The notes beneath the pieces are model-generated. The model was not told the origin of the DNA. It searched no databases and saw nothing but the letters and a program-made list of their open reading frames with translations. From assembly GCA_002049455.2 (NCBI GenBank), contig KV918884.1, positions 1 through 64,000 of the forward strand: 64,000 bases of DNA, in the 5' to 3' direction. This document shows positions 1 through 64,000 of the stretch, one piece after another; the stretch's first letter is position 1, and each line of letters opens with the position of its first letter. The stretch comes from Porphyra umbilicalis (taxonomy: Eukaryota; Rhodophyta; Bangiophyceae; Bangiales; Bangiaceae). The position numbers and the translations under genes are program-made.

Positions 1-167
1 GGGGGGTGTGCGGTTGGCGCACCCTACAGACGCGGACCTCGACGTACACACGTACGTGCTGGAGGGGGGTTCCGGCTGGAGGGGGGTTCCACCGACGCCG
101 GCGGGGGGGGCGGCGCAGCCGACGGCGACGCGGGCCCCGACGGCGTCGCCCTTGACGGCGCCGAAAT

Positions 168-520
168 CAGAGCCTGAATAACTGCCAAACGTGTGATAGA
201 GATGCTCTCAGACGGCCTCGAAGGCCCTTTTGTTGAGGCTCGCGCACAGCCCAAGTCATTTGAGAGTGTCTTGGCCGTGAGACCTCTGTTAGCATCTACA
301 TGTTTTTGCTGACATTGTACTGCATTAGATGACATTGGATGACATCTCACCCGTCAGACCTCTTCCACGAGTGGAAGCTCTTCGGGTCCTCGCCACACCA
401 AAGTCCTGAATCACTGCCAAGCGTGTGAGTGAAATGCCCTCAGCTGGCCTCAAAGGCCCTTTTCCGGAGGCTCGCGCACAGGCCACGTCATTCGAGAGTG
501 TCTCGGCCGTGAGAGCTGTT
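168..520. repeat. diverged direct repeat, two ~122-bp copies
   Basis: Copies at about 168-290 and 400-520 share stretches such as ggctcgcgcacag and gagagtgtct, with substitutions and small indels. No gene is visible between 1 and 1063; the short open frames here look like chance. The repeat may belong to the 3' region of the decayed minus-strand gene at 1064-2657, but no element boundary can be seen. Confidence 0.6.
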
Positions 521-1063
521 CAACCCAGAATCGTGGTCGCATGAGAGACGCCCCTCCTCGCTGTGGGTCTCTCTGGTGGCGTCGAGAAGGCACACCCGCG
601 TGATTGGCGATTGTTAGACCACAGGTCCAACGAATCATCTGCAATCAGTCCTGCACGGACTCGGTTTACTTCCTGTAGCCCCCCAGCACGTGGTCAAAAA
701 ACGTTCCTCGTGCTTGTTTACAGGCACTGCGACGCTCACTTGGGCCACTGGGCGCATTGGGGCGGATTGAGGACCCACCCTAACGCTTGAGATGCAGATG
801 AAATGATGTCCTAACCGGATCGGAGAACTCCAGCCGACACAGTTGTTGCGGATGGCCGGATGGTTGCACGCATTTGCCTGCCTTTGGTATCATTATGGAC
901 TCACCTAAGGTCAGGTTGGCGGTCAAGTCCTCACGCTCCCAGTCTTAGAATCGACCGGTCGCGGCCGAGGACATTGCAGCAGAGAAATGACATATACGGA
1001 CTAGAAAATGACGACAAGATGCAAACAAGTATTTCTTGGAGCACGTCGAGAGCCGTCCCGATG

Positions 1064-2657
1064 TCATGTACAGCGCTCGAGATGCGGTGCGATGCAGAAA
1101 ATGACATCCAGATGCAGGTGGGCACGGCTGCCGACGATAGGGCGTGACACAATAACGGCCATCTCGTTGCGAAGCCGCACCAAGGTGCGGCTTAGGGCCA
1201 TCATTAGGGTGTGATCAACCCCGTTGATGAGGATCGGGGGGTGCTCCCCTAGGGAGCGGGCCAAGACCTCCCACACTGCACGCCTCACAGGCCGAGGGGT
1301 CCTCAGTTGGGCGGACCCGTCCCAAGAGAATAGGGGAAGAGACACCAACGGCGGACCCGAACGTCCCCCAATAAGGGAGACCGAACCACCTCTAGGGTGC
1401 GCCCGACGCGACCTACCATAACGCCCACCCCCACGGGGGGTATAGGGACGAGAGACCGCCCCCCAAAGGGGCGGAGCCGAATGAGGCGCGCCCGCGGAGC
1501 TCGCAGGAGGAGACGGCGGCAGTGACACCGGGGGAGCCAAAAGGGCCGCCGGACCATATCGGTTCGGCCCGGCCGAGGCCAGCTCCCGATCCAAGGGACG
1601 AAGGCGCAGCTCATTAGTGACATCTTTCCAATAAGGGAGAGTGGCGTCACCAAGGCCCTCCATAAGGACCAAGACCCCGTCGTCGTCAAGCACCTTGGCG
1701 CACCGGAAGACCCCTCGTGGGCTTCATCGGAAAGGAGCCACGACTCCTTCCCTAACTCCTCCACGAGACGGAGGAGCTCTAACCCGGCCTCCAAGATGGG
1801 CCGAACGGACGAGTCGGCCGAGCACAATCGCTCGGCCGTGAGCTCAACCAAATCCGTCCTTAGGGCCAGCGGCAGACGCCACAAGTGGCTGTGGTGGCGG
1901 ATGCTGCCGACGAAGACGTCGGCCACATCGATGGCCCAAAGGGCCGCAAAAATGATGTGGTAAGGTCCCCCGAGGACCTCTTCCATCAGCTTGCTGCCAC
2001 GCAGCGCCACCATCTGGGGCATCCGCGCGTCCATGCCGCGCGGTACCTCTTCTGACGCCCACCACAGGGGAGCGATCGGTACAGGGCCTTCCGCCGGGAC
2101 ACCGGCACTTCTCGTACCTCCCGCTGCTCATGGAGCACCTGGACGCCCAGGGTGGTGCGTACAGTCCTCTCCCCCAGGGCGCCGGGTACAAAGTACCCGC
2201 GGTTTTCCTCCCCCATCTTGGGGGGAGTGCCAGAATAATAGTCCCAAGAGAAGTAGGGCTTGTCGTTCACCTCCGAGGGGAGGTCCCGTTCCGCCAAATG
2301 GCGGAGCACCCGACACACCCGCCCGTCCTCCTGGCGGCGGAGAAAGGGGAAGTCCGTTGCCGTCCACTCGGGGACGGCGTACAACGGGCCGTAGCTGGCC
2401 CGGATGGTCGTCCATAGACTGACTATACGGCGGCTCTCAAGGGCCGCATACCACTGTTCTACCATGGACCCCCCGAGGTCCCAGGGGAACCGGCGAAACG
2501 AGTCTTCAAGGACGGCGGAAGTCGGCCAAGAAGCCGACAAGAGGGAAGCCATGGCGCCGTCAATCTCCTCCTCCTCCCCAAGGACGTCACCGGAAGCGCC
2601 GCCGCGACTGTCGACCGCCATGGCGGCCGTACCGTGGGCTGCATCGGTTGACGCCAT
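1064..2657 (-). pseudogene. unrecognised protein family, decayed copy A
   Basis: Three overlapping minus-strand frames give a protein-like product if two frameshifts are allowed, near 2030 and 1690. I chose ATG 2657 (MASTDAAHG...) because the residues upstream are low-complexity. The order is an acidic N-terminus, a structured domain rich in W/Y/F, a helical segment (about 2030-1700) containing DARMPQM and RHHSHLWRL, and a Pro/Arg/Gly tail with GGGRYGRSRR. I recognise no domain. It resembles the plus-strand product at 28749-32936: both have a G-[VL]-[QE]-[VF]...RE...VPV stretch, then DARM, then an H-x-H-rich helix, then an RGG/Pro tail. That similarity is by eye. It could be the first ORF of a mobile element; no polymerase or transposase is visible next to it. 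Confidence 0.4.
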
Positions 2658-3795
2658 CAGACCCCGCGAGACGGGGTCCCGAGGAAGTTCGATAATCCCC
2701 ACCCACGGGCGGGGCACGAGGTCGGCGGAGAGAGGGGAAGAACCCCGGACACGCGCTCTCGGCGCTGTCCCACCTCGTGACAAAGAGGGTGCCCACGGGA
2801 CACCCGGATCGTCAGGTCCCCACACCAGAGGGGACCGTCTTATGGGCCCCTGTGGGAGGGGCTCACCGGGCTCCGGGGTAGTCCTCGGGCTCGGGACAGC
2901 CCACACGGGTACCACACAGCGGGCCCCTCGAGGGGCGGGGCGGAACGAGTCGCCGGGGGTTCCCTCTGGCCAATGTGGGGCCGTTGGACACCTCCCCCGG
3001 TCCTGCGAGACGTAAGCCTTGATGTGGGGGATATGTAGAGGAAACCCCCTATCCTCTGGTGACGCGATCCCCCCGGTATGGGCCGGGGGAGGGTCCGTGA
3101 GCACACACGCAATGCCCCCAGAGGGAGCGGTGTTTGGCGCCCCTTAGGGGCGCGCATGCCAGGTGGGGCTAAGGGCCGCCCCCGAGGCTTACATCCCCCT
3201 CCTTCAGGGGCCGAGTGGGGCAAGGCCTGACGCGGACGAGGGGATACGCGACCCCTCGATCCGGGCCCCCTAGAGGGGCCTGAAAGCTTGTGGAAGCTTC
3301 TTTGACCGGAGAAAATCCCGGGAGCGAGATTAGATCTCGGCCACGGTCGATATCCCACGAGCACTTCGATCGGAGACTTGAAAATCTGGGGATAAGTCCC
3401 TAGTGATGTATTGGGCAATTTCAGTCCCAGCTGGCTAAAATCCAGGGACCATATCTTTCTTCCAGTGGAAGGGGGTCCCTTGTTCCGTGGCAGGGGCCAC
3501 CAGGACCCCGCGTTAGGGACCGTGGCCCGTCGGGCACCGGTCCCCCTACGACCGTCTCTTCCTGCGTCGGGATTGTGCACGTCCTGCATCTTGCTTCTGA
3601 GGGTATATGAGTGTATGCTTTGGGGTCATCGTGCGTATTCGAAAAAATCAGCGTTGCGTTTGCGTTAGTTCCGGCGTTTTGGTGCGCTTCGCGCCTTGTG
3701 ATCCAGGCGTTCGTGTTATTTCTCCTTTGTGTCGCTCCACATCCTGTGCTGGGTTTTCTGACGGGGCCGTGCCCCGTCGGCTGTGCGGGCAGGAG
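2658..3795. other. unassigned stretch between decayed copy A and gypsy1
   Basis: No convincing gene. Reading leftward, it would be the 5' leader of the decayed minus-strand gene that starts at 2657. The integrase reading frame of gypsy1 stops abruptly at about 3796-3800, so this stretch is either an insertion into gypsy1 or the product of a deletion. The leader hairpin found at 27991, 28483 and 63401 is not seen here. Confidence 0.4.
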
Positions 3796-6700
3796 CCACT
3801 ACAACGATGACCAACAAGTGTTCGACCCCCGCCGCTGTTTGGGGGAGGGGCCCGAGCAGGTCCAGACACAGATCCAGCAGGGGCTCCGTCGGGCGAAAGG
3901 TCTTGAGGTAGTTTGTCTTGTGTCGCTTGCCGACGCGGTTCCTTGGGCACTGAGTGCAGTTGGCTACGAAGGCGTAGACGTCCACCACCACCGATTCCGA
4001 ATACGATTACCGTCGCATTGACGTGTTCATCTTGTTCGCCCCCGGGTGCCCGGCTTGCGGCGGGTAGTGTTCCCGCATCATCACCCCGTAGCGCATTTGG
4101 ATCGGCACGTAGACTTGCGTGGCCCCGTACAACGGCGCCATGCGCACCAAAAGGCCGTTCGGGTCCTCTCGGAACCGAAATTGGTCGTTTCCTTCCATCG
4201 CCGCGCGGACCTCCTTGCACCGCCCGTCCTCCGCTTGCCCCTCCAGGAGCTCTGCGAGCGTCAGGGGGGATAGGAGACCCTCCTTTGTCTCCGATGGTAT
4301 CTGCCACGCGGCCGACGAGTTGGGAAAGGCCAGACAGGGTACCGCGTCGGCTATCGCCTACTCGTCTCTCGCGGGTGTTGAGATGCGTGACATCGTGTCC
4401 TCCGCGTGGTGTGCTGCCCTCCGCCCCGTCTGCACCACGTCGTTCAACTCCGCCCAACGTAACCGTCACCGCGCCAGCCTCCCGTGCCCACCGTCCATGT
4501 GAAACATCCACTTGAGCGCCGCGTGGTCCGTGCGCACCGTGAAGCGAGTCCCCTTGATGTAGGGGCGAAGAAGGAAGGGTGCCCACACCACCGCGAGGTA
4601 CCCCCGCTCCGTCGTGCTGCAGTTCTGATCCGCCGCGTTGAGGGAGCGGCTCCAATATCTTACGAGCCGGGTGGATTGGTCAGGCTGTTCCTGCAATAGG
4701 ATCTCGCCGACTTGTCCCGCGCTTGCGTCCGTGTCCAACAAGAAGGCCCCTTGGCGCCGCGGTACGGCGAGAATGGGGGCCTCTGTGAGGCGCCTCTTGA
4801 GTTCCTCGAATGCCCCTAAGGCCTCGTCGGACAACATACCCCACCGATCGGGTCCCTTTGAACTCGTCATCGCGGCCATCTGCCACGCCACTTGAGCGTG
4901 TTCCTTGACGAGCCTCCGATAGACATTACACGTCCCTAGGAAGCTACGTAGGTCCTTCTTGCACCGCGGGGGAGACTTCTCCTTGAGTCCGCAGATGTTC
5001 TTGTCTTGTACCTTCAGCTCCCACCGGTCCACGATGTGGCCCAACACGCTGCACCTCCTCTTGGAACACGTGGCACTTCTTGGCCTTGAGGAAGACACCC
5101 GCGCCCCGCAGCGCCGTGAAGGCCTCCTGGAGGTGTTGCACGTGTTCCCGCGCCGACTGCGAGAAGACGATGATGTCGTCGAGGTACACGAGGCAGCTCT
5201 TTCACTTCAGTCCCCCGAGGATCATGTCGATGGCCCGTTGGAAGGTCTCCGGGGCATCAGAGAGACCAAAAGGAAGGCGAATGCAACGATAGGCCCCCTC
5301 ATGGCAAACGAAGGTCGTCTTGTTCCGGTCCTCGTGCGCCACGGGGATCTGCCAATACCCCGAGTTACAGTCGAGTATCATAAACACCTTGGCGTCCCCG
5401 AGGAAGTCGATACAATCATCCATATGTGGCAACGGGTACACGTTCCGTACCGTCACCTCATTGGGTTGACGGTAATATACGCAGAACCGCATCGTCCCGT
5501 CGAGTTTCGGGACCAGGACCTCAGAGAAGGCCCACTCGGCACTCGAGGTCTAGATGACCCCGACGTCCCGCTGTCGTTGCACCTCCTTGGCGATGATGTC
5601 CCTCGAAGCATGGCTCGCCCGATAGGGTTAGGCCCGCCGTGGCCGTGCCCCGGGGGTCACCTCGATTCGAAGCGGGGTGACGTCGACCTTGCCGAGTTGC
5701 CCCGCACACAGCGCCTTGTACTCCTCGAGGAGGTCGCCCACGGCACCGCGGCGCGTACCGGGGCCACCGTCCCAGTGGACCTCCGACTTGAGACACGTCT
5801 TTTCCAGAGGGTGAGGCGGGGGTTGTCCCTCGCCGATTCCCTCTTCGGATTGCCGGCCCGTCTTGACCTCCTCGTCGGGCTTGTCACGGGGATCCACCCC
5901 CCTCGTTAGGACCGCCCCCGGTTCCTCCGCCTCCTAGACGACGTGCAGCGGTCCATTGTAGGCCGTCGCGGTTCCGACGACATACCCCTTGGTTAGGTGC
6001 ACCGGCACATCCCCTACGTTAGTCAGGTAGAGGTACCACGAGGTGTTGGGGGAGAACTCCGCGACGGCGTTGTGTAACCGCACCTTTCGTCGGCTCATTT
6101 GGACGGGGCGTTCCCGTATCAGGTGGAACCCCTTGACTTTGCAGCACACTTGGAGCGCCTGGATGTACCGCGGGCCCACGGTTACCCTGTGCCGAAGCCA
6201 GATAGACCCAGCTTGGGCCTTCGGCTTGTTTCCTCGACATGGGGGGGCGGACCGCGTGTTCCCCGTCCAACTTGGCATCGCCACCGTGGACGTGCCATTG
6301 TCCCACTTGATCGTCTGCGTCTTCAGGGAGATGGTGTCCACGCAGTTGTGCTGGAAGGCCCACCCGAGGATGAGCGGTACCGACAGTGCCTTGACCACTA
6401 GGAACTCCTACTCCATGGCGGCCCCCCCGACGTGGTTGGTCAGAGACACCTCCGCGTTCACCTTGAGAAGTTGCCCCGAGGCGTCACTCACTTGGGTCCG
6501 GGGCGGTGCCCGCGATGCGTACTCGGTCCACCCCTCGGGCAACATATCCGCGCGGATCACGCTAGGTCCAGCACCAGTGTCGACTACCACCCTCGTGGGG
6601 ATAGAGGTCTGCCACGGCGCCAACTGGTACGACGCGCCAATCTCAATGTTCTCTTTTCGTAAGAGCAACTGCGTTCCCTTGAGCCGCGGGCGGTATCGCC

Positions 6701-7249
6701 CACGACGGCAGGGACATCGGGCCGTGTGAAGTGAGCGATAGTTGGGTGGATGCGTTGCTTTACTCGAGAGCGGTCTGAGGCGCGAGGCCAGCAGGGTCTG
6801 AACCCCTCCGTGTGCCTCTCTCGCCACGTCCTGCCGGCGCACCCCCCCCAGCGCAGTGCTCCCTCCCTTGGAGGGTACATGCTCTCAATACCCCACAAAT
6901 TGCGACGCCCCTCGAGGAGGCCACGAGAATCTCCCCGAGCTCAGCTCCAAAGTGAGCTGCCCTGGAGATACAAGTACAAGTAATTACATAACACACATAC
7001 AGCGATGCATGTCAATGGCCCAGTCAAACAAGCCGTTGACCGGATAAATACCCCTGGAATTAGCCAGGCAGTCTGCGGTAACTCCGACTTACCTGCGCGG
7101 GCTTGGGGGGCTGCCTCAACAGGCCGGGACAGGCCACGTCGCGGTTACCCCCGGGAGGGCTGACGTGACGTGACGGGGGGCGACTGGGGAGTTGGGGTGG
7201 ACAGGGGGGATTGAGGGGGATGGCGAAGCCACCCCCCCTAGGCGTTTCC
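3796..7249 (-). pseudogene. pol: gypsy1 pol (protease-RT-RNase H-partial integrase)
   Basis: Domains in order: aspartic protease (VVDTGAGPSVI, about 6590); RT with RFCVYYRQPN, LDCNSGYWQIP and LPFGLSDAPETFQRA (5490-5205); the RT YLDD box (about 5180); RNase H with LDTDAS and RTDHAALKW (4800-4480); and the integrase zinc domain (HYPPQAGHPG...CTQC) leading into DLLGPLP (about 3860). A TGA replaces the conserved Trp just before the YLDD segment (about 5204), and frame changes follow near 5190 and 4660. Pol lies in the frame reached by a -1 shift at the heptamer 7244-7250. Integrase is cut off at about 3800. In an intact element the polyprotein would supply proteolysis, reverse transcription and integration; this copy cannot. 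Confidence 0.85.
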
Positions 7250-7250
7250 C
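7215..7250 (-). promoter_or_regulatory. -1 ribosomal frameshift cassette of gypsy1
   Basis: Minus strand: GGGAAAC at 7250-7244, then GCC and the stop TAG, a 6-nt spacer overall, then a 10-bp stem (arms 7237-7228 and 7224-7215, loop TTC, one G-T pair). It has the canonical X XXY YYZ form in the frame that ends at TAG. A -1 slip enters the pol frame. The same layout recurs in gypsy2 and gypsy3. Confidence 0.75.
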
Positions 7251-8906
7251 GCCCCGCGGCGCCCCTTGGACGGGGTTGCCACGGGCAGGGAGTCCCCCCC
7301 TTCCGTCTCCATTGACTCCGCGCCGCCCAACCGGCCGTCCTACAGCAGGGCCACGACGGAGGTGCGGTTCGGGGCGGCGCCCGCCCCCGCGTTCCTCTGC
7401 CGGAGGAAGGTGCTCCGCGCGGCTTTCACGATGCTTGTGCGTCAAAATCTTACAATCAGGGACCCGGTGTCCACGCGTCCAGCACATGTAGCACAACGGG
7501 GGACCCGTCGGGGCCTCCTGCCGAGGGTAGGGCGCTGCTCCGGCCGTTCGGAACCCCGGGGTACCCGACGGCAGCACCGCGACCGTGTCGTGCGTCGCAG
7601 TGTCGTCCTCCTCCCACGGGGAGTTGAGGTGTTTGACCGAGACGCCTCCGGTCCCCGTCGACGTCTGTCCCTCCCGTGATGATCCCCCGGAGGACCTCTG
7701 GTTAGCCAACGCCATGACGTCCTTGGCGGCCCGAAACTTCCTCGCCACGTAGGTCGACAGCTGTTGGTAGCTTCGCTGCGCTGTGTGGTACACGAATGCA
7801 TCCGTCCGTAGGTACTCCGGTAGGCCTTGAATCACCTGCTGATTCATCGTCCCCTCGGAGTGGATGTTGCCGCAAAGCTCGGCGAGGCTCCGTAGACAAG
7901 CCGCGAAGGCGTCGACCCCCTCGTTATCCACGAGCGCCGCCCGGCCAAACTTGTCCTGCGCCAATCCCCAAACGTGCGGCTCCGCGTAGGTCGACAACAA
8001 CCAATTGACCGCCGCGGGGAAGGATCCAAGCGAGCCTTGTCCGCCCGCGATATCCGATTCCGGTAGGTTCCGAGTGAACCGCGCCTCAGCGTCGCCCGCG
8101 AGGAAGTTGGGAATTAGGCTCAAACCCATCCCGTCCGACACGTCGTTGTCATCGCAGACCTTGACGAACTCTCGGAGCCACGAGAAGACCTTGACAGGTT
8201 CCCTCCCGTTGAACATCGGGGTCCCCCCGAAGGAGAACTTCATATTCTTGGCCGTCCGTCCCATCTTGCGGGCCTCCGACGCCCCGTAGGTCGAGTGACG
8301 GTTCCGTAGGCTGTACGATCGGTAGTCCAGGACGCCCGTGAACCGATCTTCCGGGCACTCGAGGACCGCCATCTTGCCGGAACCTATCTTGCGCCCCACG
8401 CCGGGGTCGTCATTGTCGGTTGTCGCCGGTGACTGCGAGGAAGATCTAGACGGCGATGACGACGAGGGCCTACGGTGACGCCGTGACTTCCCTTTGCTGC
8501 GGCTCTTCCGCTTGTCTATGGGGGAATCTCAGCGGGGCGCACCTTCAGCAGAGCCCGCGGGGCTCGCCGCAATGAACCGAGAAACGTCGGCAAATAACGA
8601 CTCGCGGAACGTCGACAGCGCCGTGTACAGATCTGCCAACGCCAGAGGCGTCGCCGAACCTCGACCTTGATCCACCAACCCCGTCCGTTCGTCGTGACGT
8701 CGAGGGAGAAAGGCATCGGCCCCCGGCGGGACCCGCCGTACGGCTTCGCCCACGAGGTCCGCCAATGGCCGAGGCGGTGTGAAGGGAAGCCCTGATCCAG
8801 CCGCGGATCCCTCTGTTGCAGCGACCGCTGCGGTCACCGCGGGTGGACCCGCCGGCATACCGCTAGCGATTGCGTCCAACTTGGGGAGGTCGGGCAGCGA
8901 CGCCAT
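7238..8906 (-). pseudogene. gag: gypsy1 gag with one internal TGA and a late frame change
   Basis: ATG 8906 (MASLPDLPK) opens a frame that runs to 7116, interrupted only by TGA at 8529-8531. The reading continues in the same frame through an Arg/Ser-rich stretch (KRKSRSKGKSRRHRR), the capsid-like region (FSFGGTPMFNGREPVKVFSWLR) and a CX2CX4HX4C zinc knuckle (CYMCWTRGHRVPDC, about 7490). The acidic C-terminal extension that ends at the frameshift cassette (GGA AAC GCC TAG, ending 7238) lies in another frame, so an indel between about 7440 and 7300 is likely. Gag forms the particle and binds RNA in this family. Confidence 0.8.
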
Positions 8907-9029
8907 TGTAGTGGCCGGGCCGTCATCGACGACAGACCGACGCGAAGATCCACGTCGCCTGGAACTCACAAACCAACAGACGATTGGGGAACCGGCTACC
9001 CGGTACGGGCGTGGCAACGGCCGGAATCC

Positions 9030-9044
9030 CCTGCTGCTCCACCA
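9030..9044 (-). other. gypsy1 primer binding site
   Basis: Minus strand TGGTGGAGCAGCAGG, beginning TGG as expected for pairing with a tRNA 3'-CCA end. It is identical to the primer site of gypsy2 (49626-49640). A TG...CA-type LTR edge (TGTAGCGG on the plus strand) begins at 9050. The tRNA isotype is not identified. Confidence 0.7.
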
Positions 9045-9049
9045 GAAAT

Positions 9050-9936
9050 TGTAGCGGTTCTAGGCACCACCACGTTGGTTCTTCGTCTTGCCGAAGTGAC
9101 CTCTTGATCAGCTCGGTCCGTCGAAGGAACTGCCCCGGAAGTCGACCCACAGCCCAGCCTTCCCCCATTGGGAGGAGAGGATCACGGCACAGCCCAGGGG
9201 GGAATCGTAGTCCAAAGCACAGTTGTTTTATCAAACGGCGACGGGGACGGCGTCCCCACGGTCAATAACCCCTCCCCAACCCGAGCGCCGGCGGCCAAAG
9301 TAGCCGCCCCAAATGCGCCAAACAGAGAAATCCCTTCAAAGCAAAAAGTTCAAACAAGTATTAGGGGGGCTGGGAAAACTACAGGGGAAAAGCCCCGCCC
9401 CCAACCGACTCCAATTTCCCCGAGATATGGACAGGTCATTCCGTTGCTGGCCCGGATCGGGATATTTTGGGACGGTCCCCGGGGGTGTACTTTCCACAGC
9501 TGAGGGGCCACGCTCCTTCCAACTGTAGGATCCCCGACCGCCACATAACCGGCGGCAATCGCAGCGCCGGCGCCGGCAGCGGCGGGTGCACCCGTCGCGC
9601 TGACGCCGCTTGCCACGGCGGGTGCGGCGAACGCGACCAAGTCAGGGGTTGGGACAAGCCCGTCGCCGGCGGCGTCAGCCGCCGCGCTGAACTACAGTGC
9701 GGCGCTCGTCGCCGCCGGCGCAACGCTCGTCACCTCCGACGCAAAGCAACTGCCCCACCGACCCCCCCCGCCCCCTTCTCCCGGCCCCGGCCCCACAAAG
9801 CGCTCCCCGACGGCGCCGTTGGGTTTCTGGAGCGAACAGTCCGTTTCGGCCACTAGTGCAAGGGCACACACACTCTGGCGCACGACGGCAAACGAGGGAG
9901 GCACGATGGCGACGGCGGGCAAGGGTGGGGGGTAGG
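9050..9936. other. probable gypsy1 5' LTR region, right end not found
   Basis: The position next to the primer site makes this the expected 5' LTR. There is no second LTR in the window to compare with, and I could not find a matching inverted terminus or target duplication. No coding sequence is convincing here. Confidence 0.35.
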
Positions 9937-10277
9937 TGTGGCGCTTTACTTTAGAAATCTCATTTTTTTTGTGCAGTGCCGAACGGAGCTAGAGGCATTC
10001 AAAGGTCGAGGCCTCCAGGGCCGCTTGGTTCAGAAGTAGCCTACCAATCCATGCGGACTGCCCCTGAGAGAGCGATTTCGTGCAAGGCTCTCCGTCCAGG
10101 TCGAACGTACCTGACATTTGTTCTTGGACAGGTACAAGCGCTACGTGACAAGGAGAGAAGCATGAAGATCGCAGGGAGCACCATCAGAAAGAGCACGTCA
10201 AAGAGCATAAGGTGTGTGTCTCATCTTGCAAACTCGTCAACCCTCATAAGATGAGAATTCTAAAATAAAGCGCCACA
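9937..10277. mobile_element. 341-bp inverted-repeat element (MITE candidate)
   Basis: The left end (9937-9963) and the reverse complement of the right end (10251-10277) match over 27 bp with two mismatches; both begin TGTGGCGCTTTA. The interior has no ORF. The target duplication is unclear, with GG or GGT on both sides. Size and structure fit a non-autonomous DNA transposon. A chance match of this length is unlikely. Confidence 0.75.
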
Positions 10278-10620
10278 GGTGGGCGTCGGCGCTTGAGCCA
10301 CGCGGAGAGGCTTTCGAGGACAGCCCTGGCTTCAATTCGGGAGTGCCCGTGCACAGGCGCTCATCGGCTGCTGACGAAGCGCGCGAGTCGATTGACCGCC
10401 GGGTCTCGTGAGATCGAATCTCAAAAGGCGCTCGAGAGATCGCACTTCTTGATGGGCGAACTGTGAAGTAGCCTCCCACTGTCACGGGACAGCTGCAAGG
10501 AACGCTTGCGCTGCTTCTCGACATACTCTTCAAGGATGTCTACCTTCGGTCAGTGGGATAGTAGCGCTGCACAGATTAGTGCACTCGAATGCACCAGGTA
10601 TGGGGCGCGTGGCAAAGAGA

Positions 10621-11286
10621 GTAGAATAACCAGGAGCTGAATCCTGGAGTGGTCTGGACTGTACGTCAAGGCGATGCTAGCAATGGCCAGTCCAATGGAG
10701 CACGTGCCTTTTTTATGACACTGCCCCATCTTGTGGATAGCATAAGTGTGCTTCTGTGCCTGCATATAGCGATTCCCACTGCTTTGTGTTGGAAAAAACA
10801 CTGCGGCTGGTCTTCCATACTGTACTCGCTCCTTCTGACCAGCTAAAAACAAAACAGGAATTCTCTGTTCGCGCGTTTCTCGCAGTTTAGCAGGGGCGTC
10901 TTGGCAGATGACACGTCGGCCGCGGCGTGGTGGGCAGCCAAGCAGAAAAGCACACAAAACGAGGAGTTCTGTAGCGGCGACTGGCTGCCAGTAGGGAGGG
11001 CAGCAAAGACCGCCGAAGAAGCAGAGAAGCGGGACGCGGTGCGGGATCGAGACGGCACTGATGGGGCGGTGGGAATCGGCCACGTCATGTCCATGATGAC
11101 GTCAGCACGTCGTCAGGCTATTGTGGGTCTAAATTGACGACCCGCCCACAAGGCCGAATTGCGCCCCCACCCCAGCCCAAACCCCCCCCCCCCCCCCCAG
11201 AGAACCCCCACGATCTCTTGTAGCCCCACCCACCATCACTTGTAGCCCACGTGTCATCGTGGGTCGTTTTTTTCGAGATACGACCC
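10621..11286. repeat. dispersed repeat R, copy A (upstream of FBPase)
   Basis: It aligns with 21158-21936 over nearly its whole length, with many substitutions and indels. Shared landmarks are a block around cccatcttgtggat, a block around ccatactgtactc, attgacgacccgccca, a poly-C tract, cgatctcttgtagcccc and cgtcatcgtgggtcg-like sequence ending in cgagatacgacccc. It carries no ORF conserved between copies. Its 3' end lies about 140 bp upstream of the FBPase start codon, so it probably contributes to that gene's promoter or 5' UTR. Confidence 0.75.
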
Positions 11287-11287
11287 C

Positions 11288-11424
11288 GTGCCAGCACAGT
11301 GTGCTGGCACATATGCGATCTCCCTCTGACCCGTCTTTCTACCATCGCCCTGGGCTCCGTCACTGCCGCCGCGACCACGACGTCAGGAGTCGCACGGTCC
11401 CCGTCTCCCTTACCTTCTGCCACC
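11288..11424 (+). promoter_or_regulatory. FBPase 5' leader with a perfect hairpin
   Basis: A 10-bp perfect palindrome (gtgccagcac, loop agt, gtgctggcac; 11288-11310) follows directly after the end of repeat R. The rest of the leader is pyrimidine-rich and ends CACC-ATG. No TATA box is obvious. Whether transcription starts inside repeat R cannot be told from sequence. Confidence 0.45.
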
Positions 11425-12663
11425 ATGTTCGCCTTCGTGACCGGCACGGCCGGCCTCTTGTCGGGCGCTGCGGTCGCTCGCGGTACCGGATTGGCGCGCA
11501 TCCAGCCGCGAGTGACACGTACGCTGGCGACGGCGGCGGTGAAGCCCGGCGTCGCAGCTGCATTGCGCATGGTCGCGACTCCTTCCAAGCGGGAGCAGTT
11601 CGTAGACATGGACGAGTCGCCCATGACGCTAACCCGCTTCATGATTCAGGAGGCGGTCGAGTCGCTAGATTCGGAGCACCTGCGGGACATGCAGAACCTG
11701 ATGGCTTCCATCCAGATGGCGTGCAAGAAGATTTCGTCCCTTGTCAGTCGGGCCGGTATTTCCAACCTGACGGGCTACGAGGACGGCGGATCCATCAACA
11801 TCCAGGGCGAGGAGCAGAAAAAGCTTGACGTGCTCTCCAACGACGTACTCAAGCACGCGCTTAAGTGGCAGGGCGGGAAGCTTGGCATCATTGCGTCGGA
11901 GGAGGAAGATGAGCCCGTGATGGTCGACGAGATGGCGTCAGGCAACTACATCGCCGTGTTTGACCCTCTGGATGGGTCGTCCAACATTGACGCGGGCATC
12001 GCGACTGGCACCATTTTTGGTATATTTGCGGAGAGCTCCTCCTGCCTGCCGTCGGACACGGACGGTGGAGACCTGGACGACGCGACGCTGACATGCCTCG
12101 CCAACACTATGCAGCCGGGCTCCTCGCTCGTCGCCGCTGGCTACTGCATGTACAGCTCCTCGTGCATGATGGTGCTGACAACTGGTGCAGGCGTCAACGG
12201 CTTCACGCTTGACCCACAGATTGGGGAGTTCGTGCTCACACACCCCAACATTACTATCCCTAAGCGCGGCAAGATCTACTCGTTCAACGAGGCCAATGAG
12301 CCGGCTTGGGATCCCATCCTCCGCGAGTACATTTCCAACCTCAAGACGGGTAAGAACGTCTCTTCCACAGCCTACTCGTCGCGCTACATCGGTTCCATGG
12401 TTGCTGACGTGCATCGCACACTGATGTATGGTGGTATCTTTGGATATCCTGCGGACAAGAAGAACCCGAACGGCAAGCTGCGCCTTCTGTACGAGTGCGC
12501 GCCGATGTCCTTCCTCGTCGAGCAGGCGGGCGGAATGTCGACAACCGGCAAGGAACGGGTGCTGGATGTCATCCCAAACGCCGTGCACCAGCGGCTGCCG
12601 CTGATCCTCGGTTCTGCAGACGACGTGCAGGAGCTGCTCGACATGTACGCGTCTCATGAGTAA
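11425..12663 (+). CDS. FBP: plastid-type fructose-1,6-bisphosphatase
   Basis: This is a 412-residue protein from ATG 11425 (context CACCATG); the longer open frame upstream is not needed. Residues 1 to about 50 are Ala/Arg/Val-rich and lack acidic residues, as in a plastid transit peptide. The metal and substrate site DPLDGSSNID is at 180-189. The FBPase signature GKLRLLYECAPMS is at 350-362. An insertion with Cys207 and Cys224 matches the redox loop of chloroplast FBPases; the third plant loop cysteine is absent (ANTMQPG). It removes the 1-phosphate from fructose-1,6-bisphosphate in the Calvin cycle, and thioredoxin control through the two cysteines is likely by homology. It is intronless, ends in TAA, and is convergent with the nucleoporin gene. 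Codon use is strongly GC3, unlike the decayed neighbours. Confidence 0.95.
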   Translation: MFAFVTGTAGLLSGAAVARGTGLARIQPRVTRTLATAAVKPGVAAALRMVATPSKREQFVDMDESPMTLTRFMIQEAVESLDSEHLRDMQNLMASIQMACKKISSLVSRAGISNLTGYEDGGSINIQGEEQKKLDVLSNDVLKHALKWQGGKLGIIASEEEDEPVMVDEMASGNYIAVFDPLDGSSNIDAGIATGTIFGIFAESSSCLPSDTDGGDLDDATLTCLANTMQPGSSLVAAGYCMYSSSCMMVLTTGAGVNGFTLDPQIGEFVLTHPNITIPKRGKIYSFNEANEPAWDPILREYISNLKTGKNVSSTAYSSRYIGSMVADVHRTLMYGGIFGYPADKKNPNGKLRLLYECAPMSFLVEQAGGMSTTGKERVLDVIPNAVHQRLPLILGSADDVQELLDMYASHE

Positions 12664-13103
12664 TGGAGGCTGACGGAGCAACTCGCTCCCTTTTCTCTTG
12701 TCGTGAGACGCCCTTTGCGGCGCCATGATGCTTTGCCACTCTGGAGGTTGCCTGTATGACCAAATTTAGGCGGGTGTGTTGCTCGCCCATCCCTGCGTCT
12801 TGACTGACACTGCCGTTTGTGTTAGCCAGCTGCGGCACGACTTCAGCTGCTGTTGTCATCCTCGCTCCCAACCCCGTGGCACCAGGCGCGGGTGCCCCTC
12901 TGAAGTGCAGTGGCCCGGCTTGGTGGGCATCAATCCTCCACTGCGGGTGGCGTGCACGCGATAGATCCCGCAGTTGTGAACGCTTGCCAATGACCCACTG
13001 ACTCGCACATCACTCGCCAGGCGAAATGATGAACCACCCACTGGGCATAGGTTAAAGGAAGAAAACCTCAGGAGTGGAATGCAGCACTCAGCTCTCGCCA
13101 CCG
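12664..13103. other. intergenic, convergent 3' regions
   Basis: It lies between the 3' ends of FBPase (+) and the nucleoporin gene (-). No gene is seen; it presumably holds both 3' UTRs and polyadenylation sites. No canonical aataaa stands out. Confidence 0.6.
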
Positions 13104-13259
13104 GCCACCCCAGCGAGCCACCGCCACCTGCCACCCCAGCGAGCCACCGCCACCTGCCACCCCAGCGAGCCACCGCCACCTGCCACCCCAGCGAGCCACC
13201 GCCACCTGCCACCCCAGCGAGCCACCGCCACCTGCCACCCCAGCGAGCCACCGCCCCCC
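13104..13259. repeat. 26-bp tandem repeat, about 6 copies
   Basis: The unit gccaccccagcgagccaccg plus ccacct is repeated almost perfectly about six times. It lies 105 bp beyond the nucleoporin stop codon, in its 3' flank. Long open frames across it on both strands are by-products of the 26-bp period. Confidence 0.95.
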
Positions 13260-13363
13260 GCCCCACCGCCGCTCCCCCAGCCGAGCCACGAGCCACTCCA
13301 GTGGCCCACCAACCGAACCACAAGACACCCACACACCCACGCGGTTGCACGCGTCAACCGCCT

Positions 13364-15439
13364 TCACCTTTTTCGGCGGGAGCCACCGCCCCCCACAAAC
13401 GTGCGACGCTTAACAGAAGTCGTTGGCACGGGCGTCGAGGGGACCCCGTCGAGCCCCCCGGCGGCCGTCCCAAAGCTACCGCCGAGCTGCAGCGGGGGCA
13501 GGCTCGCAGGCCCCGGTGGCACGTCGAGCGTCGGCGCCACCACCGCGGCGCCGCTGCCCACACCAAGGGAAAACCCGCTCCCATCAAAGAGGCCCCCACC
13601 GCCAGACGGGGCCGGCGCCGATGCCGCGATACCCATACCGAGTGCGTGTGACGACAACATTCCTGTTGCGCGGCCAAAGAGGCTGCTGCCACCCACCGGC
13701 ACGGCAGCCGACGTGCTTGCTGCCCTCGCCACGTCGGCGGGGACGCCAAATAGGCCGCCACCCCCGCCCGCCGCAGCGGTGCGCGCCGCCAGGGCGGAAG
13801 TGCTGCCAAACAGCCCGCCGCTACTGTGCACCGCGGCCGCCGCCGCCGGCGGGGCGCCCCAGAGGCCCCCGACACTAGTTGCCGGCGCGGCTGTTGTGGG
13901 CGCGCCGAGACGGATGCGGAGCACCCCCCCGCCCCCGCCGTACATGCCGCCCCCACCAGCGACTGACGACACCGCCGCCGTCGACGTCGGAGGCGCGGCG
14001 GCCGGCGATATCGTCGACACCCCCGCCCCAGGTGCAGTATCGGCGACGGCGACCGCGGCCACAACCACCGCATCCGCCTTTGTCGCGCACCGCCGCTCGT
14101 CGGCAGCCTCCCGTCCTGCGGCCAGGAGGAACGGGTCGACAACGTGGGTGCAGAGTCCCCCGCGGTCGCTCGCCGCGCCGCCCCGCTCGGCGCGGCGGCG
14201 GAGGACCCCCAACCACGACCCGCGGAGGGCGTCGACATCTTCGCATGCCGTCGCGGTGGCAGCGGCAGCGCCCATGAGGCGCGCGACTTGGGCACGGATG
14301 GCAGCCTCGACATGGGCGGCGGCGTCGACCGGAAGAGGCGGGGTCCCCCGGCCGCCTTGCGCCCGGCGGGTGGCGCCAGCCCCACCCCCGCCATACACGC
14401 GCGCCCTTGCGACGGCGACGACTTCGCGCAGCCCCGCTACAGCCGCCGTGTAGGTGGCAGCGCGTTCCGCTAGCACCATCCCTGCCGCCACCCAGTGGAC
14501 TTCCAGATCTCGCTCTGCCGCCGCGTCGGCGGCGCGAGCGGCTTTCCCGACCGACGCCGTCAGTGTCGGGATGACCCGCTCCGCGGCGGAACGCTCCCCC
14601 GCCGCCGCCCCCGCCGCCGCCCGCACTGCCGCCCGCCCATCGTCGACCGCCGCCGACGCCGTTGTCACAGCCCGCCCGACTCGACGAGTCGTCCAAATGA
14701 CCTCCCAAGCGGCCGCGTCATGGTGCGTGGCCGCCATGGCCAGGCGAACGGCCTTGGTCCACTGGTCACGCAGGTGCCGTTCAACGGTGAGAAGGTCGGC
14801 CTGGGTGGTCGCTGGCAGGCTAGCGAAGCGGGTGTGGGGGGTCAAGGCGGCGAGGGAAGGGGCGGCAAGCGGAAAGGGGGCGCCCGAGGAGCCGGAAGGG
14901 CGGGTGCCCACCACGGCCTGAGGAACGCCACAGGGCGTGATGGCCGCGTGGGCGACGCCAAATGGAGCGTTTCCGCTCAGGGGCTCCCCGGCGCTCGATG
15001 CGGCAGAGGCGGGGTGACCAAGGAGGCCGGCACCGCCGCCACCGGGGGCACTGGGGGTCCCCAAGAGCGCCCCCCCCACAGCTGGTGCGGTCGATGCGGC
15101 TAGACCGGGGGCGCCAAAGAGGCCACCGCCGCTCGACACCGGGGGCAGAGCGCCATTGAGGCCGCCGCTGAGCGCCCCTGGTGGGGCGCCGCCAAAGAGG
15201 CCACCCCCGCCACCACCCGTCGGTATTGCACCCAACGTGCCCTCACCACTAAAAAGAGGAGGGGTAGGGTTGGCGCCCCCAAACAGCGACGATGGGACAG
15301 GGGCACAGGCACTCGAAACGGCAGTTGCAGGCGTGCTGAAGAAGACCCCACCGCCACCACCGACGGGGGTGGGAGTGGTCGTCGGTCGAAGAGAAAAGAT
15401 GGATGGGGTGGCGGCGGTGGTGCTGGCAAATAGACTCAT
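13364..15439 (-). CDS. FG nucleoporin, Nup58/Nup45-like
   Basis: This is a 691-residue protein from ATG 15439 (MSLFASTTAATPSIF); an upstream in-frame ATG at 15547 is less likely because the family usually starts directly with the FG region. The N-terminal third carries SLFG, GLFG and FG repeats in Gly/Pro/Thr-rich spacers. The middle (about residues 200-430) is Ala/Arg/Glu-rich and heptad-like, fitting the coiled-coil segment of central-channel nucleoporins. The C-terminal third has further GLFGS, GLFGV, SLFGR and GLFDG repeats. FG regions on both sides of a coiled coil resemble Nup58/45 more than Nup62 or Nup54. FG segments bind transport receptors in the nuclear pore. It is intronless and convergent with FBPase. 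Membership in the FG class is firm; the exact subunit is inference. Confidence 0.75.
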   Translation of the reverse strand: MSLFASTTAATPSIFSLRPTTTPTPVGGGGGVFFSTPATAVSSACAPVPSSLFGGANPTPPLFSGEGTLGAIPTGGGGGGLFGGAPPGALSGGLNGALPPVSSGGGLFGAPGLAASTAPAVGGALLGTPSAPGGGGAGLLGHPASAASSAGEPLSGNAPFGVAHAAITPCGVPQAVVGTRPSGSSGAPFPLAAPSLAALTPHTRFASLPATTQADLLTVERHLRDQWTKAVRLAMAATHHDAAAWEVIWTTRRVGRAVTTASAAVDDGRAAVRAAAGAAAGERSAAERVIPTLTASVGKAARAADAAAERDLEVHWVAAGMVLAERAATYTAAVAGLREVVAVARARVYGGGGAGATRRAQGGRGTPPLPVDAAAHVEAAIRAQVARLMGAAAATATACEDVDALRGSWLGVLRRRAERGGAASDRGGLCTHVVDPFLLAAGREAADERRCATKADAVVVAAVAVADTAPGAGVSTISPAAAPPTSTAAVSSVAGGGGMYGGGGGVLRIRLGAPTTAAPATSVGGLWGAPPAAAAAVHSSGGLFGSTSALAARTAAAGGGGGLFGVPADVARAASTSAAVPVGGSSLFGRATGMLSSHALGMGIAASAPAPSGGGGLFDGSGFSLGVGSGAAVVAPTLDVPPGPASLPPLQLGGSFGTAAGGLDGVPSTPVPTTSVKRRTFVGGGGSRRKR

Positions 15440-18400
15440 GGCGGCCACCAGGGTAGTGAGGACAGAGTCAAATCCTGAAAGGGGGGGTACGCTGATGATC
15501 AGCGTATGAGATCGGCAGGAGCGAGCCATGCCGGACGACGACGGCACGTCCTACGTCGGGTCGTGCAACGATGGATCGAAACACACAAAGGAACATTCCC
15601 TGGCCTTTAGGACAGGGTGCTCTCAAAGTGTAGTGATGCACACATATACTTAGATCAAGGGACTTGCTCTCCGTTTCAGAGGTGACAGTCTGCATTCGTG
15701 TCCTCAGGGATCTGAGGGCGCGTCAGTGCTTGTGGATACACGGCGAGAATTGCAAGAAAACACAGTGTAGGGTTGCAGAGCCCCCACACGGCCAACCGCA
15801 GTCCCCCCCCTTTGGGTGACGCGGCAAGGCAGTGTTCGAGGCTACCGAGCCAGCCGCCCCCCCGCTAGCCGGTGCGGAGCGGTGTTATATGCCCGCGCGC
15901 GCGCGCACGCGCGGGCCGACCCGGCCAAACGAGCCACCCAGGCGCCCCCTCCCTCCGACGCACACGGGGCGCTGGGCACACACACGCAGCGTGGGCGGGC
16001 AAGGCCTCCCCAGCAGCAACCACCGCCGTGCCGCTGAACCCCCCCCCCCCTCACATGGCCCGGCAACGCACACAATCTCCGGCGAGAAACGGCCCGCAGG
16101 TCAAATCACACAAGCAGGCAATCACAACCACACACGCCTAGTCAACAGGCAGTGTTCCTGCTCTTCTGGATTTTGAAGCGATTTGCGGGCCTTGGTTGGC
16201 TGCTCCGTCCAAATATGACAGCTCATTGGTCACAAATGAGAGTGTCAGATCAGGCATCTGTATTTTCAACCGCAGTACCAAGTGGAGAACAGCACCCCCT
16301 CTCACCAACCCTGCCGGGCAGTACAGCATGATCGTTTCGAGAGGCTCTCGCGAAAATCTGGTCGGAGAGAAGCGGTGTTTGAACGGCCCCGCTACTCCGT
16401 CGGAAGCGACGCACATCACTGCAGAACGACAGAAACGGCAACAACTCCGACGCTTTTCACGCTGTGGCAGCATTCTTTGGCGTATTCTGCTGCACTGTGC
16501 GGTGTATCGCATAAACCTGCACCGCCAGAGCACGTGCATTTCCCACCAAAAAGATAACTGGCAGATATACGAGTCCATGTACACGGGGTTGTCAGAGGGT
16601 CGCAAGTGCTCCGATGCTCGTTCTGACGACGGATTCTGACTCAGAGTACCCCATTTACCCTAGTTATCATAGGGGGAGCTTCTGGTCGCGCCTTTTGGCA
16701 CCGACAGACTCCCCCGACCGATTTGGTACCCGGGCATGCCGGGCCGAGTCAAGCAATCTTGTGGGAAAACGGGCATAACTCCGGCTGTGTGTATGCATTT
16801 TGACTGTTCTTTGGCTCATTCTGCTGCGCTGTATGGTGCGCTGCATAATACAGCACCGCCAGAGCACGTGCATTTCCCACAAAAAAGATAGCAAGCAGAC
16901 ATCTGCCGCGGTTGCCCTGTGCCGATGAAAACAGAATGGACGCACAAGCGACGGTGGCGTGTGACGAGGATGGCCGGCGAAGAAGACGTAGCGACGGAGG
17001 ATGGGTGAGTCTCTCGCTTTTAGTCACTTGGCGCTTAAAACTCCATGTTCGTCCGCCCCCCCCCACCTTCAGCGGGAGCTTGCTGCCCTCGCCAAGTAAT
17101 GAATGCACGTACTTTCGCTCTTCGTCGTCATCCGCCATATTGCGCCCCACCTCAAAAGGACGGCGACCAGGCAGCGTCGACAGGGAAAAGCAGGTATAAA
17201 ATCGCCTGCAAGACGAGGCGCGGGCAAGACGTGATCCGCCCCGGATCACGTCGGACCGCTGCTGATCCGGTGACGCCGGCTACCCCGCTCAGAGCGGCCA
17301 TCAGCAGGGGTCCGTAATGGGGTCGCGACCCAATTTTGTATCGACCACTAGAATTTCAGCACGTTGCAGCGCAGCTTTCACTGACGGAGTGTAATGCCCA
17401 GACCCAGAAGAGCAGCCTTGACTAGGCGTGCACACACAGAGACCCTCCTCGGACGCTAGCGGCCGTGCGATCACCTGGCACGGCCCGACACGCCAGCAGA
17501 GCCACAGCACCTTCCATACGCACGGCCAAAGAGGCACGTGATTGGGCCATCGGCGGCCGACACGGTGAGATTCGCGCGAGGATGTGCAGGCTACCGCATC
17601 TTTCACATGACGCCCAGATCCCCGATCAGAGATTCACAGTGCTGGAAGGGTCGCGATGACGCTAAAAGCGAATGGAGTTACATGGCTGAGATGGACTGTC
17701 CTGCCACAAAGGTCACAGGGCCCGGACGGCGCTTGCCCCCCTGCCCCCCCCACCGCCCCGAACTGCGCGCGGCAACCGCGAGCCGTGACTTCCGGGGTTC
17801 GACGCGGCCGCGATGACGCGCGGGTCATCGTGCCTGCGCGCCTGCTTCTGTTGCGGCGGCGCGTCGGCGATTACTGACGTCATCTAGCGGCGCGGTTAGG
17901 GGCGCCCCGTCGCGCGGCGGTCAATCCCACCCGCCCGCCCGTGCGCCGTGTCGGCCGCCCCGCTCACCGTGCGCAGGTGCGCCGTGCGGCGGAGTGACAA
18001 CCCCGCCCGTGGGCATCGCGCGACGCTGGCGGGCCGCCGCTGCTGCGATGGTGGAAGCGGCACCCCTTTCCCCGCCCGAGGCCCCCCCCACCACGGCAAC
18101 GTGGCTGTACGTGCCCCCGCGCACGCTCGCGGCCATGGAGCCGGCCGGCGTGCCCGGTATCGATGCGTCGCCGAGCGCGCTACCGCATTGAAGGCCAGGG
18201 TATTGCACGCACGTGCCTGGAATCTCGAATTTAGTGGCACGGTCGGTGCACAGGCAGGGTGGTCAGCGTTTGGTTTGGTTTGCCAAACATGAACGGAGCT
18301 CAACCTGATTCACTTGAACGCTGGAGCGTTCAGGTTGAATGCAACATGTCAAAGGCCGTACTTGTTCCGCGCAATACTTAGTGTGCCACGTTTAATGTAG

Positions 18401-18780
18401 TTGATATTGTGCTTGGGGAAGTCGGGTTGTCTGACTCGAGCGTGTAGGATCTCAGGAGAAACGGACCCACGTTCTATTCTAGAGATTAAACCTCTAGAAT
18501 CGATCGTGGGGGCCGTTTCCAACGCCTGAGAGGGGGTAGAGTTGCAAACGATTTAGACACAAATCCCCCTCCTGACGCCATTGCGATGGGGCCACTTTCC
18601 GCGCCTTGTGCTGCTCATGTTCAATTTATCACCCGATTTGAAGCCATTGTAGCCCCCTCATTGCTCGGGGGGACCTCGCATTCACGCGATAAAACGGTCA
18701 CACATGCCATGTGGCGGGGCGGGGGGCAGCGAACGGCGGCGCCTATACTGGGTACAGGCTGCCGGTCTACCGCTGCCGGC
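15440..18780. other. intergenic, no gene recognised
   Basis: It includes the 5' flank of the nucleoporin gene. Open frames are short and compositionally biased. Visible structure: a direct repeat (16473-16900); the small palindrome gaacgct-gg-agcgttc near 18315; and tctagag...ctctaga near 18478. Nothing else can be supported. Confidence 0.55.
16473..16900. repeat. diverged direct repeat, two ~94-bp copies
   Basis: Copies at 16473-16566 and 16807-16900 share caccgccagagcacgtgcat, tttcccac and flanking blocks, with scattered changes. They carry no ORF. They are probably remnants of one dispersed repeat family. Confidence 0.7.
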
Positions 18781-20259
18781 ATGCCCATGAGCGACCGCGC
18801 CGCTGGCGCCGCCCCGCCGGCAGCCCAGGCGGCCGACGTGGTGACCGCGGCTGCGCGCGCCGCGGCCGAAGGGCACGGGGACGTGGCGCCGTCGGCGGCC
18901 GTGTCGACAGCCGAGCGGGCGGGGAGCGCGTCCGCCGCCGCCGCCGCCAGCACCGCCGCCGCTGCCGCCGCCACCGCCGCCGCCGCCGCCAGCGCGTCGG
19001 CGTCGGCCGACGCGGCGCTGCCGACGCAGCGGTCGCCGGTGGCCAAGGTCGCGGCGGCGGCGCCCCTGGCGGTGGCCAGCGCCTCCCCGCTGCCCGGCCG
19101 GGCGGAGCGGACGCCGCCCGCCCCCCGCGCGCTGCAGCCCCCCCCGCGCACGTCTGGGGAGCGCGCGCGGTCGGCGTTGCGGCAGCTACTGCCGCCCGGG
19201 ACGGACAAGCCCGGCAATGGCTGCCGCCGCACGTGGTCCGTGTCGCTACCGCTCGGGCGCCTCAGCGGCTCTGCGGGCGCGGGCGACCGGGAGCGGGATC
19301 GGGGGCGCGGGCGGGAGCGGCAGCGGGACCGCGGCGGGGGCGGCGCCGACGCCAAGGCCGCCCCCGCCGAGCGCGGCGGCTGGCGCGCGTCGCGCGAGTC
19401 GAGCCGCTCCGCGGCGTCCGACGCCAAGCGGGGCGCCTCGGCCAAGGGCGGCGGCGGGGAGCCCCCCGACGGGGCCGCCGACGCCAAGGCGGCGGCGGCC
19501 ACGTCGCCGGCGGGGGCGGTCGCTGCCGCCGCGGGGCGGCCGCCGCCGCCCCCCCTCGTGACGCCGACGGGGGTGCACCCGCTCGCGCTCGTGGCCCGCC
19601 TCCCCGCCGACGCGGCGGCAGACGTGACGGTGCTGCGCCTCGACGCCGAGGCGGCGGCGCCCGGGGTGGAGCCGCCTGCGGCGGCGGCGGCCGCCGCCGC
19701 GGCCGCCGCCGCTGCGGCCGCCGCCACGGCCGCAACGCCGGCGCCGCCGTCGCGGCAGGGCTGGTTTGGCGGCGCCGCCGCCGCCACGACGGCGGCGGCG
19801 AGTGCGGCGACGGGCGGCGGGCGGGGGGCCAAGGCGTACGCTGCGTATGCAGAGCTGCGGTCGGGGGTGGTGCTGCTCTACCGGTCGGTCGTGCCGGGGG
19901 GGGGGGGGAGCGCCCCCGAACCGGCCGTCTCTTTGGCGAGCGGCTCCGTCGTGACCCGCTCCGCGGCGGGGGCGGGGGCGGGGGCGGGCGGCCGCTCCGG
20001 CCGCCGCTCATCGACGGTCGGCGGCCACGGGGGTGGCGGCGGCGGCGGCGGCGGCGGCGGTGGGGGCGGTGGGGGGGGCGCCGCCGCCGGCGGGGCCGCC
20101 GTTGGGATGGTGCCGGCCGGCCCCGCGGCGGACACCGCAGCCACGCCGCGGCAGCGGTTCTCACGCAATGCTCGCATGTGCGGAAAAGCACTGTTGCTGG
20201 ATACATATCGGTACAAAATAGCATGTTGGTGTGAGTTTCAGTCCATTCTGACTGTATAG
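18781..20259 (+). CDS. hypothetical Ala/Gly-rich low-complexity protein
   Basis: The open frame from ATG 18781 (MPMSDRAAG; MSDRA at 18787 is an alternative) gives about 492 residues. Ala runs, an Arg/Asp/Gly-rich stretch (DRERDRGRGRERQRDRGGGG) and a long Gly run surround short ordinary-looking pieces: LVTPTGVHPLALVARLPADA and KAYAAYAELRSGVVLLYRSV. No domain is recognised. The last 35 residues change composition abruptly, from about 20150, so the true 3' end may involve splicing or an earlier stop. A 403-residue minus-strand frame also exists over this stretch; I prefer the plus strand because of the ordinary-looking pieces. The coding status is uncertain. Confidence 0.4.
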   Translation: MPMSDRAAGAAPPAAQAADVVTAAARAAAEGHGDVAPSAAVSTAERAGSASAAAAASTAAAAAATAAAAASASASADAALPTQRSPVAKVAAAAPLAVASASPLPGRAERTPPAPRALQPPPRTSGERARSALRQLLPPGTDKPGNGCRRTWSVSLPLGRLSGSAGAGDRERDRGRGRERQRDRGGGGADAKAAPAERGGWRASRESSRSAASDAKRGASAKGGGGEPPDGAADAKAAAATSPAGAVAAAAGRPPPPPLVTPTGVHPLALVARLPADAAADVTVLRLDAEAAAPGVEPPAAAAAAAAAAAAAAAATAATPAPPSRQGWFGGAAAATTAAASAATGGGRGAKAYAAYAELRSGVVLLYRSVVPGGGGSAPEPAVSLASGSVVTRSAAGAGAGAGGRSGRRSSTVGGHGGGGGGGGGGGGGGGGGAAAGGAAVGMVPAGPAADTAATPRQRFSRNARMCGKALLLDTYRYKIACWCEFQSILTV

Positions 20260-21157
20260 GCGTGATCAGGGACGTCACTTTACCCAGAGGAAATGATGAA
20301 GTCAAGGGCCGCACGACTTTTGTTTTTGACACCCTACTGTCCCAAGACGTGTTGCCCTTGCCCGCTCGGCATGTCCATGGCATCCTCCGCGTTTTAGCAG
20401 ACGTCCGACCCAAAAAGAACACCACGTCAAAATCAACCGAAGAGCTCAAGTAGGATGGAGGACAATCCCTGGTCATGTCGGTGTGCTCAGAATAGTACCA
20501 CAAGGGCTCCTTCATGCTCATATGACACCCTACCTGCTGCCCTTCACGCGTGCCCCGCGACCGATGTGAGCTTGAAACGAAGTTGGTCTGAGTGAATCTT
20601 GTAGAATACTCTAATCAGGTCCAGTGGTCAAAAGTTATCTATTCAACGTCGAGACGATGTGCAGCCTGAGTACAGCACGACACAACCGCAGCTCCTTGCA
20701 TGCAACTATCATTGAGAGGCCTCAGAACGCTTTACGCCTGACCGACACGGCTCCCAAGGCAGTGACCGTGCCACGAGACTTCAGTAACATACGTCCAGTG
20801 AAAGCTGTCATCTGAACAGTATCTGATTGTCTGTTGATGGTCGCTTTTCGGCCGATTAGCTACAACCTCTGGCGCAGGATCTTCCCATGGGCCCCGTCAA
20901 TCCGAGACGAGGGTCACTGCCCGCACGCCGCCATGGTCTCACAGCTCCCCCCTCCCGATCCTCGTATACGAGCAAGAGATAGCTCATACGTTCGCACAAT
21001 GGGTGAAGGACCTAGGTGGGGTACACACGTGAGTGGAAGTAGCATGAGGTCACCGTTGTCGTGCCCGCCGTTGCGGCGGTAGCCAGCCATGGGGGATGTA
21101 ATTGGCCACCTGCTTTGGATTGCTCCGGTGGACCGGACCACCGCTGTGCGCGTGCCA
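20260..21157. other. non-coding stretch, nothing recognised
   Basis: Lower GC than its surroundings, with only short frames. No repeats or RNA genes were recognised. Confidence 0.5.
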
Positions 21158-21936
21158 TCGAGAATAAACTAGGAGCGCATTGCTGGAGTGTCCCGGATTA
21201 TACGTCAAAGCAGTGCCAACACTTGCCAGTCCAATGGATTACGTGCGTTTTTCTGGCACTGCCCCATCTTGTGGATACCGAATGTGCCTTCTGTTCCTGC
21301 CTATAGCGATTCCCATTGCTTTTTGTTGGAAGCAGCACTGCGGCCGGTCTCCCATACTGTACTCTGTTCTTTCTGACCAGCTGGAAACAACACGGGAATT
21401 GTATCTTCGCGCGTCTCTTCTTGTCCAGCAGGACCTCCTTGGCAGATGACACGTCGGCAGCGGCCGGGTGGGCGGCCAGGCAGGAAAACACACAAAACGA
21501 GAAACACTTGTAGTGGCGACGGGCTGTCAGTGGGGAGAAGGGCAGGGACGGCCGCGGTAGCCGAGGAGTGGGGTGCGGTGCGGCACTGACACAGCACTGG
21601 TGGGGCGATGGTATCGGCCACGTCAGCTCCTCTGCACGTGTCAGGCTAGTGTGCGTCGAAATTGACGACCCGCCCACCCTGCCAATTTGCGCCCCCGAGC
21701 CCCTCTAGCACGCCGCTCAGCTCCCCCCGACCCCCCACCAAACCCCCCCCCAACCCGGCCTCCAACCCCCCCCCAACCCCCCCGCCAGCACCCCCCCCAG
21801 CATTCCCCTAATCCCTCGAATCCCCCCCCCCCCCCCAACACCTCCCCAGGGAGCCCCCACGATCTCTTGTAGCCCCACCTACGATCTCTTGTAGCCCACG
21901 TGTCATCGTGGGTCGTTTTTTTCGAGATACGACCCC
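21158..21936. repeat. dispersed repeat R, copy B
   Basis: This is the counterpart of 10621-11286, longer because of an expanded C-rich tract (about 21690-21850). It ends in the same cgtgggtcgttttttt and cgagatacgacccc. A palindrome of unrelated sequence (gactcgagctc, loop catc, gagcttgagtc; 21937-21962) follows it immediately, as a different palindrome follows copy A. Confidence 0.75.
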
Positions 21937-22374
21937 GACTCGAGCTCCATCGAGCTTGAGTCGCCAAGCCGATGTAGCGTGTGCCTAGCAGGCCTGCTGC
22001 AGTCCCGGCGACAGAGCCCTGCTTGCCTGCCCCACCACCGCGACACAATCCAAACGACTGGTACGAGCCGACGCCGGGTCGACGACGTTGACAACCGCCT
22101 GGGCCACCGCGCAGTAACGGAGACGAGGGGACCAAACAGAAAGGACCAAACACCGATACGTGTAGACGGGGCGTTGAGGGCGAGTGGATGCCCCGTTGTC
22201 CGAGAAGCAGCTTGCTGCACTCCACGCAATTCTGGGTGCGACCACGACCCACATCCATCCTCCAGCCAAAAAGGCTATGATTCACGCACACGTTGACAGC
22301 AGATGAATAGATCTACGTACTCAGCGCCTACGGTGCTACACAGCCGATTGGCAACAGTTGACATGAAGGAGGGT
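21937..22374. other. no gene recognised downstream of repeat R copy B
   Basis: Unlike copy A, no conserved coding sequence follows this copy. Only short frames of biased composition are present. Confidence 0.5.
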
Positions 22375-23105
22375 CTAGTGTCTATTCTACCGCAGAATCG
22401 CATCAAATGAGGCGGTGCTGCGCATCAAATGATGCGGTGTCAGAATCGCGGGGTCCGGGGCATCTGAGTGGCAATTCGTCCCTTTTGGCGCGTATAAACT
22501 TACGTCGTTGCTGTTCTTGTCGGCAACATGGAGCTGGGTGGTCGCCATGTCAGCCCAGCGTAAAGAAGACCCGTTGAGGATGACCCTCGTATCAAAAGAA
22601 GTATGAATGCCCACTCAGAGGGCGTCTGCCGGCGGGGCCGAGCATCGCCCTCCCCCCCCCCCCCCCCCTCCAGAACCCTCAAATACTTCGATTTGGTCTT
22701 GCAACAGCCACTGTGCGGGCCCCGCGTGCTCGTCTTGTTGGACGTGCGGAGGCTGTCCGAGCATGTTGTTTCTACCTAGGGACACCTCTGTGTCTCATAG
22801 AAAGGGTACGTGGAGTCTCCTGGAGCCAGACAACTCATGAAGACCTCTGCTTCGTATGGGGCGGGGGGAGGGGGGGACATGGCAGGATGGTGTGCTGGGT
22901 GCTTCCACGGCATCGCCTGTATGGGCAGAAGGAATTGCTTTATGGGCGGCCTCCTTCTGCCCCAAAAATAAAAAGCCTACGCAGGACCCGTTCCTGCCGT
23001 CAGAATGAACAGCGGAGCAGCCATTCTATCGTAGCAGAAGACAGAAAAACCGTATCAATTGATGCGAATGGCATCAAATGATGCGGTCGGTAGAATAGAC
23101 ACTAG
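22375..23105. mobile_element. 731-bp inverted-repeat element (non-autonomous DNA transposon candidate)
   Basis: There are perfect 18-bp terminal inverted repeats, CTAGTGTCTATTCTACCG, at 22375-22392 and 23088-23105. Just inside both ends lie short hairpin words GCATCAAATGATGC and variants (22404-22436 and 23050-23084). No transposase is encoded. The outermost CTAG, or the TA within it, could be the target duplication, so the true ends may be 1-4 bp further in. Confidence 0.8.
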
Positions 23106-25835
23106 GAGCAGAACTCTCAGCGCGACCGACCTGCCAGGGGGTATGGCAACGAGGCAGTCAGAGCGGCCGCACAGCTTCTAACCACATGGCTGATCAATTT
23201 GAAGTGGTCAACGAAAGCTCCCGTCTGCCGGGGCAATTCATAATAAATGCAGCCAAGTCGTTTGTCGTTTGGTTTGGTTCGTTTCTTGAAACCAACCTGA
23301 TTCATCGAGCCATCTGTAGATTCAACATGAACTTACAACCCTATGCACAGGTCTTAAGGCGCCCTAAGGCCTTGTCTTGTGAACGTGATCGACCCGAATA
23401 TGACATCTAAGTCCTGTTTTTTGTCGTGATGGGGTGGAGGTGGTCTTGACGGCGCAGCAGTTATGTTCGCAATTAGGGTGAAGAAGAGATCGATGGACGC
23501 CAGCCACGCGATCTTGGTTACGGTGAAACAGGCGAGAGCCGTGGCCGCAAGCGCCCAATCAGTGACGATCCTCCATCTCTGCCCCCGTCGTGTGGTGCCT
23601 CGTATCGTGGTCTGTCACGTGTGGGCATTACTTTCTCACAGTCGACCCGGGTCCGAAAACCGACCTTGGATCATCTGATGGCCGCGCCACGCATGTTCGT
23701 GTGCGAGATATTCCAGAAAATCTAGCACACGCTCACTTCCCGACAACAATCGTCCGAAATGGAGCCTGTTTTGTGCGTATGTCCTTCATGAGCGGAACTG
23801 CCGTTCAAGGCGGATTTATAGAAATGAAGCAGCCGTGATTGGAACGCAGCGCCCTCATTGGTTCACACGCGTGCGTGCACGCTGAGAGCCCGTCGTCAAG
23901 ACTGGGCCTCACAGCGGCCTCCATGGCCTCGGCATCGCACTTTGGCACGGGCCCATTCGTGCCAATATGCGGGTGCCAGTCTCTCAGCCAATCAGATTGC
24001 GAAAATACATGCCATTACGTCTTTTCTGAGGGGGGTCTCACCAGTGGCCCCGGCTCACGATTGCTGATGTGACGCACGTATCCGTCATGTGCCATTTCGT
24101 GACAACTGTGCCAGTTCGTGACAACTCGGGGTTGAGTGGCAAATCAACAGTGTGTACTGATAAGATCGGGTTCGGTGGCAACAGAAAAGAGGGAGAAGCG
24201 CCCATATACCAGTTTTTCAAAAAAGAACAACAACAGGCAGGGATACATGTTGCACACCGTTGAACGCGCGAACTCGTGAGCTCGCCTTCTGTTTGAAGCG
24301 CACCGAAAAGACAGCAAGTCGGACCGAGCAGCACGCCGAGAGGACAGAAAGGGCTCACTTCCGGAAATCAATTTGATGCTCAACTACTTGCTCTGATGAC
24401 ACCTTGGGCCCACATTCTGTTGACTTGGCCGTTTTCACACTTGCAGATGCCCGCGTCTTCTTCCCTCCGACCTTCCCCATTCGGCCTGTTACCTCTCGGC
24501 GCCGCGTGCCCCACAATGAGCGCACTTGCCACCGTCTCACAGACTGATAATACCATTGTCCGCACCCCCCTACTTCTTAGTGACGCGCAATGCCACCGCC
24601 GCGGCGGCTTGCCACAGCGGATGGTGATGCTGCGAGTCGTCAGACCATGTTTGCGGGCCTGCGTCTCGCTCGCACCTGGGAGCTGACTACCAAGGCGTTT
24701 GGCAAGCGATTTGGGCTCATCTAAGACCAGGCGCGCCGCTTCATCTTTCCCTGACAAGCCCTGCACAGGCCCGGTCCGCCACTCTTCTTCTTCCCGGACG
24801 AGGAGGACCTGCTGGCTTCACCGTGAGAAGCGCACCAAGTTGCCGATTCTGAAAGCTCCGCCCTTCCCATGGCGTGCTACAAATCGTTTGGCACAAGAAG
24901 AAAACCATCTGTTGCATAGTCTCTCTTTCGATGGGCGTCTCTCACGTGATGGCTGATGATAAAGGGAGGGGGGGGAGGAGGGAGAGTCTTGCAGTGCGGG
25001 TAGGGCTGAAGTGTCTCTGGCCAACGTCGGTGCGCCGAGATGGACGGGCGTGGCAAAGTGCATGAGGAGCGCCGCGTTCTTGTGGCGGGGGGGGGGGGGG
25101 GCGGGCCTGCGGGCGAACCGTATAGGCTGTTGTCGCAGCAGGGACTGGGGAGGGGGCCGAACGGGACGACGGAAACCATGTCACAGCTTGGCAGTTGCTT
25201 CACCAGAGCGTCCCTATTGGTCGCGCAGGCAAGAATCTTGGGCAATCTGGATCAAATTGTTCGTTCCTCGGTAAGTTTTTCCAACTGTAATATGCGATTC
25301 CAGGTCGTTCTCACACAATCAGGCAGTGTGTCGCGAACTCGTACCGGAGGGTTTTCGACCTCATTTTCTAACAAATACACGGGAGCGCCCCATCAGAAAC
25401 GGAGAAGACTGCCAACCCTGCGAGAGACTGCTGAAGCCAGTCATATGTGTATTTTTTGCTGGGCATGAGTTGAAGCCAGATTGCTGGAGCAGTTGTCACG
25501 AACTGGGGCATGACGGATATCCTCGGACGTCGCCCCCCACAATTTACGGGTCCTTCAGTGCGCGACTGCTGAGAATGTGGCACGCATGCCCATTGGCTAA
25601 TATCATCACAGGGCCGAGTCAGCTGCACGACCACGGCCACAAGTCTGAGGCACCCTCCCACGGCCTCGATTCGTCGGCCTCACGTGCAGCGACACCGGCG
25701 ACATCCTGACCACTCGATTGAGCGCTGACACAAATATCAGTGCAAGGATTTTGGTCCCGTGGCTCTTTCAAAAGCCAGCATATCCGCCACCCTGCAGGCC
25801 GCGCGCGAGATTGCTATGAACTGTGGCGGGCATGA
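23106..25835. other. non-coding stretch, nothing recognised
   Basis: Only frames under about 145 codons with no recognisable domain. A long G tract occurs near 25087. No RNA gene or element boundary could be supported. Confidence 0.5.
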
Positions 25836-26700
25836 ATGATTCCAACGGACCGGACCAGCCATCCGCACTGGGCAGCGCCGCTCCCTGGCAGCCCTGACGC
25901 GCCCGCCGGCAGCGTGCTGCGGCCCGCGCTGGCGGCGCTGCCGCGGCGCCTGCCCGCGCTCCAGCCCGCGCCCCCGCCGCCCCCGCTGGCGCCATCGCCG
26001 CCGCCCACGCCTCCGCCCCCGCCGCCGCCTCCGCTGCTTTCGCCGTCACCGCCGCCCCCGCCGCCGCTCTCGCCGCCGGCCGCGCCACCTGCCCTGCCGT
26101 CTGCGCCCCACGATGCTGCCACCAACGTGCCACGAGAACGAGGTTGCCGCTTTCTCGGCTGGGGCGGGCACCCCCGCTGCGGTGGCCGCCCCCGCTGCGG
26201 CGGGCACCACCTGAGCAGCGGGAAACTCTCGTGCGGCGGGCACCCCCATGCGACTGGTACCCCCAGAGCGGTGTTCCCCCCAAAAGCGGCGTGCGCCCCC
26301 AGAGTGGCGTCTGCCCCCGCAGTGGCGACTACCCCCGCTGCGGCGGCCACCGCTGCTACGGCGGTAACCCCCTGCGCGGTGTCTGCCCCCGGTCCAGCGT
26401 CCGCCCACGGTGCGGCGGCAACCTCTCGTGCGGCGGCCATCTCCCGTAAGGCGGCCACCCCCGGTCAGCGGCCACCCCCCGGTCAGCAGCCGCCCCCCGT
26501 GCGGCGGGCAGCCCCCGTGCGGCGCTCATCCCCGGTGTGGCGGGCAGCCCTGGTGCGGCGGGCAGCCCCGGTGCGGCGGCCACTTCCCGTGCGACGGTCA
26601 CCCCCGGTGTGCGGCGGCCACCCCCGGTGCGGTGGCCACCCGCGCTGTTGCGACCACCTATGAGCACCGCCGCTGCGGCGGCCACCCCGAATGCAGTATG
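25836..26700. repeat. Pro/Gly-type low-complexity and degenerate minisatellite region
   Basis: The first part (25920-26100) is CCG/CCC-rich and reads as poly-Pro on plus or poly-Gly on minus. From about 26155 to 26680 a degenerate 15-30 bp unit like cccccgtgcggcgggcag recurs many times. All three plus frames and one minus frame stay open through it, so no frame can be preferred. A Pro-rich protein is possible but not supported. Confidence 0.6.
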
Positions 26701-26844
26701 TCGACCGCTCGCTCCCCGCCTACGTCCGGCACGCACCTGCGCTGCGGGTTTATCGAGGAAGTTGCCGTTTTCCTTGACCGCGAGGACGACACCTGCGATC
26801 CGATCAGCTCAACTCCTACGTAGGCACGTGCCTCGCTTTCGGGC

Positions 26845-27180
26845 TTGTTTGAAACCGCGCGGGACACGTGGATGGCGGCTGTCGCAGCTAACAAGCTCAA
26901 CAAGGAGGATTGGGACGGGGACTCGGAAGGGGCCGGCAACGAGGAGACGGAGACCGCGAAGGCGCCACGGACCGCCACTCGGAGAAGCGATGACGATAGA
27001 AACAGCTCTTCTCGGCCACATGCGTCCCGTCGATCAACCGCGCTACCAAGACCACGACGACGGCGTGTTGACGTCAACAAGGTTGGGCATGAGACAGGAA
27101 ACGAGCGTCCGCGGCGTGCCCCTAAAGCTGGCGCGGCGCCATTGACTGTCGGGCAGCTGCGCGCCGATTTTGGCGCATAG
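26845..27180 (+). CDS. possible small ORF, acidic then basic
   Basis: 111 codons. An acidic first half (NKEDWDGDSEGAGNEETE) is followed by Arg-rich sequence. No domain is recognised. It may be an exon or remnant rather than a complete gene. Confidence 0.2.
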   Translation: MFETARDTWMAAVAANKLNKEDWDGDSEGAGNEETETAKAPRTATRRSDDDRNSSSRPHASRRSTALPRPRRRRVDVNKVGHETGNERPRRAPKAGAAPLTVGQLRADFGA

Positions 27181-27315
27181 ATCCGCGTTGCTGTTGGTCT
27201 CGCCGCTCACATGGATTTCGGCACTGACATGCCGTCGGTCGCACCCCGCTGTGTCAGCGGCTCCCGTGTGCTCGTACTTGTGGAGCTGTTTGACCACGTG
27301 TGTGTCTGATCGGCG

Positions 27316-27660
27316 TTGTCAGATGGCGCGCTGGTGACGTTTTGCTCCTGCGGCGGGGTGCTTGGCAGAGGCCGGCGGTCCTTCACTGGAAAAAAGATTG
27401 AGCACGTCAACATGCAAGTGGCGTGTGCCAAGTTGTCCGCCTGCCGTCGCGCGCTCGCCCTGCAGCTCGCCTACGACGAACTGGCGTACGAGAGCGAAGA
27501 AGACAATGTTGAAGATCTGGTGAGGCTCTTCCCCGATCTAGCCGGCGACGATGACGAGAAGGAGGCCGAGGCGAAGGAGCACACGGCCGTACATCTGGCG
27601 CTGCACGACGGCAAGAAGAACCATGTGCCCGTTTTCGCTGTCAACTACGACGGCATCTGA
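27316..27660 (+). CDS. possible small ORF or exon, unrecognised
   Basis: 114 codons with ordinary composition (HVNMQVACAKLSACRRAL, YESEEDNVEDLVRLFPDLAG, HVPVFAVNYDGI). It ends at TGA 27658. About 30 bp further is an intron-like segment, gtaacaag to ttttcag-type (27686-27731), after which an open stretch continues with HAQAVNKYNRLEEAAAS. It may be the remains of a spliced gene. No function is assigned. Confidence 0.3.
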   Translation: MSDGALVTFCSCGGVLGRGRRSFTGKKIEHVNMQVACAKLSACRRALALQLAYDELAYESEEDNVEDLVRLFPDLAGDDDEKEAEAKEHTAVHLALHDGKKNHVPVFAVNYDGI

Positions 27661-27847
27661 AGCCCCGCCATCGTCCGGTGTCCAGGTAACAAGCACAAGT
27701 TGGCAATCTCCTACCTCCTCTCCTGTTTCAGCCGCCCGTGGAGCTGTATCCACGCTCAGGCCGTCAACAAGTATAACCGGCTGGAAGAGGCAGCGGCATC
27801 GGCGGCAGCGGCGGAATTCAAAGATGCGCTCCAGTTCGGGCCCGACG

Positions 27848-28335
27848 GCTGTAGCACAACCCCGTAGCCACGAGCCCGAAGAGCAAAGTATCCCGCCGCT
27901 GCAATCCTAAGAACGTGCCCCCTATAGGATCACCCGATCCGGGAAGAAGGGCCGCAAAAGGTACGAGACAAAAGGCACGGTTTACTTGCCGGCGACGACA
28001 GTGCCTCCCACCGTCGTCGCCCTTCGTCCTCAAAAGGGCGGAAACCGTTGCGCAAGCCCAACTCCCCTAATGGGAATTGGCCCGCGCCACCAACCAACCA
28101 ATACAACTAACTACAATGTAAGACAAGTCCCCCAATGCGGTAAATGGAGACGAGGGGGAATCTCGGCCACAGGCCCCGCCCTGACGTGGCGGCCTGTGGT
28201 GCGGCCACCCGGGCCCGCCGGCCGCCCTTCGCACCCGCCGCCCCCAAGCGGGCCCGGCGTGCCGGGTGCGGAGCGGGCGCCCAGGCGGTGTGCGCCATCC
28301 GCTTCGAACCCGGTGCCAGCGGGTGGGCCGTGTTG
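27848..28335 (+). repeat. leader repeat L, copy 1 (tandem)
   Basis: A 488-bp unit repeated in tandem at 28336. Shared landmarks are acaaccccgtag, gaacgtgccccct, ggatcacccgatccgggaag, tttacttgccgg, aatgggaattgg and gacgaggggga. It contains the hairpin at 27991-28021. The two copies lie directly upstream of the decayed gene at 28749-32936, like promoter or leader monomers. Confidence 0.8.
27991..28021 (+). promoter_or_regulatory. leader hairpin, copy 1
   Basis: ggcgacgacagtg, loop cctcc, caccgtcgtcgcc: a 13-bp stem with one A-C mismatch. Copies 2 and 3 at 28483 and 63401 keep the pairing. Confidence 0.7.
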
Positions 28336-28748
28336 CCCGCTGTATTACAACCCCGTAGGCACGGTCCCGGGAAGGGAAGCAACCCACCGCGGCCCGCCCA
28401 AAGAACGTGCCCCCTCTAGGATCACCCGATCCGGGAAGAGGGGCCGCCAAAGGTACCAGACAACAGGCACGGTTTACTTGCCGGCGACGACGGTGCCTCT
28501 CACCGTCGTCGCCCTTTGTCCCAAATCGGGCGGCAACCGTTGCGGGGGCTCAATTCCCCTAATGGGAATTGGCCCCCGCCACCGACCAACCAATACAATT
28601 GAGTACAATACGAGGCAAATCCCCCAATGCGATCAGTAGAGACGAGGGGGATCGCGGCTGCCGGGGCGCGCTTGACTTGGCGGCCCCAGTGGGGGCCGCG
28701 CGGTGGCGCGCGCGGGCCCCATAACCGCCACGGCGAGCGGCGCCGGGA
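28336..28748 (+). repeat. leader repeat L, copy 2 (tandem)
   Basis: Second unit of the tandem leader, about 85-90% similar to copy 1 by eye over the aligned part. It ends near the start of the decayed coding region. Its downstream part keeps caccgaccaaccaatacaa and the gacgaggggga block. Confidence 0.75.
28483..28513 (+). promoter_or_regulatory. leader hairpin, copy 2
   Basis: ggcgacgacggtg, loop cctct, caccgtcgtcgcc: a perfect 13-bp stem with a 5-nt loop. Confidence 0.75.
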
Positions 28749-31700
28749 TTGGGCGCGGGGTCCACGCTGCCGCTATCCGCGTGGCCGTGTGGCCCGTGCC
28801 GCGCGTCACACTGCTTGCCACCCGCGGGCCGCGTCCCTCCGGCCCCCATCGGGGGTTGCCAGTACCACCCCCGCCCGGTGGTGCTACATCACCTCCTCCC
28901 AAGCGACCGCCGTCCTCGGCGGCGCATGGTGGGGTCCGCTCGACCCGGGGGACCCGTGACGCGGACGGCGGCGGGGCGGTGCGCCCGAGTCGCGGCCACG
29001 GCGTCGGCGGCGTCGGCCCGTGCGGCCACCGACGGGTGCCGAGCGCCGGGGACCACCACGGCGTCGGTGGCGGTGGAGACGACGGGCACCGCGGCCCGGG
29101 GTCCGTGCGGCATGGCGGGGCATCGCCTTCGCTCGACGACGCCGCCTCCCGTGCTGGGCGGTGCCGCGGCGGCGGCGGCGGCCGGAGGTTCGCCCGGAGG
29201 CGGGGCGTCGGCCGCGGCGGCGGGGGCCGCCGGCCGCGGGGGCGGCGGATCGGCGGGGCGGCGTCCCGTGTCGGCGGGACGGGGTGCGCCGGCAGCGTCG
29301 TCGGCGGCGTCCGGAGCGCAGTCGCGCTCGGGACTCGCGGAAAATCTTCTACGAACGGCGACATGGGCCCGGGTGCCCGATCGGGACCATCTGCGACCAA
29401 CGCCGCGGCCGGCTCGGACGCTCCCGCCGGGACTACGGGACCCATTCCCCAACACGGTCTTTTTCCAGGCGCCGGCGGCCCCGGCACCGCTGCCCGTCAG
29501 GGTGCCGATCGAGGTCGCGGCCGCCTGCGACGTGGACGGCGAGGGCCCTTGGCCGACGGTACGCGTCGCGTCCGGGGGCGCGATGCCGGGACCCGGCGAC
29601 ACGGCGGCCATCGACGAGGCATGGACGTGTATGGTCACCGTGGGCGAGGCGGGCTGTTACTTGGCCCCGGACGCGGCGCCGAACGTCTTGAAGTCGTTGG
29701 CCGCCGTCGACTGCCCGCTCGCCGCCGAGTACTTCCACCGCATTCTGCGGGTAAAGGAGGTCGCCGTACTCCTGCCGGAGCCGATGGCGGACGCCACCGA
29801 GATGTTCTGAATCGACGGCGCCGCGAGGTTCGTGTGGCTGGTGGCGCTACAGCCCCAGCTGCCGATTCTGCGGGAGACGACGTGGGGGGACGTCAGCGTC
29901 GGTTTGGAGTTTTGGGTTGGGCGTGAGCCCCTCATCACCTCAGTGCCGGTCCCCGGGGACGACTGGGCCAACGAGCGGGACGCCCGCATGATGGGGCGGC
30001 TCGCGCCGGTGGCCCGCGCGGGTCATGGCACGATGCGCCTGCCGCTGCGTGAGTCCGCTGACCGGACATTCCTCCTCCTGCCAGCTCCCTCCGACTGGGA
30101 CTTCGTTTTCGCCGCGCCGCGGCTGCTTCCTTGGTTCTTGCTGCGAGTCTTTACCTATCACGCGCACCGCCTCGCTACGGCGATGAGGGACCCCGTCCTT
30201 GGCGTAGCGCGCCTGGCGGCGGCGTGCGCGATGGTGAGCGCCGTCTTTGCTGCGTACGAACGGGACCGCCGCTTGCTTCGGCCCCCGCCCTTGGCGACGT
30301 GGGCGCTCACCCGCTTTTGGCCGGTGGCCCTCGCCCAAGGGGACACTCGGCGGGCCACAACGCTGCGCCTCATCCTGGCGGCGTGGCCGCACGTCCCGTG
30401 ACGCCTTGTGCGCCAGCGCCTTCCTTACTCTTCTTCGGGGAAGGCAATTCCCGACATCCCCTACTCCCACCGGGGGACGATGATGAGCGCCGAGCGCCGC
30501 TGGGTGGGCGTAGCGCCCTGCGCGTCGTCGCCGACCGGGTTGGGGTGCACGGAGGCCGCCCTCGAGGCGGACGTGCCGCCGCGGTCTCCCTACGTAGACA
30601 TCGGCAGGGACGGGTACGCTGCTCCGCACCCGGCGGCTTCCGCCGAGCCGCATGGGGCCAGCAGGGCTGGTCCGCCGCGGTCCCCGCGGTCGGAGCCCCG
30701 AGGGGGCAGCGCCAACGCCCCTATGGACGCGGGTGGTGCCGCATCGCTTGGCGGCGGGGCCGGGCGTGCCGGCAGCCGCGGCGGGGCCGACCCAGGCGGG
30801 GGCCAGCGGTATCCCACCGCCGGTGCGGCCGCTGCGGGGTGGAGCCACCGGCGTCCGCCGGGGACCGTGGGGGCCGCGACTACCCGGCCGGCGGAGGCGC
30901 GGCCTGGCCCGGCGGCCAGGGGGCCGGTACCAGTGGCCCGCGCCACGGCGGAGGCTGGCAGCCCGGTAGTGACGACGGCGGCGGCGAGTACGGCGGCGGG
31001 TACCGCGGTGGCGGCGGTAACTACTGCGCCGGCGGCCGCGGCGGCGGGTACGGCGACGGCGGATACCGCGGCAGTGGCGACCGCGTCGGCGAGTACCGCG
31101 GCGGTGGCGGCTTCAGCGGCGGCGAGTTCCGCAGCGGCGGCGACCGCGGCGCAGAGGGCCGCGACCGCGGACACCGCGGCGGTGATGGCCGCGGCTACGA
31201 CCGCCGCGACCACCAGCGCGGTGGCGGGTACCGCGGCGGCGACGACCGCAGCGGCGAGTACGACGGCGATTTTCGCGGTGGCGACGGCCGCGCCGGCTGC
31301 TACGGCGGCGGCGAGTATCACAGCGGTGGTGACTGCGGCGGCAAATACCGCGACAGCGGGTGCCGCGATGGTGGCGACCGCGGGTACGACCGCTACGGCG
31401 GCGGATACCACGGCGCGGATGACCGTGGGTACGACGGGTACCCCAGCGGTGGCTACCACGGCGGGGAAGACCGCGGAGACGAGCAACACGGCGGCGGCTA
31501 CTGCGGGGGAGGCCAGGCCGGCGGATGAGGCGACGGTGCCGGCGCGCCCGGGTCCAAGGGCGCTCGGAGTAATGACCCCCGTCCCGGGTACGGCCGGGGC
31601 CATGGCGGTGGGCAACGCGATTGGGGGCCACCTCCGGTATCGCCCCGCGACGGACGTGGGTATCCGAGACGTGGCGGGGGTGAGGCCCCGCTGACGCCCC

Positions 31701-32936
31701 CGCGCCGAGAGCCCACACCCGCGGCGTCGCCTGTTCGCCCGCGCCGGGAGCCCGCGCCCTCTGCGCCCCCGCCGGCGCCGACGCCGGTGTTGTCGGCGAA
31801 GGGTCCGCCTGTGTCCGGACGTTCCCTCCCTTCTGCCGGTGCCGCCGCTTCTCCGATCCTGCCGCCTCCGGGGATGCCGGTCGCGGCGCCGCGCTCCCCG
31901 CCGTGGGGAGCTGCTGCGCCCCCGCCGGTGCTGCCGGTGTTGGGGCGGTCCGCCGCTCCTGACGCGGCCGCCACGTCGCCGACTCTTCCATCCCCGGGGG
32001 TGCCGCCCGCGGCGCCGCCGGTTTCGGCTGCGGAAGCTTTGGCGCCTGCTGGTGCCCCTCTCCCGCGCCCGCGTCCGGCGGTTGCGTCCGCCGCGCGCCC
32101 GGCCACGTCACGGGCGGGGCTTGCCTCGATGTCTTGGCAGTCTCCCCCGCCGCCGTTGGTGCCGGCGCCCGAGATGGCGAGCAACGCGGCGGGGCCCACC
32201 GCCGCGGAGCTGGCGATGCCGCTAGCGCCCGCCGCGCCGCCGGCCACGCCGGGGCCGGTGGCTGGCGTCGCTGCGGAATTCGCCCCCGTGGCGCCAGCGG
32301 GGGCGTCCGATTCCACGCCGCGTGTGGCCACGTTGGGTGCCCCGCTGACGGGGGACCCCCCCCGCGGCGTTCCCGGGCGGAACGCCGCCGGACATACCCC
32401 CCCTTCCGGCCGAAACGACGCCGGATCCCGACGGCGGGAGCGGCAACGCCGCGGTGGAGGAGGTGGCAGCGGCGGCCGTCGGGGCTCGGCGGCGCTGGGA
32501 CGAAGACCCTGCCAGGCGGCGGGTGGCGGCGCGGACCAGCGGGCGAGACGTGGCCGCGGAGCGGAAGGTCCGCGGGTCGGGCGGCCAAGACGCCACCGTG
32601 TCGGCGTTCTACCTGACGGGGGCTTCCCATACCGCGCAGGCGGGGCCTTCGCGACCAGGTGACCTCCGTGGAAGCGTGTGGGCCGAGTGGGGGTACGACC
32701 TGGTGGTGAACTGGGGTCAAGTGACGATAACGATGCTGGGGCTGGCGCTCCTGGAGTACGGCCGGGCCGCGCGTCAGGTGGGTGGGCCGTTGGCCGGGAG
32801 CCCGACGTGGCACGCGGCACGCCTGAACCAGGCGGTGCGCGCTCCGCTGCGGAAGGGCGGAATCCCCTTGGTGAATCCCGCCTATGTCGACTTGTACGAA
32901 GTGCCAACGTGGCGAGCAGGCAGTAAAGCCGGATAG
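28749..32936 (+). pseudogene. unrecognised protein family, decayed copy X with RGG-rich middle
   Basis: The coding signal runs through three linked blocks. Block 1 (28749-30401) ends in a structured part from about 29490 (PIEVAAACDVDGEGPWPTVR, YFHRILRVKEVAVLLPEP, DARMMGRLAPVARAG, VFTYHAHRLATAM) and has one in-frame TGA at 29808. Block 2 (about 30890-32450, another frame, TGA at 31526) is an extended RGG/YGG-rich stretch followed by a Pro/Ala-rich region. Block 3 (32454-32936, back in the first frame) is ordinary protein (FYLTGASHTAQAGPS, VWAEWGYDLVVNWGQVTITM) ending AGSKAG. RGG/YGG segments usually bind RNA. It resembles decayed copy A at 1064-2657. No polymerase, integrase or transposase is seen. 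It could be the nucleic-acid-binding first ORF of an undescribed element or a decayed host gene family. Confidence 0.45.
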
Positions 32937-33594
32937 GCCCGCCGGGCGTTTGTGGCGCGGGATTCCGGGGCGCCGCCCCACCGGCGATGCGCTTGTCTTG
33001 ACGACCGGTGCGACCGCGTCACGGTGGCGTTGCCGCACGGCCGATCCGCCCGTTGGCGCGTGGTGGCGTGCACCACTGGCGACGCGACCTCCGCCACAGC
33101 CGGCGCGACAGCGCCGTGGGGGCGTCGCCCCGCCTGCGGCACGCCCCCGGCGTGACCGGGGCGTGCAGACGTCGGGGCATGTCCCCGTTGGCGAAGCGCC
33201 CTCCGCCACGGCCGGCATTACAGCGCCGCGGGGCGGTCGCCCCTCCGGCGACACGCCCTTCGCCACGACTGGTGCACCAGAACCGCGGGGGCGCCGCCCC
33301 ACCGGCGATGCGCCCTCCGTCACGGCCGGTGCGACAGCACCGTGGGGTGTCGCCCTACCGGCGACACGCCCACAGCGAACCGGGGGGCGCCAATTCCGGG
33401 GTGTGTCCCACTGGCGATGCGCCCTCCGCCACGCGCGGCGCAACAGCGCCGCAGGGGCTTCGCCCCAACGGCGACACGCCCTCTGCGAAACCGGTGGGCG
33501 CGGACTCCGGGGTGTGCCTCACCGGCGAGGCGCCATTCGCCCCGACCAGTGTTACCGCCCCGCGGGGCCGTCACCCCACAGGTGACGCGCCCGC
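32937..33594. repeat. 63-bp tandem repeat, left part
   Basis: A degenerate 63-bp unit (21 codons, typified by GDAPSATAGATAPWGRRPT on plus) is repeated about ten times. It begins directly at the stop of the decayed gene ending 32936, so it may be its 3' region. The TRIM at 33595 splits the array, and further units follow at 33923. Open frames here arise because the period is a multiple of three. Confidence 0.8.
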
Positions 33595-33680
33595 TGTTGG
33601 ACTATAAGTTTGAACTCCTCAGGACCATTCACACCTGTATTGTGGCTGTAGCTGAGTGGTACAAGTCTCGAATCCCAACA
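33595..33680 (+). repeat. TRIM 5' LTR
   Basis: 86 bp, TGTTGG...CCAACA. It contains tagctgagtggt, a match to a pol III A box, and tctcgaatccc, close to a B box. Confidence 0.92.
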
Positions 33681-33694
33681 GGTTATGGGCCCAG
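33681..33694 (+). other. TRIM primer binding site
   Basis: ggttatgggcccag is complementary to the anticodon stem-loop of eukaryotic initiator tRNA-Met, as in the copia elements at 36031 and 55771. Confidence 0.85.
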
Positions 33695-33834
33695 AAAATT
33701 TTAGCTAAAGCTGGTTGGCTCTGCAGGAGGTCGCAGGTTCAATTAACACCTGAGGGCGACTTGAAATCGCAGAAGCCTGGGGATTGGCTTCGTGAGTGAG
33801 ACCTGGCGGCTTGAGGTCCTGTGAAGTAAGGAGG

Positions 33835-33922
33835 TGTCTTGGACTATAAGTTTGAACTCCTTAGGACCATTCACACCGGTATTGTGGCTGTAGCTGAGTG
33901 GTACAAGTTTCGAATCCCAACA
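33835..33922 (+). repeat. TRIM 3' LTR
   Basis: 88 bp. It differs from the 5' LTR at a few positions, including two extra bases near the start (TGTCTTGG for TGTTGG) and tttcgaatccc for tctcgaatccc. Confidence 0.92.
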
Positions 33923-34000
33923 CCCGCCGCCACTACCGGTGCGCAGCGCCGTGGGGGCGTCTCCCCTCTGGCGACACGCCCTCCGCCCCGACCGTGAAGG
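33923..34000. repeat. 63-bp tandem repeat, right part
   Basis: It resumes the array interrupted by the TRIM (cagcgccgtgggggcgtctc, then cctctggcgacacgccctcc). Confidence 0.75.
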
Positions 34001-35484
34001 AAACGGGCCCAACAGCTTTCACATGATATTGGCGTGAACTGCCCATGAGAAATTTTATCAGCCAATGAAAAGCCTGCGTCGGACAGCCGTGCCCTGCCGT
34101 GGCGCCCTGGTCACGCGGCCGATCTCGCGTTCAAATCAACCGGATATGTGCCAGACACAGACAGGCCCGTTGACGTGAACCGCTGTAGGCCTCCCAGACC
34201 CCGACAGACACCCAGACAGCACCTGGTGTCTCGGGCCATGGACGCCAAAAAGTGCCTACACGGCACCCCAGGAAGCCATGCAGATGCGGCCCAGACGCCT
34301 GCCGAATCGATGACCGAGGCCAAAAACAGGGCCAGAGAGCACCAGATACGAGCCAAACAAAGAAAGAAGCGTATCTCGCGGGTCCCCAGACCGCAAATGC
34401 GGGCATTCCGAGCCACAGATCTTGCAGCCGCCAGCCGCGGCCGGCGTCCGTTGCTGGCTGCCCCGGCGGAACCGTTGCCATGAATGTTGCGGTTGCGTTT
34501 GTGGCCCCTCTGGGGGCCTTCCATCGATCTGGCCGGGCCCTGGCGGCGCCGGAAATATCTGCACCGGCCTGTACGCCGTCGCCTGGGACCCGCTACCGTA
34601 TGCCTCGGGCCGCCGCCAGCCGCCGCGGCCTGCCATTAGTGGTGGTCTGAGCGGAACAGCCACCACGAATGTTGCGGTTGCGTTTGTGGCCCCTCTGGGG
34701 GCCCCCCATCGATCTGGCCGGGCCCGGGCGGCATTGCTGGAATCAGCGCTGGCCTGCACGCGGTCACTGGGGCCCCCGATTACACTGTTTGAAAATTGTG
34801 ACTGTATCCGCAGTCGACCCGACTGGAACGGGGCGTGCGGGCCACCCCAATTGACCAGCCACCTCGTTGCCGCTGTCGGCACGTCGACCACCGTCGCCTG
34901 GACGGCCGCCGTCGTCGCGACCGTCACGCTCGCGGCCCCCTCCGAGGTTGCCGCCGCGTTCGCGGGTCCCGTCGACGCTGCCGCCGGGGTCGCGGCCACC
35001 GTGGATGTTGCTTCCCCCGGCGCTGCCATCGATGATGCTGGTGCCGTGTGTTCGTGACCACAGTCGCGCTTGCGGTTGCGGTTGCGTCCGCCGTTGCGGC
35101 GGTCTGTTCCTCGGTCGGCGCCACGCCTGCCCGCGGGCATTGCGGTTCCTTTGCTGACAACGGTGGTTGCCGGCGACATTGCTGGTCATGGGGGACCCGC
35201 CGCCGCCGCGGAAGCCTCGTTTTCACGCCCCCGTCGTCGCGTCGTACATGGGTGACGCGACCGCCGTGCCATCGCTAGTCAACCGGCTGGCAACGTTACC
35301 GACGACCGGCCTCGGCACGTCGTTGGAGGTCATCACGTCGGGCTCCCAGTGCGTGTCTGTGGATCCAGGATGGAGCGCGCGGGCTCGTGACCGTGACGGT
35401 CGTCGACGTGTGGTACGCGGTGGGGCTCGGGTGCGGTCCGCGCCCGCCGTTGCTTCGGCTAGGGACAAGACGCGCTCCACAAAG
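34001..35484. other. unassigned region left of copia1
   Basis: No gene is recognised despite open frames on both strands. The window's clearest structure here is the 185-bp tandem duplication at 34427-34796. The sequence directly left of the copia1 LTR reads FVERVLSLAEAT on the minus strand; I cannot assign it. Confidence 0.45.
34427..34796. repeat. 185-bp tandem duplication
   Basis: Two adjacent diverged copies with landmarks gaatgttgcggttgcgtttg, tggcccctctgggggcc and catcgatctggccgggcc, spaced 185 bp apart (for example 34484 and 34669). Confidence 0.85.
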
Positions 35485-36030
35485 TGTTGGAACGTCATGC
35501 TCAACGCCGCTGTAAGCCCTGCTGCTGTAAAAAGCAAAATTCAAGAAACCAGGTATTGACAGGGTTCGAACCCCCGACTCCCGGACGCGACCCGAAGGTC
35601 ACGCCTAATGAGAGTGGGTGCCTTACTTCCCACTAGGCTACCCATGCGACTTCCTCGCGGTTTGATGAACGCTGGTGCATTCGACATTTGTACCCGTGCG
35701 ATTTTGAGTGAAATATTTTGCGATTTCACATTTTTTGTTCTTGCGCTTTTGATGCTTTGATTTGCGTGGGCTTTGCATTGATCCCTGATGCTTTGATTTG
35801 ATGATCGTTTTGATTTAGAGTGTGGGCGGGCGCGTGCGCGGGCGAGCTGCTTGGGCTGCGTGGTGGGCTTGAGTGCTCCGACTTGGACTACTTGAGGAGT
35901 GCCCTTGATGGGAAGAGGGGCGCTTTGGAGAGACAACCAACAAAGCACGTTCGCACACATACACACAAGCTCAAGCCACTCAACCACTTCACCGTGGTCC
36001 CCCATCCCCTATCCCCACTGCGTTTCAACA
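35485..36030 (+). repeat. copia1 5' LTR
   Basis: 546 bp, TGTTGGAACG...GTTTCAACA. It carries a tRNA-like sequence in antisense (35553-35647) and AT-rich stretches (gaaatattttgcgatttcac) unlike the GC-rich body. Confidence 0.93.
35553..35647 (-). other. tRNA-like sequence in antisense within the copia LTR
   Basis: The minus strand has an A box (TAGCCTAGTGGG), a D-stem GCCT/AGGC, a long variable arm with GACC-TTCG-GGTC, a T arm CGGGG-GTTCGAA-CCCTG and a B box (GGTTCGAACCC). The acceptor and anticodon stems have mismatches, so it is probably not a functional tRNA. The same module recurs at 40561-40654, 55294-55387 and 60134-60227. Confidence 0.65.
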
Positions 36031-36044
36031 GGTTATGGGCCCAG
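36031..36044 (+). other. copia1 primer binding site (initiator tRNA-Met anticodon arm)
   Basis: ggttatgggcccag follows the LTR with no gap. It is complementary to the conserved CTGGGCCCATAACC anticodon arm of initiator tRNA-Met, the half-tRNA type of priming known from Drosophila copia. Confidence 0.88.
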
Positions 36045-36194
36045 AGCCGGGGCTGTCACAAGGGCAAGGTGTGCCAGACGGCGTCGCGGCGGTCGCGACA
36101 AGTGCGAAGAAGACGAGTGCAAGGTGGTTCAAGGACGCGACGGTCAAGGCGCAAGGTTCGGAAAGAACGGGAAGCGCTACGACAAGCAGGCATC

Positions 36195-39100
36195 ATGGAC
36201 GGTGGCGCTGCCGGCATGGGCGGCATCAAGATTGACAAGTTGACGCAGACGAACTTCCACGAGTGGCGTCAGCGCATGAAGATGGTCCTGGCGCTGCGCG
36301 ACCTGGACGAAATGTTTGACGAAGACGGCAAGCCGACGGACCTGGAGGACCGCGAGTTGGCGGTGTGGAAGCGTCGAGACACGAAGGCGAGCGCCATCAT
36401 CGGGCTCACCCTTGGGTCTGAGCAGCTCGAGCACGTGTCGGGGTGCAAGACGACAGCGGAAATGTGGTCGACCCTGCAAGGCGTCTTCCAGCGCAAGTGT
36501 TTGATGAACAAGATGAAGGCGCGACGCGAGTTCTACACCGTCGCGATGAACGTCGGCGAGGGCACGCTGGGCTATATCAACCGCGTGCGCAACCTCGGCG
36601 AGAACCTGAAGGCCATGGGCGGCGAGGTGACGGAGATGGATGTCGCCATGAGCCTTCTCAACGGGCTGACGTCAAAGTATGAGAACCTGCTGGTGGCTCT
36701 CGACGCCAAGGGCGAGGACGAGCTAAGCCTCGAATATTTCAAGAGCCACTTGCTTCAGGAGGAGCGGCGTCAGGCGGACAAGTCACCGGCGATCAAGCGC
36801 ATTGGTGACATGGCACTCGTCGGCGCCAACTATCGAGGTCAAGGCCGCCGTGGTGACCTTTCCAAGATCGAGTGCTACTACTGCCACAAGTTTGGGCACA
36901 TCGCTCATGATTGCCCAGAGCTCAAGGCCAAGAAGCAGAGACAGGACAAGGTGGCCGCGATTGCGGCTGATGACGGTAGCGACAGCGACGACGCCATCTG
37001 TCTCGTTGGCAACGCGGATGACAACGATGACATTTCCAAGTCGTGGCTTGTCGACTCTGCGGCGTCTGCATACATTTGCTGGATGCGTGCGTGCTTCGAT
37101 GACTACAAGACGACCACGGGACGCAGCGTCACAATGGGTGACAAGGGGTCCGTGGCCACGGCGGGCGTCGGAACCGTCGTCCTCAACGTCATTGTTCAAG
37201 GCAAGACGCGCAAGATCAAGTTGGAGAAGGTGCTCCATGTTCCGACTATGGGCTTCAACCTCATGTCGGTCGGCATGGTGGAGGAACGCGGTGCGGAAGT
37301 GTCGTTCAAGCGCGGTATGTCCATCATCAAGATGAACGAGAAGATTGCTGCGTGCGGCACGCGTAAGAACGGGCTCGTCCACCTGGACATGGCCCCAATG
37401 TCGGATGTTGCTGCGGTGGCCTCTCTGCAGCTATGGCATGAGCGTCTTGGCCACGTGAACGTGGCCGGCGTCAAGAGGATGATCAAGAACAAGGACGTCG
37501 ACGGACTCAAGTGCACTTCCATGCTGGTCCAGGACATTTGCGAGCTGTGCGTGTACGGCAAGGCGGCAATGACGCCTACGCCTAGCGCAAGAGGCGCTCG
37601 TGTGACCAGGCGGCTCCAGCTCGTGCTCTCGGACCTCGGTGGACCTATGTCAGAACCCTCTCGTGGCGGAGCGCTCTACTTCGGCACGTTCACCGACGAC
37701 TTCTCCCGCTGGACGGACGTGGTCTTTCTGCACAAGAAGAGCAATCTTCTCGCGGAGTACAAGATGTGGCTGACCAAGGCACAGCTGCACACCGGCAACA
37801 AGATCAAGGTGCTCCGGTCCGACAACGGCGGCGAGTACGTGTCGTCCGCATTCAAGGCACTTAACGATGAGAACGGCACGACGCACCAGACGACGGTGCC
37901 CGACACGCCGTAGCAGAACGGGGTTGCTGAGCGACTCAACCGAGTTCTCGTGGAGATGGCACGCACCATGATGCGACACAAGGACGTCGACCAGGATCTT
38001 TGGGCGGATGCCATCAAGACGGCGGTCGACATCAAGAACCGCGTCACCAGCCGTGCGCTTCCCGTAGGCAAGACGCCTCATGAGCTATGGACCGGGAACA
38101 AGCCCGACGTTAGCCACATGCGGGTGTTTGGGTCAACATGCTGGGTGGTACTGCACAAGAGCCACGTCGATGGCAAGTTCGGAGACAAGGCGGCAAAGGG
38201 CATTTTCGTGGGCTATCCCGACGGCAGCAAGGCGTATAAGGTCATCCTCGACAACGGCAAGGTCGTCAAGGCGCGAAGCGTCGTTTTCTCCGAGAACAAC
38301 TCAAGCAAGGTTGCAGATGTTCCAGAGGACTCACCCGTGGACGAAGTCGTGGAAGGCGAGACGGGCTTGGATGCCGGCAGCGACGACCAAGACATCGACG
38401 CTGACGACGACCAAGACGTCGACGCTGACGATGACGGCGGAGACGACCAGCAAGATGATGGCTCGGACAAATCGGCAGACGACAATCAAGGTTCTGCCGG
38501 ATCTCAAGACACGCTGCCCGGGAGCGGCAAATCGCCGAGGCCGCCGGTTGAGTACTGGCGTCCAGTGAGCCTCGTTGCTCACGAGGCTCCCATGACGTAT
38601 GGGCAAGCAGTTCAAGGACAAGAGTCGACCAAGTGGCGGGCCGCAATGGACCAGGAGATAGACTCTATCCGCAAGAACAAGACATGGCGTTTGACGAATC
38701 GCCCGGTCAGCCGACGCGTGCTCAAGGGCAAGTGGGTTTACAAGGTCAAGGACGAGCTGGACAAGGTCGGGAACAACACGACGCGGCACAAGGCGCGCCT
38801 GTGCTTTATGGGCAATCGGCAGATCGAGGGGCTTGACTTCAACGAGACGTCTGCGCCGGTGGCCAAGTTCACTACCATCCGATGCATCCTGGCGATGACG
38901 GCGGCGAACGGGTGGGAGCTGCATCAGATGGACGTCAAGACGGCCTTCCTGAACGGCGACCTTGACTTGGAGGTCTACATGGAGCAGCCGGAGGGATACA
39001 TCGATCCCACGTATCCGGACAAGGTGTGCCGTCTTCTCCAAGCGCTGTATGGGCTTAAGCAAGCCCCCAAGATGTGGTACGCCAAGCTCGACGCCTTTCT

Positions 39101-40145
39101 CAAGTCGCAAGGGTTTGACAACATCGACCCGGATGCCTGCCTCTACCTCCAGATGGATGACGGTGAGATCATCATCGTCCTGGTGTACGTCGACGATCTT
39201 CTTCCGGTCGGGTCAAGCATGGAGGCGATTAACAAAATCAAGAAGGCGCTTCGCAAGCGCTTCGAGATGAAGGACCTGGGCGAAGCCAAGGTCATTCTCG
39301 GGCTAGAGATCAGCCGTGACAAGACGTTGGGCACCCTCAAGCTGTCGCAGGGCAAGTACGCGGGACAAGTGCTCGAGAAGTTCGGTATGGCGGAGTGCAA
39401 CCCGATCGCGACACCGTTGGAGGACAGGCTGCAGCTGGCTAAGTCGGAGAAGAGCGACGAGTCTCTTCCTTATCGCGAGGCCGTCGGAAGCCTGATGTAC
39501 CTGATGGTAGGGACACGTCCTGATCTCGCCTTTGCGCTCGGCAAGCTAAGCCGTTTCGTGTCGGGCTACGGGAAGGAGCACTGGGCGGCTGTGAAGCGCG
39601 TCCTCCGATATGTCAAGGGGTCTGTCGACAAGGGCCTGGTCTACAACAAGTCCGCGTCGGGCATCCTCCAAGGTTTCAGCGATGCCGACTGGGCAGGTGA
39701 CTGCAAGACGCGGCGGTCTACGACGGGCTTCATGTTCATCTTTGGCGGGGCGGCCGTCAGCTGGGCTTCGAAGTTGCAGAAGACGGTGGCGCTCTCTACC
39801 ATGAAGGCGGAGTACATGGCTCTTTGCGAGGCCAGCAAGGAAGCTGTTCGGCTCGACAAGCTCATCCAACGCGTCACCATGCTCGTGACGCAGTCGGACA
39901 CCTTTGTTGGGCCGGTTAACATCAAGGTCGACAACAGCGGCTGCATCGACTTCACCAAGAATCCCGTCGAGCACAAGCGCACCAAGCACATCGACATTCG
40001 CTACCACTTTGTGCAGGATGCAATCACGACGGACAAGGTCATCCTCGAGCACTGCCCAACGGACGAGATGGCGGCAGACCCGATGACGAAGGAGCTCGCC
40101 AAGGTCAAACACGAAAAGCGTGTCGAGACGATGGGGATGTGTTGA
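36195..40145 (+). pseudogene. gag-pol: copia1 gag-pol polyprotein with one internal TAG
   Basis: A single frame from ATG 36195 (MDGGAAGMGGIKI) to TGA 40145 is interrupted only by TAG 37911-37913. Domains: Gag with zinc knuckle CYYCHKFGHIAHDC (about 36870); protease WLVDSAAS (about 37045; the usual DSG/DTG is DSA); GAG-pre-integrase with HERLGH and CELC; integrase with Asp in SDLGGP and RSDNGGEY; and, after the stop, Glu in NGVAERLNR. Next come RT (QMDVKTAFLNGDL, LYGLKQAPKMWY, YVDD at about 39190) and RNase H (DADWAGDCKTRRSTTG, KAEYMA). The TAG replaces the CAG of copia2 and cuts integrase just before its catalytic Glu, so full-length polyprotein would need readthrough. Frames upstream of ATG 36195 are LTR and leader. 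Confidence 0.93.
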
Positions 40146-40474
40146 TGGGGATGTGTTGACTTCAAGTACGCGCCGTAAGTACAACCGGATGTAAGTACAT
40201 TGATCCTCCAAAGCGGCCATGACGGGCGGCATCGGATTTGGGACGTAAAGATTCTAGGCGGACTTACTTCTCGACAAGTACTTCAAGGGCGGGGACGATG
40301 GCGATGTGTTGATTGGGATGTGTTGACTTCAAGTACGCGCTGTAAGAACAACCGGATGTAAGTACATTGATCCTCCAAGGCGGCCATGACGGGCGGCATC
40401 GGATTTGGGACGTCAAGATTCTAGGCGGACTTACTTCTCGACAAGTCCTTCAAGGGCGGTCAGCTGTCAGGCGG
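40139..40474 (+). repeat. 168-bp tandem duplication in the copia1 3' UTR
   Basis: Two near-identical units start at 40139 and 40307 (tgttgatggggatgtgttga and tgttgattgggatgtgttga). Copia2 has only one such unit (59879-60046), so this is a copia1-specific duplication after the coding region. Confidence 0.9.
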
Positions 40475-40491
40475 CGTCAAGCAAGGGGGCG

Positions 40492-40913
40492 TGTTGGAAC
40501 GTCATGCTCAACGCCGCTGTAAGCCCTCCTGCTGTAAAAAAGCAAAATTCAAAAAACCAGGTATTGACAGGGTTCGAACCCCCGACTCCCGGACGCGACC
40601 CGAAGGTCACGCCTAATGAAAGTGCGTGCCTGCTTCCCACTAGGCTACCCATGCGACCTCCTCGCGATTTGGTGACCGCTGGTGTATTCGACATTTGTAC
40701 CCGTGCGATTTTGAGTGAAATATTTTGCGATTTCACATTTTTTGTTCTTGCGCTTTTGATGCTTTGATTTGCGTGGGCTTTGCTTTGATCCCTGATGCTT
40801 TGATTTGATGATCGTTTTGATTTAGAGTGTGGGCGGGCGCGTGCGCGGGCGAGCTGCTTGGGCTGCGTGGTGGGCTTGAGTGCTCCGACTTGGACTCTTT
40901 GAGGAGTGCCCTT
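40492..40913 (+). repeat. copia1 3' LTR, left part
   Basis: 422 bp matching 35485-35906, cut at the gypsy2 insertion. The last five bases, CCCTT (40909-40913), are the left copy of the gypsy2 target duplication. It contains the antisense tRNA-like module at 40561-40654. Confidence 0.93.
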
Positions 40914-41687
40914 TGTGACAACACGCTCAGCCCACCCCACCCAGTTGGGGGGAGGGCGAGCCAAACCGCGTCGCCGGGTAGTCCTGTTGGGGAATACCCG
41001 CCCCGGAAGGAAACCCCGAAGAGTACACACGCACGGCGTCGACCGAGGGACGGCGCCCCGAGCGACAAACACGAGTTGTGTGACCGGAAGTTTACTTGCC
41101 CGCGTCGAAGGCCTCGAGGCGACACTCACGCCTTGCCCTCTTATCCCGTCCGTTCCCCTCGGACCCTCAGAAAACCCTCTTCAGACACCCTCAAAGGACC
41201 CTCGGAAAACCCTCCTCAGATACCCTCAAAGGACCCTCGGAAAACCCTCCCCTCCGGGCCCATGGGGCCCGTCTCAGCGGAGGACGGCCGAAGCTTCGAA
41301 TACCGCCTTGAGTAGAGGCGGGGGAAGGGTTCTTCGTGACACCCTTGCGGCGCCCCGGGGTCAGGGGCGCGAAGTAATATAAGTCAATAATCCAAGTTGG
41401 GATTACACAAAATTAGGCCCTTTAGTAGGGGCCCACCCGGGGAGTTACTAGTTCCAGGGAAGTCTCGAGATCGCGGTTATGGTTGGTGAGCCACGGGGTG
41501 ATCACAAGTGGATCGCCACCGGAACGACTCGAAATATGCGGAACTAATGCATATTTGCCCTGAACGGGTTTGACGGTGGTCGGGATTTGTAGTGGATCCT
41601 GTCCGACCGGTTTTCCGGATCGGCTAACCCCCTCGTGATTGGAAGAAGGCCCCGTGCCGAGGCTTGACAAGCAGTAATGCTGTCACA
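40914..41687 (-). repeat. gypsy2 3' LTR
   Basis: 774 bp, bounded by TGTGACA and TGTCACA on the plus strand (an inverted repeat at the ends). The polypurine tract AAGAAGGGGGAAA (minus strand, 41700-41688) adjoins it. Confidence 0.95.
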
Positions 41688-41700
41688 TTTCCCCCTTCTT
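41688..41700 (-). other. gypsy2 polypurine tract
   Basis: Minus-strand AAGAAGGGGGAAA directly before the 3' LTR, the expected plus-strand DNA priming site. Confidence 0.85.
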
Positions 41701-41829
41701 AGAGGGTCATCGACCCGGTGGCCCAAACGTTGAATCGGAGGAGGCCCGCCCGGAGAGTATAGGGGCGGACCGCCGGGGGTACTACCCGGGGGCCTGACTG
41801 GTGCCAGGTGAGGCGGAGCGCGGCCTTGC

Positions 41830-42500
41830 CCTGCATCTCTGGGAGGCGGGGGTGTGTCACGGCCGTGACACGCGGTGCGCGATCCGCGACCGTTGCGCGG
41901 GGGTCAGTGGCCCCGCGCCGGACGGTGGGTGCGCCGAGGCTGGGATTGCCCAGTGTCGGGCGGGGGTGCGTGACCGCCGTGCAACGCAACGCCCGATCCG
42001 CGACCGTGGCGCAAGGGTGAGTCACCGCCGTGCCACACGGCGCGCCATCTGCGAGCGTGGCGCGGGGGTCGGTTGCCCCGCGCCGCACAGTCAGGGCGCC
42101 GGGGTGTGTCACCGCCGTGCCACGCGGCGCGCGATCCGCGATCGTGGCGCGGGGGTCAGTTGCCCCGCGCCGCACGATCAGAGCGCCGAGGTGTGTCACC
42201 GCCGTGCCACGCGGCGCGCGATCCGCGACCGTGGCGCGGGGGTGAGTCACCGCCGGGCCACCCGGCGCGCCACCTGCGAGCGTGGCGCGGGGGTCAGTCG
42301 CCCCGCGCCGCACCGTCAGGGCGCCGGGGTGTGTCACCGTCGTGCCACGCGGCGCGCGATCCGCGGCCGTGGCGCGGGGGGTCAGTGGCCCAGCGCCGCA
42401 GGGCGGTGCGTCGCGCCCTGCACCGGTGTAGGGCGGGGGTGAGTGGCCCCGCGCCGCAGGGCAGTGCGTCGCGCCCTGCACCGGTGTAGGGCGAGGGTGC
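41830..42500. repeat. GC-rich composite minisatellite in the gypsy2 3' UTR
   Basis: Units built from gtgtcaccgccgtgccacg, cgcgatccgcgaccgtggcg and gccccgcgccgcac recur many times in about 87-bp and shorter steps. It lies between the end of pol (43220) and the 3' LTR. The rest of 41701-43219 has no supported coding sequence. Confidence 0.8.
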
Positions 42501-43219
42501 GTTTCCGCCGTGCCACGCAACCCGGCCCAGGAAGGGGTGATGCCCTGGACGTAGGGCCTCCTGCCAGTGCACAGGGGCCCATAAGACCCAGATCAGGGGC
42601 GGGTGGGCGTAGGACGGGGTCCCGATGGCACGGCCGGCGCTTCCGGCTGTACCACCGGGCATACCCCCCCACCCTCTTGCTCCAGCGTGTCAAACCCAAA
42701 TTGGGGCGACCCTCCCCGCCCTCCACTACTGGGGTGGGAAGGAGCGGTGCGGCCTACTATGCCGACGCCGGGGTCCGTGGGGGCCGGCGTAGGTAACGCC
42801 GGACGAGAGCCGAGCCGATGGGCGACCAGGGGAGGGGATGGGGACGCCCTTGTCCCGAGTGTCGGGTGAGAGGCTGTGCCGTCGCCGCGCTGGGCGAGGG
42901 GGCGCGGCTCGAGCCTCCGGACGGCAGCGGAAGGGGCCCACGCAAGTGGCGGCGCCCGCTCGTGGGCACCGCCCAGTCTAGCGGCGCCGCGCCGTCTCTA
43001 TGGCGGCCGCCCGGCGCAGTCGGCCAGCGGCGTCGTCGTCAAGTTGGGCGGCAAGGCGACGGCCCGGGGCGCCGAGACGTCAAGCGATGGTGCCGTGTCG
43101 GCGGGCGCCCGGTGCTGTGGGGCGCCGCCGCCACGAGCAAGGAGGGGGTCGGCCCGCTCCGGCCTGCGAAGCGAGGCAAGGAGGGGGATACGTGGGGGTG
43201 GGGGGCGCCGCGAGCGGAG

Positions 43220-46200
43220 TTAGCGGCGGCGGCCTCCCCTGTCCCCACCCCGTACTATGGGTGGGGAGGTTATGGCCCCCCTGCGCACCTTGAGTTGGTG
43301 GCGCTGGCAATACTGGCGGACCTTCTCAGCTGGGAGGTCCTCCACGTAGTGCCAGGTGTCCTCTCGGGGTCCATACCCGAACCATCTTACCTTGAGCATG
43401 AGTCGCTCTTGGTCGTCATACCCCTGTCCGACAAAGTGGTCGAAGACAGCCTCATTCGGTTTACTTACCGATGAGGGGAGGGAGGGGACCCGCCACGCGG
43501 CCAGTGCTCGTGCCCACGCCGGGTCACCCTCGGGTGGTTCCGGGGCCCGGGTGGCGTGGTTCCCATTGATGGTCCGGATACCATCGTCACTTTCGATGGT
43601 AAGCCGACGCCCGTCTGTCTTCAAGATCTGGTAGGGTCCCAGTGTCTTGAAGACGAGGTTACCCCCCTGGTTCTCGTTGGAGTTCACAAATACCCAGTCT
43701 CCGACTTGGAGGGCTTCGCGGCGAGTCTGCACGCGCTTGTCGAATGCTCGTTTGTACCGGGCCTGAGCCTTCTCCATGGTCTCCCGTACTAGGGGGATAA
43801 GGGAGTCAAGGCGCTGGAGGCAATTCTCCTTGGCTCGCCCGGGGGTTACTATCGCCCTGGTGTCGGTACCCGCTGTAAGTCGCTCGAGGGCCACGGGAGT
43901 AAGCCGTCGGGGGCTTACGAACGCAAAGTAGATCTGCCCGGTGCTACTATGCACTTGCCAATTGTAAGCCGTTACTACCAGGCTTAAGTATCGGGACAAC
44001 GTAACTACGTGGTCACTTACGTAGTGGCGTAGTTGCTTAACTAAGGTCTTATTAAACCGTTCGACCTGCCCATTAGTTTGTGGGTGATAAGGGGTGGCAT
44101 AGTTAGTGTCAATACCCAGGGTCTTGAGTACCCCTTGCCAGAGTACGGCAGCAAATCGGGGTCCGATATCCGATAGATCTGAATCGGGGATCCCATAGCT
44201 AGCAACCCACGTGTTGAGGAATGCGCTGAGAACATCCAGAGCCGTGATGTCTCGAAGCGGGACCGCCCGAGTGACCTTAGTAAATCGGTCACAAATAACT
44301 AGGATATACTCATATCCTTCGGGGGTCCTGGGCAGGTGGCCAAGTAAGTCGATGGCCAGCGCTGCGAAAGGTTCCGTCGCGGGGAACAACCTCATGAACG
44401 TTTTGCTCTGCGTACCCATGAGCCGGTTCTTAGCACAGGTGGGGCAAGCTGCCACCCACCCAAACACATGCATCGCCAGCGAGGGCCAGTAGTATTGGTC
44501 CCGCAGGGTCTGGTACATGCGCGTCCCACCTGGATGCGCAGCCAAGGGGGAGGAGTGCTCCGCCCGTAACACGTCCTTGACTAGGGACTGGGGGACCAGT
44601 ACCTGCTGGGTCCCCTCGCGGTGTCCGCGGCGGCACAACAACCCGTCTGCGTTCTCGTAGAAGCGCGTAGGGGTGGGGGTGTCAAGTAACTTCTTGACCC
44701 CCTGACAGAACTCGTTTGTCGCCTGCTTCTGGACTAGTTCGCCCAGGGGTATGCGGGCAGTCTCCCTGCTCTCGGGGAGTCGGGGGTCGAGTACCGCCCC
44801 CGATCGAGTGGTCACCCCGACTGTGGGGATCTCCTGGGAGATGGGTTCCGTGTCCAGCCCCTCAGTCGGGATGCGGGACAGAGCGTCGGCCACCGCATGT
44901 TGGGGGCCGGGCTTGTACTCCACATCATAGTCGAACTCCGAGAGGAGGATGCGCCAACGATTGAGTCGATTGTTGGTGCAGGCCGTCGTGGTTAGTATCC
45001 ACTTCAGTGCCTTGTGGTCACACCGGATGAGGAACTTGGTGCCTTCGATGTACGGTCGCAGTAAACCGACCGCCCACACCACACCTAGTCCCTCAATCTC
45101 GGTGACGGTGTAGTTCTTCTCCGCCGGTAGTAGGCACTTACTGAAGTAGCCTACGGGCAGGTACTTGCCATCGGGCTGCCGCTGTAGTAGGCAGCACCCT
45201 AGCTGGTCGTAGCTGGCGTCCACATCGATGATGTACTTCCCCTCCTTGCGCGGTATCGCAAGGATGGGCGGGTGGCATAGCTGTTCGCGTAGTTTGTCGA
45301 ACGCGTTCTGTTCCTCCGGAGTAGGGGGACTCAACCGCTTAGGAACCTTTACGCTGTTCAAGTTGTTCAGCGGCTTCGCGGTCTTAGCGAAGTTTACCGT
45401 GAACCGACGGTAGACATTGCACATCCCCCGGAAACTCCCAAGTTGGGTTTGGGTCTGGGGGAAGCTGGCCTTCCTGATGGCCTTGAGGTTCTTCTCGTTC
45501 ACACTCAAGCGTCCTGGCCGTACTACATGGCCAAGGTCCTCCACCTCGTTAGTAAAGAGGTGGCACTTCTGTGCCTTGAGGGTGACCCCGTGCTTCCCGA
45601 GTAAGGTGAGCACAGTGTCCAAGTGGAACAGGTGCGACTCGGCATCGGCGGAGAAGATGATGAGGTCGTCTAAGTAGACGAGCACATTCTGCCACTTGAC
45701 TCCGGATAGGATCATGTCAATAGCCCGCTGGAAAGTGGCAGGGGCATTGCGCAGGCCAAACGGAAGACGCGTACACTGGTACGTCCCACAGTGGCAAGTG
45801 AATGCGGTCTTCGGCTTCTCCTCCTCGGCTAGGGGGATCTGCCAGTACCCCGCGTTGCAGTCCAACGAGGAGAAGAACTGCGCATCCCCTGAGGAGTCGA
45901 GGCAGTCGTCCATCCGGGGTAGGGGATACGAGTCGCGTACTGTGCGCTCGTTCAACTGCCGATAGTCCATGCAGAACCGCGGACTCCCGTCGGGCTTCGG
46001 GATGAGTACCACCGGGCTAGCCCATTCACTCTGGCTGGGCTCTATAACTTCGAGCTTGAGCATTCGGTCGAAATGGGCCTTGATGAGTGCCCAAGTTCGG
46101 GGACCCATCCGGTAGGGGTTGAGCCGGACGGGCTTGGAGCCCGGCTTCAACTCGATCCGGTGCTCCGTGGCCTTTATGGAGCCCAAGTGCCCACTCCAGA

Positions 46201-47164
46201 GGGCTCGGTGCTTCTCCAGTAGGGCGAGCACATGAGGCCGCAACCCCTCGGGTACGTTCGAAGTATGAACGTGGGGTTCCTCCACGGGGTCAGTCAGTCG
46301 GGCGCGGTGCTCGGACAGGGACTGAGTGCAGCCCAGTCCTCGCGGGATATGGCGGCTACCGTACCGGAGAAGGCCGACATATGTCCTAGGACCATGCCCT
46401 TGCGGGGGCCGCTTCATCGTACTCCCCGTATGGGTTACCTCCACCCACCACGTCTGGTTGGCGGTGCAGTCCATGGTGCCAGTTGCGACATGCACGCGGT
46501 GGCGCTCATAAACTCGATGGCGCTGGGTGATGACCCCATTCCCTTGGAATGACGTCTGTACTGGGACGTATCCCCGGGACCGCGGGGGTATAACCACCTC
46601 GTGTGCTAGGCGCACCTTTGTGTCCGCCTCACTAGCGGCCCCCGACTGGTGTTGGTCCGCCCGGGCATACGACACCGTCTTACCCCGACGGAGGATGGGG
46701 ACCCTACATCCGTTTAGTAACCGGATGTACCCCTTGGGCCCGCAAATGTTGGGGACATGGACGTCCGTGTAGTCGGTCCCGAGGAGTAGGGGGACCGACA
46801 TGCCCGGCACTACCCCACACGTGACTGGGGTGGAGTAAGTGCCGACTCGCACCGTAAGAGTCACGGTGCCCGTGATAGGGAGAAGTCCCCCATTCACTTC
46901 AAATAACTGGGCGGTCGCCGCGTCTGAGGGCGCCACCTCCATCTCCGGGGGGAGTAGCGTTTCCCGTACTAGGGAGACACACGACCCCGTGTCGACTATG
47001 ACGCGGAGGGCTAGCTCACGCCCCGCGTCCAGCCAGACGCGACTGGCCACCTGGTAGTTGGACCCCGTCAGGATGGCCACCACATTCTGGCCGCTTACCC
47101 CCTTCGGGAGAGGTGCGTCCCGGGGGCGGATCCCCTTGGGTCGGGATGTGATGCGTACTGACAT
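43220..47164 (-). CDS. pol: gypsy2 pol: protease, RT, RNase H, integrase, chromodomain
   Basis: One open frame of about 1320 residues. The frame is open from about 47245, so translation by -1 shifting at 47236-47230 is expected; ATG 47164 is the first internal Met. Numbering from codon 47191: protease DTG 67-69; RT LDCNAGYW 443-450, LPFGLRNAPATFQRA about 476-490, YLDD 506-509; RNase H DVDAS 656-660 and RCDHKALKW 723-731; integrase zinc site with H886, C916 and C919, and catalytic D948 (IDLLG), D1008 (SDIGP, usually SDNGP) and E1044 (NGQVERF); chromodomain about 1262-1310 (VRWFGYGPREDTWHYVEDL). The chromodomain usually guides integration to marked chromatin. No premature stop was found. Overlapping plus-strand frames are shadows. 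Confidence 0.96.
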   Translation of the reverse strand: MSVRITSRPKGIRPRDAPLPKGVSGQNVVAILTGSNYQVASRVWLDAGRELALRVIVDTGSCVSLVRETLLPPEMEVAPSDAATAQLFEVNGGLLPITGTVTLTVRVGTYSTPVTCGVVPGMSVPLLLGTDYTDVHVPNICGPKGYIRLLNGCRVPILRRGKTVSYARADQHQSGAASEADTKVRLAHEVVIPPRSRGYVPVQTSFQGNGVITQRHRVYERHRVHVATGTMDCTANQTWWVEVTHTGSTMKRPPQGHGPRTYVGLLRYGSRHIPRGLGCTQSLSEHRARLTDPVEEPHVHTSNVPEGLRPHVLALLEKHRALWSGHLGSIKATEHRIELKPGSKPVRLNPYRMGPRTWALIKAHFDRMLKLEVIEPSQSEWASPVVLIPKPDGSPRFCMDYRQLNERTVRDSYPLPRMDDCLDSSGDAQFFSSLDCNAGYWQIPLAEEEKPKTAFTCHCGTYQCTRLPFGLRNAPATFQRAIDMILSGVKWQNVLVYLDDLIIFSADAESHLFHLDTVLTLLGKHGVTLKAQKCHLFTNEVEDLGHVVRPGRLSVNEKNLKAIRKASFPQTQTQLGSFRGMCNVYRRFTVNFAKTAKPLNNLNSVKVPKRLSPPTPEEQNAFDKLREQLCHPPILAIPRKEGKYIIDVDASYDQLGCCLLQRQPDGKYLPVGYFSKCLLPAEKNYTVTEIEGLGVVWAVGLLRPYIEGTKFLIRCDHKALKWILTTTACTNNRLNRWRILLSEFDYDVEYKPGPQHAVADALSRIPTEGLDTEPISQEIPTVGVTTRSGAVLDPRLPESRETARIPLGELVQKQATNEFCQGVKKLLDTPTPTRFYENADGLLCRRGHREGTQQVLVPQSLVKDVLRAEHSSPLAAHPGGTRMYQTLRDQYYWPSLAMHVFGWVAACPTCAKNRLMGTQSKTFMRLFPATEPFAALAIDLLGHLPRTPEGYEYILVICDRFTKVTRAVPLRDITALDVLSAFLNTWVASYGIPDSDLSDIGPRFAAVLWQGVLKTLGIDTNYATPYHPQTNGQVERFNKTLVKQLRHYVSDHVVTLSRYLSLVVTAYNWQVHSSTGQIYFAFVSPRRLTPVALERLTAGTDTRAIVTPGRAKENCLQRLDSLIPLVRETMEKAQARYKRAFDKRVQTRREALQVGDWVFVNSNENQGGNLVFKTLGPYQILKTDGRRLTIESDDGIRTINGNHATRAPEPPEGDPAWARALAAWRVPSLPSSVSKPNEAVFDHFVGQGYDDQERLMLKVRWFGYGPREDTWHYVEDLPAEKVRQYCQRHQLKVRRGAITSPPIVRGGDRGGRRR

Positions 47165-47187
47165 CTTATCCACGTCCCGGGTTGGGT

Positions 47188-47236
47188 CCACCGGTTGCCG
47201 CGGGGAGGGCCCAACACCGGTGGTTACTCGTTTCCC
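47188..47236 (-). promoter_or_regulatory. -1 ribosomal frameshift cassette of gypsy2
   Basis: Minus strand: slippery heptamer G-GGA-AAC (47236-47230) in the gag-extension frame, then GAG and the stop TAA. A 7-bp stem follows (CCACCGG 47223-47217 with CCGGTGG 47194-47188), extendable by TTG/CAA, with a large loop. The spacer is 6 nt. A -1 slip enters the pol frame, which opens at about 47245. Confidence 0.88.
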
Positions 47237-47475
47237 TCCTCGGACTCAGAGGTAGTGGTGGGTCCGCACTCGGGCTCGGTCTGCGGTTCCCCCTTCTCAA
47301 GCGGCGTCGACTCCTCGCCGCTTGAGCTGGAGTCCTCGTGGGGAGTGGCAACGGCTACTCGCCGGCCCGCTCGCGGGGTATAGCGGGAGCCCGAGGACGT
47401 CCCGAGAAGCGACCACCGACTGGCTATGGCCAATCGGTCGCGTAGGCGTGCGTCCAAGGCGGGGCACACCTCGGC
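47224..47475 (-). CDS. gypsy2 gag C-terminal extension beyond the TAG
   Basis: The gag frame stays open for 83 codons after the TAG at 47476-47478. It supplies the last Cys of the zinc knuckle (AEVC) and an acidic tail (PHEDSSSSGEESTPLEKGEP) ending EEGNE-TAA. Made only by readthrough of the TAG, or in source copies that lack the stop. Confidence 0.75.
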   Translation of the reverse strand, partial: AEVCPALDARLRDRLAIASRWSLLGTSSGSRYTPRAGRRVAVATPHEDSSSSGEESTPLEKGEPQTEPECGPTTTSESEEGNE

Positions 47476-48993
47476 CTAATGGCCCACCTTGCCACACTGC
47501 CAGCAAGGGTACTCTTCCGACCGGGATTTGGGTTGGGAAGGCCCATCCCTCGGTCGGGAGCGGTAGCGCGGGTTGTCGTTGCCCCCGGGAGTCGAGCCGC
47601 CTGGAGTCTTGGGTCGGGACCCATCGTACCGGGGGCCCGGAGTGGGGGCACCCTCGGACCCGACGGTCCGGACAGGGGCGTCCCGCGGCTGATAACCCTG
47701 CGTCCCCCCAGTGATCCGGGGAAGGGCGGCCGCACGAGCTTGCCGCCGGAGACGGGCGTCCTCCGCGAGCGCTTCTCGCCCCATGGTCCGCTCCTTGTGC
47801 TGCTCAAGTCGTAGCCAGCGGTGTTTGTCGCCCCTAGCCTGGGCGACGCGAGCCAGCTCCGCCATAGTCATGCCGGGGGTGTTGCGCTCGCGCACATTGG
47901 CGCGCGCAGCGCGGTGGACACTTTCCACAAAGCGCCTCTTGAGGGCGCTTTCCCCGTACATGAACCCGCACTCGGTGTTGAGGCGGCGGAGGCGCTCGGC
48001 GAAGGACAACTCGTCCTCGTCGTCCCGTTGGACCGCGACGTTCAGGGTCTCGACCAGAGTAGCCACCGAGGCCTCGTCGACGTGACGCCGAATCATCCAG
48101 TTGATAAGCTTCAAGTATGAAGTGACCTCGCCGGGGTTACCCGCCCGGCGAGTGGGCATAACCATCATCACCTCTGACTTGAGAGGCTCCTTCGTAAAGT
48201 CTTGAACGATGTAGAAGGCTTCGCCTTCGGAGATGTTGTTGTCGTCACAGGCCTTGGCAAACTTGCGCAAGAACTGGAAGACCTTGGCCGGGGGGGAACC
48301 ATCCCACTCGTCGTTCACCCCGAAGTCCTGAGCCACCTCTTTCTTGCGACGGGCCAGAGTACGGGCCTGGCGCTGCGTGTAGGCAACTGACTTGTTGTCT
48401 AGCGCGTAGGTCTCGCAATCGAACATCATCCGGTAGTACGGGTGGTTCACCACAATCTTGGGCGGCACCATCCGAGTTGGGGGTGTCAAAGTGGTTTGAG
48501 TAGGCCACCCCCCAGCCTCTGGACCGGTCGCGGAGGAGAATTGCGTCGGGAACCCCGGGTCAATACCCCGGGGTAACTCTCGCGCCGCCCCCCCGCCTTG
48601 CACACCCTCCGCCGAGTCAGGAGTCGGTTGGGCCCTCGAGTCAATACCCCGAGTGCCCTCCCTCACCGTCGACGGCGGGGGGGTAGCACGGAACGCACCA
48701 AGTAGGGCCGCAACTGCTGACTCGTCCCCCGAGCGGGAGACGTCAGTGGTCGACGAAGACGACGAGTTGTCGCGTCGGCGCCGACGAGCAGAGCATCGGG
48801 CTCGGCCCCGCTGCTCAGCGGGCCTTGGCGTAGAGCCCCTCAACATCGTAACTAGCGATCGGGTAACTTCGGACCGAGCGACCTCGGCCACGGCGTCTCG
48901 CCACTCGAGACCCGGGCCATCCCTGGCACCCCGTGAACCTGGGGGAGCAAGACAAGAGCTCCCGCCTGCAGGCTCCCGTGCCGATCCTGGCAT
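47476..48993 (-). CDS. gag: gypsy2 gag
   Basis: I chose ATG 48993 (MPGSAREPAGG); the frame is open from 49179 without another ATG, and the upstream part is a near-duplicate (49155-49070 repeats 48990-48905). The order is a Pro/Ser/Arg-rich N-terminus, a capsid-like region (YPYYRMMFDCETYALDNK-like segment, VFQFLRKFAKACDDNNISEG, about 48300) and a basic region leading to CWQCGKVGH. TAG follows His directly, inside the CX2CX4HX4C knuckle, so the product as written lacks the final Cys. LTR identity suggests a recent insertion, so the TAG is either a recent mutation or leaky. Confidence 0.88.
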   Translation of the reverse strand: MPGSAREPAGGSSCLAPPGSRGARDGPGLEWRDAVAEVARSEVTRSLVTMLRGSTPRPAEQRGRARCSARRRRRDNSSSSSTTDVSRSGDESAVAALLGAFRATPPPSTVREGTRGIDSRAQPTPDSAEGVQGGGAARELPRGIDPGFPTQFSSATGPEAGGWPTQTTLTPPTRMVPPKIVVNHPYYRMMFDCETYALDNKSVAYTQRQARTLARRKKEVAQDFGVNDEWDGSPPAKVFQFLRKFAKACDDNNISEGEAFYIVQDFTKEPLKSEVMMVMPTRRAGNPGEVTSYLKLINWMIRRHVDEASVATLVETLNVAVQRDDEDELSFAERLRRLNTECGFMYGESALKRRFVESVHRAARANVRERNTPGMTMAELARVAQARGDKHRWLRLEQHKERTMGREALAEDARLRRQARAAALPRITGGTQGYQPRDAPVRTVGSEGAPTPGPRYDGSRPKTPGGSTPGGNDNPRYRSRPRDGPSQPKSRSEEYPCWQCGKVGH

Positions 48994-49625
48994 CGTCCCC
49001 CCCTCCCAAGCACCGAGGGGGGATCTCCCACCGGGCCCCAGGGCCGGGGGACCGATACCGTGGGTCCCGGCGCCGTGCTCAAGCGCCGGGGCACCCTTGG
49101 CACTCCGTGAACCTGGGGGAGCACGACTAGAGCTCCCACTCACAGGTTCCCGTGCCGGTGGTGGCACAGACCCACCGCCTCACGTGGTATCGTCGGGCAG
49201 CTGTCCTACGCCGAAATGAGGGCCAGCACCCGACATGACCGCCTCGGGGTGAGTACTACCCGAGGGGGCGCCTGCCGGGGGGCGAGTCCCAGACGGATCG
49301 AGGCCCGGGGGCAAAGGTTGGAACAGAGTCCGCGCCCCGCGGGCACCCGCATCCGTGGTGCCGGCACTGGTGTGGCGATCGTCAACCAACGATCCGCCTC
49401 CAGGGGGGGGTAATCTCATCCGCCCCGGCACCAGGCACCTCGACACCAGGGGGGTCTCCATTCCCCCCCCCATCGGCCGTCGACCCGGCCGGACTCAGCC
49501 AAACCTGGCGTTGCGGGGCACCGCCCGCAGCGCTAGGCACCAAGGGGAGGAGGACCAACTAGGTTCCCCCCGAGGCGGGTTTGCGCACCGCCACCACCCC
49601 GAGGAAGGTTGAGTTGCCTTCCCCC

Positions 49626-49640
49626 CCTGCTGCTCCACCA
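49626..49640 (-). other. gypsy2 primer binding site
   Basis: Minus strand TGGTGGAGCAGCAGG, two bases from the 5' LTR edge at 49643. Identical to the gypsy1 site. Isotype unknown. Confidence 0.82.
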
Positions 49641-49642
49641 AA

Positions 49643-50416
49643 TGTGTCAACACGCTCAGCCCACCCCACCCAGTTGGGGGGAGGGCGAGCCAAACCGCGT
49701 CGCCGGGTAGTCCTGTCGGGGAATACCCGCCCCGGAAGGAAACCCCGAAGATCACACACGCACGGCGTCGACCGGGGGAAGGCGCCCCGAGCGACAAACA
49801 CGAGTTGTGTGACCGGAAGTTTACTTGCCCGCGTCGAAGGCCTCGAGGCGACACTCACGCCTTGCCCTCTTATCCCGTCCGTTCCCCTCGGACCCTCAGA
49901 AAACCCTCTTCAGACACCCTCAAAGGACCCTCGGAAAACCCTCCTCAGATACCCTCAAAGGACCCTCGGAAAACCCTCCCCTCCGGGCCCATGGGGCCCG
50001 TCTCAGCGGAGGACGGCCGAAGCTTCGAATACCGCCTTGAGTAGAGGCGGGGGAAGGGTTCTACGTGACACCCTTGCGGCGCCCCGGGGTCAGGGGCGCG
50101 AAGTAATATAAGTCAATAATCCAAGTTGGGATTACACAAAATTAGGCCCTTTAGTAGGGGCCCACCCGGGGAGTTACTAGTTCCAGGGAAGTATCGAGAT
50201 CGCGGTTATGGTTGGTGAGCCACGGGGTGATCACAAGTGGATCGCCACCGGAACGACTCGAAATATGCGGAACTAATGCATATTTGCCCTGAACGGGTTT
50301 GACGGTGGTCGGGATTTGTAGTGGATCCTGTCCGACCGGTTTTCCGGATCGGCTAACCCCCTCGTGATTGGAAGAAGGCCCCGTGCCGAGGCCTGACAAG
50401 CAGTAATGCTGTCACA
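49643..50416 (-). repeat. gypsy2 5' LTR
   Basis: 774 bp, beginning TGTGTCAACACGC on plus where the other LTR has TGTGACAACACGC. Both carry the same ggaccctcggaaaaccctcc-type short internal repeats and end TGTCACA. Confidence 0.95.
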
Positions 50417-50421
50417 CCCTT

Positions 50422-50545
50422 GATGGGAAGAGGGGCGCTTTGGAGAGACAACCATCAAAGCACGTTCGCACACATACACACGACCTCAAGCCACTCAACC
50501 ACTTCACCGTGGTCCCCCATTCCTTATCCCCACTGCGTCACAACA
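50422..50545 (+). repeat. copia1 3' LTR, right part
   Basis: 124 bp resuming at gatgggaagaggggcgctt after the CCCTT duplication and ending cgtcacaaca. It differs from the matching part of the 5' LTR at 7 positions. The next bases belong to the gypsy3 chromodomain reading frame. Confidence 0.9.
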
Positions 50546-53500
50546 CGCAGCGTCTCGTGCGGGGCGTCCGCGGCGTCCATCCAGGTGGGCTGCGGGTATC
50601 CGTTCCAGTAGACTTGGACCCGGAGGGTGCCGTCGGGCACCGTCGCGTGGTCCGCGATGCGGTCCACGGCATATCGCTGGCCTTCGGCCTCCGCCCCACG
50701 GAAGGAGCGCGCTGCCCGCAACGCGGGGTGTTGGGCAGGGGACTCGGCGGCCGTGCCCGAGGCGCGGACGACGTGCGCGACGTTTTCACGGCGGTGCTCC
50801 CCGTCTACGTCCAGGAGCGCCGTCGGGCCGTCCGTGGAAGCCACGCGATACGGTCCGCGGGCGACGTGTGTCAACTTGCCGCAGGCGCCCTTCTCCTTGG
50901 CGTGGTCTCGCAGCCACGCGCAGCCCCCCACGGTGAGCCTCTCCGCTCGCAGCGCGAGGAGCTTGTCGTGGTCGCGCTTGCAGCGCCCCTGCGTCGCCTT
51001 AAGCATTGCCCACATCTGCGGGATGAGCTGGACGAGGCTGGTCAGGAGGGAGGCTTGGGCCCGGTTCTCGGCGGCGGTGCCGCATTCGCCGTGATGGGGT
51101 ACGCCCCGGACTTGGGGATGTCCTTGAAAGCCCAGCTGGATACCCCCATGGGGTTGACCAGTTCCAGCAGGGCAACCCCGGTGCTACTGTGGGGGCGGCT
51201 GTTGTACGCCAGCGTCAGGGCCCCAAGAAGTTGGTCCCAGGACCGCGGATGCTCCGCCATGTAGTGGTTCAGGATCGTATGCATCGTTCGTTTGAACCGC
51301 TTCGTCTGCCCGTTCGTCTGCGGGTGTGACGGCGACGTCACCTTAGGCTCGATGGAGAGCAGGTTGCAAACCTGGCCTCAGAAGTGGCTGGTGAACTGGG
51401 GTCCCCCGTCCGAGAGCAGCCGGTCCGGCGGACCATAAGCGCCCACCCAGTAGTCCAGGACGGCCGAGGCGCAGTCCACCGCCGACGTACCGTCCATCGG
51501 GAGGGCGCGCACCAGCTTGGTGAATCGGTCTGTGATCACCAGGATGAACCGGTGGCCGGCGGCCGTTCGTGCGAGGGGCCCGTAGAGGTCCACAGCAATG
51601 TCCTGGAAGGGCATGGTGGCGGGGAACAGGGTTAGGGGCGAGCGCCGCGCCAGAGGGCGCACGCGCTGCCGGGCACTGCTGTCGCATTTCCCAACATAGG
51701 AGACGACGTCGGCCGCCATCCCCACCCAGCAGTAGTAACGCCGCATCGCCGCATACATGCGGGACTCCCCGGGGTGCCCGGCGAGGGTCGCGTCGTGCTC
51801 CAGGTGGAGGACCTGCTCCTGCAAGGAGGTTGGGACCACCACCTGGTGGGCGCCATCGGGCGCCGCGCGTCGCCAAAGGACCCCATCAGGGTCCTCGAAG
51901 AACGGGCTGCGCCGCCCGTCGTTCAGGGCCTTCACGATCTCCTTGCAGTACCCGTCGCCGGCTTGGGCCGAGAGCACCGCGTCGCGGTTAATGTCACGGA
52001 CCGTAGGGCCGCCAACGTAGTTGGCGGCGTCGAGCCCCCGGACCGTGATGGCCCGCACGGCAAAGACGGGGACCGCGTCATCGAACGCGGTCTTGTCGCT
52101 GGCCCCGGACTCCAGGCGGGAGATGCTGTCGGCCATGTAGTGCGTCATCCCCGGCTTGTTGGCGACGTCGAACTCCAACTCGCTTAGGCGAAGGCGCCAG
52201 AGTGCCAAGCGGGGATTTCCCGAACCCTCGATGTTGAGGATCCACCACAGCAGTCGTGGTCCGTGCGCACGAGGAAATGATCACCCTCGAGGTAGGGGCG
52301 GAGTTTGAGCGACGCCCGAAAGACTGCCAGGCACTCCTTCTCCGTGACCTTGTAGGGGAGCTCGTTCTTTGCCAGCCGCCGGCTGATATACGCGACCGGC
52401 TGGAGCTTCCCGTCGTCATGCTCTGGCAGCAGGGCGGCGCCCACTTGCGTCCCGCAGGCGTTCACGTCGAGGACGTACTTCCGCCCGCGCCGCGGAAGTG
52501 CGAGGACCGGCGGGGTCGTAAGGGCCTCCTTGAGCCGGTCGAACGCCTGCTGCTGCAATGGTGTGGCGGGGGGCACCATGACAGGGGCCGTGGACCCCAT
52601 GAGTTCCGTCAATGGCGCCGCCATCATTGCGATGTTCGGCAAGAACCGGTGGAAGACGTTGCACATCCCCACGAAGCTCCGTTCTTGCGTGCGGGTCGTG
52701 GGGAAGCGCGCCTCGCGCAAGGCGCGCGTGTGCGCGTCCATCACGCCGAGCCGGCCCGGCTTGATTTCTTGCCCGAGGTACTCCACGGTATTCCGAAAGA
52801 ACCGGCACTTGGGCAGGCGGAGTGTCACTCCCGCGTCGCGAAGCAGGCGCAGGACGCGGTCGACGTGGCCGACGTGTTCCTCCTCCGTCTTGGAGTACAC
52901 GATGACATCGTCGAGGTAGATGAGGAAGCTTTGTCACTTTACCCCGGAGAGGATGATGTCCAGCGCCCGCTGGAACGTCGCCGGGGCGTTTGTTAGGCCG
53001 AACGGCATCCGTTTGTACTGGTACGCGCCCTCGTAACACACGAAAGCCGTCTTCTTCCGATCTTCAGGTGCGATGGCAACCTGCCAGTAGCCGGAGTTGC
53101 AATCCAACGTCGAGAAGATGGTCGCCTTACCGAGGCTGTCGATGCATTCATCCATCCGGGGCAGCAGGTACGAGTCCTTCTTGGTGACGACGTTCAGCAG
53201 TCAATATTCGACGCAGAAGCGGAGGGTGCCATTCTTCTTTGGGACGAGCACGACCGGGAAGCCCCATTTCGACAACGTCGGTTCGATGACGTCCGCCTCC
53301 AGCTGCCGCTTGACCTCGGCCGTCTCGGCCTCCCGCGCCGTGTGCCCCGCGCGGCGCGGCGCGAAGCGCACGGGCCGGGCGCCGCCTTTGAGGTCGATGC
53401 GGTGCTGGGTGGCCGCGATGACGCCGAGCGCCTGGCCCATCCACATTACCTTGTGCTGGTCCAGCATGCGGCGGATCTGGGTGTGCAGCGTCGGGTCGAC

Positions 53501-54954
53501 GACCGGCAGGTCCACGTCCTCCACTTGCGGGGGGGACGCGGGCAGCGCTGCGCCCGCCACGGCGCCTTCTTCGCCCGGGTTCCGGGGTCGTGCGGGGGTC
53601 GCAGCCCCACCGCCCGCGGCCGTCGCCGGGTCCAGGCTCCCCCCCGGCGCGGGGTCGTCTCGGCTGCTTGACACCGCCGCCACGACGCCCTCGGCGGCCG
53701 TGGCCGGCGCGAAGGCCGGGGCGGCCGGTGTACCGGGGGGTGCCCCGGGGGGCACCTGTACGACGCCCGTCGTCAGCAGCTCGACGTAGCCAACGTTGGC
53801 CCTCTGACTGAGGATGACCTCGCGCGCGCCAAAGTTGGCCACGATGACCAGGAAAGATAGCCCCGGCACAATATCGTGCACGCCGTTGGCGATGGTGACC
53901 CCATGCGTTGTGAAGAGGCGCGAGGCGCCGAACACCTGGCTCAGGCCCCCCCACATGGTCCGCACCCAGACAAGCGTGGCCGCAGACGGCGGAAGCCGCG
54001 TCTTGTGCGTCGCGCGGACAACGCAGGAGACGCCCATTGAGCGGTCACAATCGTCCAACGGCCCCCGTACGATCGCCGTGACGGACCCGTCCGTCCAACG
54101 GATGGACCTATCCTGAGGCAGGATGGCGTGGGCGTTGTCGTTGATGAACGTGCACGCCAAGATGACCGGACAGACAGGTCCTCGACGACGAGGAAGGGAA
54201 CCGGGACAATCCGTGCGCCCGTCTGGAGCCACAGCGTGACGGTACCGCTAGTGCGTAAACGTGCGTTGTTGGCGTCTCGTAGACGTACCTATTCCTCCTC
54301 CTACGAGGTGACCACCTGGCGAAGCCAGTCAGGAGCGAGGGCGTTCCGGCGGACCAAGTTGGGGCCCGCCCCCGTGTCGACGACGACGCCGAACGCACGG
54401 AGCGACAGCTTGTCCAGCCCCAACGAGGCCACAATGCGGTAGTCGTGCAGACTGATAAGCAGCACTTCCCCGCCCCCAGACGGGGTGCCCGGCGCGTGCG
54501 TGGTGTCCGCGACGGCGGCGGCGTGGCGGCGAAAGCGGGTACGCTCGCGCCGAGCGCGTCTCCCGAGGCGCCGCCGGAGCCTCTGCCCGGTGCGCGCCCA
54601 GTTGGCGGGTAAGTCCGCCGGGATGCCATCCCCGCCACCCCACGGCCGGGGGTCGGAGTGGCCCAGGGCCAGTACTGACGTGGCGACCGGCGGAGACGGA
54701 GGGACGGCCTCGGTGGCCAACGGCGTCGCTGGGACGGGGCGGCGGTCCGGCACGTCCGCCGGCGCGTGGCCGACCCCCCCGGGCCGCGCGAGGATGCGGG
54801 GGCAGAAGGCGGGCGCTGCCGGGAATCCCGCTGGGGCCCGGCGCTTGCGTACCTGGCGCAGGCGGGTTGCCGTGATGTAGCAGTGCCGGTGTACCTTGAG
54901 ACGGACGACGTCCGTGGGCAGCCCACTAAGGGGGCTGCCCCTTACTCGTTTCCC
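50546..54954 (-). pseudogene. pol: gypsy3 pol with several stops and frameshifts
   Basis: Protease (VVVDTGAGPNLV, about 54385); stops TAG 54301-region and a frame change; protease C-terminus and RT (53950-52930) with a TGA after RFCVEY (about 53200), LDCNSGYWQVA, LPFGL-type MPFGLTNAPATFQRA, and a TGA at the conserved Trp before IYLDD (about 52933). RNase H (VLDVNA, RTDHD) follows with a frame change near 52200. Integrase comes next with CDSSAR (weak zinc Cys), DLYGPL, SDGGPQF, a TGA after TSHF (51378), and NGQTKRFKRT, where Lys stands at the catalytic Glu position. It ends in a chromodomain (VQVYWNGYPQPTWMDAADAP) cut at 50546 by copia1. Confidence 0.9.
54916..54954 (-). promoter_or_regulatory. 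-1 ribosomal frameshift cassette of gypsy3
   Basis: Minus strand: G-GGA-AAC (54954-54948), GAG, TAA, then a perfect 9-bp stem (GGGCAGCCC 54940-54932, loop of 7, GGGCTGCCC 54924-54916). The spacer is 7 nt. A -1 slip leads into the protease frame (GKRVRGSPLSG). Confidence 0.88.
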
Positions 54955-55224
54955 TGGGCGTGGCAGGTGCGGCCGTCCCCGTGACCCGCGCCGTCGGCCC
55001 CCGCGATCCACTCCTCGAAGGAACTCTCCCCCTCGTTGCCTGCTGCGTCCGGGTACGCCCGGTCATCCGTTTCCACGGTGTGGACGAAGGCAGCCGTGCC
55101 CGGCGGGACGGTCCCATGGTTGGCGCCGGTCGGCGGTACCGGTGGAACCGGCGGTCCCGCGCCCAGAGGCAGGGGTGCCGGTGGCGCTGGTCCCCGCCCG
55201 TTGCGGTGTGCCGCGACTGCCTCG
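54942..55224 (-). pseudogene. gag: gypsy3 gag C-terminal part, left of copia2
   Basis: It continues the gag frame from 60611 once copia2 is removed. Acidic, Pro-rich tail (TDDRAYPDAAGNEGESSFEEW) ending CHAQGNE-TAA at the frameshift cassette. Confidence 0.82.
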
Positions 55225-55770
55225 TGTTGAAACGTCATGCTCAACGCCGCTGTAAGCCCTCCTGCTGTAAAAAAGCAAAATTCAAGAAACCAGGTATTGA
55301 CAGGGTTCGAACCCCCGACTCCCGGACGCGACCCGAAGGTCACGCCTAATGAGAGTGGGTGCCTTCTTCTCAATAGGCTACCCATGCGACCTCCTCGCGG
55401 TTTGGTGACCGCTGGTGCATTCGGCACTTGTACCCGTGCGATTTTGAGTGAAATATTTTGCGATTTCACATTTTTTGTTCTTGCGCTTTTGATGCTTTGA
55501 TTTGCGTGGGCTTTGCTTTGATCCCTGATGCTTTGATTTGATGATCGTTTTGATTTAGAGTGTGGGCGGGCGCGTGCGCGGGCGAGCTGCTTGGGCTGCG
55601 TGGTGGGCTTGAGTGCTCCGACTTGGACTGCTTGAGGAGTGCCCTTGATGGGAAGAGGGGCGCTTTGGAGAGACAACCAACAAAGCACGTTCGCACACAT
55701 ACACACAAGCTCAAGCCACTCAACCACTTCACCGTGGTCCCCCATCCCCTATCCCCACTGCGTTTCAACA
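55225..55770 (+). repeat. copia2 5' LTR
   Basis: 546 bp, TGTTGAAACG...GTTTCAACA. The antisense tRNA-like module is at 55294-55387, with a decayed A box (TAGCCTATTGAG). Confidence 0.96.
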
Positions 55771-55784
55771 GGTTATGGGCCCAG
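55771..55784 (+). other. copia2 primer binding site (initiator tRNA-Met anticodon arm)
   Basis: ggttatgggcccag, abutting the LTR as in copia1 and the TRIM. Confidence 0.88.
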
Positions 55785-55934
55785 GGCCGGGGCTGTCACA
55801 AGGGCAAGGTGTGCCAGACGGCGTCGCGGCGGTCGCGACAAGTGCGAAGAAGACGAGTGCAAGGTGGTTCAAGGACGCGACGGTCAAGGCGCAAGGTTCG
55901 GAAAGATCGGGAAGCGCTACGACAAGCAGGCATC

Positions 55935-58900
55935 ATGGACGGTGGCGCTGCCGGCATGGGCGGCATCAAGATTGACAAGTTGACGGAGACGAACTTCCAC
56001 GAGTGGCGCCAGCGGATCAAGATGGTCCTCGCGCTGCGCGACCTGGACGACATGCTTGACGAAGACAGCAAGCCGACGGACGCGGAGGACCGCGAGTTGG
56101 CGGTGTGGAAGCGTCGAGACACGAGGGCGAGCGCCATCATCGGGCTCACCCTTGGGTCTGAGCAGCTCGAGCACGTGTCGGGGTGCAAGACGACGGCAGA
56201 AATGTGGTGGACCCTGAAAGGCGTCTTCCAGCGCAAGTGTTTGATGAACAAGATGAAGGCGCGACGCGAGTTCTACACCGTCGCGATGAACGTCGGCGAG
56301 GGCATGCTGGGCTTTATCAACCGCGTGCGCAACCTCGGCGAGAACCTCAAGGCCATGGGCGGCGAGGTGACGGAGGTGGATGTCGCCATGAGCCTTCTCA
56401 ACGGGCTGACGTCAAAGCATGAGAACCTGCTGGTGGCTCTCGACGCCAAGGGCGAGGACGAGCTAAGCCTCGAATATTTCAAGAGCCGCTTGCTTCAGGA
56501 GGAGCGGCGTCAGGCGGACAAGTCACCGGCGATCAAGCGCATGGGTGACATGGCACTCGTCGGCGCCAACTATCGAGGTCAAGGCCGCCGTGGTGACCTT
56601 TCCAAGATCGAGTGCTACTACTGCCACAAGTTTGGGCACATCGCTCATGATTGCCCAGAGCTCAAGGCCAAGAAGCAGAGACAGGACAAGGTGGCCGCGA
56701 TTGCGGCTGACGATGGTAGCGACAGCGACGACGCCATCTGTCTGCTGGGCAACGCGGATGACAACGATGACATTTCCAAGTCGTGGCTTGTCGACTCTGA
56801 GGCGTCTGCACACATGTGCTGGATGCGTGCGTGCTTCGATGACTACAAGACGACCACGGGACGGAGCGTCACTATGGGTGACAAGGGGTCCGCGGCCACG
56901 GCGGGCGTCGGAACCGTCGTCCTCAACGTCATTGTTCAAGGCAAGACGCGCAAGATCAAGTTGGGGAAGGTGCTCCATGTTCCGACTATGGGCTTCAACC
57001 TCATGTCGGTCGGCATGGTGGAGGAACGCGGTGCGGAAGTGTCGTTCAAGCGCGGTATGTCCATCATCAAGATGAACGAGAAGATTGCTGCGTGCGGCAC
57101 GCGTAAGAACGGGCTCGTCCACCTGGACATGGCCCCAATGTCGGATGTTGCTGCGGTGGCCTCTCTGCAGCTATGGCATGAGCGTCTTGGCCACGTGAAC
57201 GTGGCCGGCGTCAAGAGGATGATCAAGAACAAGGACGTAGACGGACTCAAGTGCACTTCCATTCTGGTCAAGGACATTTGCGAGCCGCGCGTGTACGGCA
57301 AGGCGGCAATGACGCCTATGCCTAGCGCAAGAGGCGTTCGTGTGACCAGGCGGCTCCAGCTCGTGCCCTCGGACCTCGGTGGACCTATGTCAGAACCCTC
57401 TCGTGGCGGAGCGCTCTACTTCGGCACGTTCACCGACGACTTCTCCTGCTGGACGGACGTGGTCTTCCTGCACAAGAAGAGCAATCTTCTCGCGGTGTAC
57501 AAGAAGTGGCTGACCAAGGCACAGCTGCACACCGGCAACAAGACCAGGGTGCTCCGGTCCGACAACGGCGGCAAGTACATGTCGTCCGCATTCAAGGCAT
57601 TTCACGATGAGAACGGCACGACGCACCAGACGACGGTGCCCGACACGCCGCAGCAGAACGGGGTTGCTGAGCGACTCAACCGAGTTCTTGTGTAGATGGC
57701 TCGCACCATGATGCGACACAAGGACGTCGACCAGGATCTTTGGGCGGATGCCATCAAGACGGCGGTCGACATCAAAAACCGCGTCACCAGCCGTGCGCTT
57801 CCCGTAGGAAAGACGCCTCATGAGCTATCGACCGGGAACAAGTCCGACGTAAGCCTCATGCGGGTGTTTGGGTCAGCATGCTGGGTGGGACTGCACAAGA
57901 GCCACGTCGATGGCAAGTTCGGAGACAAGGCGGCAAAGGGCATTTTCGTGGGCTATCCCGACGGCAGCAAGGCGTACAAGGTCATCCTCGACGACGGCAA
58001 GGTCGTCAAGGCGCGAAGCGTCGTTTTCTCCGAGAACAACTCAAGCAAGGTTGCAGATGTTCCAGAGGACTCACCCGTGGACGAAGTCGTAGAAGGCGAG
58101 AAGGGCTTGGATGCCGGCAGCGACGACCAAGACATCGACGCTGAAGACGACCAAGACGTCGACGCTGAAGATGATGGCGGAAACGACCAGCAAGATGATG
58201 GCTCGGACAAATCGGCAGACGACAATCAAGGTTCTGCCGGATCTCAAGACACGCTGCGTCGGAGCGGCCGATCGCGGAGGCCGCCGGTTGAGGACTGGCG
58301 TCCAGTGAGCCTCGTTGCTCACGAGGCTCCCATGACGTATGGGCAAGCAGTTCAAGGACAAGAGTCGACCAAGTGGCGGGCCGCAATGGACCAGGAGATG
58401 GACTCTATCCGCAAGAACAAGACATGGCGTTTGACGAATCGCCCGGTCGGGCGACGCGTGCTCAAGGGCAAGTGGGTTTACAAGGTCAAGGACGAGGTTG
58501 ACAAGAACGGGAACAGCACGACGCGGCACAAGGCGCGCCTGTGCTTTATGGGCAATCGGCAGATCAAGGGGCTTGACTTCAACGAGACGTTTGCGCCGGT
58601 GGCCAAGTTCACGACCATCCGATGCATCCTGGCGATGTCGGCGGCGAACGAGTGGGAGCTGCATCAGATGGACGTCAAGACGGCCTTCCTGAACGGCGAC
58701 CTTGACTTGGAGGTCTACATGGAGCAGCCGGAGGGATACATCGATCCCACGTATCCGGACAAGGTGTGCCGTCTTCTCCAAGCGCTGTATGGGCTTAAGC
58801 AAGCCCCCAAGATGTGGTACGCCAAGCTCGACGCCTTTCTCAAGTCGCAAGGGTTTGACAACATCGACCCGGAAGCCTGCCTCTACCTCCAGATGGATGA

Positions 58901-59885
58901 CGGTGAGATCATCATCGTCCTGGTGTACGTCGACGATCTTCTTCTGGTCGGGTCAAGCATGGAGGCGATTAACAAAATCAAGAAGGCGCTTCGCAAGCGC
59001 TTCGAGATGAAGGACCTGGGCGAAGCCAAGGTCATTCTCGGGCTAGAGATCAGCCGTGACAAGACGTTGGGCACCCTCAAGCTGTCGCAGGGCAAGTACG
59101 CGGGACAAGTGCTCGAGAAGTTCGGTATGGCGGAGTGCAACCCGATCGCGACACCGTTGGAGGACAGGCTGCAGCTGGCTAAGTCGGAGAAGAGCGACGA
59201 GTCTCTTCCTTATCGCGAGGCCGTCGGAAGCCTGATGTACCTGATGGTAGGGACACGTCCTGATCTCGCCTTTGCGCTCGGCAAGCTAAGCCGTTTCGTG
59301 TCGGGCTACGGGAAGGAGCACTGGGCGGCTGTGAAGCGCGTCCTCCGATATGTCAAGGGGTCTGTCGACAAGGGCCTGGTCTACAACAAGTCCGCGTCGG
59401 GCATCCTCCAAGGTTTCAGCGATGCCGACTGGGCAGGTGACTGCAAGACGCGGCGGTCTACGACGGGCTTCATGTTCATCTTTGGCGGGGCGGCCGTCAG
59501 CTGGGCTTCGAAGTTGCAGAAGACGGTGGCGCTCTCTACCATGAAGGCGGAGTACATGGCTCTTTGCGAGGCCAGCAAGGAAGCTGTTCGGCTCGACAAG
59601 CTCATCCAACGCGTCACCATGCTCGTGACGCAGTCGGACACTTTTGTTGGGCCGGTTAACATCAAGGTCGACAACAGGGGCTGCATCGACTTCGCCAAGA
59701 ATCCCGTCGAGCACAAGCGCACCAAGCACATCGACATTCGCTACCACTTTGTGCGGGATGCAATCACGACGGACAAGGTCATCCTCGAGCACTGCCCAAC
59801 GGACGAGATGGCGCCAGACCCGATGACGAAGGAGCTCGCCAAGGTCAAACACGACAAGCATGTCGAGACGATGGGGATGTGTTGA
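55935..59885 (+). pseudogene. gag-pol: copia2 gag-pol polyprotein with one internal TAG
   Basis: One frame from ATG 55935 to TGA 59885, interrupted only by TAG 57693-57695 directly after NGVAERLNRVLV, where copia1 has GAG. The catalytic Glu of integrase is therefore retained, but its C-terminus, RT and RNase H lie beyond the stop. Other differences from copia1: protease WLVDSEAS (Glu in place of the Gly/Ala of the active site) and CEPRVYGK, which loses a zinc-site Cys that copia1 keeps (CELCVYGK). RT has QMDVKTAFLNGDL and YVDD (about 58930); RNase H has DADWAGDCKTRRSTTG. Near-identical LTRs show a recent jump, so these defects arose late or were supplied in trans. Confidence 0.93.
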
Positions 59886-60064
59886 TGGGGATGTGTTGAC
59901 TTCAAGTACGCGCCGTAAGTACAACCGGATGTAAGTACATTGATCCTCCAAGGCGGCCATGACGGACGGCATCGGATTTGGGACGTAAAGATTCTCGGCG
60001 GACTTACTTCTCGACAAGTACTTCAAGGGCGGTCAGCTGTCAGGCGGCGTCAAGCAAGGGGTCG

Positions 60065-60610
60065 TGTTGGAACGTCATGCTCAACGCCGCTGTAAGCCCT
60101 CCTGCTGTAAAAAAGCAAAATTCAAGAAACCAGGTATTGACAGGGTTCGAACCCCCGACTCCCGGACGCGACCCGAAGGTCACGCCTAATGAGAGTGGGT
60201 GCCTTCTTCTCAATAGGCTACCCATGCGACCTCCTCGCGGTTTGGTGACCGCTGGTGCATTCGGCATTTGTACCCGTGCGATTTTGAGTGAAATATTTTG
60301 CGATTTCACATTTTTTGTTCTTGCGCTTTTGATGCTTTGATTTGCGTGGGCTTTGCTTTGATCCCTGATGCTTTGATTTGATGATCGTTTTGATTTAGAG
60401 TGTGGGCGGGCGCGTGCGCGGGCGAGCTGCTTGGGCTGCGTGGTGGGCTTGAGTGCTCCGACTTGGACTGCTTGAGGAGTGCCCTTGATGGGAAGAGGGG
60501 CGCTTTGGAGAGACAACCAACAAAGCACGTTCGCACACATACACACAAGCTCAAGCCACTCAACCACTTCACCGTGGTCCCCCATCCCCTATCCCCACTG
60601 CGTTTCAACA
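60065..60610 (+). repeat. copia2 3' LTR
   Basis: 546 bp, nearly identical to the 5' LTR. tRNA-like module at 60134-60227. Confidence 0.96.
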
Positions 60611-63050
60611 CCTCGCGCAGCGCGCGCCCGTGGGCCCGCATCTCGGGAGACTGGGCGGGGCACTCCCACACCCAGTGCCCCAGGTGGCCACAGAACGAGC
60701 AGGCACCCCGCTGACGTGGCGGGGGCCCCGCCTCGGGTGCCCCACTTCATCCGCCGCCACGCTGTCGAGGCGCCCCGCCGCGGGGAAACCGTGGGGGGCA
60801 ATCCGAGTGCGGGAAGACGGTTCCCGCCCGTGGCGGCACCGGGGTGCCTGGCGCCAGGGTGCCGCGCCCGCGCCCCGCCCCCTTGTGAACCGGGTACAAC
60901 TCCGGGCGCTTGCCTCACGTGGGCTGCTGTTGCCAGCCCGACGCGTGCGGCAGACTGTCTACCGGTGATACCGGGACGTCGCCCGGGGACCCGTATTCAA
61001 CGGACGTCCCTGACGCGGCCAACACCGCGGCCCACTCGGCCCGCTCCGCCTCGGTACCGTTGTCCGTGACGGACAGAGCAGCCGCGGCGGAGGCGGCTCC
61101 CACCGGGAGAGCGACGGATGCCGCCGGCCGGGTCCGACGGGGCTCCCGTTCTTCGCCGCCGACCGACCGGGAGGTGCTCCCCTTGGGCTTGGCCTGGAGC
61201 TTGACCCCCCGGGCCTCCCGGGTGGCTGCTCCCGTCTTGGCAAGGAACTTGTACTGCTTGAGGAAGGTCCGGCCCTGGGTGTTGAAGTTCCGCTTCAGGG
61301 CCCGGACTTCCCGTCCCACGCCCTTTAGTAGAATACTCTTCAGCTCGGCCTCTTGTAGGACCGAGGCCAAGGCACGGTTAGCATCGAGGATGCTGTTCGC
61401 AAACTCATGCTCGTCTTCCCACTTCTCTTGGGATGCTTGCATGAGGGACTGGAGGTGGTCCACCAAGTCGTCCCCGTTGAGGTACTCGTTGAGCAAGGCG
61501 TGGACCGCGCGCTTGTACGTGAGCTTTCGCGAGGCGTGGGTGTCCTTGGCGCGCTGGAGCACGCCGAGCATCTCGCTCGTAACGAAGGACTGCAGCAGTG
61601 TCACTGCCGTACCCTCGTTCAGCCCGCTGCCGTCGCATGCCGTCTGGAAGTTCCCAAGGAACGCCACCAACCCCAACGGGGTGTCGCCCGCAAACTGCCG
61701 CGAGGTGTGCATCAAGGCCTTGACGTCCGCGCGAATGCCGCGGATGGAAGTGCCTCGCGGGAGGCGTAGGCGGCCCCCTCGCTGTGCGAGCCGGTACCGT
61801 TCCGGCGACAGGAGCCCCTTGAAGCGGGGGTCGACCACCGTGTCCTCCCGCTGCTCATGCCGGAAGGCGCGCAGCGCCTCTTGCACTAGGGCGCGGTGTG
61901 GTCGCTTGTCGGCCGCCCGTGCCCGCCGTCGGCGGCGTGTTGCCCCGGGGTCACTGCCGGTTGCGGAGGACGAGGTCGAGCCGTCGCTGCTGTCCGTCGA
62001 CTCCGCCCCACTGGCGGCGGATGACGAGCTCGACGGACTCTCGTCACTCTCGGTCGCCGAGGGGGGCCCCGACGAGAGGGGTAACGGCGCACATTGGGCG
62101 TGGCGACGCCGTCGGTGGCCCTTCGAGGGAGCCGCCTTCAGGTGTCGACGCTCGGCGCCCCTCCGGGACCGCGGAAGCGCCGGGCGCGCGGCCGGCGAGG
62201 CAGTCACCGTCAAGGCGGACCCTGTCCGGGTAGCGCATCCCGTCCGGGGGCGCTCCCCGGACGTGCCTGACCCGGGTTCCGGGGGTGCCGGTCCACCCGC
62301 GCTCGCGGTACCAGGGGAAAGGCCCTGGGCCGCCGCGAGGGCCAGGGCCACGGCCGCGCCTCGCCCCGGGACCGGGGTCCCGTCCGATTTTGCGGTCGAC
62401 GCCTCCTCCGCGGCGTCGCGGAACACCTGAGCCAATTGGCGCAGGTGCCCGGGGTCGGCCACCGCCCGAGGTTTTCCTGAGGCCGCGGCTCCGCCGACCC
62501 CCTGCAGGCTGGGCCCCAACCCGCCCACCCCGGACGGCGCGGCCAGGGACCAGTGGTTCCGGGTAGTCCTCTGCCTCCGGGCCCGGGCCACCTCTTCCGG
62601 GGTGACCCCGAACGCTCGCTGTAATTCCCGGCGCTGGCGCTCGTCCTCCTCCTGCGACAGCGCGTCCATTAGTCGACGCGGCCCCCGGTCCGCGGGGGTC
62701 CCGCCATCACAAGTTCCCAATGAACTGCCCACAGCGTCCACGCGGGTAAAGCCAAAGGGCGGCGCCCCTTGCAGGCGCTGCCCGTCCAGGGGGGAAGGAT
62801 GGACCTTCGCACCCCCTGCCTGGGGCTCCATCAGCGTGGACGTCCGTCCCGCGCCTAGAGTAGGACGAGCCCCGGTGGTCGGCGTGCGGCTGGGGTCCTC
62901 CGGCGGGGAGTTCGACTCAGCCGCCACCGTACCGCCGCCGCCAACCGGGACCGCCCTTTCACCCCCAACGGGGGCCACGGCGCCCAAGGCCGGGGTTGCC
63001 CCGGGGTCTCCCGCCGGTGGCGCGTCCATCACCCGGCTAGTGCCAGACAT
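60611..63050 (-). pseudogene. gag: gypsy3 gag, main part
   Basis: From ATG 63050 (MSGTSRVMDAPP) the frame is open for 711 codons to a TGA at 60915-60917. It continues in the same frame past a second TGA (about 60752) to a zinc knuckle CSFCGHLGHWVWEC (about 60690-60650), then copia2 interrupts it. Before that come a long Pro/Gly/Ser-rich N-terminus, an RRRR-ARAADKRPHR basic patch and a helical capsid-like region (VVDPRFKGLLSPERYRLAQR, FLGNFQTACDGSGLNEG, about 61900-61300). The FLGNFQTACDGSGLNEG segment parallels the FLRKFAKACDDNNISEG segment of gypsy2, which supports homology. Confidence 0.88.
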
Positions 63051-63289
63051 CTCAAACGGAGGAGAGGCCCCGTCAAGCGGGGAAGATGAAGAAGATCCTC
63101 GAGCAATGACAGCGGGGCCCGCGTATCGATCTGATGTCCCCTGTCACCGCACCGCAATACAACCAACGAGGGTCCCCCGACTCTTGGTACCGAAAGAGGT
63201 GTCGATCCGCGACACGCACGGCGTGCGTACCGCGGGTCTCACCCGAAGCGCCAAATGAAGTACCACAATCTAGGGGGTTACCTCAGAAG

Positions 63290-63620
63290 GAGGGAAGTAA
63301 CGGCCGTCTTAGCCGCTCGCGCGACACCCGCTATGAGACTCGAGGTCCGGGAAGTCGGGCCGATCGAAACGCCAAGACATCAACACACGGTCTACTTGCC
63401 GGCGACGATGGTGCCTCCCACCGTCGTCGCCCCTCGTCCTAAAAGGGCGGAAGCCGTCGGCCGGGCCCAATTTCCCGAAATGGGAATTGACCCGGGCCGT
63501 CACCAACCAATGCAGATACTACCCTCCACGCATGTCAAGTCCCCCGAGGCGATCATTACAGACGAGGGGGAGAAATCGTCCCGCGCGCAACGCGCTGCAC
63601 CCGCCGCGTGGCGGCCGGTC
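63290..63620 (+). repeat. leader repeat L, copy 3
   Basis: It matches the tandem leaders at 27848-28748 through tctacttgccgg, the hairpin, aaagggcggaa, atgggaattg, caccaaccaatgcag and gacgagggggag. Only one unit is seen here. 63051-63289, between gypsy3 gag and this copy, holds the gypsy3 5' leader and nothing else recognised. Confidence 0.75.
63401..63431 (+). promoter_or_regulatory. leader hairpin, copy 3
   Basis: ggcgacgatggtg, loop cctcc, caccgtcgtcgcc: 13 bp with one T-G pair where copy 2 has C-G. Confidence 0.75.
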
Positions 63621-63820
63621 GGCCGTCGCCTGCCGCGCCCTCTCGAGCGCGCCAGCGCCCTCTCGGGCGCGCCAATCCGGCCTCCCGCGGGGCCCGCGTG
63701 CCGGGCGAGACGGGTCGGGTACGCTCCCCCGGGTGGCCCGAGCCGGGCAGCGGGGCCGCTCCCTCGCCCCGCCCCCCGCGTCGCCGACCCGTCGGCCACC
63801 ACCGCCGCCACCTCACGTCG

Positions 63821-64000
63821 GGGACCGCGTCCCGCGTCGTCGCCGACGTCCCCGTGGTGGACCCCTGGCGCATACGGGGCCCCGTCGTACTACAAGTTGT
63901 ACGTTTTGATGACCATGAGGTGGCGGAGACGACTCGGTCTGGTGCGCAAGTCGTGCATGCCGCGGGTGCCAATTGGTTGGAGGTGCTTTGTCCGGCCATT
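63821..64000 (+). CDS. start of an unrecognised protein behind leader L (cut by the window edge)
   Basis: An open frame reaching the edge reads GTASRVVADVPVVDPWRIRG and then ordinary protein (VVLQVVRFDDHEVAETTRSG, ANWLEVLCPAI). By position behind leader L it corresponds to the N-terminal domain of the gene at 28749. The start codon is not identified; the frame may begin further left. A Pro/Arg-rich frame at 63487-63909 overlaps it. Confidence 0.35.

Follow-up and report, generated by a model that had tools for sequence, protein, structure and literature searches.

The site at positions 47188 to 47236 of a 64,000-nt stretch of DNA from the red alga Porphyra umbilicalis (contig KV918884.1; referred to here as the window; 64% G+C) very probably directs programmed -1 ribosomal frameshifting between gag and pol in a Ty3/gypsy-type element, through which a Gag-Pol protein would be produced. 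The initial annotation had proposed such a cassette in three gypsy elements of the window (gypsy1, gypsy2, and gypsy3). This proposal was supported by the sites themselves, by their phase, by the protease in the -1 frame, and by their recurrence in the genome (83.8 Mb and 665 contigs searched).

Gag/pol junctions in the window

The three GGGAAAC sites are at the annotated positions, all on the minus strand (Table 1). On this strand, the gypsy2 gag frame ends with GAG GAG GGA AAC GAG TAA, and the -1 frame (GGG AAA CGA GTA ACC) continues without a stop as far as the protease motif D-T-G, in agreement with the ending and the open pol frame originally described. Both gypsy2 and gypsy3 read G_GGA_AAC in the gag phase, and in each of them the -1 frame extends to the protease D-T-G. 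The GGGAAAC heptamers fit X XXY YYZ when read in the same phase as the frame upstream, with the exception of the gypsy1 copy in the window, whose long gag frame is in another phase. What had been called a gag extension in gypsy2 ends as reported but is actually the true gag tail, located behind an in-frame stop specific to this copy. The pol frame opens just 3 codons upstream of the heptamer in 22 of the 23 gypsy2 copies with the exact heptamer; the gag/pol overlap in the window copy is therefore 22 nt (47224 to 47245).

The gypsy2 pol has the domain order of Ty3/gypsy elements (RVT_1, 415-574; RNase H, 669-771; H2C2, 884-941; and rve, 957-1055, the last with a score of 31.2 bits, slightly below the cut-off of 32.6). 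A CCHC knuckle was seen in gag by eye, and a Pfam search of the gag piece at 47479 to 49179 returned no match. Judged by its integrase 3' of RT-RNase H, its flanking LTRs, and its CCHC gag, gypsy2 is a Ty3/gypsy-type LTR element.

All three window copies are damaged. Compared with one copy of its family, gypsy1 carries an 8-nt deletion near 7431, between the knuckle and the tail, which puts the long gag frame of this copy out of phase with the heptamer; two other copies of the family keep knuckle and tail in one phase. The first 53 residues of its protease frame (window 6726 to 6884) match a widespread repeat (E of about 6e-16 to 3e-22 elsewhere), and an insertion between the cassette and the protease is therefore probable. 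The gypsy3 gag is interrupted by a copia element (LTRs at 55222-55770 and 60062-60610). Despite this damage, the annotated order of GGGAAAC, one sense codon, stop, and hairpin was confirmed on the minus strand in gypsy3 and gypsy1.

The window holds two copia elements (35484-40913 and 55222-60610) that are 97.5% alike over 4.7 kb. A programmed stop common to both was considered and rejected; their stops are at different codons (37911 and 57693) and are thus attributed to decay. A search of window positions 46900 to 55200 against Rfam gave no match up to an E value of 1.

Table 1. Features of the three gypsy elements in the window
Element	Feature	Positions	Strand	Remarks
gypsy2	Slippery heptamer G_GGA_AAC, gag phase	47230-47236	-	
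gypsy2	Spacer: sense codon GAG and gag stop TAA (47226-47224)	47224-47229	-	
gypsy2	Stem, 5' arm (8 bp with 47188-47195)	47216-47223	-	Covariation between subfamilies
gypsy2	Stem, 3' arm	47188-47195	-	
gypsy2	gag frame	47227-49179	-	Copy-specific in-frame stop 47476-47478 in zinc knuckle
gypsy2	pol, -1 frame: protease D-T-G, RT, RNase H, integrase	43220-47245	-	
gypsy2	3' LTR	40914-41687	-	LTR pair 98.8% identical, 774 nt
gypsy2	5' LTR	49643-50416	-	98.8% identity to 3' LTR over 774 nt
gypsy3	Slippery heptamer	54948-54954	-	
gypsy3	GAG codon and stop TAA	54942-54947	-	
gypsy3	9-bp hairpin	54916-54940	-	Arms 54932-54940 and 54916-54924; opens at base 2 after stop
gypsy3	pol, N-terminal part, -1 frame, protease D-T-G	54301-55062	-	Ends at stop, 54301
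gypsy3	gag, upstream part, severed by copia element 55222-60610	60915-63143	-	90% identity to gag P0238, 583 aa
gypsy1	Slippery heptamer	7244-7250	-	
gypsy1	GCC codon and stop TAG	7238-7243	-	
gypsy1	10-bp hairpin	7215-7237	-	Arms 7228-7237 and 7215-7224; opens at base 1 after stop
gypsy1	gag frame, 470 aa	7116-8528	-	Out of heptamer phase in window copy
gypsy1	Protease frame	6411-6884	-	First 53 residues match separate repeat

Conservation of the heptamer and of the two reading frames

In the whole genome, GGGAAACNNNTAA was present at 150 places (59 for the reversed pattern), and the same pattern with a TAG stop was present at 139 places (76 for the control). No excess was detected in the genome for the version with a TGA stop (59 versus 86 in the control); that is, UAA and UAG exceeded the control after GGGAAAC-NNN, and UGA did not. 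One GGGAAACGCCTAA place (L003), in which neither frame is open for long, was discarded as a probable chance match.

Copies of the elements were selected by the protease stretches that start behind the heptamer. Among the best 30 of 141 gypsy2 matches and the best 30 of 129 gypsy3 matches, GGGAAAC was intact in 24 and 27 copies, respectively (51 of 60 together), and was followed by a stop one codon on in 22 and 26. It was likewise intact in 16 of 20 gypsy1-family copies selected by protease. It was found in 9 of 12 more distant gypsy2-type copies and was mostly lost in older gypsy3-type copies (intact in 1 of 8, with the site not covered in one of the 8). In a fourth set, 18 of 20 loci contained the pattern; this set was chosen partly by the pattern itself and is no test.

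The cassettes were arranged in groups A (gypsy2), B, C, D (gypsy3), D4, E (gypsy1), F, G, and H. The gag tails of the representatives end with GN-E, GN-A, or GN-K, or with ENE in the one copy of H. From the heptamer, the -1 frame is free of stops to the protease in 10 of 11 representatives, the exception being G. Among the copies read, two of E and those of F, C, and G have a zinc knuckle in the heptamer phase, as does H by position; the G copy carries a stop. In group B, no knuckle was found in phase within the 774 nt read, and a piece taken for RT gave no RT match.

Substitutions among copies indicated the same change of frame. In gypsy2 (aligned without L033, the upstream part of which is unrelated) and gypsy3, the mean pairwise difference peaks at the third gag codon position upstream and at the third position of the -1 frame downstream (permutation P = 0.0044 and 0.0006 upstream, respectively, and 0.0002 downstream in both). 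Models with a switch to the -1 frame scored 13.7 (gypsy2) and 15.4 (gypsy3), versus 1.4 and 2.8 with no switch and 1.6 and 4.6 with a switch to +1. The best switch point was near the heptamer rather than on it (+76 to +98 in gypsy2 and -68 to -16 in gypsy3), an offset that may be explained by sparse data. On this evidence, the downstream frame of both elements is open in -1 and under coding constraint.

Outside this genome, the junction could be traced at the protein level. Gag relatives ending with Gly-Asn-X-stop amounted to 32 of 117 in one set and 13 of 76 in another, where very similar rows may share one species; Pyropia vietnamensis is the only organism named among the 117. Of 19 gag relatives with at most 60% identity, 10 have this ending, including two from P. 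vietnamensis. Many of the remaining relatives seem to be truncated, and a small number differ from this ending by one residue (GDE, GSE, or RNE, for instance). Among the 120 pol proteins listed, which served as a control, none ends with Gly-Asn-X, and one (P0018) has a GKRVT trace of the shifted frame. No match was obtained when viral contigs were searched with the RT piece.

Downstream stems and a second candidate slip site

The 36 nt 3' of the gypsy2 stop fold with an outer stem that opens at the first base; a stem had been annotated there, with 7 bp instead of the 8 bp obtained in this fold. Stems begin 6 to 7 nt after the heptamer, within a spacing of 5 to 9 nt, in 12 of 13 representative cassettes. 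An uninterrupted stem of at least 6 bp from base 1 or 2 after the stop is likewise present in 12 of the 13, versus 271 of 4,281 background windows; the sole miss is L005, with 4 bp. In the gypsy2 clade (33 distinct sequences, aligned without L033 and L034), 96.6% of the cells of the 8-bp stem are paired, versus at most 51.5% in slid controls, and two pairs are changed on both sides, in related sequences only. When the clade was reduced to 7 representatives, 94.6% were paired, again with two double-change pairs.

Folding energies gave a more mixed picture. The 36 nt 3' of the stop are jointly stabler than the background (Fisher P of about 2e-9); this value was computed over 9 of the 14 listed cassettes, one per group and leaving out H, A2, D2, D5, and a second A copy, in groups that are not fully independent. 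When 55-nt windows were dinucleotide-shuffled, only 4 of 16 cassettes had z below -2, and the gypsy2 fold of this length favours another pairing over the 8-bp stem. The hairpins of gypsy1, gypsy2, and gypsy3, annotated as one structure kept under unrelated sequences, are family-specific stems at the same place and need not have diverged from one hairpin.

A pseudoknot, common but not required in such signals, is conceivable in gypsy2: the loop sequence GTTGGG is complementary to CCCAAC, which lies past the stem, and this second pairing would either compete with the main stem or form a knot with it (window 47181 to 47215). In the gypsy2 clade, the second pairing is 80.3% paired with three double-change pairs; in L080, the L069/L070/L076/L078/L079 group, and the L071-L075/L077 group, some of its pairs differ on both sides. 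The geometry with the first stem looks strained: with connectors of 0 and 1 nt, the GTTGGG/CCCAAC pairing should exclude or strain the 8-bp stem. In gypsy3, an examination by eye revealed no pairing between loop and downstream sequence that held over the variants.

A scan for RVT_1, in which 150 of 847 candidates were scored, showed that the commonest Ty3-type family among the scored RT hits is none of the groups A to H. The junction and hairpin of this family were read in one copy, L143 (G000:C64:197388-197400, from base 689). Its gag has a CCHC knuckle and ends with S-K-N-V-stop, its pol is in the -1 frame, and its junction reads TCG AAA AAC GTC TAG; an 8-bp stem starts immediately 3' of this stop. 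The pattern GAAAAACGNCTAG (GAAAAAC-GNC-TAG) was present at 187 places, whereas its reversed control was present at 3; variants starting with A, C, or T occurred at 14 (35 in the control), and the looser pattern AAAAACNNNTAR was not enriched (637 versus 887). Of 79 scored RT hits on contigs C1 to C110, 60 have GAAAAAC upstream (57 at 1,146 to 1,152 nt and 53 at exactly 1,149 nt), 7 have GGGAAAC, and 12 have neither heptamer.

This family departs from the XXX part of X XXY YYZ, and its P-site codon is noncanonical. Its geometry is that of the GGGAAAC families, i.e., a site ending with AAC, one codon, a UAR stop, and a stem 0 to 1 nt later. By its pol N terminus, L143 is nearest to P0066 and P0036, and in an RT tree P0036 and P0058 fall together, separate both from D and D4 and from the group of A, C, E, F, G, and H. 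Given this affinity and this grouping, the layout is probably common to three deep lineages, in a tree that has some deep forks open and contains no RT of L143.

Interpretation and comparison with known systems

The frame arrangement, the phase of the heptamer, the -1 opening, the conservation, the covariation of the gypsy2-clade stem, and the recurring geometry, all read from the DNA, point to a programmed -1 frameshift. Most ribosomes would read GGA-AAC-NNN-UAR and release Gag. A minority would be stalled by the stem 6 to 7 nt past the heptamer and would move one base back, from GGA to GGG and from AAC to AAA, so as to bypass the stop and produce Gag-Pol. We infer that slipping occurs, how efficient it is, that the stem stimulates it, and that the element needs the ratio of Gag to Gag-Pol.

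The same arrangement could be an artefact of decay, if gag and pol once formed one frame and the -1 offset were an indel shared by dead copies. Every copy in the window is indeed damaged; however, the offset, the heptamer, and the spacing are found again in families with an RT merely some 61 to 76% identical to that of gypsy2, 10 of 50 gypsy2/gypsy3 loci with the exact heptamer have both frames uninterrupted to the ends of the retrieved stretch, and the periodicity of substitutions switches frame, all of which makes decay extremely unlikely. Also very unlikely is an alternative in which Pol results from stop-codon readthrough or from termination-reinitiation and the heptamer and stem serve another purpose. 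The stem directly 3' of the stop would suit both processes, but readthrough would remain in the wrong frame, and UGA, usually the leakiest stop, is not enriched. For reinitiation, the gypsy2 -1 frame offers one Met, 24 residues in, whereas the representatives of gypsy3, of the gypsy1 family, and of L080 have no Met from the cassette to the protease, which reinitiation there would therefore lose.

Slippage of the polymerase at the G3A3 or A5 run, yielding a shifted mRNA, is barely credible. Such runs exist, with five A's in the GAAAAAC family, but the usual polymerase slippage needs runs longer than three bases; the fixed order of codon, stop, and stem would also suit ribosomes better. Ribosomal -1 frameshifting is thus the reading that we retain.

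The closest likeness is to PEG10, a mammalian gene derived from Ty3/gypsy, for which the portions of PMC2800197 considered here describe a GGGAAAC site, a -1 shift between gag-like and pol-like frames, a 5-nt spacer, comparable to those of our cassettes, and a protease motif soon after. PEG10 differs in its reported pseudoknot, its 61-nt frame overlap, and its status as a domesticated gene (PMC2800197, same portions), whereas the cassettes described here have a short stem and a stop one codon past the heptamer and belong to multicopy elements. The table of PMC3835772 includes GGGAAAC sites of JSRV, MPMV, SRV-1, SRV-2, SMRV, HERV-K10, FIV, CAEV, and ovine maedi-visna. In the rows considered, these sites share the heptamer, a spacer of 4 to 7 nt, and a downstream structure, but they are tabulated as detected pseudoknots, whereas the stem alone is supported here.

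PMC5009743 lists GGGAAAC with the heptamers on which mammalian ribosomes shift most, and a 2003 survey reported there counted 28 animal LTR elements, of 51, with pol in the -1 frame, i.e., the same strategy at the same junction. Section 11 of that review names animal, fungal, and plant elements, and a red alga is not among them. GAAAAAC, the heptamer of the second family, has been proposed as a shifty heptamer for -1 shifting in mycoviruses, which are dsRNA viruses and not retroelements and in which the shift is proposed only (excerpts of PMC3483285 and PMC9244493). Among the titles and abstract openings listed from an open-licence literature library for retroelement frameshifting in red algae or with this heptamer, no report on red-alga elements was found.

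While the mechanism is known from retroviruses and PEG10, the fixed position of the stop, the immediate stem, and the uniform design are distinctive here. We suggest, quite tentatively and as a reading with the odds against it, that the Ty3/gypsy lineages sampled keep a strict layout (variable P-site codon, A-site AAC, exactly one sense codon, UAR, and a stem 0 to 1 nt on) through changes of heptamer and stem, that the stop in the spacer is a working part, and that G_AAA_AAC is a regular slip site in this host. If so, the stop would be more than a mere end of gag and could place the stem at the mRNA entry or couple slip and release. On strong comparative grounds, these results extend -1 frameshifting between gag and pol to a red alga of the Bangiales. 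They also supply a single layout in numerous natural versions, with two slip sites and several different stems, on which the contributions of the spacer stop and the noncanonical P-site codon can be tested directly.
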